DNA of 64,000 nt from contig NZ_BOOP01000001.1 in the NCBI RefSeq assembly GCF_016863295.1, forward strand, positions 496,001 to 560,000. The letters are read 5' to 3'. Positions within the stretch are counted from its first letter, which is position 1, and each line of letters starts with the position of its first letter. The notes under the pieces were generated by a model. It did not search any database, was not told the DNA's origin, and was given only the letters and a program-made list of their open reading frames with translations. Source of the DNA: Planotetraspora phitsanulokensis (lineage in GTDB: Bacteria; Actinomycetota; Actinomycetes; Streptosporangiales; Streptosporangiaceae). Shown here piece after piece: positions 1-64,000 of the stretch. Both the position numbers and the translations under genes were made by a program.

Positions 1-1704
1 CCGCACCGGCGGGCCATCGCGCTGCTGACCGCCGTCATCGTCGTGTCCAACGCAGCCGGGCTCGCCCTGCCGTACCTGGTGAAGACCGGCATCGACAGCG
101 GGATCCCGCCGATGGCCGACGGGCGGGGCTCGGGCACGTTGCTGACGATCGTGGCGGCGATCGTGGGGGCCGCGCTGGTCCAGGCCGTCACCCGGCAGGC
201 GTTCCTCCAGCTCGCCGGGCGGATCGGGCAGGACATCCTGCTCGAGCTGCGCCGCCGGGTCTTCACGCACTTCCAGAAGTTGTCGTTGTCGTTCCACGAG
301 GGGTACACGTCCGGCCGGGTGATCTCACGGCTCACCTCCGACGTCGAGGCCATCGCCGAGCTGCTGGACTCCGGTTTCGACGGCCTGGTCACGGCGGTGC
401 TCACGCTGTTCGGCACGGCCGCCATGCTGCTCGTGCTCGACGTCCACCTCGGCCTCGTCGCGCTGCTGCCGCTGCCCGTGCTGCTGCTGTTCACGCGCTG
501 GTTCCGCCGGGAGTCGAGCGCCGCCTACCGCCGGACCCGCGAGACCGTCGCCCTGGTCATCGTGCACTTCGTGGAGTCGATGACGGGGGTCCGCGCCGTG
601 CAGGCCTTCCGTAGGGAGCCGCGCAACCAGGAGATCTTCGAGAGGCTCAACGCCGACTACCGCCAGGCGAACACGCGCGGGGCGCGCCTCGTGGCGGTCT
701 TCATGCCCGGCATCAAGCTCATCGGCAACGTCACCGTCGCCCTCGTCCTGCTGTACGGCGGATGGCTCGCGTTGCACGGCACGGTCACGGTGGGGGTGCT
801 GGCGGCGTTCCTGCTCTACCTCCGCCAGTTCTACGAGCCGATGCAGGAGATCAGCCAGTTCTACAACGCGCTCCAGTCGGCCGGGGCCGCCCTCGAGAAG
901 CTGTCCGGGGTGCTGGAGGAGCAGCCGGGCGTGGCGGAGCCGCGGCGGCCGCGGGAGCTGGCGCGGGCGAGCGGCGCGCTGCGCTTCGACGCCGTCGAGT
1001 TCGCCTACGGCGAGGGCCCGCGGGTCCTGCCCAGGATGGACCTGGAGATCCCCGCCGGCCAGACCGTCGCGGTGGTGGGGACGACCGGCGCGGGCAAGAC
1101 GACGCTGGCCAAGCTCATCTCGCGCTTCTACGACCCCGTGTCCGGCCGGGTCATGCTCGACGGCGTGGACCTGCGCGACCTGGACGAGGTCACGCTGCGC
1201 CGGTTCGTGGTCATGGTGACCCAGGAGAACTTCCTGTTCACCGGCACGATCGCGGACAACATCGGGTTCGGCCGCCCCGGCGCGCCCATGGAGGCGATCG
1301 TCGAGGCCGCCGAGGCGATCGGCGCCCACGAGTTCATCGCGGCCCTCCCCGACGGCTACCACACCCAGGTCGGCAAGCGGGGCGGCCGCATATCGGCCGG
1401 GCAGCGCCAGCTCGTCGCGTTCGCCCGTGCGTTCCTCGCCGACCCCGCCGTGCTGATCCTCGACGAGGCGACCTCGAGCCTCGACGTGCCGAGCGAGCGG
1501 ATGGTCCAGCGCGCGCTGCGGACCATCCTCGCCGACAGGACCGCGCTGATCATCGCCCACCGCCTGTCCACGGTGGAGATCGCCGACCGGGTGCTCGTCA
1601 TCGAGGGCGGGCGCATCGTCGAGGACGGCTCGCCGGACCGGCTCATCGAGAGGTCCGGCCGCTTCGCCCGGCTGCATCAGGCCTGGGTCGACAGCCTCGC
1701 CTGA
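1..1704 (+). CDS. ABC exporter, fused permease-ATPase (5' end outside window)
   Basis: Half-size exporter of the MsbA/BmrA type (type I exporter fold): membrane segments first, nucleotide-binding domain second. The frame is open from base 1 and already inside a membrane segment, so the true start lies to the left; about 567 residues are visible. The ATPase shows a Walker A (GTTGAGKTT, about nt 1080-1107), a signature motif written ISAGQRQ instead of the usual LSGGQ, a Walker B (VLILDEATSS) and the switch histidine (IIAHRLST). Such proteins dimerise and export lipids, drugs or peptides. The substrate cannot be read from sequence. A partner half-transporter may sit upstream, outside the window. 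The stop codon lies inside a 16-bp tandem repeat. Confidence 0.9.
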   Translation, partial: PHRRAIALLTAVIVVSNAAGLALPYLVKTGIDSGIPPMADGRGSGTLLTIVAAIVGAALVQAVTRQAFLQLAGRIGQDILLELRRRVFTHFQKLSLSFHEGYTSGRVISRLTSDVEAIAELLDSGFDGLVTAVLTLFGTAAMLLVLDVHLGLVALLPLPVLLLFTRWFRRESSAAYRRTRETVALVIVHFVESMTGVRAVQAFRREPRNQEIFERLNADYRQANTRGARLVAVFMPGIKLIGNVTVALVLLYGGWLALHGTVTVGVLAAFLLYLRQFYEPMQEISQFYNALQSAGAALEKLSGVLEEQPGVAEPRRPRELARASGALRFDAVEFAYGEGPRVLPRMDLEIPAGQTVAVVGTTGAGKTTLAKLISRFYDPVSGRVMLDGVDLRDLDEVTLRRFVVMVTQENFLFTGTIADNIGFGRPGAPMEAIVEAAEAIGAHEFIAALPDGYHTQVGKRGGRISAGQRQLVAFARAFLADPAVLILDEATSSLDVPSERMVQRALRTILADRTALIIAHRLSTVEIADRVLVIEGGRIVEDGSPDRLIERSGRFARLHQAWVDSLA

Positions 1705-1763
1705 CACGCCTCCCGCCTGACCTGCCTCCCGCCTGACCTGCCTCCCGCCTGACCTGCGTCGCC
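1700..1763. repeat. 16-bp tandem repeat covering the ABC exporter stop codon
   Basis: Four copies of a 16-base unit (CCTGACCTGCCTCCCG): two perfect copies at 1716-1747 flanked by degenerate copies at 1700-1715 and 1748-1763. The first copy contains the TGA stop of the upstream gene, so each copy repeats a CCTGA. Confidence 0.85.
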
Positions 1764-1823
1764 GGACGCGCTCTGACGGGCCCTGCTCCTGGCACACCAG
1801 CGCCGCCGATGCCCCCGGGCACG

Positions 1824-1862
1824 CCTGTACGGCTCGCGCCTTCCGGGCGCGAGCCGTACGGG
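1824..1862. terminator. Bidirectional hairpin terminator
   Basis: Seventeen-bp stem with one G-T wobble (arms 1824-1840 and 1846-1862, 5-base loop) between the convergent ABC exporter gene and the binding-protein gene. There is no U-tract, as is common in high-GC actinobacteria. Confidence 0.75.
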
Positions 1863-1886
1863 CACGGGGTCCGCGGGATCCCGCAA

Positions 1887-3149
1887 TCAGCCGACCGGGA
1901 CCGGGTAGTCCTTGGCGAGGTCGGAGACCGCGGCCTCCTTGAAGACGACCGAGCCGCCGACCGCCGCCTTGTCGGGCTTGAGGATGTAGGACGCCCGGGA
2001 CGCCGGCTTGTCGAAGAAGGTGAAGTCCATCGGGGTGCCGAAGCCGCCCTCGAAGGCCGCCTGCGAGCGGTGCGCGGTCAGGATGCCCTCGTGGCTGAGG
2101 TCCTTGGCGGCGCAGGCCTTCTTGACCGCCTCGTCCACGATCATCGCGGCGCTCCATCCGGTGGGGACCGCGTTGTCGAGGACCTGCCCGGGATACTTCG
2201 CCTGATAGTCGGCGACCAGCTTCTGCATCGCGGGCATGGGCGCGCTGACCGGGGCTCCGGCCGTCATGACGTAGAAGTCCTTGAGCAGGGCCGGGGCCGC
2301 CGGGGTGTCGAGCAACTGCGGCGCGTAGGCGGAGTTGCTGCCGACGAACGGCACGTCCATGCCGCCCGCGAGCGCGACCCCGACGAGCGAGGCGGCCTGC
2401 CGCGGCCCGACCGAGACGAGCACCGCCTTCACCTTCGCCGCCTTGAACGCGGCGACCTGCGCGCTCATGTCCTGGTCGGTGGCCTTGATCTTCTGCTCCA
2501 CGACCTCCAGGCCGAGCTTGTCCGCGGCGTACTTCGAGCCGTTGAGCGCGCTCTCGCCGTAGTCGCCCTCGAAATACAGGTGCCCGATCTTGTCCCCGGC
2601 CTTGATGCCCTTCTCCTTCGTCAGGAAGTCCACCCCGTTGATCATGTCGATGTCGTACGTCGTGCCGGTCACCTGGATCGCCCGGCTGCCCAGCAGGGAC
2701 GTCGCCCACGCCATCGGGATGGTCAGCAGCTTGTCGGTGTCGATGCGCTGCTTGAGCGCCGTGACCATCGGCGAGCCGATGAACTGCGGGATCGCCGCCG
2801 ACTTCGGCCCGATCTCCGTGTAGGCGGCGACCGCCTTCTGCGTGTCGTAGCCGTGGTCGCGGACGACCACCTCGTACTTGCGGCCGCATGCCCCGCCCGC
2901 GGCGTTGGCCTGCTCGAAGTAGAGCTGCTGCGCCTGGGTGAGGCTCTTTCCGAGAGAGGCGTACGGCCCGGTCAGGTCCGTGACCACGCCGACGGTGATG
3001 GTCGTGGCGGTCACGCCTGGGCCGGTCTTCACGCCGTCGCCGCCGGTGGCGGGCGCGCCGCCCACCGCCTTGTCGCTGGCGCAGGAGGCCGCAGCCAGGG
3101 CGAGGACGGCTAGCGTCGCGATGCGGGCGCGGGTGCCGAATTCAGCCAT
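1887..3149 (-). CDS. livK: ABC transporter substrate-binding lipoprotein, branched-chain amino acid type (system 1)
   Basis: Extracellular solute-binding protein of the LivJ/LivK family, 420 residues. It starts at an ATG preceded by AAGGAG. A signal peptide ends in an AAASC lipobox with Cys 23, so the protein should be lipid-anchored. The mature part begins with a periplasmic-binding fold (ITVGVVTDLTGPYASLG). It is the last gene of a minus-strand operon livF-livG-livH-livM-livK, and its start overlaps the end of livM by 40 bases, indicating coupled translation. Ligands in this family range from Leu/Ile/Val to amides, urea and aromatic compounds, so the substrate is open. The divergent PucR-type regulator suggests a catabolic substrate rather than general amino acid uptake (inference). 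Confidence 0.88.
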   Translation of the reverse strand: MAEFGTRARIATLAVLALAAASCASDKAVGGAPATGGDGVKTGPGVTATTITVGVVTDLTGPYASLGKSLTQAQQLYFEQANAAGGACGRKYEVVVRDHGYDTQKAVAAYTEIGPKSAAIPQFIGSPMVTALKQRIDTDKLLTIPMAWATSLLGSRAIQVTGTTYDIDMINGVDFLTKEKGIKAGDKIGHLYFEGDYGESALNGSKYAADKLGLEVVEQKIKATDQDMSAQVAAFKAAKVKAVLVSVGPRQAASLVGVALAGGMDVPFVGSNSAYAPQLLDTPAAPALLKDFYVMTAGAPVSAPMPAMQKLVADYQAKYPGQVLDNAVPTGWSAAMIVDEAVKKACAAKDLSHEGILTAHRSQAAFEGGFGTPMDFTFFDKPASRASYILKPDKAAVGGSVVFKEAAVSDLAKDYPVPVG

Positions 3150-4198
3150 CTGAGCTCCTTGATTCGAGGGATGACGCGGCGGAGCCGCGTGGCGAGCCCG
3201 AGCAGACCGCCGGGCAGGAACAGCACCAGCGTCACGACGGCTGCGCCGTAGAGGATGCGCGCGGCCTCCGCGGGGGAGACCCCGCCGGAACCGGGCTCGG
3301 CCACCAGCGGCAGGGCGTCGCTGTAGCGCGTCAGCAGCTGGGGGAGGAGGGAGACGAACACCGCGCCGATCACGGCTCCCGCGACCGATCCGAGGCCCCC
3401 GATCACGATCATGGCGAGATAGTCGAGCGACAGCAGGAAGCCGAAGTAGTCCGGCACCGCCCGCTGGAAGACCAGGGCGACGAGCACGCCGGCCAGCCCG
3501 CCGTACATGGACGACAGGACGAACACGCCCGCGCGGTAGCGCGCGACGGGGACGCCCATCACTCCCGCGGCGATCTCGTGGTCCCTGATGGTGTTCATGG
3601 CCAGGCCGGGACGGCCGCGCAGCACGCCGCGGGCGAACGCCGCCGCGCCGGCGAGCACCACCAGGCCGAGGAACCACAGCCGCTCCAGCGCCCCGAAGGG
3701 CACGTTGAGCAGGACGAGGCCGGGGGAGTCCGCGAACACGAAGCCGAACAGCTCCATCGGCGGCACCGCCCTGCCGTTGTAGCCGCCTGTCAGCGGCTCG
3801 GCGTTGAAGAGCACATGCTGGCCACCGAAGATCAGTGCGAGGGTGGCGATGCCCAGATAGGCGCCCTTCAGACGCCCGGCGATCGGGCTGAACGCCCCGC
3901 CGGCGGCCCCCGCGAGGAGCACCGCGACGACGGCCGCCAGAGGCGTCGGCAGCCCCACGTCCGTCGACAGGTACACGTAGGCGTACGCGCCGACGGCGAG
4001 GAAGAACGCGTGGCCGAGCGACAGCTGCCCGGTCGCGCCGGTCAGCAGGTTGATGCCGATCGCGCCGACCGCCGCGGACATCGCGAACAGTCCCGTCTGG
4101 AGCCAGAAGCCCTCCAGGTAGAAGGGCGCGACGACCGCCGCCACCACGACCGCCCCCCAGACCGCTCCGAGGGTGATCCACCTCGATCTCCTAGACAC
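3110..4198 (-). CDS. livM: Branched-chain amino acid type ABC transporter permease LivM (system 1)
   Basis: Inner-membrane permease of the LivM family, 362 residues with about nine to ten hydrophobic segments. The conserved cytoplasmic-loop region (GTGQLSLGHAFFLAVGAYAY-like, residues 52-72) and the GGLGSVAGAVIGAVF coupling region near residue 265 are typical. The start is GTG at 4198, overlapping the livH stop by 8 bases. It would pair with LivH to form the channel energised by LivG and LivF. The C-terminus overlaps the first codons of the binding protein. Confidence 0.9.
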   Translation of the reverse strand: MSRRSRWITLGAVWGAVVVAAVVAPFYLEGFWLQTGLFAMSAAVGAIGINLLTGATGQLSLGHAFFLAVGAYAYVYLSTDVGLPTPLAAVVAVLLAGAAGGAFSPIAGRLKGAYLGIATLALIFGGQHVLFNAEPLTGGYNGRAVPPMELFGFVFADSPGLVLLNVPFGALERLWFLGLVVLAGAAAFARGVLRGRPGLAMNTIRDHEIAAGVMGVPVARYRAGVFVLSSMYGGLAGVLVALVFQRAVPDYFGFLLSLDYLAMIVIGGLGSVAGAVIGAVFVSLLPQLLTRYSDALPLVAEPGSGGVSPAEAARILYGAAVVTLVLFLPGGLLGLATRLRRVIPRIKELRWLNSAPAPASRR

Positions 4199-5081
4199 GG
4201 GCCAGCTCCTTGGTGCCGAAGATCCCGGCGGGCCGGAACAGCAGGATCGCGATCATCACCAGGAACGGGGCGGCGTCGCCGATGCCCCGCCCGAGGAAGG
4301 CCAGTTGACTCTGGTATCCGCTCATCAGCGCCTCGGTCACCCCGACGATCAGGCCGCCGGCCAGCGCCCCGGTCGTGGAGTCCAGCCCGCCGAGGATCGC
4401 CGCGGGGAACGCCTTCATCGCGGCGGCCGTCGTGCTGCGGTCCAGACCCGGAGTGGGGAAGACGCACAGGAACAGCGCGGCGATCGCGGCGAGCGCGCCC
4501 GCCACGGCCCAGGCGCTGAGGGAGACCCGGCCGAGCCGTACGCCCATCAGGGCGGCGGTCTCGGCGTCCTCAGCGGTGGCCCGCATGGCCACGCCCCATC
4601 CTGTGAACTTGAACGCCAGGAGGAAGGCCGTGATCAGCGCGGCGGCGACCCCCAGGGCGACCACGCGGGTCTCGGCGATCATGATGGGGCCCAGGTGCAG
4701 GACCTGGTCGCGCCACGGGTCTCCCAGGGCGAGGACGTCGGTTCCGATCTCCCGGGTGAGCTCGGTCGTGAGCAGGATGTCCACGCCGATCGTCACGATC
4801 GCGAGGACGCCGTGCGAACCGACCCGCGCCCGCCTGATGATCAGGAACTCGATCAGCGCGCCGACCAGCGCGGCGCCCGCGACCCCGGCCGCCAGGGCGA
4901 GCCAGAAGCCGAGCGCCGGATGCAGTTTCGCGACCAGGAAGCCACCCGCGAGCAGCAGCGAGGCGTGCGTGAAGTTCACCACCTCGGTCGCCTTGAAGAT
5001 GACGACGAACCCGAGCGCGATCAGCGCGTACACGGCTCCGACGGAGATCCCGTTGACGAGGAGTTCCAGGAAGGTGGTCAT
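4191..5081 (-). CDS. livH: Branched-chain amino acid type ABC transporter permease LivH (system 1)
   Basis: Second channel subunit, 296 residues, all hydrophobic segments, beginning TTFLELLVNGISVGAVYAL, the characteristic LivH start. The start ATG overlaps the livG stop as ATGA (5078-5081), so the genes are translationally coupled. The conserved GGLDSTTGALAGGLIVG region lies near residue 230. Unlike the second LivH in this window it has no extracellular N-terminal domain. Confidence 0.9.
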   Translation of the reverse strand: MTTFLELLVNGISVGAVYALIALGFVVIFKATEVVNFTHASLLLAGGFLVAKLHPALGFWLALAAGVAGAALVGALIEFLIIRRARVGSHGVLAIVTIGVDILLTTELTREIGTDVLALGDPWRDQVLHLGPIMIAETRVVALGVAAALITAFLLAFKFTGWGVAMRATAEDAETAALMGVRLGRVSLSAWAVAGALAAIAALFLCVFPTPGLDRSTTAAAMKAFPAAILGGLDSTTGALAGGLIVGVTEALMSGYQSQLAFLGRGIGDAAPFLVMIAILLFRPAGIFGTKELARV

Positions 5082-5857
5082 GAGGCGCTCTCCTCGATGT
5101 CGCCGAGGTAGGCGCGGATCACCTCGGGATCGCGTTGGATCTCGTCGGGCACGCCGTCCGCGATGCGCCTGCCGAAGTCGAGGACGGTCACCGAGTCCGC
5201 GATCCGCATGACCATCCCCATGTCGTGCTCGACCAGCAGGATCGAGATGCCGAGGCTCTCCCGGACGGAGACGATCAGCTCGGCCATCTCCCGGCGTTCC
5301 TCGCCGTTCATGCCGGCGACCGGTTCGTCGAGGAGCAGCAGCCGCGGCTCCATGCACAGCGCCCGGGCGAGCTCGACGCGTTTCTGCGTCCCGTACGGCA
5401 GCAGCCCCACCGGGGTGGGCAGTACCCCGGCGACGCCGACGAACTCGGCGATCTCCTCCACCCGTGCGCCGTGCCGCGCGGCCTCGCGCCGCGCCGACGG
5501 CAGCCGCAGCCCGGCCGAGACGAAGCCGCTCCTGGTCAGCCGGTGACGTCCGAGCATGAGGTTGTCCCGCACGGTGAGCCGGGGGGACAACGCGATGTTC
5601 TGGAATGTGCGCGCGACTCCGAGCGCCGCGACCTGGTGCGGCCGCGACGCCGTCAGCTCCGCGTCACCGAACCGGACGCTTCCCGACGTCGCCCGGTACA
5701 CGCCGGACAGCACGTTGAAGCACGTCGACTTGCCCGCGCCGTTCGGCCCGATGAGCGCGTGCGTGCTGCCCGGCCTGACCGTGAAGCTCACGGAGTCGAG
5801 CGCGACCAGGCCGGCGAACCTGACGGTGACGTCGCTGACCACCAGCTCCGGGATCAT
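5078..5857 (-). CDS. livG: ABC transporter ATP-binding protein LivG (system 1)
   Basis: Cytoplasmic ATPase of the LivG family, about 259 residues. Walker A is GPNGAGKST, the signature is the LivG-like variant LPYGTQKR, Walker B is LLLLDEPVAGM. I chose ATG at 5857 because it forms an ATGA overlap with the livF stop and is preceded by GAGGTGG five bases upstream. A GTG at 5866 is possible but has no spaced ribosome-binding site. The protein ends in the LivG-type C-terminal extension (VPDEIQRDPEVIRAYLG). Confidence 0.9.
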   Translation of the reverse strand: MIPELVVSDVTVRFAGLVALDSVSFTVRPGSTHALIGPNGAGKSTCFNVLSGVYRATSGSVRFGDAELTASRPHQVAALGVARTFQNIALSPRLTVRDNLMLGRHRLTRSGFVSAGLRLPSARREAARHGARVEEIAEFVGVAGVLPTPVGLLPYGTQKRVELARALCMEPRLLLLDEPVAGMNGEERREMAELIVSVRESLGISILLVEHDMGMVMRIADSVTVLDFGRRIADGVPDEIQRDPEVIRAYLGDIEESAS

Positions 5858-6681
5858 GCCGTCCACCTCGGCAACGTCCGGACCGGGCGCGGCGTGGCCT
5901 CGGGCGGGGCGTCCGCTCCGATACCAACCGGTCGGTCTGTCTCGGGCGTGCCGACACCCAGATACCGGCGGCGCACCTCGTCGCTGGCGGCCAGCTCCGC
6001 CGCCGGCCCCGACAGGGCCACCTCGCCCACCTCCAGCACGTACGCGTGGGACGCCAGCCCCAGCGCCATCGCCGCGTTCTGCTCCACCAGCAGCACGGAG
6101 GTGCCCTGCTCGTTGATCTCCCTGATCGTCGCCGCGATGCGGGCCGCCATCATCGGAGCCAGCCCGAGAGTGGGCTCGTCCAGCAGCAACATCGACGGGT
6201 TCGCCATCAGGGCGCGTGCGATCGACAACATCTGCTGCTCGCCGCCCGACAGCAGGCCCGCCCTCTGATGCGGGCGTTCGGCGAGGATCGGGAACAGCGA
6301 GTGGACCCGGTCACGCGCCTCGGCGACCTTCGTGCGATCGCGGACGCCCAGTGCCCCGGCCCGCAGATTCTCGGCCACCGTCATCCGGGCGAAGACCCGG
6401 CGGCCCTCCGGCACCTGGACGACGCCGCGTGCGACCGCGGCCGCCGGCGACCCGTTCAGCCGGGAGCCGCCGAAGGACACCGTGCCGGAGGTCACCCCGC
6501 CCCGGTGGAACCTGAGCGTGCCCGACACGGCACGAAGGAGCGTCGTCTTGCCCGCGCCGTTCGCGCCGAGGACCGCGACCACCGCGCCGCGGGGTACCGT
6601 GACGCGGACTCCTCTCAACGCGCGCACGGGGCCGTAGTGCACCGCCAGATCCGTGATCTCCAGGCCTGCCTCACCAGCCAT
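5854..6681 (-). CDS. livF: ABC transporter ATP-binding protein LivF (system 1)
   Basis: First gene of the operon, about 275 residues. Walker A is GANGAGKTT, signature LSGGEQQ, Walker B LLLLDEPTLGLAP. The start ATG at 6681 has a strong ribosome-binding site (GGAGGGG). The promoter lies in the 187-base divergent region shared with the PucR-type regulator, where a 16-base palindrome sits at 6789-6804. ATPase-first order (livF-G-H-M-K) differs from the second system in this window, in which livH comes first. Confidence 0.9.
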   Translation of the reverse strand: MAGEAGLEITDLAVHYGPVRALRGVRVTVPRGAVVAVLGANGAGKTTLLRAVSGTLRFHRGGVTSGTVSFGGSRLNGSPAAAVARGVVQVPEGRRVFARMTVAENLRAGALGVRDRTKVAEARDRVHSLFPILAERPHQRAGLLSGGEQQMLSIARALMANPSMLLLDEPTLGLAPMMAARIAATIREINEQGTSVLLVEQNAAMALGLASHAYVLEVGEVALSGPAAELAASDEVRRRYLGVGTPETDRPVGIGADAPPEATPRPVRTLPRWTA

Positions 6682-6776
6682 CAACCCCTCCTGTGACTCC
6701 GATGAAGGCACAGACAACCCATCGCGTCGAGCCGCGTCCAGATCTGCCCGGCAAGTCGGGTCCTGAGCCCATGCCT

Positions 6777-6805
6777 TTGACACAGCACTTGTGCGACAGC
6801 ACAAT
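6777..6805 (+). promoter_or_regulatory. Promoter of the PucR-type regulator gene (distal)
   Basis: TTGACA at 6777-6782, 17-base spacer, CACAAT at 6800-6805: a near-consensus -35 with a weaker -10. The -10 is overlapped by the palindrome at 6789-6804, a layout suited to repression or autoregulation. Confidence 0.5.
6789..6804. promoter_or_regulatory. Palindromic operator candidate in liv/pucR divergent region
   Basis: Perfect inverted repeat TTGTGC-GACA-GCACAA. It overlaps the -10 of the distal plus-strand promoter and lies 108 bases upstream of livF. It is a candidate site for the adjacent PucR-type regulator (inference). Confidence 0.5.
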
Positions 6806-6832
6806 CCACGGTCACGAAACGGGAACCGAATC

Positions 6833-6861
6833 TTGTTCCGGATGCGAAGAGCTGGCACATT
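6833..6861 (+). promoter_or_regulatory. Proximal promoter, leaderless layout, of the PucR-type regulator
   Basis: TTGTTC (6833-6838), 17-base spacer, CACATT (6856-6861), then 7 bases to ATG at 6869. This spacing would put the transcript start at or next to the start codon. Confidence 0.4.
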
Positions 6862-6868
6862 CGGAACC

Positions 6869-8038
6869 ATGAGGTCCAGGACGGAATCCGAGATCCGGGA
6901 ACTGCTGAGGACCTCCGCCGCCGCCCTGCTGGAACGGATTCCCGAGCTCACCGACGAGCTGGTGAAGCGCGGCAGGGAGGACGACGAGGCCTACCGGATC
7001 AACATCCCCATCGAGGACCACTGGAAGAGCACGTACGAGGGACTGCGCGTCGGCATCACCGCCATCCTCCAGCCGAGGCACGAACGACGCGACGTCGCGT
7101 ACGCGCAGACGGTGGGCCGCAGGAGGGCCGAGCACGGGCTGCCGCTCGACTCGCTCATGCGCAGCTACCGGCTGGCCGCCCAGGTCACGTGGAACGGCTT
7201 CATCGACATCGTGGGCGACCAGAACCCGGAGAAGCTGCCCGCGCTGCTCCGCAGCGCCACCCACGTGTGGCACGCCATCGACCGGCAGGCCGTGGCGGCC
7301 GCCGACGCCTACCGCCAGCGGGAGAACGAGCTGCTCGGGCGCGGCAACGAGCGGGTGCACGCGATGCTGGACGCCCTGCTCGAAGGCCGGGCGGACGCGG
7401 CCGTCGGACAGGTCGCGGCGGCCGCCCTGGAGCTCCCGGAGTACGGCCGCTATGCGGTCGTCACAACGCGGCTGCCCGAACGGTCCCACCGTCCCGAGAT
7501 CATCGGCGGCCTGCTGTTCCTGTGGCGCATGCGCACCGACTACGAGATGGCCGTGGTCTTCATGGGGGACAGGTCGCTGGACGACCTCGTCGAGGCCATC
7601 AGGCCCATCGTGTGCGGTATCGCGGGGATCAGCCCCGTCGTCGAGGGACTCGCGGAGCTCGGCAACGCCCGGCGGATGGCCGAGCTCGCCATGCGGACCT
7701 GCTCAGGCGCCCGGCCGGAGATCGCCAGGCTCGACCGGCGGCTGCCCGCCGCGCTGGTGGTCTGCCAGCCCGAGCTGGCCAGGCAGCTGGCGAGCGGCGT
7801 GCTCGGGCCGGTGCTGTCCTCGCCCGAGCGCGCGGTGCTGCTGGCGACGTTGGAGGCCTGGCTGCGGTGTGAGGGCTCGGCGGTCCGGGTGGCGAGCGAG
7901 CTGTACTGCCATCGCAACACCGTCTTCAACCGGGTGCGCAGGATCGAGCAGATGACCGGCCGTTCGCCGTCGCGCCCGCGAGACGCGGTGGAGTTGTCCC
8001 TCGCCCTCGACGCCGTACGGCTGCTGCCGGACGCCTGA
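6869..8038 (+). CDS. PucR/CdaR-type transcriptional regulator with RsbRD-like N-terminus
   Basis: About 389 residues. The N-terminal 140 residues are helical and resemble the RsbRD/RsbT co-antagonist sensor domain ([25 protein letters not shown]). The C-terminal 60 residues are the PucR-type helix-turn-helix ([24 protein letters not shown]). An upstream in-frame ATG at 6791 would add 26 residues without homologous appearance. ATG at 6869 fits the promoter spacing and is preferred. Regulators of this class usually sense a catabolic substrate and control adjacent transport or degradation genes. Its position divergent from livF makes the liv operon its likely target (inference). Confidence 0.85.
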
Positions 8039-8071
8039 CGCGCTGGAGCGCGGTCGGCCGGTGAATGAAAG

Positions 8072-8146
8072 TGCCCCGGGTGGGACTCGAACCCACACTG
8101 TACGGGTTTTGAATCCGCTCCCTCATGCCAATTGGGGTACCGGGGC
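8072..8146 (-). tRNA. tRNA-Leu (anticodon CAA), class-I-like body
   Basis: A 75-base cloverleaf read on the minus strand: acceptor GCCCCGG/CCGGGGC (7 perfect pairs), D arm with only CCC/GGG pairing and GG in the loop, anticodon loop TTCAAAA with CAA, a 5-base variable loop (ACAGT), perfect T stem GTGGG/CCCAC with loop TTCGAGT, discriminator A, no encoded CCA. CAA reads the UUG leucine codon. Bacterial tRNA-Leu normally has a long variable arm (class II), which is absent here. The anticodon stem also has an A-C mismatch at its loop end and a G-T pair at its base. It may be a functional but atypical tRNA or a tRNA-like regulatory RNA. Confidence 0.8.
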
Positions 8147-8153
8147 TTCAATC

Positions 8154-8175
8154 CGGACATTTGCTGACGTGTCCG
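8154..8175 (-). other. Small inverted repeat just upstream of the tRNA
   Basis: CGGACA and TGTCCG arms (8154-8159 and 8170-8175) separated by 10 bases, 7 bases before the tRNA 5' end on the minus strand. It could fold in the tRNA precursor leader or bind a protein. No function can be read from it. Confidence 0.3.
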
Positions 8176-8253
8176 AACCCGTCGTCATAGAGCTTAGCGG
8201 AGAGATGATCGGCCGCGTGGCCCCTGGCGTGGTCCTAATGTAGCGGACATCGG

Positions 8254-8259
8254 TAACCT
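8254..8259 (+). promoter_or_regulatory. -10 element, leaderless layout, of the ANTAR regulator gene
   Basis: TAACCT followed by 7 bases and the GTG start at 8267. No ribosome-binding site is present between them. Confidence 0.4.
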
Positions 8260-8266
8260 CTTGTGC

Positions 8267-8863
8267 GTGAGTACGCAGCGGCGAGTGGTGATCGCGGAAG
8301 ACGAGGCACTGATCCGTCTCGACCTCAAGGAGATGCTCGAAGAGGACGGCTACGCCGTCGTCGGAGAGGCGGGCGACGGGGAGAGCGCGGTGAAGCTGGC
8401 CGTCGAGTTGCGGCCCGACCTCGTGATCCTCGACGTGAAGATGCCCGTCCTCGACGGGATCTCGGCCGCCGAGAGGATCGTCTCGGAGCGGATCGCGCCC
8501 TGCCTCATCCTGACCGCGTTCTCGCAGCGTGACCTGGTCGAGCGTGCCCGGGACGCGGGGGCCATGGCCTACCTGGTCAAGCCGTTCACCAAGGGCGACC
8601 TCGTTCCGGCGATCGAGATGGCGGTCAGCCGCCACGAGGAGATCTCGGCGCTGGAGAAGGAGGTCTCCACCCTCTCCGAGCGGCTGGAGACCCGCAAGCT
8701 GGTGGAGCGGGCGAAGGGCCTGCTCATGACCCGGCACGGATGGACCGAGCCGCAGGCGTTCCGATGGATCCAGAAGGCCTCCATGGACCGCCGGCTGAGC
8801 ATGCGCCAGGTGGCCCAGGCGGTGGTCGACGACGGCGCCGGAGAGTCCGATTCGACCGCGTGA
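8267..8863 (+). CDS. pdtaR: ANTAR-domain response regulator, PdtaR-like
   Basis: About 198 residues. The receiver domain carries acidic residues at the start (IAEDEALIRLD), the phospho-acceptor aspartate in DLVILDVKMP, and the conserved lysine in AYLVKPF. The C-terminal ANTAR domain (ERAKGLLMTRHGWTEPQAF and RLSMRQVAQAVV) binds tandem RNA hairpins to prevent transcription termination in this family. GTG at 8267 is preferred over TTG at 8261 because of the -10 spacing. Mycobacterial PdtaR works with the kinase PdtaS, which is not encoded here. The gene is divergent from the tRNA. Confidence 0.9.
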   Translation: MSTQRRVVIAEDEALIRLDLKEMLEEDGYAVVGEAGDGESAVKLAVELRPDLVILDVKMPVLDGISAAERIVSERIAPCLILTAFSQRDLVERARDAGAMAYLVKPFTKGDLVPAIEMAVSRHEEISALEKEVSTLSERLETRKLVERAKGLLMTRHGWTEPQAFRWIQKASMDRRLSMRQVAQAVVDDGAGESDSTA

Positions 8864-9052
8864 CGCCTTTGCCGTGAGTTGATTTCAGAGCTCAATGGGA
8901 TTCGAGTGCCACTTGAGGCGCATGTGACGAAATGCGCGGAGAGAGTGCACACCAGGCTCCTGGTCAGAAAGGTTCCCCTCCAAAGTTGAGGAGTTATTAC
9001 GACTCCGCAACCAAGTGTGGACAGTTCTGACGCATGCCTGGTCGGAGGTCCC

Positions 9053-9081
9053 TTGCGGTATGTACGTTTCCACCATTCGAT
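9053..9081 (+). promoter_or_regulatory. Possible promoter of the second binding-protein gene
   Basis: TTGCGG (9053-9058), 17-base spacer, TTCGAT (9076-9081), leaving a leader of about 47 bases. The preceding 200 bases contain several small inverted repeats (e.g. 6-bp arms GCGCAT/ATGCGC near 8920-8940 and ACCAGG/CCTGGT near 8950-8965) but no gene. Confidence 0.3.
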
Positions 9082-9134
9082 CGGGACCGGTCGGCGTTGC
9101 TGCCGTATCCCGGCCTGGATGAAGGAGATGCTTC

Positions 9135-10424
9135 ATGATCCGCATTGCCCCCCTTGGGCGCGTGCTGGCCGTCGCCGCGGCCGCCAGCCTCGCCCTGACG
9201 GCCTGTGGCGGTGGCGAGGAGACCGCCGCGCCGACGTCTTCGGCGCCCGCCTCCTCGGCGCCTGCTGCTGCCAAGGGAGACGGCGTTCTCACCGTTGGCA
9301 CGCTGCTGCCGCAGACCGGTTCGCTCGCCTTCCTCGGTCCGCCGGAGTTCGCGGGTGTCAAGCTGGCGGTTCAGGAGATCAACGCCGCCGGCGGCGTCCT
9401 CGGCAAGCCGGCCGTCGAGATCGACACCGACTCGGGTGACACTTCGACCAACATCGCCTCTCAGTCGGTTGACAAGCTGCTCCAGCAGAAGGCCGACGTC
9501 GTGGTCGGTGCGGCGTCGTCCTCGGTGTCGCTGTCGGTCATCGACAAGATCACCGGTGCCGGTGTGGTGCAGTTCTCGCCCGCCAACACCTCTGACCAGT
9601 TCACGACGTACAACGACAAGGGTCTGTACTTCCGTACTGCTCCGCCGGACGTGCTCCAGGGCCGCGTGCTCGGCGACCTCATCCTCGCCGACGGCAGCGA
9701 CAGCGTGGGCATCCTCGCCCTCCAGGACGCGTACGGCACCGGCCTCGCGGACAACGTCCAGAAGGCGGTCGAGGGCGGCGGCGGCCAGGTCGTCTCGAAG
9801 GTCATCTACGACCCGAAGGCGGCCGACTACTCCGCGGACGTCGCGAAGATCAAGGAAGCCAACCCCAAGGCCATCGCGCTGATCGGCTTCGACGAGACGA
9901 AGAAGATCGTGCCTGAGCTCGTCAAGCAGGGCCTGACCGCCGACAAGGTGAAGTGGTACTTCGTCGACGGCAACCTGTCGAACTACGGCACCGGCAAGGA
10001 CGGCTTCCCCAAGGGCACGTTGGACGGCGCGAAGGGCACCCAGCCCGGCGCCGAGGTCTCCGACGACTTCAAGGCGAAGCTCATGACGGCCGACCCGAGC
10101 CTGAAGGACTTCAACTACGGTCCCGAGTCCTACGACGCCACGATCCTGACCGCTCTCGCGGCGACCGCGGCCAAGAGCGACGCGGGCGCCGACATCGCGG
10201 CGAAGCTCACCGAGGTCTCCAGCGGCGGCGAGAAGTGCACGGACTTCAAGTCCTGCGCGGACCTGCTCGCGGCCGGCAAGGACATCGACTACGACGGTGT
10301 CTCGGGCCCGATCGAGTTCAACGCCGCGGGTGACCCGGCAGAGGCCACCATCGGCATCTACCAGTACGGCGCGGACAACACCAACAAGAACATCGCCTTC
10401 AACACCGGCAAGATCGACGGCTGA
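9135..10424 (+). CDS. livK: ABC transporter substrate-binding lipoprotein, branched-chain amino acid type (system 2)
   Basis: 429-residue solute-binding protein of the LivK family. Signal peptide with lipobox LTAC (Cys 24), then an Ala/Ser/Thr-rich linker to about residue 48, then the binding fold (LTVGTLLPQTGSLAFLGPPE). ATG at 9135 is preceded by AAGGAG. Codon usage is strongly biased, consistent with high expression. It is transcribed alone and converges with the minus-strand permease/ATPase genes at 11152-15244, which I infer are its partners because they lack a binding protein of their own. A strong hairpin terminator follows. Confidence 0.9.
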   Translation: MIRIAPLGRVLAVAAAASLALTACGGGEETAAPTSSAPASSAPAAAKGDGVLTVGTLLPQTGSLAFLGPPEFAGVKLAVQEINAAGGVLGKPAVEIDTDSGDTSTNIASQSVDKLLQQKADVVVGAASSSVSLSVIDKITGAGVVQFSPANTSDQFTTYNDKGLYFRTAPPDVLQGRVLGDLILADGSDSVGILALQDAYGTGLADNVQKAVEGGGGQVVSKVIYDPKAADYSADVAKIKEANPKAIALIGFDETKKIVPELVKQGLTADKVKWYFVDGNLSNYGTGKDGFPKGTLDGAKGTQPGAEVSDDFKAKLMTADPSLKDFNYGPESYDATILTALAATAAKSDAGADIAAKLTEVSSGGEKCTDFKSCADLLAAGKDIDYDGVSGPIEFNAAGDPAEATIGIYQYGADNTNKNIAFNTGKIDG

Positions 10425-10456
10425 CGCCGCCGACGGCACGGCTGTAGGCCAGCGAG

Positions 10457-10485
10457 GGGCCCGGTCCGCGAGGACCGGGCCCTTT
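10457..10485 (+). terminator. Hairpin terminator after binding protein 2
   Basis: Eleven-bp perfect stem (10457-10467 with 10472-10482), tetraloop GCGA, followed by TTT. It begins 32 bases after the stop codon. Confidence 0.85.
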
Positions 10486-10547
10486 CGCGTGTCACGGCGT
10501 CCCCGCCCGCCTCGGCCCGGCCCTGGCGCCTCGTACGGCAGGCGGGG

Positions 10548-11018
10548 TCAGGGCCTGGGGCAGGTCGAGGTGATGGCGTGGGAGGCCTGGCGATACTCGC
10601 GGAGCAGCGCGGGCCTCTGGGCGGGGTCGGTGGCGGCCGCGGACAGCGGCGTGCCGACCTCCTCGATCGTCGCGGCGGGTCCGGCCAGGGACGCGGGGAG
10701 ATGCGGGCCGTACATCGCGAGCGTGCCGCGCACGTAGCCGAAGCGGCCGCGCACGTCGCCGTCGTAACGCTGGGCGTCCTCCTGACCGGCGGGGAGCAGG
10801 GACAGCTCGAGGTAGCCGATCGCGGAGACCACCCGGGTGCATGCGTCGTCGCCGGGCTTGGCGCCGGTCACGTAGACGGCCTCATCCGTGGAGGTCCCAC
10901 CCGTGCCGGCCGGGGACGCGGACTCCGCCGAACTGTCGTGGGGGGTGCTCTGGCAGGCGGTCAGGGCGATCGTGAGCGCCGTGACGGCCAGCGCCGACCC
11001 CAGAGTGAATCGGGTCAT
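10548..11018 (-). CDS. Small lipoprotein of unknown function
   Basis: About 156 residues. Signal peptide ending in LTAC with the lipobox cysteine at residue 22, followed by a Ser/Gly/Thr-rich linker and a soluble region with two further cysteines (residue about 53 and near the C-terminus) that could form a disulphide. I recognise no family. ATG at 11018 is 7 bases downstream of CACAAT, suggesting its own leaderless transcript; ATG at 11027 is the alternative start. It is separated from the upstream liv operon by a strong terminator, so it is probably not part of it. Confidence 0.7.
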   Translation of the reverse strand: MTRFTLGSALAVTALTIALTACQSTPHDSSAESASPAGTGGTSTDEAVYVTGAKPGDDACTRVVSAIGYLELSLLPAGQEDAQRYDGDVRGRFGYVRGTLAMYGPHLPASLAGPAATIEEVGTPLSAAATDPAQRPALLREYRQASHAITSTCPRP

Positions 11019-11107
11019 GACGCCCATTGTGCTCGCCGCGTTTCACGGTCTCGCGGGCAAAAGGTCACAAGGTGGTAGCCGGCTGGCCGTGCCGTACCCG
11101 GACAACG

Positions 11108-11145
11108 CGAAGGGCCCCGGGCGGCGAACCGCCCGGGGCCCTTCG
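11108..11145 (-). terminator. Terminator of liv operon 2
   Basis: Perfect 17-bp stem (11108-11124 with 11129-11145) and CGAA loop, starting 6 bases after the livF stop on the minus strand. No U-tract. Confidence 0.85.
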
Positions 11146-11151
11146 TGACAC

Positions 11152-12039
11152 CTAGGCGCGCGCCAGCGTGCCGAGGTAGAGCTGGATGACCTTGGGGTCG
11201 TTGATGAGCTCGCGACCGCTGGCCATGTAGGCGTTGCGGCCCTGGTCGAGGACGTAACCCCGGTGGCAGATCTGCAGGCAGCGGCGTGCGTTCTGCTCCA
11301 CCATGATGATCGTCACGCCGGCCTTGTTGATCTGCTGGGCCTGGATGAAGACCAGGTCCTGCAGCTTGGGCGACAGGCCGGCCGACGGCTCGTCGAGCAG
11401 CAGGACCGACGGCTCGGTCATGAGCGCGCGGCCCATGGCGACCATCTGGCGCTCGCCGCCGGACAGTGAGCCGGCCCGCTGCTTGCGCCGCTCCTTGAGC
11501 GCGGGGAAGATCTCGCAGACGAACTCGAAGCGTTCCTTGAACTTGCCGGGCACCTGGAAGGCGCCCATCTCCAGGTTCTCCTCGATGGTGAGGCTGGGGA
11601 ACACGTTGTTGGTCTGCGGGACGTATCCCACGCCCCTGGCGACGAGCGAGTGGGCCTTGAGGTTGGTGATGTCCTCGCCGTTCAGCGTGACCGTGCCCGT
11701 GCGCACGTTCACCAGCCCGAACAGCGACTTGAGCAGCGTCGACTTCCCGGCTCCGTTGGGGCCGATGATGCCGATGAGCTCGCCCTTCTTCACGTACAGG
11801 TCGGCCCCGTTGAGGATGTTCACGCCGGGGATGTAGCCCGCGTACAGCTCGTCGGCGCGCAACACGGCGTCCTCCGCCCCGGCGAGGTGGTCGGAGCGGT
11901 CGGTGACGGCCGAGGAGCCGGCGACCTGCGCGGCGTCCTCGGTCTCCGGGGCGTCCTGCTCCGCGGCCCTCGCGGCCGGTACGGCTACCGCCTCGTCGCC
12001 GGCCTCGGCGCGCTCGGCGTTCGGCTCTGGCTCGGTCAT
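11152..12039 (-). CDS. livF: ABC transporter ATP-binding protein LivF with acidic N-terminal extension (system 2)
   Basis: 295 residues. The ATPase core starts near residue 58 (LRADELYAGYIPGVNIL); Walker A GPNGAGKST, signature LSGGERQ, Walker B VLLLDEPSAGLSP. The first 55 residues are Ala/Glu-rich and look disordered; system 1 LivF lacks them. The start overlaps the livG stop by 4 bases (ATGA), supporting the long form. It is the last gene of the livH-M-G-F operon. Confidence 0.9.
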   Translation of the reverse strand: MTEPEPNAERAEAGDEAVAVPAARAAEQDAPETEDAAQVAGSSAVTDRSDHLAGAEDAVLRADELYAGYIPGVNILNGADLYVKKGELIGIIGPNGAGKSTLLKSLFGLVNVRTGTVTLNGEDITNLKAHSLVARGVGYVPQTNNVFPSLTIEENLEMGAFQVPGKFKERFEFVCEIFPALKERRKQRAGSLSGGERQMVAMGRALMTEPSVLLLDEPSAGLSPKLQDLVFIQAQQINKAGVTIIMVEQNARRCLQICHRGYVLDQGRNAYMASGRELINDPKVIQLYLGTLARA

Positions 12040-12968
12040 GCCTTCTCCTCGATCTCGGCCTCGAGCTCGGCCTCGGCCTCCTGCAGCTGCTCCTCGGCCT
12101 CCTCGGCCGACATCGGCGCGTCGTGGTGGGCGCCGAGGTAGGCGTCGATGACCCGGCTGTCGGACATGATCGTGTCCGGCGGGCCCTCGGCGATGACCGC
12201 GCCCTGTGCCATGACGATGACCCAGTCGCTGATGTCGCGGACCATGTCCATGTCGTGCTCGACGAAGAGCACGGTCATGCCCTCCTCGCGCAGGTCCTTG
12301 ACGTGGCCGAGCAGGGACTGGGTCAGCGCCGGGTTCACGCCGGCCATGGGCTCGTCGAGCATGACGAGCTCGGGGCCGACCATGAGGGCCCGGGCCATCT
12401 CCAGGAGCTTGCGCTGGCCGCCCGACAGGGAGCCGGCGAAGTCGTCCCGCTTGGCCGCGAGCTTGAACCGCTCGAGGAGCTCCTCGGCGCGCTCGGTGAT
12501 CTCGTCTTCCTGGCCCCGCCAGCTGCCGGGGATCAGGGCGCGGAAGAAGTTCTCCCCGCGCTGGTTCTGCGCCCCGAGCCGCATGTTCTCCATGACGGTC
12601 AGCTTGGACAGGGCCTTGGTGAGCTGGAAGGTGCGCACCATGCCGCTGCGGGCCACCCGGTGGGCGGGTACGCCCTTCAGCTGCTTGCCGTTGAAGGACC
12701 AGGAGCCCTCGTCCGCGGTGTCGAACCCGGTGAGCTGGTTGAAGAACGTGGTCTTCCCCGCTCCGTTCGGCCCGATGAGCGCGGTGATCGAGCCACGCTG
12801 GATCTCGACGTGGTCGACGTCCACCGCGGTCAGGCCGCCGAACCTCCGTACGACCTTCTCGACGACGAGGATGGGGTCGGGCTTGGGGACGCCCGGCTCG
12901 GTTTCGATTCCCTCGAAGGCCGCGAGAGCGGCGGCCTTCTTGCTGGTCACGGTGGTGTCAGCGTGCAT
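12036..12968 (-). CDS. livG: ABC transporter ATP-binding protein LivG (system 2)
   Basis: 310 residues with a short N-terminal extension and an acidic, Glu/Ala-rich C-terminal tail (last 30 residues). Walker A GPNGAGKTT, signature LSGGQRK, Walker B LVMLDEPMAGVNP. The start overlaps the livM end by 11 bases. It should couple to LivH/LivM of the same operon. Confidence 0.9.
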   Translation of the reverse strand: MHADTTVTSKKAAALAAFEGIETEPGVPKPDPILVVEKVVRRFGGLTAVDVDHVEIQRGSITALIGPNGAGKTTFFNQLTGFDTADEGSWSFNGKQLKGVPAHRVARSGMVRTFQLTKALSKLTVMENMRLGAQNQRGENFFRALIPGSWRGQEDEITERAEELLERFKLAAKRDDFAGSLSGGQRKLLEMARALMVGPELVMLDEPMAGVNPALTQSLLGHVKDLREEGMTVLFVEHDMDMVRDISDWVIVMAQGAVIAEGPPDTIMSDSRVIDAYLGAHHDAPMSAEEAEEQLQEAEAELEAEIEEKA

Positions 12969-13947
12969 CGAGCGCCATCTCCCTCTTGTCGCCGAAGATG
13001 CCCTGGGGCCGGAAGATGAGCAGGAGCATCAGGCCGAGGCCGACCAGGATGAAGCGCACCGAACCGACCTGGGTGACGGTGACCGCCGTGCCGAAGACTC
13101 CGGCGCCGACGGCCTCGCTCAGCGTGTTGCCGACGAAGACCAGCAGCACCCAGAAGATCGCCGCGCCGACCACGGGGCTGAAGACCCGTGCCGCGCCGCC
13201 GAGGATCACGATCGTGTACGCGTAGAACGTGAACTCGGTGCCGAACAGGTCGGGCTGGATGGACGCCTGACCCAGGCCGAAGATGAAGCCGCCGAGGCAG
13301 CCGATGACGCCGCCGAGGACGAGCGCCTGCATCTTGTAGGAGAAGACGTTCTTGCCGAGGCTGCGCACGGCGTCCTCGTCTTCCCTGATGGCCTTCAGCA
13401 CGCGGCCCCACGGGCTCTTCATCAGCAGGTAGACGAGCGCGCAGGACAGCGCGATCAGGACCCAGCCGACCGTCAGGACCCAGGTGGTCCGCTCGTTGAA
13501 CGAGATCGGGCCGATGCCGTACGTCCCGGGGGCGAAGGGGTTCATGGCGTAGAAGTCGCCGGAGAAGTTCTGCCGCCCGTCGGAGCCGCCGAAGACGTCC
13601 TTGAACGCCACCGACCGGAAGACGAGCCGGACGATCTCCGCCGCCGCGATGGTCACGATGGCGAGGTAGTCGGCCCGCAGCCGGAGGGTGGGGATGCCCA
13701 GGAGGAAGGCGAGGACCACCGTGGCCGCGAGACCAACGGCGATGCCGAGCCAGAACGACAGGCCGAACGTCGAGACGATGACGGCCAGGCCGTACGCGGC
13801 GACGCCGAGGAAGGCCGCCTGGCCGAAGTTGAGCAGTCCGGCGTAGCCGAACTGGATGTTGACGCCGATCGCGGCGAGCGCGTAGACGACGGTCTCCAGG
13901 CCGATCGAGGCCTTGACCGTGGTCACGAAGATGGTGTTCCAGTCCAC
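12958..13947 (-). CDS. livM: Branched-chain amino acid type ABC transporter permease LivM (system 2)
   Basis: 329 residues, about nine to ten hydrophobic segments; the conserved region FGYAGLLNFGQAAFLGVAAYG begins near residue 33. Start GTG at 13947 with GGAG seven bases upstream, 13 bases after the livH stop. The extended extracellular loop around residues 115-150 includes FGGSDGRQNFSGDFYAMNPF, a common actinobacterial feature as far as I recall. Confidence 0.9.
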   Translation of the reverse strand: MDWNTIFVTTVKASIGLETVVYALAAIGVNIQFGYAGLLNFGQAAFLGVAAYGLAVIVSTFGLSFWLGIAVGLAATVVLAFLLGIPTLRLRADYLAIVTIAAAEIVRLVFRSVAFKDVFGGSDGRQNFSGDFYAMNPFAPGTYGIGPISFNERTTWVLTVGWVLIALSCALVYLLMKSPWGRVLKAIREDEDAVRSLGKNVFSYKMQALVLGGVIGCLGGFIFGLGQASIQPDLFGTEFTFYAYTIVILGGAARVFSPVVGAAIFWVLLVFVGNTLSEAVGAGVFGTAVTVTQVGSVRFILVGLGLMLLLIFRPQGIFGDKREMALDAR

Positions 13948-13960
13948 GTGTGGTCTCCGA

Positions 13961-15244
13961 TCAGCCGATGCGCTCGCGGCGGCCGAGGATGCCCTGCGGC
14001 CTGAAGAGCATGACGAGGATGAGCACCAGCAGCGCGCCGACGGTCTTCAGCTCCGTCGGCACCACGAGGGTGGACAGCTGGATGAACAGGCCGACGACGA
14101 GCGAGCCGACGAGTGCGCCGAACGCGGTGCCGAGGCCGCCGAGGGTGACGCCCGCGAAGACGAGCAGCAGGATCTGGAAGCCCATCTGGAAGTTGATGTT
14201 CTGGGCGAGGCCCAGCATGACGCCCGCGAGTGCGGCGACGGCGCCGCCGACGGTCCAGATGATCCGGATGACGCGCTCGACGTTGATGCCGGAGGACGCG
14301 GCGAGCGCGGGGTTGTCGGCGACCGCGCGGGCCGCCTTGCCGGTGCGGGTCTTGAGCAGGGCCAGGCCGACGATCACCAGGACGGCGAGCTCGATGGCCA
14401 TCGCGATGAAGTTCTTGGGCGCAGCCGAGATCGGTCCGACCTGGACGCCCGGCTGGGCGTTGTAGTCGGCGAAGGGCCTGCTCTCCCCGCCGAAGAAGAA
14501 CAGGAAGACGTAGCGCAGGAACAGGGCGAGGCCGATCGAGATGATCATCATCGCGACGAGGCTGCTGCCGCGTTTGCGCAGCTGTCCCCAGAAGAAGCGA
14601 TCCTGCAGATAGCCGAGGCCGCCGCCGATCGCGACCGCGATCACCGCGGCCAGGATGAGCGGGACGCCGAGGGTGGCGTTGAACAGGTAGGCCGCCATGG
14701 CGCCCAGGGTGAGCAACTCACCGTGCGCGAAGTTCGTCAGGCCGGTGGTGCCGAAGACGAGGGACAGGCCCATCGCCGCGAGCGCGATGATGAGGCCGAG
14801 GTTGAAGCCCTCGAAGGTCAGCTGGGCGACACGGTCCCAGAACGAGGAGGACGTTTCGCCAGAGGTGTTCCCGCTGCCCTGCTGTCCGGCGGGTGCGAGG
14901 GCGAACAGCACGTTGCGCTGGTTCCCCTCGTACACCTGGACGTCGAGCGTGCCCTTGTCCTTGAACTTGAGCGCGACCCCCGAGGGAAGCGTCGTCTGGT
15001 CGAGGGTGACCTTGAACTTACCGGCCTTCGGGACGGGGACCTCCCACGTGCCGTCGGCCCCTGTGGTGACCGCGGCGACAGGGCTGCCGTCCTCGGCCAC
15101 CACGCTGATCTTGACGCCGTTCACCGGCTGGCCTTGGTTTTGGAGTGTGCCCTTCAGCGCCTCCCCTTCCGCCCATGCGGGGGAGGCGAGGAGAAGAACG
15201 AGTCCGCCCAGGAAGGCCGTGAACGCGATCACGGCTCTGCGCAA
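13961..15244 (-). CDS. livH: LivH permease with secreted N-terminal Ig-like/carboxypeptidase-regulatory-like domain (system 2)
   Basis: About 427 residues. A signal-like hydrophobic segment (RRAVIAFTAFLGGLVLLLASPAWA) precedes a domain of about 95 residues resembling a carboxypeptidase-regulatory or Ig-like beta-sandwich (GQPVNGVKISVVAEDGSPV, TGADGTWEVPVPKAG). The standard LivH membrane core follows from about residue 145 (FWDRVAQLTFEGFNLGLIIALAAMG). TTG at 15244 is preferred because GAGGGAG lies five bases upstream; an in-frame ATG at 15268 lacks a clear site. The extra domain should face outward, where it could dock the binding protein (inference). Confidence 0.88.
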   Translation of the reverse strand: MRRAVIAFTAFLGGLVLLLASPAWAEGEALKGTLQNQGQPVNGVKISVVAEDGSPVAAVTTGADGTWEVPVPKAGKFKVTLDQTTLPSGVALKFKDKGTLDVQVYEGNQRNVLFALAPAGQQGSGNTSGETSSSFWDRVAQLTFEGFNLGLIIALAAMGLSLVFGTTGLTNFAHGELLTLGAMAAYLFNATLGVPLILAAVIAVAIGGGLGYLQDRFFWGQLRKRGSSLVAMMIISIGLALFLRYVFLFFFGGESRPFADYNAQPGVQVGPISAAPKNFIAMAIELAVLVIVGLALLKTRTGKAARAVADNPALAASSGINVERVIRIIWTVGGAVAALAGVMLGLAQNINFQMGFQILLLVFAGVTLGGLGTAFGALVGSLVVGLFIQLSTLVVPTELKTVGALLVLILVMLFRPQGILGRRERIG

Positions 15245-15465
15245 TGGTGCTCCCTCTATTTGGGTCATGGCGGGGGGGTCGCCCCTCCATTCCGAACACG
15301 CAACAATCGCCTCGGGTCGACGACGTTGTGGCGGAGCATAAGCCCGAGTCGCCCGGTTCGGGGTTGTTCGTCACCAATCGGTGACCATGGTGTGTCACTC
15401 GCGTGAGAATGGCTTCCCAGGTCAGAACCGATTTGCCAGAGAGATCCTCTATTGAACGGCTGCGG

Positions 15466-15556
15466 AAAAAACAGTGAGCCCGTGGCTGACCTTTGGGACC
15501 GTGCAGAGCTTCCCCGGCTCTGCACGTTGTCTACTCGGTCTTCCACGGGCTCAGGG
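15466..15556 (-). ncRNA. Candidate structured small RNA with intrinsic terminator
   Basis: On the minus strand a three-tier hairpin: 11-bp outer helix (15543-15553 with 15475-15485), 2x2 internal loop, 4-bp helix GACC/GGTC (15537-15540 with 15488-15491), asymmetric internal loop, 10-bp inner helix (15517-15526 with 15500-15509), 7-base loop CGGGGAA. Three bases after the outer helix there is a run of six T (15466-15471), which is rare in this GC-rich window. Upstream are TTGCAC and TACCGT spaced by 18 bases, predicting a start at about 15556, just before the outer helix. The parts together look like a self-contained sRNA gene of about 90 nt. The alternative is a terminator for the thioesterase transcript or an attenuator for livH. 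Confidence 0.55.
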
Positions 15557-15562
15557 GCCACA

Positions 15563-15592
15563 ACGGTAGCGACCGGAGAGGGCCGCGTGCAA
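15563..15592 (-). promoter_or_regulatory. Promoter of the candidate sRNA
   Basis: Minus strand: TTGCAC (15592-15587), 18-base spacer, TACCGT (15568-15563). The predicted transcript start falls 2-3 bases before the outer helix of the hairpin. Confidence 0.45.
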
Positions 15593-15666
15593 AGAGAGTC
15601 GTAAGCTCATCCGTTTTGCGGCGATATGTCAGTGTGCCGTCGGCGTGTCGCCGACCCGTGCGGATT

Positions 15667-16083
15667 TCAGGCGTCGCGAAGCATGCAGGTGAGGCGCGAG
15701 GTGCAGATCCGCCGGCCCTGCTCGTCGGTGATCTCGATCTCGTACGTCGCGAGGGTGCGCCCGCCGTGCGTCCGGGTGGCGACCCCGGTCACGTGCCCGG
15801 AGGTGGCCGAGCGGTGATGCGTGGCGTTGATCTCGATGCCCACCGCGATCCTGCCCTCGCCGGCGTGCAGGGCGGCTCCCGTGGACCCCAGCGTCTCGGC
15901 GAGCACGACCGAGGCGCCGCCGTGCAGCAGGCCGTACGGCTGGGTGTTGCCCGCGACGGGCATGCGGCCGACGACCCGCTCCGGGCTCGCCTCGAGGATC
16001 TCGATGCCCATGCGCGCCGGCAGGTGGCTTTTGCCGGCCTCGTTCACGGCTGCGAGGAACTCGTCGGGGTTGGTCAAGGTCAA
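15667..16083 (-). CDS. Hotdog-fold acyl-CoA thioesterase (PaaI / DHNA-CoA type)
   Basis: 138 residues, the usual length for a single hotdog domain. The motif QPYGLLHGGASVVLAETLGS carries the HGG turn and the downstream catalytic acid/helix of PaaI-type thioesterases. Start TTG at 16083 with AGGAGGG six bases upstream. It hydrolyses acyl- or aryl-CoA thioesters in the cytoplasm; the substrate cannot be told from sequence. Divergent from polA with 62 bases between. Confidence 0.85.
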   Translation of the reverse strand: MTLTNPDEFLAAVNEAGKSHLPARMGIEILEASPERVVGRMPVAGNTQPYGLLHGGASVVLAETLGSTGAALHAGEGRIAVGIEINATHHRSATSGHVTGVATRTHGGRTLATYEIEITDEQGRRICTSRLTCMLRDA

Positions 16084-16133
16084 AGGGATCCCTCCTGTGG
16101 GAAGAGCCCGGGATTCATGTCGTAGACGGAGAC

Positions 16134-16139
16134 TAGGCT
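16134..16139 (+). promoter_or_regulatory. -10 element, leaderless layout, of polA
   Basis: TAGGCT, then 6 bases, then GTG at 16146. No Shine-Dalgarno sequence is present. Confidence 0.5.
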
Positions 16140-16145
16140 GCGGTT

Positions 16146-18827
16146 GTGCCGAAGAGTGAAGCGACCCCCAGCCGTCCCCGCCTGCTGCTGCTGGACGGCC
16201 ATTCTCTTGCCTACCGTGCGTTCTACGCCCTCAAGGACGCCAATCTCATGACGACCGACGGGCAGCACACGGAGGCGGTCTACGGCTTCACCTCGATGCT
16301 GGCCAACATTCTCCGCGACGAGCAGCCGAGTCACATCGTCGTCTGTTTCGACCGCAGTGAGCCCACCTTCCGGCACGAGGCGTTCGAGGGCTACAAGGCG
16401 AACAGGAGCGAGACCCCGGAGGACTTCCGCGGGCAGGTCCAGCTGATCTTCGAGCTGCTCGACACGCTGCGGATCCCACGGCTGTGGCAGGCCGGTTTCG
16501 AGGCCGACGACCTGATCGCCACCCTCGCCACCCAGGCGGCCGGCCAGGGGATGGACGTCCTGATCGTCACCGGCGACCGCGACGCGCTCCAGCTCGTCAG
16601 CGACGACGTCACAGTGCTGATGACGCGCCGCGGCATCAGCGACATGACCCGGTTCACCCCGGCCGCCGTCATCGAGAAGTACGGCCTCACGCCGGCGCAG
16701 TATCCCGACTTCGCCGCGCTGCGCGGCGACCCGAGCGACAACCTGCCGAGCATCCCCAGCGTTGGCGAGAAGACCGCCACCAAGTGGATCTCGGAGTACG
16801 GCTCGCTGGACGAGCTGGTCAGGCGGGCCGACGAGGTCAAGGGCAAGGTCGGCGACAAGCTGCGTGAGCACCTCGGCCAGGTCATCCACAACCGGATGCT
16901 GACCGAGCTGAGGCGCGACGTGGAGATCGGCGTCGAGGCGGGCGACCTCCAGATGGGCCAGTGGGACCGCGAGGAGATCAACAAGCTGCTCGACTCGCTG
17001 CAGATTCGCGGGGAGCTGCGTGAGCGGCTCTTCAAGACCCTCGGCACGTCCGAGCCCGAGGTGGAGGAGGGCTTCGAGCTCGAGGTCACCGTGCTCGAGC
17101 CCGGCCAGGTCGCCGGATGGCTCGGCGCGCTCGCCGAGGGCAGGGCCGGCCTCGCCTTCGAAGGCGCGTACGGCAGCGGCACCGGGCGGCTGGAGGGCAT
17201 CGCCATCGCCGCCGAGTCGGGCGCGGCCTACGTCGACCCCACGAGGCTGACCCCGGAGGACGAGGCGGCGCTCGGCGCCTGGCTGGCCGACGAGTCGAAG
17301 CCCAAGGCCGTGCACGACGCGAAGGGGCCGCTGCTGGCCCTGTGGGAGCTCGGGTTCGACCTGCGGGGGCTCACGTGCGACACCGCCCTCGCCGCCTACC
17401 TCGCGATGCCGGGGCAGCGCTCGTTCCCGCTCGACGACCTCGTCCTGCGCTACCTGCACAGGGAGCTGCGGGCCGAGTCCGCGCCCAACGGCCAGGGCTC
17501 CCTGTTCGAGGACGCCGACGCCGGCGCGGCCAAGGACCTGGCGCTGCGGGCCCAGGGCGTCCGCGACCTGGCCGAGTCGCTGGAGGACCACCTGTCCAAG
17601 CGCGGCGGCACGCGCCTGGTCACCGAGGTCGAGCTGCCGCTCGTCCGCGTCCTCGCCGAGGTGGAGCGGGCCGGCATCGCGGCCGACCGGCAGTACTTCG
17701 CCGCGCTGGAGGCCGAGTTCGGCGCCGCGGTGAAGCAGGCCGTCGAGGCGGCCCACGACGCGGTGGGGGAGCAGTTCAACCTCGGCTCGCCCAAGCAGCT
17801 CCAGGAGATCCTGTTCGTACGGCTCGGCCTGCCCAAGACCAAGCGGATCAAGACCGGTTACACGACCGACGCCGACGCGCTGGCCTGGCTCGCCGGGCAG
17901 ACCGAGCACGAGCTGCCGACGATCCTGCTGAGGCACCGCGACCAGACCAAGCTGCGGACCACGGTCGAGGGCCTGATCAAGGAGATCGCCGACGACGGGC
18001 GGATCCACACCACGTTCAACCAGATCGTCGCCGCGACGGGGCGCCTGTCCAGCGAGAAGCCCAACCTGCAGAACATCCCCATCCGCACCGCCGAGGGCCG
18101 GCGCATCCGCAAGGGCTTCGTCGTGGGGGAGGGGTACGAGACGCTGCTGACGGCCGACTACAGCCAGATCGAGCTGCGGATCATGGCTCACCTGTCGGAG
18201 GACGCGTCGCTGATCGCCGCGTTCGAGTCGGGCCACGACTTCCACCAGGCGACCGCCGCCCGGGTCTTCGACATCCCGCCGGAGCAGGTGGACGGCGAGC
18301 TGCGGGCGCGGATCAAGGCGATGAACTACGGCCTGGCGTACGGCCTGTCCGACTTCGGGTTGTCGGGGCAGCTCAACATCCCCGTCGCCGAGGCGAGGGC
18401 GCTCAAGGACGAGTACTTCGAGGAGTTCGGCGGCGTCCGCGACTACCTCGAGGCGATCGTCGCCCAGGCGCGCACGGACGGCTACACCGAGACGATCCTC
18501 GGCCGCCGCCGCTACCTGCCCGACCTGACCAGCGACAACAGGCAGCGCAGGGAGATGGCCGAGCGGATGGCGCTCAACGCCCCCATCCAGGGCTCGGCCG
18601 CCGACATCATCAAGGTCGCGATGCTCAACGTGCAGCGGGCGATCGAGGGCATGCGTTCGCGGATGCTCCTGCAGGTCCACGACGAGCTGGTGTTCGAGGT
18701 GGCCCCGGGAGAGCTCGACGAGCTCACCGCGATGGTGCGGGAGCAGATGAGCGCCGCCTACTCCCTGCGGGTGCCGCTCAGCGTCTCCGTCGGCGTCGGC
18801 TCGACCTGGGAGGACGCCGGTCACTGA
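16146..18827 (+). CDS. polA: DNA polymerase I
   Basis: 893 residues, the normal length. Residues 1-300 form the 5'-3' exonuclease with its acidic cluster (LLLLDGHSLAYRAFYA, FEADDLIATLA, VTGDRDALQL). Residues 310-490 correspond to the 3'-5' exonuclease fold, but the catalytic DxE is replaced (LAFEGAYG) and the later aspartates are not recognisable, so proofreading is probably absent. The polymerase domain follows with motif A (ADYSQIELRIMAHLSED), motif B (RIKAMNYGLAYG) and motif C (LLQVHDELVFE). It fills gaps in repair and removes Okazaki primers. The stop overlaps the end of the opposing DUF2127 gene by 7 bases. Confidence 0.97.
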   Translation: MPKSEATPSRPRLLLLDGHSLAYRAFYALKDANLMTTDGQHTEAVYGFTSMLANILRDEQPSHIVVCFDRSEPTFRHEAFEGYKANRSETPEDFRGQVQLIFELLDTLRIPRLWQAGFEADDLIATLATQAAGQGMDVLIVTGDRDALQLVSDDVTVLMTRRGISDMTRFTPAAVIEKYGLTPAQYPDFAALRGDPSDNLPSIPSVGEKTATKWISEYGSLDELVRRADEVKGKVGDKLREHLGQVIHNRMLTELRRDVEIGVEAGDLQMGQWDREEINKLLDSLQIRGELRERLFKTLGTSEPEVEEGFELEVTVLEPGQVAGWLGALAEGRAGLAFEGAYGSGTGRLEGIAIAAESGAAYVDPTRLTPEDEAALGAWLADESKPKAVHDAKGPLLALWELGFDLRGLTCDTALAAYLAMPGQRSFPLDDLVLRYLHRELRAESAPNGQGSLFEDADAGAAKDLALRAQGVRDLAESLEDHLSKRGGTRLVTEVELPLVRVLAEVERAGIAADRQYFAALEAEFGAAVKQAVEAAHDAVGEQFNLGSPKQLQEILFVRLGLPKTKRIKTGYTTDADALAWLAGQTEHELPTILLRHRDQTKLRTTVEGLIKEIADDGRIHTTFNQIVAATGRLSSEKPNLQNIPIRTAEGRRIRKGFVVGEGYETLLTADYSQIELRIMAHLSEDASLIAAFESGHDFHQATAARVFDIPPEQVDGELRARIKAMNYGLAYGLSDFGLSGQLNIPVAEARALKDEYFEEFGGVRDYLEAIVAQARTDGYTETILGRRRYLPDLTSDNRQRREMAERMALNAPIQGSAADIIKVAMLNVQRAIEGMRSRMLLQVHDELVFEVAPGELDELTAMVREQMSAAYSLRVPLSVSVGVGSTWEDAGH

Positions 18828-19822
18828 GGGAGCCCGCGCCGTCTCCCGCCGAGGGGGCCGGACGGCTCGTCCCCGGCATTCGGGGGTTGTCCACGCGGCG
18901 TGCCCGGCGGTTGCCGGGAGGGTGAGGGTTGCCCGGGTGGTGTGCCCGGTGCCTGCCCGGGCGTGGCCGGTGGCTGTCCGGCGGGCGAGGGCGACGTCCC
19001 GGCACGCCCGTAGGCGCCGGGTGGGCCCGCGGTTCTCCCGTCCCCATCCGACGCTCCACCGGCGGCCGTCCGGCGCACGGCCGCCGCCTCGACCTCGAGG
19101 ATGCTCGCCTCACGCCGCTCCTCCTCGTGCGCGGCCCGACCGCCTCGCAGTCCGAACAATCGCTTGCTCAACGCGATGTAGAGGACGACCGCGATGTTGA
19201 TCAACAGGATGATCAGGCGTGTCGGAGTGACCTTCCCCACCAGCTCGTGGACCTCCACGGGGATGAACGACGAGGTCGCGATCACGGAGAAGTACTCGCC
19301 CCAGCGCTTCAGCAGCCACAGGCCGAGGCCCTCGATCATCCACAACGTGCCCAGGGCGATCAGGGCGAGCATGATCCAGGTCAGCGTCGTCGTCGTTGCC
19401 GCCAGGACGGTCCTGACCGTGTGGACCACGCCGGACTGGTCGAGGTTCCAGCCCAGCCGGTCGGCCAGCGGCTGGAGCAGCGGCAGGCTCTCCTTGAAGG
19501 CCCGGTTGACGGCGTCGTGGTCGGCCCGGAACCGCCACACCCCGTACGCCGCGCCGAGGACGAGCACGCCTTTCACCCACCGGAACATGGCGATCAGCCG
19601 GAGTATCGTGGCGTCACGCAGAGCCCTGCCGCGCAGTACGATCGGCGCGGCTCCGGCAGGCCCGGAGCCGTGGACCTCGCCGACGACGAAGTCGCCGCAT
19701 CGGAGGCACCGCCAGGCCTCGCCCATGGCGGTGTCCGCGCGGAGACGGCCGCACAGCGCCGGGTCATCGGGCGCGTACGTGACGTGACCGTGCCGGCCGC
19801 ACGCTCGCAGGCTCCAATCCAC
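18821..19822 (-). CDS. DUF2127 membrane protein with N-terminal zinc ribbon and Pro-rich tail
   Basis: About 333 residues. The N-terminus has Cys/His pairs (ACGRHGH, WRCLRCGDF) suggesting a small zinc ribbon. Residues 75-230 contain about four membrane segments and match the DUF2127 pattern (MFRWVKGVLVLGAAYGVWRF; LIALGTLWMIEGLGLWLLKRWGEYFSVIAT). The last 80 residues are Pro/Gly/Gln-rich repeats (PGQPP, PPGTP), probably disordered. The start GTG at 19822 has no ribosome-binding site and is tentative; an internal ATG at about 19726 is the alternative. Function unknown. Confidence 0.75.
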   Translation of the reverse strand: MDWSLRACGRHGHVTYAPDDPALCGRLRADTAMGEAWRCLRCGDFVVGEVHGSGPAGAAPIVLRGRALRDATILRLIAMFRWVKGVLVLGAAYGVWRFRADHDAVNRAFKESLPLLQPLADRLGWNLDQSGVVHTVRTVLAATTTTLTWIMLALIALGTLWMIEGLGLWLLKRWGEYFSVIATSSFIPVEVHELVGKVTPTRLIILLINIAVVLYIALSKRLFGLRGGRAAHEEERREASILEVEAAAVRRTAAGGASDGDGRTAGPPGAYGRAGTSPSPAGQPPATPGQAPGTPPGQPSPSRQPPGTPRGQPPNAGDEPSGPLGGRRRGLPQ

Positions 19823-19873
19823 ACAAAAATTGCAACACAGGCCATCTCGGGCGGAGGGCGGCACTAAGGTCAA

Positions 19874-20950
19874 ATGACTGTGCGGAGTGTTGCCCGAGCC
19901 GGTGTTCTCGCCAACGTGGCCGTGGTCGCCGTCGGCCTGGTCGTCGTGGCGCTCCTGCCCTCGTCCGACCACGGCGCGGCGCCGGAGGGCAGAACCCGGA
20001 TCACCCCCGCCCCGTCGCCGTCCGCGAGCCGTCAGGCCGCCCAGCCGGCGGCCGCCGAGTCCGCACGGAAGGTGAAGGCCAACGAGGCGGGCATGATCCC
20101 GGTGATCATGTACCACCGGCTGATGGCCAAGCGGCGGGCGTCCATCGACCGGACCCCCAAGCAACTGCGGGCCGAGCTGGAGCGGCTGGTCCGGGAGAAG
20201 TACATGCCGATCACGGCCGCGGAGCTCGTGTCGGGCAAGTTCAACGTCCCGGCCGGGATGCACCCCGTCGTGCTCACGTTCGACGACGGGAGCCCCAGCC
20301 ACTTCGCCCTCGACGCCCATGGGAACCCCAAGAAGAACACGGCGGTCGAGATCATCTACGAGGTCGCCAAGAAGCATCCGGGCTTCCGCCCCGTCGCCAC
20401 CTTCTGGGTCAACCGGAACCCGTTCGGGATCAAGGACAGGGCCCAGGAGAAGCGGGCGGTCGCATGGCTCGTCGGGCACGGGTTCGAGGTCGCCAATCAC
20501 ACCTACACCCACCCCGACCTGCACCGGCTGAAGGCCAAGAAGGTGTCGGAGCAGATCGTCAAGCAGGAGCGGCTGCTCAAGGAGATCGGCGTTCCGTCGT
20601 CCTCCACGTTCGCCCTGCCGTACGGCTCGGCTCCGAAGAAGCGGGGCGTGGCCCGCGAAGGGGCTTGGGACGGAACGAAGTACCATTTTGACGGAGTTTT
20701 TCTGGCGTCTGCCCGGCCGACCGTTTCGCCCTACGCGAAAGGGTTCGATCGCAACGCGATCCCGCGGGTGCAGTCGAACGAGAAGAAGACGGGATGCCCC
20801 GTCTACTGCACGCAGTACTGGCTCGATTGGCTGGACAAGAGGCCGGGGGAGCGGTACACGTCGGACGGCGATCCCGCCCACATCGCGGTCCCGAAGAAAC
20901 TCAGGGGTAAAATCACTCCAAGCAGGGCCAAAAACGTCATCGCGTACTAG
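19874..20950 (+). CDS. Secreted polysaccharide deacetylase (carbohydrate esterase 4, NodB-like)
   Basis: 358 residues. An N-terminal hydrophobic segment (residues 8-30) is a signal anchor or signal peptide, followed by a Pro/Ala/Ser linker. The NodB fold begins near residue 72 (MIPVIMYHRLM). The catalytic motif TFDDG has the metal-binding aspartate, and HTYTHPD provides the HxxxH metal ligands. Family members remove N- or O-acetyl groups from peptidoglycan, chitin or other glycans at the cell surface. The C-terminal third contains two cysteines close together (GCPVYCTQYW). Confidence 0.85.
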   Translation: MTVRSVARAGVLANVAVVAVGLVVVALLPSSDHGAAPEGRTRITPAPSPSASRQAAQPAAAESARKVKANEAGMIPVIMYHRLMAKRRASIDRTPKQLRAELERLVREKYMPITAAELVSGKFNVPAGMHPVVLTFDDGSPSHFALDAHGNPKKNTAVEIIYEVAKKHPGFRPVATFWVNRNPFGIKDRAQEKRAVAWLVGHGFEVANHTYTHPDLHRLKAKKVSEQIVKQERLLKEIGVPSSSTFALPYGSAPKKRGVAREGAWDGTKYHFDGVFLASARPTVSPYAKGFDRNAIPRVQSNEKKTGCPVYCTQYWLDWLDKRPGERYTSDGDPAHIAVPKKLRGKITPSRAKNVIAY

Positions 20951-20971
20951 CGTGTTCAGGCTTGTATCGGA

Positions 20972-21000
20972 TTGACCCAGCACGCCACGTCTCATATGCT
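20972..21000 (+). promoter_or_regulatory. Strong housekeeping promoter of rpsA
   Basis: TTGACC (20972-20977), 17-base spacer, TATGCT (20995-21000). It gives a leader of about 143 bases before rpsA, long enough for autoregulation by S1 as known in other bacteria (inference). Confidence 0.75.
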
Positions 21001-21149
21001 GATCGCTGCGTTGTGGGCTCGCGCGCGTCTCGTACGGAGCGGCTCGCGCTCGATCATCCGATGCTTCGCCAGGTGCCTCCGATGACCGAAAACAGGCCCG
21101 CCGCGCTTCCGTCACAACGACATCTGTCCGGTTCGGAGCAACTCCACAC

Positions 21150-22619
21150 ATGACGAGCAGCACTGAGGCCACCTCGAACACCCCGCAGGTAGCGGTCAAC
21201 GACATCGGTTCCGAGGAGGCCTTCCTCGCCGCGATCGACGAGACCATCAAGTACTTCAACGACGGAGACATCGTTGAAGGCACCGTCGTCAAGGTCGATC
21301 GAGACGAGGTCTTGCTCGACATCGGCTACAAGACCGAGGGTGTCATCCCCTCGCGTGAACTCTCCATCAAGCACGACGTCGACCCCGCTGAGGTCGTCGC
21401 GGTCGGGGAGCACGTCGAGGCCCTGGTTCTCCAGAAGGAGGACAAGGAAGGCCGTCTGATCCTGTCCAAGAAGCGCGCTCAGTACGAGCGGGCCTGGGGC
21501 ACGATCGAGAAGATCAAGGACGAGGACGGCATCGTCACCGGCACGGTCATCGAGGTCGTCAAGGGTGGTCTCATCCTCGACATCGGCCTCCGCGGCTTCC
21601 TGCCGGCCTCCCTGGTCGAGATGCGCCGCGTCCGCGACCTGCAGCCGTACGTCGGCCGCGAGCTCGAGGCGAAGATCATCGAGCTGGACAAGAACCGCAA
21701 CAACGTGGTCCTGTCCCGCCGCGCCTGGCTCGAGCAGACCCAGTCCGAGGTGCGTCAGACGTTCCTCAACACCCTGCAGAAGGGTCAGGTCCGCAAGGGC
21801 GTCGTCTCCTCGATCGTCAACTTCGGCGCCTTCGTGGACCTCGGCGGAGTCGACGGTCTGGTCCACGTCTCCGAGCTGTCCTGGAAGCACATCGACCACC
21901 CCTCCGAGGTCGTCGAGGTCGGCCAGGAGGTCACGGTCGAGGTCCTCGACGTCGACATGGAGCGCGAGCGGGTCTCGCTGTCGCTCAAGGCGACGCAGGA
22001 GGACCCCTGGCAGCAGTTCGCCCGCACCCACCAGATCGGCCAGGTCGTTCCAGGCCGGGTCACCAAGCTGGTGCCGTTCGGCGCGTTCGTCCGGGTCGAG
22101 GAGGGCATCGAGGGCCTGGTCCACATCTCCGAGCTGGCCGAGCGTCACGTGGAGATCCCGGAGCAGGTCGTGCAGGTCGGCGACGAGATCTTCGTCAAGA
22201 TCATCGACATCGACCTGGACCGTCGTCGCATCTCCCTGTCGCTGAAGCAGGCGAACGAGGGCGCGATCGGCGCCGACGTCGAGTTCGACCCCACGCTGTA
22301 CGGCATGGCGGCGACCTACGACGACCAGGGCAACTACATCTACCCCGAGGGCTTCGACGCCGAGACCGGCGAGTGGCTCGAGGGCTTCGACAAGCAGCGT
22401 GAGGAGTGGGAGCGGCAGTACGCCGAGGCTCAGGCCCGCTTCGAGGCGCACAAGACGCAGGTCGAGAAGGCTCGCGCCGAGGAGGCGGAGGCCAGCGAGG
22501 CCGCGCCGTCCTCCTACAGCGGCGAGACCGCCAGCCAGGCTCCGGCGACCGGTGGCGCGCTGGCGTCCGACGAGGCGCTCGCCGCCCTTCGCGAGAAGCT
22601 GGCCGGCGGCCAGAGCTGA
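21150..22619 (+). CDS. rpsA: 30S ribosomal protein S1
   Basis: 489 residues with four S1 RNA-binding domains (about residues 33-105, 120-188, 205-275, 290-362), starting at GDIVEGTVVKVDRDEVLLDIGYKTEG, with each domain repeating a GxVxG...GAFV/DLG pattern. The C-terminal 125 residues are acidic and Ala-rich. The four-domain form is normal for actinobacteria. Codon usage is highly biased, as expected for a ribosomal gene. Own promoter upstream and hairpin terminator downstream make it a single-gene unit. Confidence 0.97.
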   Translation: MTSSTEATSNTPQVAVNDIGSEEAFLAAIDETIKYFNDGDIVEGTVVKVDRDEVLLDIGYKTEGVIPSRELSIKHDVDPAEVVAVGEHVEALVLQKEDKEGRLILSKKRAQYERAWGTIEKIKDEDGIVTGTVIEVVKGGLILDIGLRGFLPASLVEMRRVRDLQPYVGRELEAKIIELDKNRNNVVLSRRAWLEQTQSEVRQTFLNTLQKGQVRKGVVSSIVNFGAFVDLGGVDGLVHVSELSWKHIDHPSEVVEVGQEVTVEVLDVDMERERVSLSLKATQEDPWQQFARTHQIGQVVPGRVTKLVPFGAFVRVEEGIEGLVHISELAERHVEIPEQVVQVGDEIFVKIIDIDLDRRRISLSLKQANEGAIGADVEFDPTLYGMAATYDDQGNYIYPEGFDAETGEWLEGFDKQREEWERQYAEAQARFEAHKTQVEKARAEEAEASEAAPSSYSGETASQAPATGGALASDEALAALREKLAGGQS

Positions 22620-22642
22620 CCGCACCTGAAGTGAACGCAGGC

Positions 22643-22666
22643 AAGGCCCCGCTTCGGCGGGGCCTT
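22643..22666 (+). terminator. Terminator of rpsA
   Basis: Ten-bp perfect stem (AAGGCCCCGC with its complement) and TTCG tetraloop, 23 bases after the stop codon. Confidence 0.85.
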
Positions 22667-22757
22667 CCTCATGTCCGGGCCTCATGTCCGGGCCTCATGT
22701 CCGGGCCTCATGTCCGGGCCTCATGTCCGGGCCTCGTGTCCCGCCCTCGTGTCCTGA
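22667..22757. repeat. 13-bp tandem repeat array (7 copies)
   Basis: Five perfect copies of CCTCATGTCCGGG (22667-22731) and two degenerate copies (22732-22757), starting immediately after the rpsA terminator. It is a minisatellite-like array likely to vary in copy number between strains. Confidence 0.9.
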
Positions 22758-22818
22758 GCCGTCCGGGCGGCCTGGCCCCGGAGCGGACGACGGCGCGGCC
22801 GGGACTCCGGACCGCCGA

Positions 22819-22824
22819 TAGGGT
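22819..22824 (+). promoter_or_regulatory. -10 element, leaderless layout, of the GNAT gene
   Basis: TAGGGT, then 7 bases, then GTG at 22832. Confidence 0.45.
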
Positions 22825-22831
22825 GTGCGGC

Positions 22832-23287
22832 GTGGTGGACATCACGCGCGCCCTCCCCGACGACGCGGGGGAGATCCTCACCGTCCAGCGGGCCGCCTAC
22901 GTGACCGAGGCCCAGTTGTACGGAGACCCGTTCATCGGGCCTCTGGTCGAGACCGCCGAGCAGGTCCGTGAGTTCATCGGGACCGGGGTCGTGCTGAAGG
23001 CGACGGCGGGCGGGCGGATCGTCGGGTCGGTCCGGGGCAGGCTCAACGGCGCCACCTGTCTCGTGGGCCGCCTCGTCGTCGTCCCAGACCGCCAGGGCGA
23101 GGGGATCGGGGGCGGCCTGCTGTCCGCGCTCCACGACGCCGTGCCGGACGCCACCGCCTTCGACCTGTTCACCGGCCACCTGTCCGGCGGGAACACGCGG
23201 CTGTATCGCCGTCTCGGCTACCGCGAGACGCACAGGGAGCGCGTCCAGGACCACCTGACCCTGGTGCACCTCCGGCGCGACGTCTGA
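22832..23287 (+). CDS. GNAT-family N-acetyltransferase
   Basis: About 151 residues, one GNAT domain. The acetyl-CoA-binding loop is visible as VVVPDRQGEGIGGGLLSAL (the R/Q-x-x-G-x-G/A signature) with the preceding beta strand (CLVGRLVV), and the C-terminal strand has LYRRLGYRET. Start GTG at 22832 (or GTG 22835) follows a TAGGGT hexamer by 7 bases. Upstream in-frame extensions read through the repeat array and are not credible. Substrate unknown. Confidence 0.85.
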   Translation: MVDITRALPDDAGEILTVQRAAYVTEAQLYGDPFIGPLVETAEQVREFIGTGVVLKATAGGRIVGSVRGRLNGATCLVGRLVVVPDRQGEGIGGGLLSALHDAVPDATAFDLFTGHLSGGNTRLYRRLGYRETHRERVQDHLTLVHLRRDV

Positions 23288-23299
23288 GGCCCCTGTCGG

Positions 23300-23305
23300 T
23301 AGGCT
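23300..23305 (+). promoter_or_regulatory. -10 element, leaderless layout, of coaE
   Basis: TAGGCT, then 6 bases, then GTG at 23312; the same arrangement as polA. Confidence 0.5.
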
Positions 23306-23311
23306 TCGGGC

Positions 23312-23902
23312 GTGCTGAAGGTTGGCCTGACGGGCGGCATAGGTTCGGGAAAGAGCGAGGTCTCCAAGAGGCTCGCGGCCGTGGGCGCGGTGGTCATCGA
23401 CGCCGACAAGATCGCGCGTGAGGTGGTGGAGCCGGGAACCCCCGGCCTCGCCGAGATCGTCGAGGCCTTCGGCGAGGACATCCTGCGCGCGGACGGCACG
23501 CTCGACCGGGAAAGGCTCGGCTCGATCGTCTTCGGGGACGCCGCGAAGTTGAAGATCCTCAACGGGATCGTCCATCCCAAGGTGGGCGCCCGGATGCAGG
23601 AGCTCCAGCAGACGGCGCCCGACGACGCGATCGTGGTCTACGACGTCCCGCTGCTGGCCGAGAACAATCTCGCGGGCCTCTACGACGTGGTGATCGTCGT
23701 GGACGCCTCCGACGAGATCCGCCTCGAGCGTTTGCGTAAGTTCCGCGACATGAGCGAATCCGAGGCGCGAGCGCGGCTCGCGGCTCAGGCCTCCCGCGAG
23801 GACCGCTTGAAGGTCGCGGACATCGTGATCGAGAACGAGGGCACTCTGGACGCCCTCGACGACCGCGTCGCCGAGGTGTGGGCCGGTCTCCAGTCCAGAT
23901 GA
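23312..23902 (+). CDS. coaE: Dephospho-CoA kinase
   Basis: 196 residues, a lone kinase domain. P-loop [13 protein letters not shown] at residues 4-16, [13 protein letters not shown] substrate region, and a lid with arginines ([20 protein letters not shown]). It catalyses the last step of coenzyme A synthesis, ATP-dependent phosphorylation of the ribose 3' hydroxyl of dephospho-CoA. Some actinobacterial CoaE proteins carry an additional C-terminal domain, which is missing here. In mycobacteria it also lies near rpsA and uvrB, supporting the assignment. Confidence 0.95.
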
Positions 23903-23949
23903 CCCCCGGGTGACGCGGGCCACAGTGTCATCGCCCGCCCTTGGGGAAG

Positions 23950-25143
23950 ATGGCGCCGGTGAGGTTGCGGCGGCTGGGCGTACTCGACTGGATCAGCGTG
24001 GGGCTGCTCGCGCTGGGCCTGTTGTTCGTGGTCACGGGGCTGCTTCCGGCCGCGGCGGCGCGGGAGAGCGTCGACCGAATCGCGCCGCTTCTGCTCTTCC
24101 TGTGCGGGGTCGTCGTGCTCGCGGAGCTGACGAAGGAGGCCCAGGTCTTCGACGTCGTCGCCACCCGGCTCGCCATCGTCGGCCGCGGCAGCTACGCCGT
24201 ACTTTTCGTGCTTTGTACGGCTTTTGCATCTTTGGTGACGATATTTCTGAATCTTGATACCACGGCTGTGCTGCTCACCCCCGTCATGCTGGCGCTCGCG
24301 CCCCGAGCCGAGATCGCGCCGATGCCGCTCGCGATGACGACGGTGTGGCTCGCCAACACCGCGAGCCTGCTGCTGCCGGTCTCCAACCTCACCAATCTCC
24401 TCGCGGTGAGCCGGGTGGCGTCCGGCACGCGGGAGTTCGCCGCCCGCATGTGGGCGCCGGCCCTGGCGGCCGTATCGGTCACGATGGCGTTCCTGTGGAT
24501 CTTCTACTGGCGGCGGGGGGAACGCGGAGACGACCGCTACGTGCCGCCTCCGGCTCCTGCGATCGCCGACCGGACGCTGTTCGCCGTCGCCGCCGCGGCC
24601 TGTGTGGTCTTCGCCGGCGCCATCCTGGCGGGGGCGCCGATCGAGGCGGCCGCGCTGGTCGCCGCGGTCGCCGTCGTCGTGGCCTTCGTCCGGCGCGACC
24701 GAAAGAGGCTCGGCTGGGGTCTCATCCCCTGGCGGCTGCTCGTGTTCGTCACCGGATTGTTCCTCGTGGTGCCCACGCTCGGCAGGTTCGGCCTCGAATC
24801 CGTGATGAGCACGATCATCGGGCAGGACGGCGCCGGTGACGGGGCCTTCCGCGCGGCCGCCGCCGGCGCCGGGTTGTCCAACGTGGTGAACAACCTCCCG
24901 GCGTACGTCGCGGGGGAGCAGGTCATCCCAGCAGGGCACCATGTGCCCCTGTTGTCGCTGCTGATCGGTGTCAACCTGGGGGCGGTGGCGACACCGTGGG
25001 GCTCCCTGGCGACCCTGCTGTGGTTCGAATGGTGCCGCCGCTGGGACGTGCGCGTCCCTGTGGGCAAGTTCATCCTCACCGGCGCGGGCCTCGCCGTCAC
25101 TGGCGTCGCCGCCGCGGTGACCGCGTTGCTGCTCACGGCGTGA
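23950..25143 (+). CDS. SLC13/ArsB-like ion-transporter permease
   Basis: About 397 residues with ten to eleven hydrophobic segments. Two conserved discontinuous-helix regions are visible: LDTTAVLLTPVML with LANTASLLLPVSNLTNLL in the first half, and GLSNVVNNLPAYVAG with GVNLGAVATPWGSLATLLW in the second, the paired signature of the ion transporter superfamily that includes ArsB arsenite pumps and citrate/dicarboxylate carriers. ATG at 23950 is preferred over TTG at 23941. Nothing nearby (no arsR/arsC) proves arsenite as substrate. Confidence 0.8.
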   Translation: MAPVRLRRLGVLDWISVGLLALGLLFVVTGLLPAAAARESVDRIAPLLLFLCGVVVLAELTKEAQVFDVVATRLAIVGRGSYAVLFVLCTAFASLVTIFLNLDTTAVLLTPVMLALAPRAEIAPMPLAMTTVWLANTASLLLPVSNLTNLLAVSRVASGTREFAARMWAPALAAVSVTMAFLWIFYWRRGERGDDRYVPPPAPAIADRTLFAVAAAACVVFAGAILAGAPIEAAALVAAVAVVVAFVRRDRKRLGWGLIPWRLLVFVTGLFLVVPTLGRFGLESVMSTIIGQDGAGDGAFRAAAAGAGLSNVVNNLPAYVAGEQVIPAGHHVPLLSLLIGVNLGAVATPWGSLATLLWFEWCRRWDVRVPVGKFILTGAGLAVTGVAAAVTALLLTA

Positions 25144-25259
25144 GCCGTCCCCGTGGGCGGGAGCACGCCGAACCGGCCACCGTGGTCCTGAAGGCCGGAG
25201 CGCCCCGATTCCCCGGGGGGAATGGCCAGACCGCGGGGGCGGGGGCTACAACTGACCGG

Positions 25260-26015
25260 GTGGACTTTCCTCAGGCGCTGCGGGAGCGGCGTAACGGGCG
25301 CCGGCTGAGCCAGCTCGACCTCGCCCTGCGGGCGGGGACGACCCAGCGGCACCTCAGCTTCATCGAGAGCGGCCGGTCGGCTCCGGGCAGGGCCATGGTC
25401 GTGCGGCTGGCCGAGTCGCTGGAACTGCCCCTGCGGGAGCGCAACGAGCTGCTGCTGGCCGCCGGATACGCGCCCGCCTACCCGGAGACCTCCCTCGACG
25501 CCCCCGCCCTGGCGCCCGTGCGGGCCGCGCTGGGGCACATCCTGGCCGGTCACGAGCCCTACCCGGCCATCGTGGTCGACAGGTACGGCGATCTCGTCGC
25601 GGCCAACGAGGCGTTCGGGCTGATCACCGAGGGAGCCGCGCCCGAGCTCGTCGGGCCGGGGACCAACGCCTACCGCCTGGCGCTGCATCCGGACGGCCTG
25701 GCTCCCCGGATCATGAACTTTCCCGACTGGGCCCGCCACATCCTCGAACGGCTCCACCAGGCGGCCCCGCACGACCCCGCGGGCCGGATCGCGGCGCTGC
25801 ACGCCGAGCTGGAGACGTACGTCCCCGAGGTGCCGCCGTCACCGGACCACCTGGGGTTCGCCGTACCGTTGCACCTGCGGTCCCCGCGCGGCGAGCTCCG
25901 GCTGATGACCACGGTCACCACTTTCGCCACAGCCGTGGACGTCACGCTCGCCGAGCTGAAGCTCGAGGCCTTCCTGCCCACCGACCAGGCCACGGCGTCG
26001 CTCCTGTCCGCCTGA
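25260..26015 (+). CDS. XRE-family regulator with MmyB-like ligand-binding domain
   Basis: 251 residues. The N-terminal helix-turn-helix (FPQALRERRNGRRLSQLDLAL..TTQRHLSFIESGRS) is XRE-type. The rest matches the MmyB-like PAS-related domain (YPAIVVDRYGDLVAANEAF; NFPDWARHILERL). Start GTG at 25260, 7 bases after TACAAC, a leaderless layout. Such proteins are common in actinomycetes, often controlling an adjacent oxidoreductase, but no such partner is present here. It lies between the permease and uvrB, both on the same strand. Confidence 0.85.
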   Translation: MDFPQALRERRNGRRLSQLDLALRAGTTQRHLSFIESGRSAPGRAMVVRLAESLELPLRERNELLLAAGYAPAYPETSLDAPALAPVRAALGHILAGHEPYPAIVVDRYGDLVAANEAFGLITEGAAPELVGPGTNAYRLALHPDGLAPRIMNFPDWARHILERLHQAAPHDPAGRIAALHAELETYVPEVPPSPDHLGFAVPLHLRSPRGELRLMTTVTTFATAVDVTLAELKLEAFLPTDQATASLLSA

Positions 26016-26148
26016 CGCGGGCAGGGGGATCCGCACCGGAATTGTCGGTGCCCGCGCGTAGGTTATGGAGGTGTGGGGCCGGCGCGGCGAGCGGAGTCGC
26101 CGCCGACGGATGGTCGCCCCGCGGCAAGCGAAGAGTGGAGATCGGCCG

Positions 26149-28260
<2,112 letters not shown>

Positions 28261-28476
28261 CCCCGCACCCCGCCTGACGGGCCGTGCATGAGCGGGCCGT
28301 GCCGGTCCCGCCTGGCGGGCCGCGCCCAAGGGGTCTTGCCCGGTCTCGCCTGACCCGTCCCGCCTGCCTGACCGTCCCCTCCGGGTGAGGCCGGGGGAGA
28401 CGGCCCGCGGACGGTTACGGGTGCCCGGCGGGGTCACGAGCGCGGCAGGCCAAGCAGAAGGGTCACAGCAGCAGGA

Positions 28477-29784
28477 TCAAGGAGTACGGACCGTTTCGGG
28501 GCCCCGGACGGTCTCGGGGGTGCGGACAACCTCCGCCGGGGTGCGAGGGGACGTCGCCGGGGCGTCTGAGGCGTCCTGGCCCTGCCTCCGCGAGACCGCT
28601 CCGGCGACCACGGCCAGCAGTGCCAGAACCAGGACCAGGGCGCCGTATGCGGTGGCCGTGGTGTGCAGCCCGACCGACGGGACGGCCAGCCCGGCCAGGA
28701 CGGCGGGCACGCTGAACGCCAGGTAGCTCACCACGTAGATGGAGGCGAACAGTTCCGCCCGCTCCGCGGGCTCGGCGAGCTGCGCGAGCGAGCGGAACGC
28801 GCCGAGGAAGGCGGCGCCGAAGCCGCTGCCTGCGACGGCCGTACCGACGAAGAACAGCGGTGCCGACTCCACGGCCATCGCCGTCAGGGCCAGCGCCGTT
28901 CCGACGGCCAGCGAGACCGATCCCGCGATCATCACGCGCCGCGGATCCATGTCGCGGACCACCAGGGAGGCGACGGCTCCGGCACCGGTCAGGGTGGTGA
29001 CCACGAGGCCGCCGACCAGGTGGTTGGAGACGTGCAGGACGCTCGCCGTCACCGAACCGCCGAGGGACAGGTAGAGCCCGCCCATCGCCCAGGTCGCCAC
29101 GAGGCAGGGGACGGCGGCGAGGAACGCCCGCCGGGCCCGGGGCGGCACGGACGCGCGCGGGCGCAGCGACGAGAGGGCTCCCGGGCGCCGCGAGACCGTC
29201 TCCGGCAGGAACGCCACACCGGCGGCCAGGATCACGAAGACCACCGCGAGAAGGGCGAACGGCAGGGTCGTCGGCGCGGGAGCGTACTGCAGCAGCAGCC
29301 CGGCCCCCAGCGCTCCTACGGCCAGGCCCACGGTGGGCGCCACGCTGTTCGTCAGCGCGCCCTGGCGTGGACTGCGCTGCAGGTCCACCACGGCGGCGCT
29401 GATGGCGCCGGCCGCGGCGCCCGTCGCGAGGCCCTGCAGGATCCGCGCCAGCAACAGGAGCCCTACTCCGTCGGCGGCCATGAAAACGACCATGGCGACC
29501 GCCTCGGCCAGCAGGGCGACGGCCAGGACGGGCCGCCGGCCGACATGGTCGGAGATCCCCCCGACGGTCAGCAACGCGATCAACAGGGCCAGGACGTAGA
29601 CGGCGAACACGGCGGTCAGCACGGCGGCCGAAAAGTGCCATCGCTGCTGGTAGACCACATACAGCGGGGAGGGTGTGCTCGAGGCCGCCATGAAGGCCAG
29701 CAGGGTCCCGCCCACCAGCCAGAAACCGGCCTGCCGGGGAATCCGCCGCCCGGTGCGGTCGGTTGACGGGGGAGCGCCAGTCAT
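28477..29784 (-). CDS. MFS drug/metabolite exporter (12 TM)
   Basis: 435 residues, twelve hydrophobic segments. The loop 2-3 motif (GGISDHVGRRPVL) and the first-helix start (LLAFMAASSTPSPLYVVYQ) are typical of the DHA1-like major facilitator superfamily. ATG at 29784 is preceded by AAGGAG. It is divergent from an ArsR-type regulator, and two copies of the same 18-base inverted motif lie in the 83-base intergenic region, so expression is probably repressed by that regulator until a ligand appears (inference). The C-terminal 35 residues are Thr/Pro/Glu-rich. Substrate unknown. Confidence 0.85.
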   Translation of the reverse strand: MTGAPPSTDRTGRRIPRQAGFWLVGGTLLAFMAASSTPSPLYVVYQQRWHFSAAVLTAVFAVYVLALLIALLTVGGISDHVGRRPVLAVALLAEAVAMVVFMAADGVGLLLLARILQGLATGAAAGAISAAVVDLQRSPRQGALTNSVAPTVGLAVGALGAGLLLQYAPAPTTLPFALLAVVFVILAAGVAFLPETVSRRPGALSSLRPRASVPPRARRAFLAAVPCLVATWAMGGLYLSLGGSVTASVLHVSNHLVGGLVVTTLTGAGAVASLVVRDMDPRRVMIAGSVSLAVGTALALTAMAVESAPLFFVGTAVAGSGFGAAFLGAFRSLAQLAEPAERAELFASIYVVSYLAFSVPAVLAGLAVPSVGLHTTATAYGALVLVLALLAVVAGAVSRRQGQDASDAPATSPRTPAEVVRTPETVRGPETVRTP

Positions 29785-29800
29785 GTGCGTGCTCCTTAAA

Positions 29801-29818
29801 GTTCCAAAATTTTCGAAC
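29801..29818. promoter_or_regulatory. Operator candidate 1 (MFS/ArsR-type divergent region)
   Basis: GTTC-N10-GAAC with an AAAATTTT core, 17 bases upstream of the MFS start codon. Confidence 0.6.
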
Positions 29819-29848
29819 TGTTGGAGAGTACGCCCCCGATGCGCGTCG

Positions 29849-29866
29849 GTTCAACTATTCTCGAAC
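29849..29866. promoter_or_regulatory. Operator candidate 2 (MFS/ArsR-type divergent region)
   Basis: A second GTTC-N10-GAAC of identical geometry, containing TATTCT (29856-29861), the leaderless -10 of the regulator gene (6 bases before ATG 29868). Binding here would directly block the regulator's own promoter. Confidence 0.6.
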
Positions 29867-29867
29867 T

Positions 29868-30371
29868 ATGAGTGGAAACTCACGTGAGCTCGCGCATCCG
29901 GACGCGGCGGACCTGGCCCTGACCGACGTGCTGTTCGCCCTGAGCGATCCGTCGCGGCTGGCGATCGTGCGGTCGCTCGTCGAGGGGCCGATCGAGGTGG
30001 CGGCGTGCCAGCCGGCCGGCGCGGAGATCCCCAAGTCCACGCTCTCGCATCACCTCAAGACGTTGCGTGAGGCCGGGGTGATCCGCAACGTCCCCAGCGG
30101 CCGCCAGCGATACGTCAGCCTGCGCAGCGGCGACCTGGACGGGCGATTCCCCGGACTGCTGACCGCCGTCCTCGGCGCCGCGCCCGGCCCGGCCGCAGAC
30201 CCGGCGCCCGACGTGGCGCCGATCCTGGCCGCGGGCTCCTCGCGCGGCACGGCACGGAAGGAAACGTCCGGTGCAGCGCCCTCGGGCGACACCCCACGCA
30301 AACCCCGAAGCGAAACCCCAGGCGACGCTCCGCACGACACCGAAGGCGCGCCCCTGGGCGCCCGGAGCTGA
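29868..30371 (+). CDS. ArsR-type winged-helix repressor
   Basis: 167 residues. The first 95 residues form an ArsR-like winged helix (ALSDPSRLAIVRSLVEGPIEVAACQ; KSTLSHHLKTLREAGVIRNVPSGRQRYVSLR). No metal-binding CxC is present, so it is likely a non-metal sensor. The last 70 residues are Ala/Pro/Arg-rich and probably disordered. ATG at 29868 lies 6 bases after a TATTCT hexamer. It is divergent from the MFS exporter it probably controls. Confidence 0.85.
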   Translation: MSGNSRELAHPDAADLALTDVLFALSDPSRLAIVRSLVEGPIEVAACQPAGAEIPKSTLSHHLKTLREAGVIRNVPSGRQRYVSLRSGDLDGRFPGLLTAVLGAAPGPAADPAPDVAPILAAGSSRGTARKETSGAAPSGDTPRKPRSETPGDAPHDTEGAPLGARS

Positions 30372-30374
30372 CGC

Positions 30375-31064
30375 GTGAGACCGGCTGTGGGTGAGCCGCT
30401 GCGGCGGTGCACGGCCTGCGGCGGCTGGGAGTACGGCGGAGCGCCGAGCTGCGCGCGCTGCGCCGCGCTCGTCGACGACATCGTCGAGGACGCCTGGCGG
30501 GAGTTCCTCACGCGGATGCTCGGCACGCGGCCGGGCGTTCAGGGCGCCGGAGCGGGCGAGCTCGACGCGCGGGGCGCGGGAGGCCACGTGCCCGGCGCGG
30601 GGAGCACCGGGGCGGCCGGTGACGGGCGGACCGCGGGGGACGAGCGGGCCGTCGCCGAGATGGTCGCCGAGGAGCCCGACCGGCACGACTGGCGGGTGTT
30701 CGACGCCGCGCTCGACAGGCTGACCTGCGACGACTGCGGCGACCGGTTGGGAAGGGGCCTGGCGGGCTGTCCTGGGTGCGACCTGGCGCACGGCTTCCGT
30801 TACGCGGCGATCGAGACCGACCGGTCGGGTGTCCCTCCGGGGAACGAGCACGCGATCCGGGTGAACGTCTCCGTGGTGCGCCGCCCGCACGGCATCTCGG
30901 CGCCCGAACTGCTCGGCAGGAGCCTGTTCCTGCCGTTCCTGCTGGCCGGGGCGCTCCCCACGACGCGGCAGGCGCAGCGGATGTCCGCTCTCCTGAAGAG
31001 TGGGGTCACCCGGGAGGAGGTCGCGGCGCTCGTCGACGCTGTGTCGGCGGAGTTCAGCCGCTGA
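30375..31064 (+). CDS. Zinc-ribbon protein of unknown function
   Basis: 229 residues. Two CxxC pairs near the N-terminus (CTACGG, CARC) and two more in the middle (CDDCGD, CPGC) suggest two small zinc ribbons, separated by a Gly/Ala/Glu-rich linker. I recognise no named family. It starts with GTG four bases after the repressor gene's stop, so it is probably co-transcribed with it. It ends by overlapping the opposing DUF4126 gene by 11 bases. Confidence 0.65.
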   Translation: MRPAVGEPLRRCTACGGWEYGGAPSCARCAALVDDIVEDAWREFLTRMLGTRPGVQGAGAGELDARGAGGHVPGAGSTGAAGDGRTAGDERAVAEMVAEEPDRHDWRVFDAALDRLTCDDCGDRLGRGLAGCPGCDLAHGFRYAAIETDRSGVPPGNEHAIRVNVSVVRRPHGISAPELLGRSLFLPFLLAGALPTTRQAQRMSALLKSGVTREEVAALVDAVSAEFSR

Positions 31065-31671
31065 CGCTCCCCGGCGGCGGCACCGTGCGTGCTCTGCGGG
31101 ACTCCCGATAGCGCCGCACCCGGACCATTAACCGCCATCCGGCGAGCGCCAGCACCGCCATCGCCACGATGACGAGCACCGGCAGGAAGATCGCGACGAG
31201 GCTCATGCCCAGCGCGCTCGCGTCCTCGACCGTGCTGACGACGGGAGCGCCGAATCCGGCCGTGGTCGCGTTGACGACCGGCCGGGCGCCCGACTTCACG
31301 AGGTGCACGGCCAGGGCGACCACGATGCCGAGGACCCAGCCGACCGCCGGATGCTCGGCCATCCAGGTGGAGTTGTCGAGCTTGGCCGCCGCCGCGGTGG
31401 CGCTGAACACCACGCCTCCGGAGGCGGGCCGTACGGCCGTCTGCACGATGTCGTTGACGTGGTCGACCACGGGGACCTTGTCGAGCACGAACTCGGCGAC
31501 GAGCAGCACCCCGATGATCGTCAGCACCCAGCCGTTGGACAACCATTCGTAGCCCTGCGGCAGCCGTACGGCGTCGGTGAAGTTGGCGAGCAGGCCGACG
31601 ACCATGAGCGGGATGTAGGCGTTGAGCCCCGCCGCCGTCGACAGGCCGAGCCCGGTCAGAGCCGCGAACAT
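31054..31671 (-). CDS. DUF4126 membrane protein
   Basis: About 205 residues with five to six hydrophobic segments. It starts MFAALTGLGLSTAAGLNAYIPL, the DUF4126 signature (Gly-rich first helix followed by NAY). ATG at 31671 has GGAGG five bases upstream; GTG at 31683 is the alternative. The C-terminal 20 residues are Arg-rich and cytoplasmic. Function unknown; family members are integral membrane proteins. Confidence 0.75.
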   Translation of the reverse strand: MFAALTGLGLSTAAGLNAYIPLMVVGLLANFTDAVRLPQGYEWLSNGWVLTIIGVLLVAEFVLDKVPVVDHVNDIVQTAVRPASGGVVFSATAAAAKLDNSTWMAEHPAVGWVLGIVVALAVHLVKSGARPVVNATTAGFGAPVVSTVEDASALGMSLVAIFLPVLVIVAMAVLALAGWRLMVRVRRYRESRRARTVPPPGSVSG

Positions 31672-31873
31672 CAGCACCTCCACGCAGTGCGAGACGATCT
31701 CGCGCAGACACCAACGGACGATTCTGCCCCTGTGTCCCCGTTCCGCCGTCCCAATCTTCGGGGAACGGAAACTCCTTCATAGCCGCTTATCCCGGTCATT
31801 TCCGGTGAACCGGTCTCCTGATCGGGCGACGGCGTCCCGCCGGCCGGATCGGCCCTGGTCGGGAGGATGCGGC

Positions 31874-32575
31874 TCAGGCGGTGCCGGTTCCGGCGGCGGA
31901 CACGCCGGGTGCCGTACGGGGATCGGGGAGGGAGACCGGCTCGACCGGCAGGAGCGGGCTGTGCCATCCCCGCTCAGGGGAATGCCGCCGGACGATCTTT
32001 GCGGGGACGCCCGCGATGACCGAGTGGTCGGGGAACTCGCCGCGGACGACCGCCCCGGCCGCGACGACCGACTGGCGGCCGATGCGCGTGCCCGGGAGGA
32101 TGATCGCCCCCGTGCCCAGCCACGAGCCCGAACCGATCGAGACGGGATTGTTGCGCGGCCACTGCCGTCCGATCGGCTTCTCGGGATCGTCGTAGACGTG
32201 GTTCTGGTCGGTGATGTAGACGTACGGGCCGGTGAACACGTCGTCGCCGATGTCGATCGACTGGTGCCCGACGATGTGGCTGCCCCTGCCGATCGAGCAG
32301 GCGCGGCCGATCCGCACGATCGACCCGGGTCCGAGATCCACGCCGGGGCCCATCCCGGCCGAGATCGAGACCCGCTCCCCGATCAGCGTGTGGTCCCCGA
32401 TCTCGATCCACGCCTCGCCGAAGATCGCGCCGAGCGGGAAGGAGACGCATGCCCCCTCACCGAGGCGCCGGAACCGGTAACCGCCCGTGGAGCCGGGGCT
32501 GAGCGCGGCCGCATCGCGCAGGTAGGCCCACCCCCGGTGGGCCAATCGGCCCACGACACGCTTCACGATCGACAT
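31874..32575 (-). CDS. Left-handed beta-helix acyltransferase (hexapeptide repeat)
   Basis: About 233 residues from ATG 32575. It carries repeated hexapeptide turns (IEIGDHTLIGERVSISAGMG, IVRIGRACSIGRGSHIVG, VSIGSGSWLGTGAIILPG, IGRQSVVAAGAVVRG) and the catalytic-type His in DQNHVYDDP, as in maltose/galactoside O-acetyltransferases and related sugar acyltransferases. It ends VIAGVPAKIVRRHSP, typical of the family. A TACCTT hexamer lies 8 bases before the start. Substrate unknown. Confidence 0.85.
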   Translation of the reverse strand: MSIVKRVVGRLAHRGWAYLRDAAALSPGSTGGYRFRRLGEGACVSFPLGAIFGEAWIEIGDHTLIGERVSISAGMGPGVDLGPGSIVRIGRACSIGRGSHIVGHQSIDIGDDVFTGPYVYITDQNHVYDDPEKPIGRQWPRNNPVSIGSGSWLGTGAIILPGTRIGRQSVVAAGAVVRGEFPDHSVIAGVPAKIVRRHSPERGWHSPLLPVEPVSLPDPRTAPGVSAAGTGTA

Positions 32576-32632
32576 AACGGGACAAGGTACCCGCTGGTCC
32601 CGCCCTTGACCATGGTGGGTTCGCGCACGTAG

Positions 32633-35025
<2,393 letters not shown>

Positions 35026-35060
35026 GTCCGTAGGGGGACGTTCTGAGCGAGCCGGAGGCG

Positions 35061-35975
35061 GTGCTGTCCAGCTACCTCGCGCACCTGGCGGTGGAGCGGG
35101 GCCTGGCTGCCAACACGCTCGCCTCATACCGTCGTGACCTGCGGCGCTACCTCGACCATCTCGCGGCGCAGGGAATCGACTCCTTCTCGCGGATCACCGA
35201 GTCCGACGTCGTCGCCTTCCTGACCTCGTTGAGGGAGGGCGACGAGGAGCACCCCGCCCTGGTCGCCAGCTCGGCGGCCCGGGCGGTCTCGGCGGTCCGC
35301 GGGCTGCACCGCTTCGCCGTCCGCGAGGGCGTGACGGATCACGACCCCGCGCACGAGGTCCGGCCGCCGCGCCAGCTGCGCAGGCTGCCGAAGGCGATCA
35401 CGGTGGCCGACGTGGAACTCCTCATCGCCGCCGCCGGCCCGGAGGACGCGCCGCTGACCCTGCGCAATCGCGCGCTCCTTGAGGTCCTGTACGGCACGGG
35501 CGCGCGGATCTCCGAGGCGGTGGGGCTGGCGGTCGACGACGTCTCGCACCGCGAGGAGCCCGATCACGACCAGGTCCGTCTGCGGGGCAAGGGCGGCAGG
35601 ACCAGGATCGTCCCGCTGGGCCGGTTCGCCCGCGGGGCCCTGGACGCCTACATGGTCCGGGCGAGGCCCCAGATCGCCGCTCACGGGCGCGGGACGCCCG
35701 CGCTGTTCCTCAATGCGCGAGGGGGCAGGCTGACCCGTCAGGGCGCCTGGGAGGTCCTCCAGGCGGCGGCGGAGCGGGCGGGCCTTTCCGGTGTTTCTCC
35801 GCATATGTTGCGGCATTCATTCGCAACCCACCTCCTTGACGGAGGCGCCGACGTTAGGGTTGTGCAGGAGTTGCTGGGCCACGCCTCGGTCACCACGACA
35901 CAGGTTTACACGCTCGTGACCGTCGACAGGCTCCGCGAGGTCTACGCCGCGGCCCACCCCCGGGCGCGGCGCTGA
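35061..35975 (+). CDS. xerD: Tyrosine recombinase XerD
   Basis: 304 residues. N-terminal core-binding domain ([23 protein letters not shown]) and C-terminal catalytic domain with Arg in [10 protein letters not shown], Lys in [19 protein letters not shown] (His-x-x-Arg), LLGHAS (His) and the nucleophile Tyr in TTTQVYT. With XerC it resolves chromosome dimers at dif during division. The start is uncertain: GTG at 35061 has GGAGG only two bases upstream, and a CTG at 35043 is possible. It is followed by parA and scpAB, a conserved segregation neighbourhood. Confidence 0.93.
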
Positions 35976-36096
35976 ACGTATTTGGCTCCACGCCGAATAT
36001 GGCGTTGAATATCGCAGGCCCTGGCGCGCCGCCTTGCCGCATGGGGGCCTACGCTCTAAATTCGATCAGGTTCGGTCCATCAGGGAGGTTCGTCAG

Positions 36097-36990
36097 TTGA
36101 CTGCGACCACAGATGCGACGTGGACCGCGGGGACTCCCGGCGGTGAGATCGGGCCGACCGGTCGCCCTCGTCCCGTATTCCCGGAGCCGACACCGCCGGA
36201 GACGCACGGTCCCGCGCGGATCGTCGCCATGGTGAACCAGAAGGGCGGCGTCGGCAAGACGACCACCACGATCAACCTGGGCGCCGCGCTGGCCGAGGTG
36301 GGCCAGCGGGTGCTGCTCGTGGACTTCGACCCCCAGGGCGCGCTCTCCGTCGGGCTCGGCATCGATCCGCGGCCGCTCGAGTCGACCATGTACGACCTCA
36401 TCATGGAGGAGCCGGACGTCACGATCGACGACGTGCTGCTCAACACCTCCGTCGAGGGCATGGACCTGCTGCCGAGCAACATCTTCCTGTCCGGCGCGGA
36501 GATCAGGCTCGTGAACGAGGTGGCGCGCGAGTACGCGCTGCAGCGGGCGCTCGAGCCGCTCCTGCCGCACTACGACCTCGTGCTCATCGACTGCCAGCCG
36601 TCCCTCGGCCTGCTCACGGTCAACGCGCTGACCTGCGCGCACAGCGTGATGATCCCGCTGGAGTGCGAGTTCTTCGCCCTGCGCGGCGTCGCGCTGCTGA
36701 TGGAGTCGATCGGCAAGGTGCAGGAGCGCCTGAACAAGGACCTTGAGATCGACGGCCTGCTGGCCACGATGTACGACCCGCGCACCCTGCACGCGCGCGA
36801 GGTGCTGGCGACGATCATGCAGGGCTTCGGCGACAAGGTCTTCCACACCGTCATCAACCGGACCGTGCGGTTCCCCGACGCCACCCTGGCCGGCGAGCCC
36901 ATCACCCAGTTCGACCCGGGTTCGATGGGAGCCACCGCCTATCGCGAACTGGCTCGTGAGCTGCTCGTCAGGTGGCCCTCCCGGGTCTGA
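36097..36990 (+). CDS. parA: ParA-family ATPase of the scpAB neighbourhood
   Basis: About 297 residues. Deviant Walker A KGGVGKTTTTINLGAALAE, Walker A' DFDPQGALSVGLG, Walker B LVLIDCQPSLGLLTVNAL. TTG at 36097 is preferred (AGGGAGG eight bases upstream); a GTG-initiated form from 36034 lacks this support. The first 45 residues are Pro/Thr-rich. No parB is adjacent, so this is the orphan ParA-like protein usually found between xerD and scpA rather than the oriC ParA. It probably assists chromosome organisation (inference). Confidence 0.9.
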   Translation: MTATTDATWTAGTPGGEIGPTGRPRPVFPEPTPPETHGPARIVAMVNQKGGVGKTTTTINLGAALAEVGQRVLLVDFDPQGALSVGLGIDPRPLESTMYDLIMEEPDVTIDDVLLNTSVEGMDLLPSNIFLSGAEIRLVNEVAREYALQRALEPLLPHYDLVLIDCQPSLGLLTVNALTCAHSVMIPLECEFFALRGVALLMESIGKVQERLNKDLEIDGLLATMYDPRTLHAREVLATIMQGFGDKVFHTVINRTVRFPDATLAGEPITQFDPGSMGATAYRELARELLVRWPSRV

Positions 36991-36999
36991 CACCACGCG

Positions 37000-37026
37000 C
37001 GGTTCCGAGCCCCCGCTTCGGGACCG
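37000..37026 (+). terminator. Hairpin after parA
   Basis: Nine-bp stem (one G-T) with a 9-base loop, 10 bases after the parA stop. Two further 7-bp inverted repeats follow at 37066-37072/37089-37095 and 37107-37113/37128-37134 in this convergent region. Confidence 0.5.
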
Positions 37027-37198
37027 TACGCGCCGGGTGTGCTCCGGCTAGGCCAGCCCCGCCCAGGCCGAGGGGCTCTTGGGGGAGTCTCGGCCCGGTG
37101 CCCGCAGGCCACGTCACCATAGGGCGGCGTGGCCGTACGGGCCGGGTCCGCTCGGGGCCCGCGCGCCACGATGCAGCCGGGGCCCCCGCGCGGCTCGA

Positions 37199-38323
37199 TC
37201 AGGACCGCGTGCCGCCAGGACCGTCGAACAGCGCGCTGTAGTTGTCGACCAGCATCGCGCTGCCCTTGACCGCCGAGGTCACGTCGGCTCCGGCCAGCTT
37301 CCCGACGCCGTCTTCGCCCGGGAGCCAGGCGGCGCCCTTCTCCGGGCCGAGCGGCACGACGATGATGGGCGGCAGCGGCTGCCACGTGCCGAGCTCGCCC
37401 TCTCCGGTGATCAGTGTCCGGAGATTTCCCGCGAGCAGCTGGCCCTGGTAGTTCGCGGCGCCGGCCGTGTTTCGGTCGGCGTCGGTGATGTCGCCGAGGG
37501 CGTACACGCGGTCGTGCCCGATCACCTGCAGATGCTCGTCGACGCGGAGGTAGCCGTTCGCGTCGCGGGTGTCCGCGAGGGAGCCCTTCAGATAGCCGGA
37601 CTGCGGCGTGAGGCCGAAGCAGCGGAACCAGATGTCGGCGGTCAGCTTGTCTCCGTCCTCGGTGGCGACCGTGATCTCGCCGAACGTGGCGGGAACGGTG
37701 TCCGGCAGCGCCGTCAGCGCGGTGCCGAGCTTGACCTCGACGCCGATCTCGTCCAACTGGCGGCGGAGGTCGTCGCGGAGCGACTGGTCGAACGGGCCGG
37801 GGAGGATGTCGGCGCCGACGTCGACGATCGTCACGTGCTTGTCGGGGAAGAACGCCTTGATCTCGCCCGCGAGCTCCAGACCGGTGGGGCCGGCGCCGAC
37901 GAGCAGTACTCGGGTGGCGCGCCGGAGTTCGTCGTGCGCGGCCCGGTGCCTGGCCCGTGCCGTCTCGGCGTTCGGCGCGTCCGTCTTGGCGGGGAACGGA
38001 TACGTCGACCCGGTCGCCAGGATGAGGTAGTCGGGCTCGAGTTCCCTCCCCGATTCGAGAGTGACGCGCCGGCCGTCCACCGCCACGGCACGGTCACGCA
38101 GGAACCGCCCCTGCTTCAACAGGCGGTCGTAGGGCATGAAGATCCGCTCCAGCCAGACGGGCTCGACCAGGGCCCGCCATGCCGCGACGTTGTGCACGAA
38201 GATCTCGCTGGCGTCCACGAGGGTGACGTCGGCCACGTCGTCGAGACCTTTGGCGACGTTGACGCCGCCGTATCCGCCGCCCACGACCACGACGCTCGGG
38301 CGTCCACCGGTGTTGCTGGTCAT
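37199..38323 (-). CDS. NADH dehydrogenase-like FAD flavoprotein (NDH-2/FSP1-like)
   Basis: About 374 residues. Two Rossmann dinucleotide motifs: FAD site VVVVGGGYGGVNVAKGL at the start and NAD(P)H site RVLLVGAGPTGLELAGE near residue 150, plus the FAD-binding GDITD motif (VYALGDITDADR). Length and spacing fit the NDH-2/AIFM2-like quinone-reductase group rather than thioredoxin reductases. ATG at 38323 is preferred over ATG 38350. It is divergent from a HxlR-type regulator, which typically senses redox or electrophile stress, so the pair probably forms a stress-responsive module (inference). Confidence 0.85.
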   Translation of the reverse strand: MTSNTGGRPSVVVVGGGYGGVNVAKGLDDVADVTLVDASEIFVHNVAAWRALVEPVWLERIFMPYDRLLKQGRFLRDRAVAVDGRRVTLESGRELEPDYLILATGSTYPFPAKTDAPNAETARARHRAAHDELRRATRVLLVGAGPTGLELAGEIKAFFPDKHVTIVDVGADILPGPFDQSLRDDLRRQLDEIGVEVKLGTALTALPDTVPATFGEITVATEDGDKLTADIWFRCFGLTPQSGYLKGSLADTRDANGYLRVDEHLQVIGHDRVYALGDITDADRNTAGAANYQGQLLAGNLRTLITGEGELGTWQPLPPIIVVPLGPEKGAAWLPGEDGVGKLAGADVTSAVKGSAMLVDNYSALFDGPGGTRS

Positions 38324-38342
38324 GACGATGCTCGTCCTCTCA

Positions 38343-38400
38343 CTTGTCATTTAGTGGTGACGAGGCGAAGAGTAGCAGCTAGGAAAGTCGAAGTGACAAG
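38343..38400. promoter_or_regulatory. Inverted repeat in NDH-2/HxlR divergent region
   Basis: CTTGTCATTT (38343-38352) and AAGTGACAAG (38391-38400) are inverted copies with one mismatch. A smaller GTCA-N8-TGAC lies at 38347-38362. Likely HxlR binding sites. Confidence 0.45.
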
Positions 38401-38408
38401 GGAGCGGA

Positions 38409-38414
38409 TAGGAT
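38409..38414 (+). promoter_or_regulatory. -10 element, leaderless layout, of the hxlR gene
   Basis: TAGGAT, then 7 bases, then GTG at 38422. Confidence 0.4.
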
Positions 38415-38421
38415 GGCGACC

Positions 38422-38778
38422 GTGACGCCCAAGCCCCCCGCACCCACCGAGGTGGAGTGTTCTAAGCGCCTCGACGACGCGCTGACGAGGGCCTTCTCGG
38501 TTCTGGGGAAACGCTGGAGCGCTGTGGTGCTGGGCTGCCTCCGCCCGGGTCCCGCCGGATTCCGCGAACTGTCACGTGCCATCGGGGGAGTGAGCGACTC
38601 GGTGCTCTCCGACCGTCTGTCGGAGCTGACCGAGATGGGACTCGTCACCCGCACCGTCTGCGAGGGACCGCCCGTCACGGTGTCCTATCAGCTGACCGAA
38701 CGGGGCGAGGCGCTCATGCCGGCGCTGGACCAGATCTCCCGCTGGGCGCGCGAGCATCTTCCCGTCGAGAAGGTGTAG
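38422..38778 (+). CDS. HxlR-family winged-helix regulator
   Basis: About 118 residues, normal for HxlR. The conserved opening (CSKRLDDALTRAFSVLGKRWSAVVLGCL) includes a single N-terminal Cys, which in redox-sensing members reacts with oxidants or quinones. The wing-helix region is LSDRLSELTEMGLVTR. GTG at 38422 fits the -10 spacing; ATG at 38413 is the alternative and overlaps the hexamer. Divergent from the NDH-2-like gene, its likely target. Confidence 0.88.
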   Translation: MTPKPPAPTEVECSKRLDDALTRAFSVLGKRWSAVVLGCLRPGPAGFRELSRAIGGVSDSVLSDRLSELTEMGLVTRTVCEGPPVTVSYQLTERGEALMPALDQISRWAREHLPVEKV

Positions 38779-39795
38779 AGCAGCCGTCCTCCGTCGGCCG
38801 CCCGGGTGTGCTCTCCACAGGCTGACCTGCTGTGACAAACGGCGAGTGCCGTGCCGGGCCGTCGCCTGGTGCGGCACTCGTTGTCTTTCAGCGAACTCAG
38901 TTCGACGGCGGCGTGTGATCCACGAACGTCGTGCAGTTCGCCGGGTGGGCAGGAGGCCCGCCCCGGTTTCCTGGCGCGAGGAACCCGCCGAGCGGGAGCG
39001 GAATGCCGATGGCGCCCGCCGGCGAAGTCGTCGCCGCCGCCCGGGCAGTGCTTTCCGCTGTATCCGTCATCGTCGTCGTGGAGCATTCTGCTCAGATGCC
39101 GCGAACTTTCGGCAATACGAATGACATTGCGAATCGCGCGAGGGTTGTCGAACTCGTTGCCTCTCGCTTCGATAGGGGTCGCCTCTGTCGCGCCGACGAT
39201 GGCACGTACCGGTGTTTGGCATGCAAGTGCCAATATGGCGCCGCTCGCCGTAGTCGCCACCCCAATGCCCGGATGCTCTTGCCGGAGCCGGGAGTGGAAG
39301 CACGCCTGTTGCTACTAGAAGCCGTCGCATTCCATGTCGTTTGTGATTCGAGAGAATCAAATCCGTGAACCGCTGAAGCGGCTGCGAACAAGGGGTAACC
39401 GGCCATAGTCGCGACAATGCTGTCTCTTCGTTGACAGGGTATGAATGGGTTCGTCGACGATGAGAAATCGTCCAAATTCGTCGAATTTGCTCGAAGGGTT
39501 CCATGGAGAATGCTGCCCTTGATTCCCATGCCTGAGTCACGAGTCTTCATTCGCTATAAGGCGATCCCGGTTTTGTCGATTTGGGGCCATGTGCCGCCGA
39601 TTCCAGGCTCATTCGAGCCGGTCGAATATGTCGGATTCGGCGAGTTGCCGATGATTCATCCGGCCATCGCGGGTCCGAATGACCCGTATCGAGTTCTTGG
39701 TCTGAGAAAAGCGAGATGTTCGGCCGTCGCAGGCCGTCGAAATGGATTCCCCAGGCCTTCGGCAGCGGTCCTCCGTGTGAGGGAGAATGGGAGGC
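38779..39795. other. 1-kb region without confident gene, AT-rich in its centre
   Basis: Between hxlR and scpA. The first 110 bases hold a terminator. From about 39060 to 39780 the GC content drops to about 50% (hand counts of 47-48% in two 60-base lines) against about 72% nearby. Several minus-strand frames stay open for 90-150 codons, one beginning RRLLVATGVLPLPAPARA, which resembles a signal peptide, but no frame shows sustained coding bias. This may be a decayed or foreign segment carrying a small secreted-protein gene with a frameshift. Confidence 0.6.
38843..38888 (+). terminator. Terminator of hxlR
   Basis: Nine-bp perfect stem (38843-38851 with 38872-38880) followed by TTGTCTTT. Confidence 0.65.
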
Positions 39796-40665
39796 GTGAT
39801 CGAGCAGGAGACCGAGCGGGAGAGCCCGGCGCCGGACGGCTTCCAGGTGCATCTGGACGTCTTCGAGGGCCCGTTCGACCTGCTGCTCGGACTGATCTCC
39901 AAGCACAAGCTCGACATCACCGAGGTGTCCCTGCACCAGGTCACCGACGAGTTCATCGCGTACATCCGGTCGCGAGGCCCCGAATGGGACCTCGACCAGA
40001 CCAGCCACTTCCTTCTCGTCGCGGCGACGCTGCTCGATCTGAAAGCGGCCAGGCTCCTGCCCACCGGCGAGGTGGAGGATGAGGAGGACCTCGCCCTCCT
40101 CGAAGCCCGTGACCTGCTGTTCGCCCGCCTGCTCCAGTACCGGGCGTACAAGGAGGTCGCCAAGATCTTCTCTGGCCGGATGGCGGAGGAGGCCCTGCGC
40201 TTCCCGCGGGCCGTGCCCATGGAGAAGCGGTTCGCCGACCTGCTGCCCGAGCTCGTGCTCGGCATCGGGCCCGAGCAGCTGGCGAAGATCGCGGCGAGGG
40301 CCTTCACGCCCAAGGCGCCGCCGTCGGTGTCGGTGAGCCACATGTATCAACCGCTCGCCAGCGTGCGCGAGCAGGCCGCTATCCTTGTCGAACGGCTGAG
40401 GCGGGTGAAGAGGGCCACTTTCCGGTCGCTGACAGCCGACTGCGCGGGGACGTGGGAGATCGTCGCCCGCTTCCTGGCCGTCCTGGAGCTCTTCCGGGAG
40501 GCCGCGGTCTCCTTCGAGCAGGTCGAGCCTCTGGGCGACCTCCACGTGACGTGGACGGGCGCCGACGACGGCGACGTCACCGTCGGAGACGACTACGACG
40601 ACGGCAAGCCGGGCGCCGCCGGGGAGCGCGGGGACGGCGGGGCCGCAGAAGGGCCGGATGAATGA
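39796..40665 (+). CDS. scpA: Segregation and condensation protein A
   Basis: About 289 residues. The conserved opening VHLDVFEGPFDLLLGLISKHKLDITEVSLHQVTDEFIAYI is the ScpA/kleisin N-terminal Smc-binding helix pair. The C-terminal winged helix lies near residues 200-260 (AAILVERLRRVKRATFRSL). The last 30 residues are Asp/Gly-rich. ScpA bridges the Smc heads and, with ScpB, forms bacterial condensin. GTG at 39796 is preferred (GAGAAT 7 bases upstream); ATG at 39787 is possible. In related genomes parA directly precedes scpA; here 2.8 kb intervenes. Confidence 0.93.
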   Translation: MIEQETERESPAPDGFQVHLDVFEGPFDLLLGLISKHKLDITEVSLHQVTDEFIAYIRSRGPEWDLDQTSHFLLVAATLLDLKAARLLPTGEVEDEEDLALLEARDLLFARLLQYRAYKEVAKIFSGRMAEEALRFPRAVPMEKRFADLLPELVLGIGPEQLAKIAARAFTPKAPPSVSVSHMYQPLASVREQAAILVERLRRVKRATFRSLTADCAGTWEIVARFLAVLELFREAAVSFEQVEPLGDLHVTWTGADDGDVTVGDDYDDGKPGAAGERGDGGAAEGPDE

Positions 40666-40756
40666 GCCGGACCGACCGGACCCCCGGGAGCTCCGCACCC
40701 GCTCTCCGGAGTGACGGCCGCGACGATCGTGACGGCCGTCGCGGTGTTCCGGCACC

Positions 40757-41683
40757 ATGAGCACGCTGCGCGATGATCAGGGCGAGCCGCGGCACGACGA
40801 ACACGGCGACCCGCCGGACGACGACGAACGAGGAGTTATGGAACGCAGCGACGCCCCCGGCCCCGTCGGGCGTGAGGCGAACGTGCCGGATGAGCCCGAT
40901 GGCGCTGAAGGCGCGGCCGCCGGCGTTCCGGCCCTGGTTCCGAGCCAGGTCGCGAGCCGGATGGAGAACATCCCCGACGAGCCGGATGAGCTCGGCGAGG
41001 AGAACGAGGCCGCCAGGGCCGACGCGACCCAGGCCGACGAGGCCGGCGCGGAGGAGGCCCTCGGGGCTGACGAGACCACCGGGGCAGGCGAGGACGAGGC
41101 GGACGAGACCCCAGGGGAGGACGACCAGGACGCCGCGGGCGTGGGGCCCAGCCTCGGCGCGGCGCTAGAGTCGATCCTGATGGTGGTCGACGAGCCCGTG
41201 GCCGAGATCACGCTCGCCCAGGTCCTGGAGCGCCCCACGAACGAGGTCACCGCGGCCCTGCGCGCCCTGTCCGCGGAATACACCGCCGCTGGGAGGGGTT
41301 TCGACCTGCGGGAAGTGGCGGGCGGCTGGCGCTTCTACACACGGGCGGAGTGCGCCCCGCTGGTGGAGCGGTTCGTCCGGGACGGCCAGCAGGCGCGGCT
41401 GACCCAGGCCGCACTGGAGACGCTCGCCGTGGTTGCCTACCGGCAGCCGGTGAGCCGGGCCAGAGTGGCGGCGGTGCGTGGTGTGAACAGCGACGGCGTC
41501 ATGCGGACGCTGCTCGCGCGAGGCCTCGTCGAAGAGGCCGGGGTCGATCCGGAGAGCCAGGCCGTGCTCTACCGGACGACCAGCTACTTCCTGGAGAGGC
41601 TGGGGCTGAAGGAGCTCGGAGAGCTTCCTGAACTCGCCCCCTTCCTCCCGGACAACGTGGAAACCCTAGAGGAGCAGAAGTGA
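40757..41683 (+). CDS. scpB: Segregation and condensation protein B with long acidic N-terminus
   Basis: 308 residues, while typical ScpB is about 180-200. The conserved double winged helix starts near residue 133 (LGAALESILMVVDEPVAEITLAQVLE) and continues with QAALETLAVVAYRQPVSRARVAAVRGVNSDGV. The first 130 residues are dominated by Glu, Asp, Ala and Gly and look disordered. ATG at 40757 has no clear ribosome-binding site; ATG at 40838 (after GAGGAG) would shorten the tail by 27 residues. Partner of ScpA and Smc. The stop overlaps the next start (GTGA). Confidence 0.92.
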   Translation: MSTLRDDQGEPRHDEHGDPPDDDERGVMERSDAPGPVGREANVPDEPDGAEGAAAGVPALVPSQVASRMENIPDEPDELGEENEAARADATQADEAGAEEALGADETTGAGEDEADETPGEDDQDAAGVGPSLGAALESILMVVDEPVAEITLAQVLERPTNEVTAALRALSAEYTAAGRGFDLREVAGGWRFYTRAECAPLVERFVRDGQQARLTQAALETLAVVAYRQPVSRARVAAVRGVNSDGVMRTLLARGLVEEAGVDPESQAVLYRTTSYFLERLGLKELGELPELAPFLPDNVETLEEQK

Positions 41684-43770
41684 ACAGCAGGCCTACCCCG
41701 TCCGGTGATGGACGCGGTCGAAGCCGGAACACCGGCCAGCGCGGAGGAACCGGCGGGTTCGGACGCGGTGCCGGAGACGCCAGAAGAGGGTCGGGCGGCC
41801 GCTCGGGAGACTCGCCCAGAAGCGGATCGGGCGGCGGGTTCCGGAGCGGATCCCGTGGATCCCAGGGACGCCCCCAGGACGACAGGCGCGGCGGTTCCCG
41901 CGGCTCGGAGACGGGCTCCGGCTACCGGGCGGACAGCGCCGGATCCCGCAGGGACGGCGGATCCCGTTACGACGGCGGATCCCGCTACAGCGATTCAGGC
42001 GACCGAGGCGGCTCGTACGGCAGGCCTGACGGCGACAGGGACCGCTACAGGAGCGGCGACCGCGACTCATCCCGTGACTCCTTCCGCGCCGACCGCGGCG
42101 GTTCACGAGGCAGGTACGGCCAGCAGGACGGCGCCCGCGGCGACCGCCGTCAGGACGACCGCGGCGGCCGCGGCGACGACCGCGCCTTCAGCCGCGACGA
42201 CCGTGGCCGTGAGGATCGTGGCCGTGAGGACCGCGGCTTCAGCCGGGGTCCCGGCGCATCCGACCGCGGCTTCGGCCGTGACGACCGTGGCCGTGGCTTC
42301 GGGCGGGACGAGCAGAGCCGTGAGGGCCGTGGCTTCGGCCGTGACGACCGTGGCCGTGGCTTCGGGCGGGACGAGCAGAGCCGTGAGGGCCGTGGCTTCG
42401 GCCGCGATGACCGTGGCCGCGATGACCGTGGCCGTGAGGACCGTGGCCCCAGCCGTGGTCCCGGCTTCGGGCGTGGCTCCGGCTCATCCGACCGCGGCTT
42501 CGGCCGTGACGACCGCGGCTCCGACCGTGGGTACGCGCCCCGGCGCGACGACGCGCGCGCGGCCGGCCGGGACGGCGGTCGTGACCGGCGTGACCAGGGT
42601 GAGAGCCGGGACCGGCGTGATGATCGGCGTGGCGGTGGCCGCCCTTCCGGGCAGGACAGGCCGGGGTTGCGGGCCGACCGCGGTGGCGCCCGAACCGGTT
42701 ACTCCCGCAGGAACGACCGGTCGGACGACGTCCAGACGATCGGCGACAGCGCCCGCCGTGGCGGTGCCCGCGGCGACGGGGCCGGCCGGAGCGGCGGAGG
42801 CGAGCGCGGCGGCTCGCGGGCCCGGTTCGGCAGGGACAGCTCTCGCCGCGACCTGCGCGCGGGCGCGCCCCGAGGAAACAGGTCGGAGGCCAAGCCGTAC
42901 GGAACGCGCGGTGGCGGCCCGGCGGGCGCGCGCGGCGGTGCGGGGAACGCCGGCGAGAACCCGTTCAAGACCTCCCGGCAGCCGCTGCGCGACCCGGACT
43001 TCTACGACGCGGACTACGTCGACGAGCGCGACACCACGGAGGTGCCGGGCGGCGAGCGGCTGCAGAAGGTCCTCGCGCAGGCCGGCATCGCCAGCCGCCG
43101 GGCCAGCGAGGAGATGATCGGCGACGGCCGGGTCACGGTCGACGGCCAGGTGGTCCGCAGGTTCGGGGCCCGGGTCGACCCCGTCAAGCAGGTCATCCAC
43201 GTCGACGGCAAGCGCATCCCGACCTCGCCCGAGCTCGTCTACTACGCCCTGAACAAGCCGATCGGCGTCGTGAGCACCATGGAGGACCCGGACGGCCGTC
43301 CGTGCCTCCAGGACTACGTCCAGGACCTCAACACCCGGCTGTTCCACGTGGGACGGCTGGACACCGAGACCGAGGGCCTGCTCCTGTTCACCAACGACGG
43401 AGAGCTCGCCCACCGGCTGACCCACCCGAGTTACGGCGTGCAGAAGAAGTACTGGGCCAAGGTGCCCGGTCCCGTTCCGCGCGACCTGCACCGGGTGCTG
43501 CGCAAGGGAATCGAGCTCGAGGACGGCCTGGCCAAGGTGGACGAGTTCCACGTCGTCCAGGAGCACGGGCAGCAGGCGCTGGTCGAGATCATCCTGCACG
43601 AGGGGCGCAAGCACATCGTCAGGAGGCTGCTCGAGGCGTCCGGGCACCGGGTGATCGACCTCGCCCGCATCGAGTTCGGCCCGGTCAAGCTGGGCCGTCT
43701 CAAGCCGGGCACGATCCGGACACTGAGCGTCCAGGAGGTCGGCGAGCTCTATGCGGCGGTCGGCCTCTAA
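41680..43770 (+). CDS. rluB: RluB-like 23S rRNA pseudouridine synthase with about 440-residue Arg/Gly/Asp-rich N-terminus
   Basis: 696 residues; the enzyme part occupies only about residues 450-696. An S4 RNA-binding domain (ERLQKVLAQAGIASRRASEEMIGDGRVTVDG) is followed by the RsuA/RluB catalytic core with the active-site Asp in GRLDTETEGLLLFTNDGELAHRL. It isomerises uridine in 23S rRNA helix 89-type sites in homologues. The N-terminal part is built of DRG, GRD, RGFGRDD and similar units with almost no hydrophobic residues, resembling RGG-type RNA-binding disordered regions. It contains an exact 63-bp tandem duplication at 42271-42396. Start GTG overlaps the scpB stop. Confidence 0.9.
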   Translation: MNSRPTPSGDGRGRSRNTGQRGGTGGFGRGAGDARRGSGGRSGDSPRSGSGGGFRSGSRGSQGRPQDDRRGGSRGSETGSGYRADSAGSRRDGGSRYDGGSRYSDSGDRGGSYGRPDGDRDRYRSGDRDSSRDSFRADRGGSRGRYGQQDGARGDRRQDDRGGRGDDRAFSRDDRGREDRGREDRGFSRGPGASDRGFGRDDRGRGFGRDEQSREGRGFGRDDRGRGFGRDEQSREGRGFGRDDRGRDDRGREDRGPSRGPGFGRGSGSSDRGFGRDDRGSDRGYAPRRDDARAAGRDGGRDRRDQGESRDRRDDRRGGGRPSGQDRPGLRADRGGARTGYSRRNDRSDDVQTIGDSARRGGARGDGAGRSGGGERGGSRARFGRDSSRRDLRAGAPRGNRSEAKPYGTRGGGPAGARGGAGNAGENPFKTSRQPLRDPDFYDADYVDERDTTEVPGGERLQKVLAQAGIASRRASEEMIGDGRVTVDGQVVRRFGARVDPVKQVIHVDGKRIPTSPELVYYALNKPIGVVSTMEDPDGRPCLQDYVQDLNTRLFHVGRLDTETEGLLLFTNDGELAHRLTHPSYGVQKKYWAKVPGPVPRDLHRVLRKGIELEDGLAKVDEFHVVQEHGQQALVEIILHEGRKHIVRRLLEASGHRVIDLARIEFGPVKLGRLKPGTIRTLSVQEVGELYAAVGL
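42271..42396. repeat. 63-bp exact tandem duplication inside rluB
   Basis: Two identical 63-base units (42271-42333 and 42334-42396), each encoding 21 residues (FGRDDRGRGFGRDEQSREGRG), followed by a partial degenerate third copy. The frame is preserved. Confidence 0.9.
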
Positions 43771-43883
43771 TCCGGCCCGTCCGGCGGCGAACTTCGCGAG
43801 TCGGGCACAATGTCCTGGGAGGTCACAGTGATGGGCCGCGACGGAGCGGACCCGTCACTGCAGTCTGGTGGGAGGGGAACGAC

Positions 43884-44243
43884 ATGGTCCGGGCCATCCG
43901 GGGAGCCATCCAGGTCGACGGCGACGATCGGAACTCGATCATCGCGGGCACGACCGAACTGGTGACCGCGGTGATGGAGCGCAACAGGCTCACGACCGAT
44001 GACGTCATCTCGGTGATCTTCACGGCCACGCCCGACCTGACCGCGGAGTTCCCCGCCCTCGCGGCCCGCAAGCTGGGATTCCACGATGTCCCCCTGCTGT
44101 GCGCCTCGGAGATCGCCGTGCCGGGCGCACTGCCGCGGGTGGTGCGCCTGATGGCCCACGTGGAGACCGACCGGCCCCGCCAGGACATCCAGCACGTGTA
44201 CCTGCGGGGCGCGGTCGCCCTGCGGGTGGACATCGCCCAGTGA
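43884..44243 (+). CDS. aroH: Chorismate mutase, AroH class
   Basis: 119 residues, typical for the monofunctional AroH (pseudo-alpha/beta-barrel trimer) class. Conserved pieces: VRAIRGAIQVDGDDRNSIIAGT, IFTATPDLTAEFPALAAR, and LCASEIAVPGALPRVVRLMAHV, which supply the active-site Arg and Glu residues of the family. It converts chorismate to prephenate. ATG at 43884 follows GGGAGGGG. tyrA begins 51 bases downstream, so the pair supplies two consecutive steps of tyrosine synthesis. Confidence 0.92.
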   Translation: MVRAIRGAIQVDGDDRNSIIAGTTELVTAVMERNRLTTDDVISVIFTATPDLTAEFPALAARKLGFHDVPLLCASEIAVPGALPRVVRLMAHVETDRPRQDIQHVYLRGAVALRVDIAQ

Positions 44244-44294
44244 CCGGCGCGGTCGCCCGCCCGGACGAGAAGGCACGCTAGGACGACGAGGACC

Positions 44295-45389
44295 ATGACT
44301 CCCATCGAGGGTGCGACGATCGGCAGTGCCGTCGTCGTCGGAACCGGGCTGATCGGCACATCGATCGCCCTCGCGCTGCGTCAGCGGGGAGTGCGGGTCT
44401 TCCTCACCGACCGCGACGCCGCGGCCGGACGGCTCGCCCGGGAGCTCGGCGCGGGGGAGGAGTGGCCGGCCGACCGCACCGTGGATCTGGCGATCATCGC
44501 CGTGCCCCCGCGGTTCGTCGCGCAGCAACTGCTCGACCTGCAGAAGAACGATGTCGCGCGGGTCTACACCGACGTCGCCAGCGTCAAGGTCCTCCCGCTG
44601 GAGCAGGCTGCGCAGCTGGGGTGCGACCTGTCGACCTACGTGGCCGGGCATCCGCTCGCGGGGCGGGAGCGTTCGGGGCCCGCGGCCGCGAGAGCCGACC
44701 TGTTCCTCGGCCGCCCCTGGGCCCTGTGCCCGTCGGCGGAGACCACCGAGCAGGCGGTGGAGACGGTCCAGGAGCTGGTCGAACTGTGCGGGGGGAACTC
44801 CGTGCGGGTCGGCGCGGAGGAACACGACCGGGCCGTCGCGGTCATCTCCCACGCACCTCACGTCACCGCGGCGGCTGTGGCCGCGCAGTTGTCGGAGGCG
44901 TCCGACACCGCTCTCGGCCTGTCAGGACAGGGCGTGCGGGACGTCACACGCATCGCGGCGGGCGACCCGTCGTTGTGGACCGGAATCCTGACGGGCAACG
45001 CCGGCCCGGTCGCCGAGGTCCTCGAGGCCCTGGTGGAGGACCTGTCCGCCGTGGCCAGGTCGTTGCGGGCGTTCGCGGGCGAGGGTACGGCCGTCGCGGG
45101 GGTGACCGATCTGCTCGAACGCGGCGTCCGCGGGACCGGCAGGATCCCCGGCAAGCACGGCGGCCCGGCCCGCACCTACGCCGTCGTCCAGGTCGTCATC
45201 GGCGACCGCCCCGGCGAGCTCGCCCGGCTCGTGCAGGCGGCGGGCGAGACCGGCGTCAACATCGAGGACATCCGGCTGGAGCACGCCCCCGGCCTGCCTC
45301 TCGGCGCGGCGGAGCTGTACGTCCAGCCGGAGGCGGCGGCCGCGCTCGCGGACGGCCTGCGCGAGCGCGGGTGGCACCTGCCCGTCTGA
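44295..45389 (+). CDS. tyrA: Prephenate dehydrogenase with C-terminal ACT domain
   Basis: 364 residues. NAD-binding Rossmann motif VVVGTGLIGTSIALALRQ at residues 13-30, substrate-binding AGHPLAGRE and SHAPHVTAAAVA regions in the helical half, and an ACT domain from about residue 293 (YAVVQVVIGDRPGELARLVQAAGETGVNIEDIRLEH), which normally gives feedback control by tyrosine. It oxidatively decarboxylates prephenate to 4-hydroxyphenylpyruvate. The stop codon lies inside a 13-bp tandem repeat. Confidence 0.95.
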   Translation: MTPIEGATIGSAVVVGTGLIGTSIALALRQRGVRVFLTDRDAAAGRLARELGAGEEWPADRTVDLAIIAVPPRFVAQQLLDLQKNDVARVYTDVASVKVLPLEQAAQLGCDLSTYVAGHPLAGRERSGPAAARADLFLGRPWALCPSAETTEQAVETVQELVELCGGNSVRVGAEEHDRAVAVISHAPHVTAAAVAAQLSEASDTALGLSGQGVRDVTRIAAGDPSLWTGILTGNAGPVAEVLEALVEDLSAVARSLRAFAGEGTAVAGVTDLLERGVRGTGRIPGKHGGPARTYAVVQVVIGDRPGELARLVQAAGETGVNIEDIRLEHAPGLPLGAAELYVQPEAAAALADGLRERGWHLPV

Positions 45390-45415
45390 CCTGCCCGTCT
45401 GGCCTGCCCGTCTGA
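45377..45415. repeat. 13-bp tandem repeat over the tyrA stop codon
   Basis: Three copies of CCTGCCCGTCTGA (45377-45389, 45390-45402 with one change, 45403-45415). The first copy encodes the last residues and the stop codon. Confidence 0.85.
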
Positions 45416-45443
45416 TCTCCGCGCTCCCCGGCCGTACACGCGT

Positions 45444-47600
45444 TCACGTGGGACGTGCGACCTCGGCGGGCCTCGCGGCGGGCGAGGCCGCGTGACCGTG
45501 TCCGACCGCGCCACGGCGACGCCACCAGCGGGCGAGCGGTGCGGGCGCCCACCACGCCCACCGGCCGAGCAGCCGCATCGTGGCGGGGACGAGCAGTGCC
45601 CGCACGACGAAGGCGTCCACCACCACGGCGATCACCAGCCCCACCCCGGCCATCTTCATGAAGACGATGCCGGACAGGGCGAATCCGCCCACGACCACGG
45701 CCACCAGAAGGGCCGCGCTCGTGATGACGCGGCCGGTCCGCTGCAGTCCGAGCGCCGTCGACTCGGCCACGTCGCCCGTCCGGTCGTACTCCTCCCGGAC
45801 GCGTGACAGCAGGAACACCTCGTAGTCCACGGCGAGGCCGAAGGCGATCGCGACGATCAGCACGGGGAAGTTCACGTCCACCGCGCCCACGGCTTCGAGT
45901 CCCAGCAGGCCGTCGAGCAGGCCGTCCTGGAAGATGAGCTTGATCGCGCCGAAGGCCGCTCCCAGCGAGAGCAGGTTGAGCAGCACCGACTTGATCGGCA
46001 ACACCACGGATCCGAGCGCCAGGAACAGCACCACGAACGACACCGCCGTCGCGAACAGGGCCATCCACGGCAGCCTCGAGGTGACCATGTCCACGATGTC
46101 CGCCCGGGAGGCCGGCATTCCGGTGAACGACGTCGTACCGCCCTCGGGCGGGGCGACCGCCCGGAGATCCGCGACCATGCGCCGGGCGTCGCGGGACATC
46201 GGGTCCATCGAGTAGCCGAGGGTGATCCTCGCCTGGTCGCCACTGACACCCGTGACCGCCGCTCCCTCGATCCCCGGCACGCCGTCCAGACGGGCGGCGT
46301 AGGCCTCGAGGGCGGCCCGGCCGGCGGGGCGGGGCGACTCGACCACGGCCGTCACCAGCTTGCCCGGGTCGGCGGCGAACCGTTCCGTCATCACCTGGGT
46401 GACGACGCGGGCGTCGGCGCTCGACGGCAGGACCCAGTCGCCGGGGCGGGCCCAGTTCACGCCGAGGAACGGCAGGCCGAGCGCGCCGAGCACGACGACG
46501 ATGACGACGGCGTTCCGCCACGGGCGCCGCATGACGGCGTGGGCGGTCCGGTACCACCGCCCGGCCGCCGGGTCGCCCGTCCGCGCCCTGGCCGGGTTGA
46601 GCCGCGGCCCCATGGCGGTGAGCAGCGCGGGCAGCACCGTGAGCGAGGCGAGGACGGCCATGACGACGGTGCCCGCTCCCGCGTAGCCCATCGACAGCAG
46701 GAACCGCGACGGGAACAGGGTGAGCCCCGCGAAGGACACGGCCACCACGGCGCCGGAGAACGCGATGGTGCGGCCGGCGGTCGCCATGGTCCGCTCCACC
46801 GCCGCCTCCACCGTGGCGCCCGCCGCCAACTCCTCGCGGAACCGGGTCACGGCGAGCAGCGCGTAGTCGATGGCCAGGCCCAGGCCGAGGATCGTGATGA
46901 CCTGGATGGCGAAGGTCGAGATGTCGGTTAAGAACGTGACGAACCGGAGCAGAGCCAGCGATCCGAGAGCCGCGGTGAGGCCGATGATCAGCGGAAGCGC
47001 GGCGGCCAGGAGACTTCGGAAGATCACGATCAGCAGGATCAGCAGAACGGGTATCGAGACGGCCTCCGCGAGCGCCAGGTCGCGCAGCGTCAGCCTGTTC
47101 ACCTGGTCGGTCATCGCCGTGGTGCCCCCGAACCGCACGGTGAGGCCGTCGGCGCGGAAACTGTCCTGGATCTTCCTCAGCTGCAGGACCCGCTCCTGGT
47201 CGTCGGCCGACCGCAGTTGCACCGCGGCGTACGTCGCGCGCCTGTCCCCGGACACGTACGAGGACGAGCCCGTCGACCAGTAGGAGTCGAGCCGGATGAC
47301 GTCGCCGCGGGGCACGCTCGAAAGGGCCCGCTGAACCGGACCGGCGAAGCCCTGGTCGTCCACCGTGAGCCTGTCGCTCTCGTAGAGGACGACCACGTCG
47401 TTGGCGTGGCGGCCGAGCGGGCCTGCCAGCAGTCTGTCCGCGTGGGCGGACGGGCTGCCGGGGTCGTCGAAGCCGGCGCCGCCGCCGAGGCGGCCGAAGA
47501 CGCCGGTTCCCCAGACCGCCGCGAACGCGACGAGCAGCAGCGTTCCCACCATGATCCACCGACGGCGTCTGCCGGCGAACCTGCCCAGAGTGCCGAACAT
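45444..47600 (-). CDS. MmpL/RND-family lipid or drug exporter
   Basis: 718 residues with two repeats of one helix, an outer loop domain of about 130 residues, and five helices, the MMPL layout. Conserved regions include LGLAIDYALLAVTRFREEL in the first half and IAFGLAVDYEVFLLSRVREEYD in the second, carrying the Asp-Tyr pair of the proton relay. ATG is preceded by GGGGAGG. It is divergent from a MerR-type regulator, with an unusually strong palindromic operator 15-65 bases upstream. The C-terminal 25 residues are basic and Ala-rich. Confidence 0.9.
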   Translation of the reverse strand: MFGTLGRFAGRRRRWIMVGTLLLVAFAAVWGTGVFGRLGGGAGFDDPGSPSAHADRLLAGPLGRHANDVVVLYESDRLTVDDQGFAGPVQRALSSVPRGDVIRLDSYWSTGSSSYVSGDRRATYAAVQLRSADDQERVLQLRKIQDSFRADGLTVRFGGTTAMTDQVNRLTLRDLALAEAVSIPVLLILLIVIFRSLLAAALPLIIGLTAALGSLALLRFVTFLTDISTFAIQVITILGLGLAIDYALLAVTRFREELAAGATVEAAVERTMATAGRTIAFSGAVVAVSFAGLTLFPSRFLLSMGYAGAGTVVMAVLASLTVLPALLTAMGPRLNPARARTGDPAAGRWYRTAHAVMRRPWRNAVVIVVVLGALGLPFLGVNWARPGDWVLPSSADARVVTQVMTERFAADPGKLVTAVVESPRPAGRAALEAYAARLDGVPGIEGAAVTGVSGDQARITLGYSMDPMSRDARRMVADLRAVAPPEGGTTSFTGMPASRADIVDMVTSRLPWMALFATAVSFVVLFLALGSVVLPIKSVLLNLLSLGAAFGAIKLIFQDGLLDGLLGLEAVGAVDVNFPVLIVAIAFGLAVDYEVFLLSRVREEYDRTGDVAESTALGLQRTGRVITSAALLVAVVVGGFALSGIVFMKMAGVGLVIAVVVDAFVVRALLVPATMRLLGRWAWWAPAPLARWWRRRGAVGHGHAASPAARPAEVARPT

Positions 47601-47614
47601 GAAAGCCTCCCCAG

Positions 47615-47665
47615 TATGGATAGTGGAAAGTATTGCTATCCATATTATGGATAGTGGCGCTATCC
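47615..47665. promoter_or_regulatory. Clustered operator upstream of the MmpL-like gene
   Basis: Perfect 19-base palindrome CTATCCATA-T-TATGGATAG at 47636-47654, plus a further TATGGATAG half-site at 47615-47623 and a CTATCC half-site at 47660-47665. The AT-rich motif is out of character with the surrounding GC-rich sequence. Confidence 0.7.
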
Positions 47666-47755
47666 GCTTCGTGCGTCAAGCCGCCGGCCGCCGCGCACGC
47701 CCGTCCGCATGGCGGGCGGTCCTATCCTGGGAGCACGCGGTGAGGGAGAGGGACG

Positions 47756-48385
47756 ATGAGGATCGCTGAGCTGAGCAGGCGCACCGGCGTTCCGATCCCG
47801 ACGATCAAGTACTACCTGCGGGAGGGGCTCGTCCCCGCCGGTGAGCGCACGGGGCCCAACCAGGCCCAGTACGGCGAGGCGCACGTCAAGAGGCTGAAGC
47901 TGGCCCGCGCCCTCGTCGAGATCGGCGGCCTGTCGATCGCCTCCGCACGTGAGGCGCTCCGCCTGATGTTCTCTGCGGGGCTGTCCGAGCTCGACACCAT
48001 CGGCAAGGCCCAGTACGCCATGACCCCCGCGAGGGAGTACGTGGAGGACGAGGCGTGGGACGAGGCCGTGGCCGAGGTGGACGAGCTGATCGCCAAGCGG
48101 GGCTGGCAGGTCAAGGCGACCAACCCGGCCCGCCGCACGCTGGCCGACGCGCTCGCCACGCTGCGGAGGCTGGACCAGGACGACTACTTCGAGCTGCTGG
48201 ACTCCTACGCGGAGACCGCTGAGCGGCTCGCGGACACCGAGATCGAGACGGTCGCCCGCAGGGGGGACCTCGACAGCGTCGCGGAGGCCGTGGTGGTGTG
48301 GACGGCGGTCGGCGACACCGTCCTCGCCTCCCTCCGCAGGCTCGCTCAGGAGGACAGGTCGACCCGGCTGCTCGGGAACCCCTGA
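47756..48385 (+). CDS. MerR-family transcriptional regulator
   Basis: 209 residues. N-terminal MerR winged helix ([49 protein letters not shown]). The remaining 130 residues are helical and acidic with no cysteines, so a metal-sensing role is unlikely; drug or lipid sensing is possible. ATG follows GAGGGAGAGGG. Divergent from the MmpL-like exporter, its probable target, although the clustered palindrome beside the exporter is not of classic MerR spacing. Confidence 0.85.
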
Positions 48386-48400
48386 ACCGACGCAGGAGGC

Positions 48401-48421
48401 CCGGTCCCCGGCGGGGGCCGG
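48401..48421 (+). terminator. Hairpin after merR
   Basis: Nine-bp stem with one G-T pair and a 3-base loop, 16 bases after the stop codon. Confidence 0.4.
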
Positions 48422-48507
48422 CCACGCTCCGATGCGTGGTTGGGTGCCGAATCCCGGTAGCCTCAGGGGCGACAGCTCGAAGGGGCGCGAAAAGCAAAGG
48501 AGAGACC

Positions 48508-49176
48508 GTGTCGGGTCTGGTCGTCGCCATGGATGGCCCTTCGGGGTCCGGCAAGTCGAGCGCCTCACGGGGTGTCGCGCGCGCGCTGGGCCTGCGCTAC
48601 CTGGACACGGGTGCGATGTACCGCGCGATCACCTGGTGGATGCTCCAGCAGGAGGTCGATCTCGCCGATCAGCGGGCGATCGCCGAGCGTTCGGGCGAGC
48701 CGTCCCTGGTCATGAGCACCGACCCGGACGCCCCGGGCGTCACCGTCGACGGCGTCGACGTGAACGGCCCGATCCGCGGTCCCGAGGTCACGGGCGCCGT
48801 CTCCGCGGTGAGCGCGGTTCCCGAGGTCCGCCGCCGGCTGGTCTCCCTTCAGCAGGAGATCATCGCCGAGTCCCTGCCCGGTGGGGGCATCGTGGTCGAG
48901 GGACGCGACATCGGCACCGTCGTGGCGCCGGACGCGCCCGTCAAGGTCTACCTGACCGCGAGCGCCGACGCCCGTGCGCAGCGCCGTACGGCCGAGCTGA
49001 CCGGGACCACCGTGGAGACGCAGAAGGCCGAGATGGCGCGTCGGGACACGCTGGACTCGACGAGGAAGGCCGACCCGCTGGCGATGGCGGCGGACGCGAT
49101 CGAGCTGGACACCACACCGCTGACCTTGGACGACGTGATCGCCGAGGTCCTGCGGTTCGTCAAGGAGAGAGCCTGA
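48508..49176 (+). CDS. cmk: Cytidylate kinase
   Basis: 222 residues. P-loop [18 protein letters not shown] at residues 7-24, the CMP-binding [15 protein letters not shown] region, and [21 protein letters not shown], all diagnostic for CMP kinase. It phosphorylates CMP and dCMP using ATP. GTG at 48508 is preceded by AAAGGAGAG; a TAGCCT hexamer near 48459 may be its -10. It forms an operon with der, which starts 26 bases after its stop. Confidence 0.95.
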
Positions 49177-49202
49177 TCCTCTCCGGATCGGGAGAGGAAG
49201 CG

Positions 49203-50681
49203 ATGAGCAGGGACGTGACGGGGGAGTACCGCGACGAGAGCGGCTGGGTCGAGGCCGGGGACGAGGACTTCGACGAGTTCTCCTACGACGAGAGCGAGTT
49301 CTCCGAGGACGAGTCCGAGTACTCCGACGGCGAGACCGGTGAGGCGGCGGGACCCGACGCGGGCCCGCTCCCCGTGGTCGCGGTGGTCGGCCGGCCCAAC
49401 GTGGGCAAGTCCACGCTGGTCAACCGCATCATCGGCCGTCGTGAGGCGGTCGTCGAAGACGTTCCGGGTGTGACCCGCGACCGGGTGACCTACGAGGCGA
49501 CGTGGCGGGGCCGCCGCTTCACCCTGGTCGACACCGGCGGCTGGGACCCGGACGCCACCGGCATGGCGCTGCGCATCGCGGAGCAGGCCCAGATCGCCGC
49601 CGAGCTGGCCGACGTCGTGCTGTTCGTGGTGGACGCCAGCGTCGGCGTGACCGACTCGGACGAGGCCGTGGGGGCCGTGCTCCGCCGTTCCGGCAAGCCC
49701 GTGGTACTCGCGGCCAACAAGGTCGACAACCAGCAGATGGAGCTGGAGGCGACCGGGCTGTGGTCGCTGGGTCTCGGGGAGCCGCAGCCGGTCTCCGCCC
49801 TCCACGGCAGGTCCAGCGGCGACCTGCTCGACATCGTGCTCGACGCGCTGCCGGAGACGCCGCCCCAGACCTTCGGCGAGCACCGGGGCCCGCGCAGGAT
49901 CGCGCTGCTGGGCAAGCCCAACGTCGGCAAGTCGTCCCTGCTGAACCGGGTGGCGGGTGAGGAGCGCGTGCTGGTCGACCCGATGGCGGGGACCACGCGC
50001 GACCCGGTGGACGAGCTGGTGGAGCTGGGCGGCAGGACCTACCGCTTCATCGACACCGCGGGCATCCGCCGCCGTGACCGGGAGCTGAAGGGCGCCGACT
50101 TCTACGCGGCCATGCGCACCCGGGCCGCCCTGGAGCGGTCGGAGGTCGCCGTCGTCCTCATCGACGCCTCCGAGGTGCTGACCGAGCAGGACCTGCGCAT
50201 CCTCGGCCTCGTCATCGAGTCGGGCCGGGCGATGGTCGTGGCCTTCAACAAGTGGGACCTCGTCGACGAGGACCGGCGGTACTACCTGGAGAAGGAGATC
50301 GACCGCCAGCTCGTCCGCACGCCCTGGGCGCTGCGGGTCAACATCTCCGCGAAGACCGGCCGCAACGTCGAGAAGCTGGTGCCGGCCATCGAGCGGGCCC
50401 TGGACTCGTGGGGCACGCGCGTCCCGACCGGCCGGCTCAACCAGTTCTTCACCGACCTGCTGCGCGCGACGCCGCCGCCGGTGCGCTCGGGCAAGCAGCC
50501 CAAGATCCTGTTCGCCACCCAGGCGTCCACCGAGCCGCCGAAGTTCGTGCTGTTCACCTCGGGGTTCCTCGAGGAGACCTACCGCCGCTTCCTCGAGCGC
50601 CGGCTCCGCGAGGAGTTCGGCTTCGCCGGTTCGCCCATCGAGGTCACGATGAAGATCAGGGAGAAGCGGAAGAAGAAGTAG
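49203..50681 (+). CDS. der: Ribosome-assembly GTPase Der (EngA)
   Basis: 492 residues. Two tandem GTPase domains: first P-loop [14 protein letters not shown] near residue 64, with DTGGWD; second [14 protein letters not shown] near residue 238, with DTAGIRRR and NKWD. A C-terminal KH-like domain (residues about 400-492) ends in a Lys-rich tail. The first 55 residues are strongly acidic (Glu/Asp/Tyr/Ser), an extension not found in the E. coli protein. Der is needed for 50S subunit maturation. ATG follows GGGAGAGGAAG. A palindrome overlaps the stop codon. Confidence 0.95.
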
Positions 50682-50693
50682 GGTATTCCCTAC
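50678..50693. promoter_or_regulatory. Palindrome upstream of the two-component operon
   Basis: GTAGGG-TATT-CCCTAC, perfect 6-bp arms, overlapping the der stop codon and lying 60 bases before the kinase start. A candidate autoregulatory site for the downstream NarL/LuxR-type response regulator (inference). Confidence 0.5.
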
Positions 50694-50739
50694 CCTGAAC
50701 ACTCCCGAACACGGGATCGATCGGAGATCTCCGGCTGCT

Positions 50740-50745
50740 TAGCGT
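50740..50745 (+). promoter_or_regulatory. -10 element, leaderless layout, of the kinase gene
   Basis: TAGCGT, then 7 bases, then ATG at 50753. Confidence 0.4.
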
Positions 50746-50752
50746 GGGGGAC

Positions 50753-52000
50753 ATGCGAAGACTTCTCTCCCGACTCGCCGGGGACTCGGTGTACCTCCTC
50801 GTGGGGTTTCCCCTCGCGATCGTCGCGTTCTGCCTGGTCGTGACAGGTCTGTCCGCGGGTGCCGGCATGCTGGTCGTCTGGCTGGGCGTGCCCATCCTCG
50901 TGCTGACCGCTCTCGCGGCGCGGGGGATGGGCGAGATCGAGCGGGTGCGGATGCGCGGTGTCCTGGGCACGGAGGTGCCCAGGCCCCGCTATCCTCAGTC
51001 CCCGCCCGGCGCGGGCTGGTTCCGCAAGACGCTGACCCCGCTCGCCGGCGCCCAGCCGTGGCTCGACATCCTCCATGCCCTGGTGGGCTTCCCCGTCGCC
51101 ATCGTGACCTTCTGCGTGACGGTCACGTGGTGGTCGATGGCGATCGCCGGACTGACCTATCCGCTCTACGGGTGGGTGCTCGCGAACATCCCGGACAACC
51201 AGGGCCTCGCCGAGCTGATCGGGCTCGGTCACGGGTACGTCCCGGAAAGCCTGTTGAACGTGTCCTTCGGCGTCATCGCGGCGCTCACGCTGTACCCGGT
51301 GATCCGCGGTTGCGCGCTGCTCCAGGCGTCGCTCGGCAAGTCGCTGCTGACCGGCGTCGCCCAACTGCAGGAGCGCATCGAGGACCTGACCGAGGGGCGC
51401 AACGCCGCCGCCTATGCCGAGGCGAACGCCCTGCGCAGGCTGGAGCGCGACATCCACGACGGGCCCCAGCAGCGTCTCGTGCACCTGGCCATGGAGCTGT
51501 CCCGGGCGCAGCGCGAGCTGGAGAAGGACGCGGCCGCCGCCCAGTCGACCATCGGCAAGGCGATCACCGCCACCAGGGAGACGCTGGACGAGTTGCGCGC
51601 GCTCTCGCGCGGCATCGCGCCGCCGATCCTGGCCGACCGCGGCCTGGCTCCCGCGCTGGCCGCGCTGGCGGGCCGCTGCACGGTGCCCGTGGAGCTCGAC
51701 GTCCAGACTGAGGAACGGTTCCCCGCGCTGATCGAGAACACCGTCTACTTCGTGACGGCCGAGGCGCTCACCAACGTCGCCAAGCACAGCCGGGCGGAGA
51801 TGTGCTCGGTCACGCTGACGAGGATCGGCGACACGCTGATGCTCACGATCGGCGATGACGGGGTCGGCGGCGCGCACGTCGCCAAGGGACACGGCCTGTC
51901 CGGCCTCGCCGAGCGGCTGCGCGGAGTGGACGGCGAGCTGACCGTGCGGTCCCCGGCCGGCGGGCCCACTTCGATCACGGCGGAGGTTCCGTGCGGGTAG
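50753..52000 (+). CDS. Sensor histidine kinase, NarL/DesK-like (HisKA_3)
   Basis: About 415 residues. Two pairs of hydrophobic segments in the first 200 residues form a membrane sensor domain of the kind common in actinobacterial kinases (repeated PLAIVAFCLVVTG and PVAIVTFCVTVTW). The dimerisation/phosphoacceptor helix has His in ERDIHDGPQQRLVHLAMEL. The ATPase domain shows ENTVYFVTAEALTNVAKHS (N box) and GDDGVGGA (G box). It overlaps the response regulator gene by 10 bases. The signal is unknown. Confidence 0.9.
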   Translation: MRRLLSRLAGDSVYLLVGFPLAIVAFCLVVTGLSAGAGMLVVWLGVPILVLTALAARGMGEIERVRMRGVLGTEVPRPRYPQSPPGAGWFRKTLTPLAGAQPWLDILHALVGFPVAIVTFCVTVTWWSMAIAGLTYPLYGWVLANIPDNQGLAELIGLGHGYVPESLLNVSFGVIAALTLYPVIRGCALLQASLGKSLLTGVAQLQERIEDLTEGRNAAAYAEANALRRLERDIHDGPQQRLVHLAMELSRAQRELEKDAAAAQSTIGKAITATRETLDELRALSRGIAPPILADRGLAPALAALAGRCTVPVELDVQTEERFPALIENTVYFVTAEALTNVAKHSRAEMCSVTLTRIGDTLMLTIGDDGVGGAHVAKGHGLSGLAERLRGVDGELTVRSPAGGPTSITAEVPCG

Positions 52001-52638
52001 TTGTCGCCGACGACGCCGTCCTGATCAGGGAGGGCCTGGTACGTCTGCTCGAGGAGTTCGGCTGCGAGGTCGTGGCCGCGGTGGGCACGGGCGACGACCT
52101 CGTCGAGGCCGTCGCCGAGCACCGTCCCGACGTGTCGGTGGTCGACGTGCGGATGCCGCCGACGTTCACCGACGAAGGGCTGAGGGCGGCCGTCGAGGCC
52201 CGGCGCAGGGTCCCCGGGGCGCCCGTGCTGATCCTGTCCCAGTACGTCGAGGTGTCCTACGCGGACGACCTGCTGGCCGACGCCAAGGGTGCGGTCGGCT
52301 ACCTGCTGAAGGACCGCGTCGTCGACGTGGAGGAGTTCATGGAGGGCCTGCGCAGGGTCGCGGGCGGGGGTACGGTCTTCGACCCCCAGGTCGTGGCGCA
52401 GCTCATGGTCCGGCGCCGCCGGGGCGACCCGCTCGCGTCGCTGACCCCGCGCGAGCGTGAGGTCCTCGAGCTCATGGCGGAGGGCCGGTCGAACCCCGCC
52501 ATCGGCCGCCGCCTCGTCGTCACGGACGGCGCGGTGGAAAAGCACATCCGCGGCATCTTCACCAAGCTCGGGCTGCACGCGGAAGACGGGGACCAGCACC
52601 GGCGGGTGCTGGCCGTGCTCGCCTACCTGCGCTCGTGA
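51991..52638 (+). CDS. NarL/LuxR-family response regulator
   Basis: 215 residues. The receiver domain has the acidic pair in VVVADDAVLIREG, the phosphorylated Asp in VSVVDVRMPP and Lys in GYLLKDRV. The LuxR-type helix-turn-helix is LTPREREVLELMAEGRSNPAIGRRLVVTDGAVEKHI. GTG start overlaps the kinase gene. It forms a cognate pair with that kinase; the palindrome at 50678-50693 is a candidate target. Confidence 0.92.
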   Translation: MRVVVADDAVLIREGLVRLLEEFGCEVVAAVGTGDDLVEAVAEHRPDVSVVDVRMPPTFTDEGLRAAVEARRRVPGAPVLILSQYVEVSYADDLLADAKGAVGYLLKDRVVDVEEFMEGLRRVAGGGTVFDPQVVAQLMVRRRRGDPLASLTPREREVLELMAEGRSNPAIGRRLVVTDGAVEKHIRGIFTKLGLHAEDGDQHRRVLAVLAYLRS

Positions 52639-52645
52639 GCCGTCC

Positions 52646-54127
52646 TCAGGCCTGAGGCGTGCGCCGGGGGAGGGCGAGCGCCGTCAGCACGCCGACCGTG
52701 CACAGCACCGCGGTGATCAGGAAGATCTCCGAATACTCGACGTGCAGCGCGGCCTTGACCTGGGTGGTGTAGTCGGCCAGTTTCCTGGTGAACTCGGCGG
52801 CGTCCATCCCCATCGGAAGCGGAGTGTCGAGGTCGGCCGTGAGCGACTGGAACCGGTGGAAGCCCCAGGCCGACAGCGCCGCCACTCCGAGCAGCATCCC
52901 CATCATCCGCGCCACGACGACCGCGGCAGAGGCCACGCCGTGCTGTACGGCGGGCACGACCCGAAGCGCGGCCGACGAGACGGGCGCGATGACGGCGCCC
53001 AGGCCGAGACCGGCGATGACGAGGTCGACGTCCACCCGAAGGCCGGCCGCCGCGAGGTCGGCGGGCCAGCGGGAGATGAGCACGTAGCCGACGGCGGCGA
53101 CCGCCATCCCCGCCGCGGCCACGGCGCGCTCGCCGAACCGGCGGGTCAGCATGCCGCCGAGGAACGCGGCGACCGCCAGCGCGGCCAGGAAACGGGTGAG
53201 CACGAGCGCGGCGGGCACGGTGTCCTTGCCCATGAGCGTCTGCGCGGCCAGCTGGACGTCGACCAGCGTGACCAGCAGCGCCGCCCCGGCGAGGAAGCTC
53301 ACCCCCAGCGTCGCGAGCAACGGGCGCCGGGGGATTCCGGTGAGGTCGAGCAGGCGGACCGGCGACCGGATCTCCCAGGCCACGAACAGGACCGCCACGA
53401 CGATCCCGGCGGCCACGCACGGCAGGCCCCAGGGCGGCAGCACGGACGCGTCCGGCGACGGGTTGTAGAGCCCCGCGACGAGCAGCCCGAGGGCGAGCGC
53501 GAGCAGGACGCCGCCCACCACGTCGACGCGCACGGAGATCCTGCCGGTCCCGCGGGGCCCGGCAGGCACGGCCCGGTGCACGGCGACCGCTGCGAGCAGG
53601 GCGAGGGGAATGTTGATCCAGAAGATTCCGCGCCAGCCCGCCAGCGCCGCCACGCCCGCGCCGTACAGGGGGCCGAGGACGCTGCCGAGTTCCTGCGCGG
53701 CGCCGACGGCGCCCAGGGCCACCGGCCGGCCACGCTCGTCCCACAGGTCTCCGATGAGGGCCATGGTGATCGGGAGCAGCGCACCGCCCGCGACGCCCTG
53801 CAGCGTACGGCCCGCGACGAGGCCGGGCACGCCCGTGGACAGCGCGGTGATCAACGACCCGGTGGCGAACCCGGCCAGGCAGGCGTGGATGAGGACGCGT
53901 CTGCCGTACCGGTCGGACAGCTGGCCGAGCAGCGGCATCGCCGCGATGTAGCCGAGCAGGAAGCCGGTCACGATCGGCGTCGCGCGTTCCAGATGGTTCA
54001 GCGGGACGCCGGCGTCCCCTGCGACCTCGGTGAGGACGGTCACCACGACGTACGCGTCGAGCGCGGCGAGCAGCACCGCGGCGCCGCCGACGCCCAGCAC
54101 GACGCGGCGGTTCTCCACTGTGGTCAT
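52646..54127 (-). CDS. MFS exporter, P55-like (DHA2/14-TM type)
   Basis: 493 residues with about fourteen hydrophobic segments. It carries motif A-like [15 protein letters not shown] and motif C-like [18 protein letters not shown]. It begins 7 bases downstream of an lprG-like gene. In mycobacteria the same pair (lprG with the P55 pump) moves triacylglycerides and lipoglycans to the envelope, so I infer a related lipid-export role. ATG overlaps no other gene; its end is 7 bases from the convergent response-regulator stop. Confidence 0.88.
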
Positions 54128-54134
54128 GACGCGG

Positions 54135-54788
54135 TCACGAGGTGGGGGGAGCGATGGTCACGGGAGCGTCGTAGTCGTCGAGACCCACGGTCACGCTGCC
54201 GCCCGTCATCGGCAGGTCGATCTTCAGCAGCCTGCTGGAGTCCTTGGCGATCCACACCGTCCCGTTGACGCCCTGCTGCACGCCGGGGACGAGCTTGGCC
54301 AGCGCCTGCTGCGGGAAGGTCGCGGCCACCCGGTAGGCGTCGGAGCCGCCGACCTCCTCGGACTCCTCCGAACGGACGTCCTGCGCCGCCGCGAGCAGTT
54401 GCGGGACCCCGGTGAGCACGGCCGAGGGGTCGTAGATCGCCGCCAGCTGCTCGCGGGTCATCGTCTGGTAGCCGCCGGTCGCGCCCTTGAAGTGCACCGT
54501 GTCCCCGGACACGATGAACTCGAACTCCTGCAGGCCGCCGAAGTCGATCTGCAGCGAGCCCTTGGCGTCGCCCTCGCTGGTGAGAACACCCTCCGCGTGC
54601 CTGACCGGTACGGCGGGGCGGTCCTTGGTGTCGATGGTGAAGGCCACCGTCTTGACCGTCTTCATCGCCTCGGCGGACTTCGCGAGCAGTTCGGGCCCGC
54701 TCGGGACCGCGGCCTCGCTGCTGCCGGAGCTGCATGACGTCACGAGGAGGAAGGCTGCGGCCATGGCCAGCCAGACGATTCTTCTCAC
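54135..54788 (-). CDS. lprG: LppX/LprAFG-family lipoprotein (LprG-like)
   Basis: About 217 residues. Signal peptide with lipobox VTSC near residue 18, then the LprAFG fold ([58 protein letters not shown]), whose hydrophobic cavity binds acylated lipids in homologues. GTG at 54788 is 6 bases after TACGAT, the leaderless layout; longer upstream starts are unlikely. It is the first gene of a two-gene operon with the P55-like MFS exporter, matching the mycobacterial lprG-P55 arrangement. Confidence 0.9.
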
Positions 54789-54794
54789 ACGCGG

Positions 54795-54800
54795 ATCGTA
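54795..54800 (-). promoter_or_regulatory. -10 element, leaderless layout, of lprG
   Basis: Minus strand TACGAT, then 6 bases, then GTG at 54788. Confidence 0.45.
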
Positions 54801-54925
54801 GCGATCGCCACCTGAACAGCGGGCTATTGCGGCATATCGGTTCGGCACTTCCCTGCGGCGAGTCTCATGCGAGGGGCCGGTCGCCTGCCTGCGCGCGACC
54901 GGCGCTCACCTGGGCCTGCTCGGGC

Positions 54926-54987
54926 CTCTGGATCTCCCTGCGCCCGCTCTGGGTCTCCTTGCGCCCGCTTGGGCCTTCCTGTGCCCG
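54926..54987. repeat. 20-21-bp imperfect tandem repeat downstream of marR
   Basis: Three imperfect copies of a unit like CTCTGGGTCTCCTTGCGCCCG (54926-54946, 54947-54967, 54968-54987), ending 7 bases before the marR stop codon on the minus strand. Confidence 0.75.
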
Positions 54988-54994
54988 ATTGCGC

Positions 54995-55462
54995 CTACTT
55001 GGCCGAGCGGATCGAGTGGAGGTGATCGACGACCTGGGTGTAGATCTCCTCCACCGTCGCCACCTGCTCGGGCGTGAGCAGGTCGATGAAGTGCTCGCGG
55101 ACGCTGGCCACGTGCTCGGGGGCCACCCGCTGGATGGTCTCCCAGCCGAGGTCCGTGAGCACCGCGTAGGTGCCGCGCCGGTCGTCCTCGCAGTTCTCCC
55201 TCGTCACCAGCCCGGCCGCCTCCATGCGGGAGATCTGGTGGGAGAGCCGGCTGCGGGACTGGATGGTCGCGTCGGCCAGTTCGCTCATGCGCATACGATG
55301 CTCGGGACTCTCCGAGAGGTTCACGAGGATCTCGTAGTCGTTGAGCGACAGTCCGAACGCCTGCAGCTCACGGTCGAGCTGGTGCGACAGCAGACGGTGC
55401 GCGGCGAGGTGGGCACGCCAGGCGCCCTGTTCTCGCGGGCTGAGCCAGCCGGGGTCTTCCAT
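54995..55462 (-). CDS. MarR-family regulator
   Basis: 155 residues, a normal MarR length. The winged helix spans about residues 55-105 (RMSELADATIQSRSRLSHQISRMEAAGLVTRENCEDDRRGTYAVLTDLG), including the DxRG wing motif. ATG at 55462 lies 7 bases after TATGCT on the minus strand, a leaderless layout. It is divergent from the CDF transporter gene with only 49 bases between, and a small CTTA-N5-TAAG repeat sits there, so it may control the transporter (inference). Confidence 0.88.
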   Translation of the reverse strand: MEDPGWLSPREQGAWRAHLAAHRLLSHQLDRELQAFGLSLNDYEILVNLSESPEHRMRMSELADATIQSRSRLSHQISRMEAAGLVTRENCEDDRRGTYAVLTDLGWETIQRVAPEHVASVREHFIDLLTPEQVATVEEIYTQVVDHLHSIRSAK

Positions 55463-55469
55463 GGCTTAC

Positions 55470-55475
55470 AGCATA
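55470..55475 (-). promoter_or_regulatory. -10 element, leaderless layout, of marR
   Basis: Minus strand TATGCT, then 7 bases, then ATG at 55462. Confidence 0.45.
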
Positions 55476-55511
55476 AGATCGCACTGATTGAGCAGGGTGG
55501 ACGGAGTGGCG

Positions 55512-56462
55512 ATGGACGAGCACGAGGCCGGCGAGAACAGTGAGAGCCTCGGCACGGTCGTGATCGCCGGCGCGGCCAATCTCGCGATCGCGCTCGCGAA
55601 GCTGGTGGCCGGCCTCATCAGCTCTTCGGCGTCGATGTTGTCGGAGGCGGCCCACTCCGCGGCCGACACCGTGACCGAGGTGCTCCTGTTCACCGCCATC
55701 CGGCACGGCGAGCGCCCCGCCGACCGGCGGCATCCGCTGGGACACGGCCGGGCCAGCTACTTATGGGCGATCATCGCGGCCTGCTTCACGCTGGTCGTCG
55801 GCGCGGGCTTCTCGCTCACCCATGGCTGGCACACGATCAGCCACGGCGAGGAGCTGGGCGGCGTCGCCGTCTCCTACATCGTGCTCGTGGTCTCGTTCGC
55901 GATCGAGTCGGTGTCGCTGTGGCGGGGGTTGTCGCAACTCAGGACGGAGGCCGGACGTCAGCAGATCTCCGCCAGGCGGCTGCTGTCCCGGACCGCCGAC
56001 ACCATGCTCAAGGCCGTCGTGCTCGAGGACATCGCCGCGCTGGCCGGGCTCGTGATCGCCGGTCTCGGCCTGGCGTTGTCCCAGATCACCGGATCCGCGG
56101 TCTGGGACGGCGTGGGCTCGATGGCCATCGGCCTGCTCCTGCTCGGCGTGGCCCTCACCCTGATCTGGACCAATGCGTCCCTGCTCATCGGCCAGGCCGC
56201 CCCGAGCGGGCTGGAGGACGAGATCCGCGCCGTGCTCGTGGCCCAGCCCGAGGTGGAAGGCGTGGTCGACCTCGTCACCGTGGTCATGGGGCCCAACCAG
56301 ATCATGGTCGCCGCGAAGGTCGACTTTCTCGACGAGACGACGGGGGAGCGGCTGGAACTGGCCTCCGACCGGGTGGAGCGATGCCTCACCGACCGCTTCC
56401 CCGCGATCAAGCAGGTCTTCCTCGACCCCACCCCCGGCAGGTCGGCCGCCCAGGAGGCGTAG
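55512..56462 (+). CDS. Cation diffusion facilitator (CDF) family transporter
   Basis: 316 residues, six membrane segments and a C-terminal cytoplasmic domain. Helix 2 carries SSSASMLSEAAHSAADTVTE with the HxxxD metal site, and helix 5 carries VLEDIAALAGLVIAG with ED-x2-A in place of the second HD-x3-D; this variant is typical of Mn/Fe-type or less-studied CDF groups. ATG at 55512 with GGAG upstream; ATG at 55488 is the alternative. The C-terminal domain (AQPEVEGVVDLVTVVMGP) resembles other CDF regulatory domains. Exports a divalent metal, identity unknown. Confidence 0.88.
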   Translation: MDEHEAGENSESLGTVVIAGAANLAIALAKLVAGLISSSASMLSEAAHSAADTVTEVLLFTAIRHGERPADRRHPLGHGRASYLWAIIAACFTLVVGAGFSLTHGWHTISHGEELGGVAVSYIVLVVSFAIESVSLWRGLSQLRTEAGRQQISARRLLSRTADTMLKAVVLEDIAALAGLVIAGLGLALSQITGSAVWDGVGSMAIGLLLLGVALTLIWTNASLLIGQAAPSGLEDEIRAVLVAQPEVEGVVDLVTVVMGPNQIMVAAKVDFLDETTGERLELASDRVERCLTDRFPAIKQVFLDPTPGRSAAQEA

Positions 56463-56478
56463 ACCCGGCCCCGGCGGG

Positions 56479-57126
56479 TCAGCCGCCCAGGAGGCGCAGC
56501 TTCGCCGGCTCGTCGGTGATGGCGGTGGCGATCACGGTGCCCGCCCTCCATTCGAGCAGGTGCCGTCCCTCCCACTCGAGGTCGCCGGACAGGCCGTCGT
56601 CGAAGGGGAGCGCGGACAGGTCGACCTCGCGGAGCCGGTCGAGGGTCAGCTCGCCCCGTTTGACCAGGGCCTCCTTCCGAACCCACTGCCGGATGAGCCG
56701 GGCGTTGTCCCGGCCGACCAGGGCGGCCTCGGCCGGGGTCAGCGCGAGAGCGGCGAGGCTCTCGTCGGCCGGGCCGGACGTGGCGTGCTCGGCGTCGATC
56801 CCCACCCGGCCGTAGCCCGCGGCCGCGCAGACGTATCCCGACGTGTGCGCCAGGGTGATCGAGAGTTCTGGTGCCTCGGCGAGCCGTGGACGCCCGTGTG
56901 CCTGGTCGCACCGCTCGCACCGCTGCACCACGGTGAGCATGCAGGCACGTGTCCCGAGGACCTCCGCCGCGCACTGCCGTACGAGGAGGTGGGCGGCGAC
57001 GAAGTCCAGGCGGTCCTGCTCGCGGGTGAACCGGTCCGCGCGGGTGCGCTCCGCCTCGGTCAGGGTGCCGCCTGCGACCTCGAGCACCTCGTCGGTGTAG
57101 CCGGCCACGGCCAGTGGGGGGCGCAC
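56479..57126 (-). CDS. 4'-phosphopantetheinyl transferase, Sfp type
   Basis: 215 residues, the Sfp/AcpT-like length. The conserved magnesium-binding motif appears as GIDAEH near residue 107, and the catalytic WVRKEALVK near residue 148. It transfers phosphopantetheine from CoA to carrier proteins of fatty-acid, polyketide or non-ribosomal peptide synthases. No synthase gene is in the window, so its carrier protein lies elsewhere. GTG at 57126 is 6 bases after TAGGGT. Convergent with the CDF gene with 16 bases between. Confidence 0.9.
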   Translation of the reverse strand: MRPPLAVAGYTDEVLEVAGGTLTEAERTRADRFTREQDRLDFVAAHLLVRQCAAEVLGTRACMLTVVQRCERCDQAHGRPRLAEAPELSITLAHTSGYVCAAAGYGRVGIDAEHATSGPADESLAALALTPAEAALVGRDNARLIRQWVRKEALVKRGELTLDRLREVDLSALPFDDGLSGDLEWEGRHLLEWRAGTVIATAITDEPAKLRLLGG

Positions 57127-57132
57127 GCGCTC

Positions 57133-57138
57133 ACCCTA
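57133..57138 (-). promoter_or_regulatory. -10 element, leaderless layout, of the PPTase gene
   Basis: Minus strand TAGGGT, then 6 bases, then GTG at 57126. Confidence 0.45.
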
Positions 57139-57231
57139 GGAGAGCCGTGTGACGATCAAGTGAACTGACGGCGGGAGGAGTGACGCCGATATCCATCTGA
57201 AGAGTATCGGCTGGGCACATATTCAAGCGAA

Positions 57232-57247
57232 AGGTGATACTTCACCT
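57232..57247. promoter_or_regulatory. Palindrome upstream of the CBS-domain gene
   Basis: AGGTGA-TACT-TCACCT, perfect 6-bp arms, in an AT-richer stretch (57180-57270) between the PPTase and CBS genes. A second inverted repeat, GCCGATA/TATCGGC with a 13-base loop, lies at 57185-57211. Confidence 0.45.
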
Positions 57248-57378
57248 GTAGTGAGTCAGGATACTTGACGGGTCACCGTAGCCGCTGTTGCCTGGGGAAA
57301 CAGGCTGATCCGCTCCCACCGGCCGGTCGGGGCGGTAGTCGGGGATCTTCCCTTGGGGCCCCGGAAAGGCGGTGCCGG

Positions 57379-57807
57379 TTGCTCATCGGTTCGATCTTGC
57401 AGGGTAAGGGGACCAGCGTGGCGACGGTTCGCCCGCAGGCCACGGTGACCGAGCTCCTGGCGACGCTCGCCGAGCTCAACATCGGTGCGGTGGTGGTGTC
57501 GGACGACGGCGAGACCATCGCGGGAATCGTCTCCGAACGGGACATCGTACGGCAGCTGCACGAGCGGGGCGCCGGCATTCTCAGCCATCCGGTGTCGTCG
57601 ATCATGACCTCCGACGTCCGTACCTCCGGTCCGGACGCGAACGTCGACGAGCTCCGCCGCACAATGACCAACCATCGCATCCGTCACGTACCGGTCGTCC
57701 GGAATGGCCGGCTCGCGGGCATCGTCAGCATCGGCGACGTCGTCAAGAGCACCATCGAGGAGCTGGAGACGGAGAAGGACGCCCTCGTCGGCTACATCAA
57801 CCGGTGA
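57379..57807 (+). CDS. Tandem CBS-domain protein
   Basis: About 142 residues, two CBS motifs (residues about 15-65 and 80-135; IGAVVVSDDGETIAGIVSERDIVRQL and HVPVVRNGRLAGIVSIGDVVKSTIEEL). Stand-alone CBS pairs bind adenine nucleotides and act as energy or redox sensors. Homologues begin with a short SDIL-x-KG helix before VATVRP, which here reads LLIGSILQGKGTSVATVRP, so I chose TTG at 57379. A longer frame to 57265 has no family-like sequence. A strong bidirectional terminator follows. Confidence 0.85.
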   Translation: MLIGSILQGKGTSVATVRPQATVTELLATLAELNIGAVVVSDDGETIAGIVSERDIVRQLHERGAGILSHPVSSIMTSDVRTSGPDANVDELRRTMTNHRIRHVPVVRNGRLAGIVSIGDVVKSTIEELETEKDALVGYINR

Positions 57808-57815
57808 GACGGCGC

Positions 57816-57852
57816 GAGAGGGGCCCGGCGGTCTGACCGCCGGGCCCCTCTC
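57816..57852. terminator. Bidirectional terminator between CBS gene and subtilase
   Basis: Perfect 17-bp stem (57816-57832 with 57836-57852) and 3-base loop, 8 bases from both stop codons. Confidence 0.9.
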
Positions 57853-57860
57853 CTGTGCGG

Positions 57861-60800
57861 TTACTGGACGGTGATCTTGTCGACTTCGACGGTGATTCCC
57901 TTCACCTGCGGGGTGGAGGTGGCCGTCGTGACCGTGCCGGTGCCCGAGGAGACGCCCTTCAGCGTGAAGGAGTAGGTGAACGTCCCTCCGGGAGTTCCCG
58001 GCGTGCTGGTGATCCGGTAGTCCTGCGTGGGCGGCCCGCTGATCTGGCTGCCACCCGTGCCGTCGGCGTTCTCGGCGCCCACGGTCAGGCCCTTCGCCGT
58101 ACCGGGGTCACCCGGCAGGGCCGCGGGGTTGTAGGCGTAGGTGATGTCCTCGGCGCCGTTCAGGCCGATCCATTCCTGGAAGACCTTCGTGTCCGCCGTG
58201 CCGGCGAGATTGACGTGCCATTCGAGCACCAGCCAGCGGTTCACCTGGTCGGTGAGGAAGCCGGCGTAGACGCCCGGCGTGCCGGTGCCGTCCAGGTCGG
58301 TCCAGTACGGCGCGAGCACGCCGTTCGGCGGGGTGGCGTCGGGAAGCGTCTGCGGCGTGGCCTGGATCTGTGCCGGGTCGGTGATGCCGCCCGCGACCGC
58401 GTAGCCGTTGGAGACGACGCCGATTCTGTTGTAGGTCCGCCCGGCGAAGGTGAACGCCGGAACGTTGAGGTTCACCGCCGACTCGTTGCCGACGGGGATG
58501 GGCGCGATGCCGAAGTTCGTGAGGGACAACCAGCCTCCGGCCGGGTTCTCCCCGGGCGCGATGACCGGTCTGTCCGGCTGCTTGCCCGCGAGCGTGGCCT
58601 TGGCCGTCACGATCTGGCTGCCGACCTTGGTCGCGCCGGTCGCGCCGGTGAGGCGCAGCCTGCCGTCCAGTGTGGACAGCGCGGTGACCTCGGTGTCGTC
58701 GAAGGTGTTGTTCTGCGCCGTGACGGTGCAGGTCGACGTCCCCGAGTTCTTCGCGATGGTCGCCGGCGTGCAGGTCTGGTCGACCGGCACCACGCCCTCC
58801 TGACGGAAGAACGCCACCGGCAGGTGCTGTGCCCGGCTGCCGCCGCCGACCTGCTTGAGGTTCACCTGGCCGAAGTACTGCCCGGTGGGCAGGTCCGGCG
58901 CGGTGATGACGATGGTGATGCCGACGCTCTTGCCCGGCTTCACGGTGAACAGCGGCGGCAGCACCGTGATGTTCGCCCCGCTGACCGTGGTGCCCGTCGC
59001 GGTGTAGATCAACGTCTTGTTCGTCGTGTTGACGAGCGTGCGCTTGGCGCTGATGACGCCCGGCATCACCGGGGCGTTCACCGACGGCAGGTTGAGGTCG
59101 ATCCGGTTCAGCGGGTCGTCCGCGGAGGCCCGGTAGTCGGCGGCGCTCTCGTCGAGCGTCAGGGCCGCGTCCCCCGCCTTCGTCAGGTCGATGCGGCCGC
59201 CGCCGTAGTCGAAGGGGTCGGCGGGCGTGGTGCGGTCCTGCTTGGTGACCTTGGTGGTGGCGGTGGTCTCCAGCGCGGACTTGACCTGGCCGGGAGTCCA
59301 CTTCGGGTGCAGGGCGAACAGCAGCGCGCCCGCGCCCGCGACGTGCGGCGACGACATCGACGTGCCCGCGATGACCTGGTACAGGTTGCCCGGGGGGCCT
59401 TCCAGCGCGGACTCGGGAGTCGGGGTCTGGCCGGCGAGGATGTGCAGTCCGGGCGCGGTCACGTCCGGCTTGAGGAAGTCGCCGCCGGGTCCCCGGGAGG
59501 AGAACGAGGTGATCACGTCGCCCTGCCAGGTGGCCTTCTGGCCCTGGGTGAAGGAGGCCGTCGCACCCGGGTGGGAGGCCAGCCACGACAACAGGACGTC
59601 GGTCTCCGGCTTGTCGATGTGGACGGTCGGCAGCCAGTGGTTGTCGGTCATGACGTCGAGCGGCGTCGTGTTGTAGAGGATCATTCCGGCCGCGCCGCCC
59701 TGCTTGACCTGGAAGCCCTTCAGGACCCGGTTGGTCCCGCGTTCACAGGCGACGATCTTGCCGGTGAACAGCCCGGGCGGTGCCGGGTTCAGGCACTGCG
59801 GGTCGCTGTACGGCGGAGCGGACGCGAGCACCACGGGCAGCGGGGCAGCGATGCCCGAGGTGATCGAGGCGCCCTTGATCGTGGGACCGCCGGTGAGGCT
59901 GATCGTCGACTGGAACGTCCGCGACTGCGTCGAGGCGGCCACCGTGGTCACCCACGGGCTGCGGTGGTCGGTCGTCCCCGCGCCCGGGCCCGAGTTGCCC
60001 GCCGAGGCCGAGACGAACACGCCCGCGGCGTACGCGTCGAGGAAGGCCAGCTCGACCGGATCGCTGTAGGGATCGGCTCCGCCGGAGATGGAGAAGTTGA
60101 TCACCCGTACGCCGTCGGCGATGGCCTGCGCGACCGCCGCGGCGGTGTCGGTCTGGTAGCAGCCCTCCGCGCCGCAGATCTTGTAGACGGCCACGTGCGC
60201 GGCGGGGGCGATGCCGTGGATCGCGCCGCGGTCGATGCCGAGGGGGTCGGCGTGCGCGACCAGGCCGCCCGCCGAGGTGCTCGCGGTGTGCGTGCCGTGC
60301 CCGTTGGAGTCACGCGCGGTGTCCGGGTAGACCTCGGGGGTCTCCGCGTTCGCCTTGTACGTCTCGAGGAACGCCTGGCCGGAGATCAACTTGCGGTTGC
60401 AGACGAAGACGTCGGTGGCAGGCGTGAGGGGGTTGTCGCCGAAGTTGCACGTGCGCGGCGTTCCGTCCGCCTTGGGCGGTGGGGCCGGGAGCGTTCCCGG
60501 ATCGGCGAACGAGGGATGCTCGGGCCACGCGCCGGAGTCGAGGATGCCGACGATGACGCCCTTGCCGGAGGACTTCGAGCCCCCGAGCTGCTGGTAGACG
60601 GTGTCCGCGCCGATGAACGAGGCGCTGGAGTCGGTCAGCGGGTGCTCGAGCTTGTCCTCCTGGACGGCCGCGACGCCGGGGAGTTTGAGCAGGCTCGCCG
60701 CCTTGTCCGCCGGGAGCGTGAGGGCCACGCCGCCGTAGACCGTGCGAAGGCGCTGGCCGACCTTCGCGCCGGGGATCTTTTTGCCCAGCTCGGAGAGGAA

Positions 60801-61199
60801 GGCGTTCTCGACGCCCTCGATGTGCTTGGTGTACTTGGCGGCGTCGGCGCTCTTGAGATCGAGCGACCTGCCGGTCACCGATGGGCTGGTGGCGGGCAGG
60901 CCGGGCAGGCCGCCCTTGTAGGCCGCGATGGCGTCGTAGTCGAGCTTGACCACGACGCTGACGGGGGCGGGGGAGACGGACTTGAGCAGCGCCTGGTCGC
61001 TTTCGGCCAGCCGGCCGCTGTCCGAGGTCGCGCCCTGGACCTGATCGGCGACGGTGACGGGTGTAACGCTCCAAGTCGGTGAGGGTGAGGGGCTCGGCTC
61101 CGCGACGGCCGACCCTGCGGGGATCATGGCTGTGATGAGTCCGAGCCCGGCGACGACCGCGCCGGCGCGTAAGAAGGTAGGCGGGGGCTTCCTTGACAC
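57861..61199 (-). CDS. Large secreted subtilisin-like serine protease (S8)
   Basis: About 1112 residues. Signal peptide (LRAGAVVAGLGLITAMIPAGSAVA), inhibitor I9-like propeptide to about residue 190, then the S8 catalytic domain: Asp in VGILDSGAWPEH, His in DSNGHGTHTAST, Ser in IAGTSMSSPHVAGAG. A PA-like insert (about residues 400-530; CERGTNRVLKGFQVKQGGAAGMILYN) lies between His and Ser, and Fn3-like and beta-sandwich domains follow to the C-terminus. GTG at 61199 has GGGAGG four to five bases upstream. Organised like plant cucumisin and actinobacterial peptidase-S8 proteins. It is likely released and used for nutrient scavenging or development (inference). Confidence 0.92.
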   Translation of the reverse strand: MSRKPPPTFLRAGAVVAGLGLITAMIPAGSAVAEPSPSPSPTWSVTPVTVADQVQGATSDSGRLAESDQALLKSVSPAPVSVVVKLDYDAIAAYKGGLPGLPATSPSVTGRSLDLKSADAAKYTKHIEGVENAFLSELGKKIPGAKVGQRLRTVYGGVALTLPADKAASLLKLPGVAAVQEDKLEHPLTDSSASFIGADTVYQQLGGSKSSGKGVIVGILDSGAWPEHPSFADPGTLPAPPPKADGTPRTCNFGDNPLTPATDVFVCNRKLISGQAFLETYKANAETPEVYPDTARDSNGHGTHTASTSAGGLVAHADPLGIDRGAIHGIAPAAHVAVYKICGAEGCYQTDTAAAVAQAIADGVRVINFSISGGADPYSDPVELAFLDAYAAGVFVSASAGNSGPGAGTTDHRSPWVTTVAASTQSRTFQSTISLTGGPTIKGASITSGIAAPLPVVLASAPPYSDPQCLNPAPPGLFTGKIVACERGTNRVLKGFQVKQGGAAGMILYNTTPLDVMTDNHWLPTVHIDKPETDVLLSWLASHPGATASFTQGQKATWQGDVITSFSSRGPGGDFLKPDVTAPGLHILAGQTPTPESALEGPPGNLYQVIAGTSMSSPHVAGAGALLFALHPKWTPGQVKSALETTATTKVTKQDRTTPADPFDYGGGRIDLTKAGDAALTLDESAADYRASADDPLNRIDLNLPSVNAPVMPGVISAKRTLVNTTNKTLIYTATGTTVSGANITVLPPLFTVKPGKSVGITIVITAPDLPTGQYFGQVNLKQVGGGSRAQHLPVAFFRQEGVVPVDQTCTPATIAKNSGTSTCTVTAQNNTFDDTEVTALSTLDGRLRLTGATGATKVGSQIVTAKATLAGKQPDRPVIAPGENPAGGWLSLTNFGIAPIPVGNESAVNLNVPAFTFAGRTYNRIGVVSNGYAVAGGITDPAQIQATPQTLPDATPPNGVLAPYWTDLDGTGTPGVYAGFLTDQVNRWLVLEWHVNLAGTADTKVFQEWIGLNGAEDITYAYNPAALPGDPGTAKGLTVGAENADGTGGSQISGPPTQDYRITSTPGTPGGTFTYSFTLKGVSSGTGTVTTATSTPQVKGITVEVDKITVQ

Positions 61200-61435
61200 G
61201 ACACCTCCCTGTGGTGCTGCGGGCGCTCGAGGCGCACGGGCATGGAGGCGTCGCGCCGCCCTGATGGCAGGGGAAGGTACGAGCCCCTCCCCGGTGGGCG
61301 ACGAGCGAACGGCCACCCGGGTGGGCGGCCGATCCTGACAGGGAGTCTAACTAACGATCATTTATGCGGCTAGATCATTCTTTGTGGGAATTTGAATGGG
61401 GCTTTAGGTGATCGATGGGGCGGGCGGTGGCCCTT

Positions 61436-61441
61436 TAGACT
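61436..61441 (+). promoter_or_regulatory. -10 element, leaderless layout, of the Smr-like gene
   Basis: TAGACT, then 6 bases, then GTG at 61448. Confidence 0.5.
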
Positions 61442-61447
61442 CGATCC

Positions 61448-61699
61448 GTGAAGCTCAAGCTGGATCTCCATGACATCTACAACAAGGGCGGCGAGATCGA
61501 CCGGGCGCTGCGCGGCATCATCCAGGAGGCGGTCCAGAAGAAGGCCACCCAGGTGGAGATCATCCCGGGCAAGGGTTCGGGACAGCTGAAGAAGAAAGTG
61601 CTGCGATTCCTGGAGCAGAAGGAGATCAAGGCGCTTTATCACCGGATCGACAAGGACGCCAAAAACCACGGCCGCCTGTTCGTCTACTTCCGCTGGTAG
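61448..61699 (+). CDS. Small Smr/MutS2-C-terminal-like protein
   Basis: 83 residues. KLKLDLHDIYNKGGEIDRALRGIIQEAVQKKATQVEIIPGKGSGQLKKKVLRFL matches an Smr domain: LDLH near the start and the glycine-rich IIPGKGSGQLK loop (usual form G-x-G-x-x-S/G-x-x-L). Isolated Smr domains can nick DNA or RNA. The family's HGxG is GKGSG here, so catalytic competence is uncertain. Start GTG, apparently leaderless. Single-gene unit between the subtilase and the dha operon. Confidence 0.8.
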   Translation: MKLKLDLHDIYNKGGEIDRALRGIIQEAVQKKATQVEIIPGKGSGQLKKKVLRFLEQKEIKALYHRIDKDAKNHGRLFVYFRW

Positions 61700-61715
61700 C
61701 GCTTCTTCGCGGGGG

Positions 61716-62111
61716 TCAGAGTTTGCGGAAGGTTCTGGCTTCTTCGGCGGAGGAGAGGACATCCGGCAGGGATCCCCCTCCTCCCACGGTGACGGCTGCC
61801 GCGATGGCACCCTCCACCAACGGCACGTCGGCGATCACCACGGATCCCGGTTCCTCGACCAGTTTGGCCGTCAGCACCGAACTGCCGAGGTCGGGGATCA
61901 GCACGACTCCCGCGCCCTGGTCCACGCTCTCGACGGCCGTGATCACCTTGTCCAGGCTGGTGCCGAGACGTCCGTCGTCGGTGCCCCCGGCCGCCGCCAC
62001 CGGCACGTTCGCACCGCCGAACTCCCGGACGAGCGCCGCCACCTCCTCCGCCAGCCTCGAGCTGTGCGAGACGATGACGATCCCGACCATCGGCCGAGCC
62101 TGGCCGTCCAT
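61716..62111 (-). CDS. dhaM: Dihydroxyacetone kinase phosphotransfer subunit DhaM (PTS EIIA-mannose type)
   Basis: 131 residues, only the EIIA-like domain; the enterobacterial HPr- and EI-like extensions are absent. The phosphorylatable His is in IVIVSHSSRLAEEV. Conserved GLIPDLGS-like sequence (VLIPDLGSSVLTAKLV) and IADVPLVEGAIAAAV follow. It takes phosphate from HPr and rephosphorylates the ADP bound to DhaL. The start overlaps the dhaL stop by one base; an internal ATG at 62090 (MVGIVIV) is a plausible alternative start. Confidence 0.92.
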   Translation of the reverse strand: MDGQARPMVGIVIVSHSSRLAEEVAALVREFGGANVPVAAAGGTDDGRLGTSLDKVITAVESVDQGAGVVLIPDLGSSVLTAKLVEEPGSVVIADVPLVEGAIAAAVTVGGGGSLPDVLSSAEEARTFRKL

Positions 62112-62740
62112 CAGGCCGGCCCGGCCGCCCGCCGCAGGGCGGCGAAGATCAGCGCCGTCGACGCGGCGCCCGGATCTTTGTGCCCCACGCTACGCGGGCC
62201 GAGATAGCTGGCCCGGCCCTTGCGCGCCTGCAGCGGCACGGTCGCCCGCGCACCCTCCTCGGCGGCCGCCGTCGCCGTCTGAAGGGCGTCCTCCAGATTC
62301 GCCCCGTCCTGTACGGCCTGCGCCAGGGCCCTGACGGCGGGAGCGAACGCGTCCACCAGGGTCTTGTCGCCCTCCGCCGCCCCGCCGAGCTTCTGGACCC
62401 CCTCCTGAGCCGCCTCCAGCGCCGTGACCAGGTCGGCCGGCGTGACCTCCGGCGCCTCGCCCAGCGCCCGGCCCATCTGCCGGAAGGCCGTGCCGTACAG
62501 CGGGCCGGACGCACCCCCCACCTTGCGGATCAACGCCGAGCCCGCCTGGACCAGGACGGCGCCCGGCGTCTGCGGAGGCGTGTCGGCCAAGACCTGCCGT
62601 ACGGCCGCGAAGCCTCGATCCAGGTTGGCGCCGTGGTCGGCGTCGCCGATCGCGGCGTCGAGCTGGGTCAGGTGATCACGCTCGGCCTGTACGGCTGTCG
62701 CGGCCTCCTTGATCCAGGCCAGGAAGAAGGATGTGTCCAA
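62111..62740 (-). CDS. dhaL: Dihydroxyacetone kinase ADP-binding subunit DhaL
   Basis: 209 residues. DAAIGDADHGANLDRGF near residue 28 holds the Asp/His residues that bind two magnesium ions and ADP. KVGGASGPLYGTAFRQMG and ATVPLQARKGRASYLGPRSVGHKDPGAAS are also diagnostic. Start TTG at 62740, with AAGGAG six bases upstream. ADP stays bound and acts as a cofactor, being rephosphorylated by DhaM. An 85-base gap separates it from dhaK. Confidence 0.93.
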   Translation of the reverse strand: MDTSFFLAWIKEAATAVQAERDHLTQLDAAIGDADHGANLDRGFAAVRQVLADTPPQTPGAVLVQAGSALIRKVGGASGPLYGTAFRQMGRALGEAPEVTPADLVTALEAAQEGVQKLGGAAEGDKTLVDAFAPAVRALAQAVQDGANLEDALQTATAAAEEGARATVPLQARKGRASYLGPRSVGHKDPGAASTALIFAALRRAAGPA

Positions 62741-62825
62741 GAGTGACTCCTTGCTGCACGGCGTTTTCTGTGGGCGGGCTTCCCGCGTCGGTGTCCTGTG
62801 GGGCGGGGTTGTGAGTGGGGAGCGA

Positions 62826-63818
62826 TCAGCGGCCCCACCGGAGCGCCGCGGTCTCCACCGGGGCGTCCCAGAGCCGGGTGAGCTCGTCGGTCAGCCGGCA
62901 GACGCTGACCGAGAAGCCCTGCATGTCGAGGCTGGTGACGTAGTTGCCCACCAGGCAGCGTACGGCTCTCGCGCCCTTCTCCTCGAGGTAGGCGGCGACC
63001 TCGCCGTACACGATGTAGAGCTCCAGAAGCGGCGTCCCGCCCATGCCGTTGAGCAGGACGAGCGTGTCGCCGGACAGGGGGACGTCGTCGTTGACGGCGT
63101 CCATGGCCAGCCGCGCGATCTCGCGGGCCTCCCGATGGGTGGTGCGGGTGCGGCCGGGCTCGCCGTGGATGCCGATGCCGAGTTCGATCTCGGTGTCGGA
63201 GAGGTCGAACGTCGGCTTGCCGGCCGCGGGGACCGTGCCCGCCGACAGGGCGACCCCGAACGACCGGCTGCGCTCGTTGACCTCCTGGGCGAGGCGGGCG
63301 ACCTCGGCGAGCGGGGCGCCGGTCTCGGCCAAAGCGCCGGCGATCTTCTCCACGAACAGCGTCGCCCCGGTGCCGCGGCGGCCGGCGGTGTAGAGGGAGT
63401 CCTGTACGGCGACGTCGTCGTTGACCAGGACGCTGGCGACCTCGATGCCCTCGTCGGCGCACAGTTCGGCCGCCATCTCGAAGTTGAGCACGTCGCCCGT
63501 GTAGTTCTTGACGATGTGGAGCACGCCGGCTCCGCCGTCGACGCCCTTGGAGGCCTCGATCATCTGGTCGGGGACGGGGGAGGTGAAGACCTCGCCGGGA
63601 CAGGCCGCGTCGAGCATGCCGTATCCGACGAAACCGCCGTGGAGCGGCTCGTGGCCGGCTCCGCCGCCGGAGACGAGCGCGACCTTGCCCTGGTGCGGGG
63701 CGTTCCGCCGGTAGATCACCCGGTTCTCGAAGTCCACGCGGAGTGAGGGATGCGCCGCCGCGACACCGCGGAGGGTGTCGGTGACGATCGCGTCGACGCT
63801 GTTGATGAGTTTCTTCAT
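62826..63818 (-). CDS. dhaK: Dihydroxyacetone kinase substrate-binding subunit DhaK
   Basis: About 330 residues. KKLINSVDAIVTDTLRG opening, VSGGGAGHEPLHGGFVGYGMLDAACPG (glycine-rich loop with the early conserved His), and GIGIHGEPG, whose His forms a covalent hemiaminal with dihydroxyacetone. ATG at 63818 follows AAGGACG. First gene of dhaK-dhaL-dhaM, giving PTS-dependent conversion of dihydroxyacetone to dihydroxyacetone phosphate. No dedicated regulator (DhaR/DhaS) is visible within the window. Confidence 0.94.
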   Translation of the reverse strand: MKKLINSVDAIVTDTLRGVAAAHPSLRVDFENRVIYRRNAPHQGKVALVSGGGAGHEPLHGGFVGYGMLDAACPGEVFTSPVPDQMIEASKGVDGGAGVLHIVKNYTGDVLNFEMAAELCADEGIEVASVLVNDDVAVQDSLYTAGRRGTGATLFVEKIAGALAETGAPLAEVARLAQEVNERSRSFGVALSAGTVPAAGKPTFDLSDTEIELGIGIHGEPGRTRTTHREAREIARLAMDAVNDDVPLSGDTLVLLNGMGGTPLLELYIVYGEVAAYLEEKGARAVRCLVGNYVTSLDMQGFSVSVCRLTDELTRLWDAPVETAALRWGR

Positions 63819-63917
63819 GACCACGCCGTCCTTGTCCGTTCTCAAGGCCAACCAGTGCCCCGTCCGCGGCGGCGGCAAGCGTGTCCGCCGCGGGCGTCCC
63901 GCGACGGACGGTGTGCC

Positions 63918-63945
63918 GGGCCCGGACGAAACCTTGCCCGGGCCC
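63918..63945. terminator. Inverted repeat upstream of dhaK
   Basis: Eight-bp arms GGGCCCGG/CCGGGCCC with a 12-base loop, 100 bases before the dhaK start. It may terminate a gene beyond the right edge or be regulatory. The last 180 bases of the window hold no gene that I can support. Confidence 0.35.
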
Positions 63946-64000
63946 TCTGCGGGCTCGGAACACCGGTGCCGTCGTCTGGGTGGACCAGGTTTTCCGATGC

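Follow-up and report, generated by a model that had tools for sequence, protein, structure and literature searches.

A conserved structured RNA beside polA in Planotetraspora phitsanulokensis, a candidate member of a small RNA family of Actinomycetota

The 64,000-nt stretch of Planotetraspora phitsanulokensis DNA analysed here (hereafter, the window) has on its minus strand a hairpin of ~85–90 nt whose pairing is conserved, together with its own sigma-70-type promoter motif at the foot, a near-invariant internal loop and flanks that change among relatives, as judged from comparisons of homologous sequences. It is almost certainly a conserved structured RNA, its expression being predicted. We give an even chance to a more specific reading, in which the window's RNA is the polA-linked type of a so far undescribed actinobacterial family of small RNAs, bound by a partner and with an internal loop that would serve as a platform, likely for a protein. 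The initial annotation had proposed a new, independent structured sRNA of ~90 nt, and this proposal is supported by covariation, by the conserved place of the promoter, by the conserved loop and by the lack of a match in Rfam.

The predicted RNA occupies positions 15466–15556 of the window (minus strand, as are all parts given below; ~85–91 nt), as delimited by its fold, by covariation and by a match of 81.3 bits to our model R2. All parts of the three-tier hairpin first described, with perfect helices of 11, 4 and 10 bp, an apical loop and six T, were found in place. Sequence, fold and covariation define the 11-bp lower helix P1 (TGAGCCCGTGG/CCACGGGCTCA; 5′ strand 15543–15553, 3′ strand 15475–15485), its 4-bp inner part, in which GACC (15537–15540) pairs with GGTC (15488–15491), and the 10-bp upper helix P3 (CGTGCAGAGC/GCTCTGCACG; 5′ strand 15517–15526, 3′ strand 15500–15509). 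Between the inner part and P3 lies an internal loop with 5′ strand GAGUAGACAA (15527–15536) and 3′ strand GUCCCAAA (15492–15499), delimited by alignment and loop covariation. P3 is capped by the apical loop CGGGGAA (15510–15516), and the six-T tract (15466–15471) is likely a local terminator tail. The minimum free energy of the hairpin is −51.8 kcal/mol, as compared with −30.6 (sd 3.6) for dinucleotide shuffles (z −5.88), none of 200 shuffles being as low. A reading as a small ORF was dropped, because P3 varies by single bases among members.

A plain DNA search of 60 related genomes gave matches in 25 of them, and AGTAGANAACG was present in 25 of the 26 loci obtained, a count free of pattern bias; these 25 loci made up alignment A1. 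Locus L026 (loci carry L numbers throughout), a DNA-search match without the AGTAGA loop and apparently inside a coding region, was placed in no alignment. Model R1 matched 36 of the 60 relatives, with a single match in each. Under strict filters it reached only 46 of 246 genomes of the class, 45 of which gave a single match and four of which were recovered by weak matches of <31 bits, a modest reach that counts against the preferred reading. Pattern scanning of named genomes yielded at least 117 loci, and those listed come from Planotetraspora, including P. thailandica (L150) and P. mira (L197), Nonomuraea, Microbispora, Streptosporangium, Actinomadura, Frankia and many metagenome bins. Two loci matched by R1 but not by the regular expression (L201, L202) are absent from alignment A2, and two weak R2 matches without AGTAGA (L261, L268) were excluded from A4. 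Across the phylum Actinomycetota, which the model searches covered, R2 matched 70 of 396 genomes, and in one small other class it matched 26 of 27, with two matches in 17. The limited range of the early proposal is not borne out: Streptosporangiaceae, Actinomadura and Frankia all have homologues whose helices show compensatory changes, and so do other classes of the phylum. AGTAGA was kept in 18 of the 20 weaker model matches fetched, again free of pattern bias. A polA-type RNA with the GUAUGGGGAAGG loop was also found at 9229–9274 of a contig filed as viral (L269; IMG/VR contig IMGVR_UViG_3300044808_000042), which could be host DNA or a virus-borne copy.

The initial annotation had named compensating changes in homologues as its test, and the result was positive. 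In A1, 10 of the 16 predicted pairs had changed on both sides. A2 comprised 73 diverse members, left from 208 pattern-matched items after thinning at 80% identity; 84.2% of its helix cells were paired, as compared with 63.6% in shuffled alignments, 327 cells were changed on both sides against 120, and the covariation score was 0.561 against 0.218, with none of 500 shuffles as high for any of these values and with slid structures scoring at most 0.152, although the member sequences are related and not independent. Another of the five measures, which counts pairs with changes on both sides, gave 20 as compared with 18.1, a value attained by 32 of 500 shuffles. Helices that covary across species, one mark of a standalone sRNA, were found both in the polA-linked type and in a second type described below. 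G-U cells outnumbered A-C cells in the helices (113 vs 71), as expected if the minus strand is the RNA strand. This excess, together with the promoter motif at the foot, speaks against an element acting at the DNA level, for instance a hairpin site bound as a single strand, which the long inverted repeat and the single match per genome in 36/36 positive relatives would suit and which we consider the least probable of the readings weighed here.

Upstream of the hairpin, a −35 element TTGCAC (15587–15592) and a −10 element TACCGT (15563–15568), separated by an 18-nt spacer, predict an RNA start at ~15556. Taken by itself, the site matches the E. coli consensus at 6 of 12 positions and was not listed by a short consensus scan of 6000–25000; the promoter call rests on comparison among species and not on the single site. 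Relatives carry, at a fixed place and with the same spacing to the RNA, TTGCNN hexamers in Streptosporangiaceae and Actinomadura and TTGAC-type hexamers in Frankia and Frankiales. After thinning the upstream regions at 75% identity, 130 items were left, in which the best sigma-70-type site had a mean score of 7.11, as compared with 5.87 in shuffles. The best −10 ended 19–32 nt 5′ of AGUAGA, a single 14-nt place, in 116 of these 130 non-redundant members, whereas 30 shuffled sets averaged 19.6 such members and never exceeded 27, although these statistics are no formal probability because related sequences are not independent. This distance puts the predicted RNA start at the foot of the hairpin. 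The conserved place of the promoter agrees with the start first suggested, and the family carries a second mark of a standalone sRNA, a promoter motif at the foot of the RNA.

The most conserved part of the RNA is the internal loop, of 10/8 nt and with consensus GAGUAGAnAA / GnnCCAAA. Its invariance in A2 is partly built in, because the search pattern and the regular expression fixed AGTAGA and parts of AAC, GGGAA and CCA. The helix columns, except the C-G pair closing P3 towards the internal loop, and loop columns 20, 27, 59 and 64 were left free. Among these, loop positions 20 and 64 covary (G.A in 61 members, C.A in 2 and C/U/A.C in 10; mutual information 0.51, permuted maximum 0.11), as do positions 27 and 59 (0.50, permuted maximum 0.24). 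The exchanges are not of Watson-Crick type, which suggests a folded loop with non-canonical pairs. We count this conservation as support for the early proposal that the internal loops could be the functional surface.

The apical GGGGAAG loop marks the polA-linked type, in another class too, and is missing from a short type, of which seven loci were found, that keeps the internal loop. Five loci without GGGGAAG (L248, L251, L265–L267) have a long lower helix and lie near dapA, and the match in L260 has a G+C content of only 43% with the loop still kept. Conservation of GGGGAAG across classes, while the adjoining stem changes, would be expected of a regulatory sRNA that pairs through this loop, and perhaps through the strands of the internal loop, with mRNAs carrying CUUCCCC near their start. 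However, the short type lacks GGGGAAG, and the internal loop is more conserved than a seed requires and covaries in a non-canonical way; we hold such base pairing to be unlikely, if the strongest of the alternatives. The preferred reading has its own difficulty here, as a pure internal-loop model does not explain why GGGGAAG is kept over classes in the polA-linked type.

In the window, the RNA is preceded on the same strand by a thioesterase gene of the 4HBT (PaaI-like) type (15667–16083) and, divergently, by polA (16146–18827, plus strand), and is followed by a livH-like permease gene (13961–15268, minus strand) that starts ~198 bases 3′ of the T-tract. polA is the most constant neighbour: of the 117 named loci listed, 97 have it upstream in divergent orientation and one (L147) has it on the other side, which makes 98, and the 19 loci in which it was not found all hold <1.25 kb upstream. 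The thioesterase gene was found in 88 of the 117 listed loci. The downstream gene is inconstant, the nearest one in the 117 listed loci being liv-like and convergent in 54, liv-like and co-directional in 27 and pdtaR and convergent in 26, with none found in 10; some of the liv-like matches are ABC ATPases only 28–33% identical. Since the downstream gene varies and is mostly convergent, the polA-linked RNA does not appear to be a liv leader, and the link to livH drawn in the initial annotation is not sustained. Distant members have as neighbours thyX (L249, L260, L263, from other lineages and with the RNA downstream of thyX), dapA (L248, L251, L265–L267), DUF4193 (L244, L260) or lnt (L244, L257). 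The livH-like permease of the window has an N-terminal extension (approximately residues 33–123) that looks unusual for LivH and that weakly resembles carboxypeptidase-regulatory, DUF4198 or SdrD-B-like domains, all under the Pfam cut-off.

Two known RNAs are brought to mind by this neighbourhood. The Spot 42 gene (spf) of E. coli is a small RNA gene next to polA; it belongs to another phylum, the shared adjacency is probably a coincidence, and we claim no relation in sequence or structure. Beside the liv operon, on the other strand, 6791–10424 presumably encodes a PucR-type regulator, the ANTAR regulator PdtaR (8261–8863) and LivK, and the gene that reads like pdtaR gives the region a likeness, as we take it, to ANTAR-target loci. 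Target RNAs of ANTAR proteins have two successive hairpins with A1/G4 hexaloops; this shape was not found in the RNA, which is one hairpin with a GGGGAA loop, and the candidate was rejected.

Lying often between a co-directional and a convergent gene and having, in the window, a GC-rich stem followed by six T, the element could be read as no more than a terminator, intrinsic or bidirectional, that ends the thioesterase transcript. However, the T-tract is no feature of the family, contrary to what had been assumed: a rough script based on folds, which gives approximate counts and missed the window's own tract, found at least four consecutive T just 3′ of the stem in 4 of 128 non-redundant members. 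The supposed near absence of U-tracts elsewhere in the window is no strong evidence either, because a consensus scan of 6000–25000 listed 11 terminator-like sites, as compared with 5.9 expected. Further, the internal loop is conserved over classes, a promoter motif stands at the foot, the thioesterase gene was not found by tblastn in loci L103–L105 and L127, and in one genome (L199) the RNA lies 3′ of polA, on the same strand and with the promoter motif between them. We regard a mere terminator as very improbable, although the RNA may terminate transcription as a side function. A reading as the 3′ UTR of the thioesterase gene was rejected or lowered on the grounds given for the rival explanations and for membership in known classes.

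No family of Rfam 15, the comparison originally recommended, matched the RNA, whether in the window or in those relatives that were compared. Over the whole window only a tRNA at 8072–8146 was matched; 15400–15650 gave two weak matches at E ≤10, both outside the hairpin; 14 loci of relatives gave one tRNA only at E ≤1; and 15 loci of a second search gave, at E ≤0.5, one weak miRNA match on both strands, outside the RNA. The bacterial small SRP RNA (RF00169) is likewise a hairpin of ~90–100 nt, but the only match to it in this genome at E ≤0.001 lies on another contig (C22:176431-176526, 72.4 bits), and this candidate was discarded. A search of literature listings and accessible text found no description of the RNA. 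The accessible text of three surveys of new bacterial RNAs (PMC6429828, PMC8632094, PMC11109978) yielded no relevant passage on polA or Frankia, and that of a Streptomyces RNA study (PMC3765725) and of an RNA polymerase (RNAP) RIP-seq study (PMC11077062) no description of the RNA.

The shape, one rod interrupted by an internal bubble, and the RNA's own promoter motif would also fit an RNAP-binding RNA, a short functional analogue of 6S RNA or Ms1. In the accessible text of PMC11077062, 6S RNA is said not to be known from actinobacteria bar one candidate, and an RNAP-bound RNA of ~85 nt, scr0792, is reported in S. coelicolor, to which ours is likened by description. The polA-linked RNA shares with 6S RNA (RF00013) the rod with an internal bubble; nevertheless, RF00013 gave no match, and at ~85–90 nt the RNA falls short of the ~160 nt or more needed, one of the shortest 6S RNAs cited (~160 nt, accessible text of PMC11077062) being about twice as long, so 6S RNA itself was rejected. 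Ms1 (MTS2823, scr3559), which binds the RNAP core, is similarly a standalone, intergenic structured RNA widespread in actinobacteria, according to the available parts of PMC9130861. The same parts require >150 nt and synteny with a HAD hydrolase gene, and give ~230 nt for S. coelicolor, whereas the polA-linked RNA has a different core, ~85–90 nt and polA and the thioesterase gene beside it; Ms1 was thus rejected as well. Ms1 was not found in Frankiales, which would leave room for an analogue there, but it is listed for Planotetraspora, so that there is no vacancy for one in that genus (both from the available parts of PMC9130861). Being also shorter than 6S RNA or Ms1 and in other synteny, the RNA appears improbable as their analogue, and clearly more so than as a base-pairing sRNA.

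A second type of the RNA was revealed by a broader model, R3, applied to 40 genomes of which 38 had given no match before. The model matched at E ≤0.05 in 26 genomes and gave no match at this value in 14; the threshold applies per genome and single weak matches mean little, although they gain support because the loop letters and the neighbouring gene are shared. A diverged form, CAGUAGACAACG / CGGUCCGAAGG or nearly so, with an AGUA/CGAA core, was present in 17 of the 20 R3 loci fetched (not in L270, L271 and L274), and a homologous ORF follows 3′ of the RNA, on the same strand, in 19 of the 20. Pfam comparison of five of these ORFs identified lnt domains in four and nothing for L275. The twentieth locus, L289, has a glycosyl transferase family 2 gene and fxsA after an amidohydrolase gene, an order that, we presume, resembles the surroundings of ppm1 in Streptomyces. 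Alignment A5 held 20 of the 25 lnt-type sequences, and covariation in this type was 0.429, as compared with 0.222 in shuffled alignments (20 sequences; 0/500 as high). An element CCAGRYNC, which may be part of a larger RNA or a control site, occurs 74–84 nt upstream of AGUAGA, at near-constant distance, in 21 of the 25 second-type sequences (among L272–L309).

The genome of P. phitsanulokensis itself gave two R3 matches up to E = 1. One is the polA-linked RNA (E 1.0e-18); the other, with E 0.136, lies upstream of lnt and is weak by E alone yet at the expected place. This second match corresponds to a diverged copy of the RNA core (L303, L316; G000:C55:31002-31099, minus strand). Among polA-type genomes with the lnt locus fetched, six of nine have the second type upstream of lnt. 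Of 23 lnt loci, 15 showed no AGTAGA pattern ahead of lnt (L308 starts almost at the contig end), nor was one seen in the three f6 and the two f20 genomes among them. The polA- and lnt-linked types share the 5′ loop strand, have similar 3′ strands and are linked by intermediate forms, from which we infer that they are paralogues.

The position of the lnt-linked type, upstream of lnt and on the same strand in most loci fetched, is like that of a cis leader and counts against the preferred reading. A leader or attenuator of the downstream gene, liv in the window and lnt for the second type, would likewise suit the same-strand ORF in 19/20 R3 loci and the livH gene beyond the T-tract. Conversely, of the 107 listed polA-type loci in which a liv-like or pdtaR gene was found downstream, 80 have the nearest one in convergent orientation, and the downstream gene differs by lineage. 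We consider a cis leader rather improbable, somewhat below an RNAP-binding RNA although above a simple terminator.

Under the explanation that we prefer, a partner-bound small RNA, the predicted transcript would be free, starting at the foot of the lower helix, and would act in trans. Displayed by the two helices, the internal loop would form a rigid platform of non-canonical pairs, probably bulged-G- or S-turn-like, in which AGUA faces CAAA in the window type and CGAA in the lnt-linked type. In its letters, AGUA opposite GAA, the latter would fit the bulged-G module (loop E, sarcin-ricin, S-turn). Bulged-G modules of the loop E and sarcin-ricin kind are common protein-binding motifs. The window type, with AGUA opposite CAAA, shares this likeness in letters; a difference from the sarcin-ricin module is that the motif would lie inside a small RNA and have further invariant bases. 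A conserved partner, most likely a protein, would bind the platform, and the GGGGAAG apical loop of the polA-linked type may be a second contact, with that partner or, through base pairing, with a further RNA. The lnt-linked type, as a presumed paralogue, would share this platform.

To our knowledge, conservation across the classes of a phylum is rare among RNAs that do not belong to the translation and processing machinery. The RNA described here is notable for its near-unchanging loop, its own promoter motif, its steady place beside polA, a relative beside lnt and the lack of a match in Rfam 15. Culturable hosts such as Actinomadura, Nonomuraea or Frankia offer a direct way to look for its partner, and its function is therefore testable, while a covariance model would permit its annotation in many actinobacterial genomes. 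Tentatively, and with somewhat less than an even chance, the two paralogues with their one loop platform may represent an ancient class of actinobacterial RNA, a so far unseen ribonucleoprotein or ligand-binding RNA, kept near-universally in some classes of the phylum and lost or strongly diverged in others.
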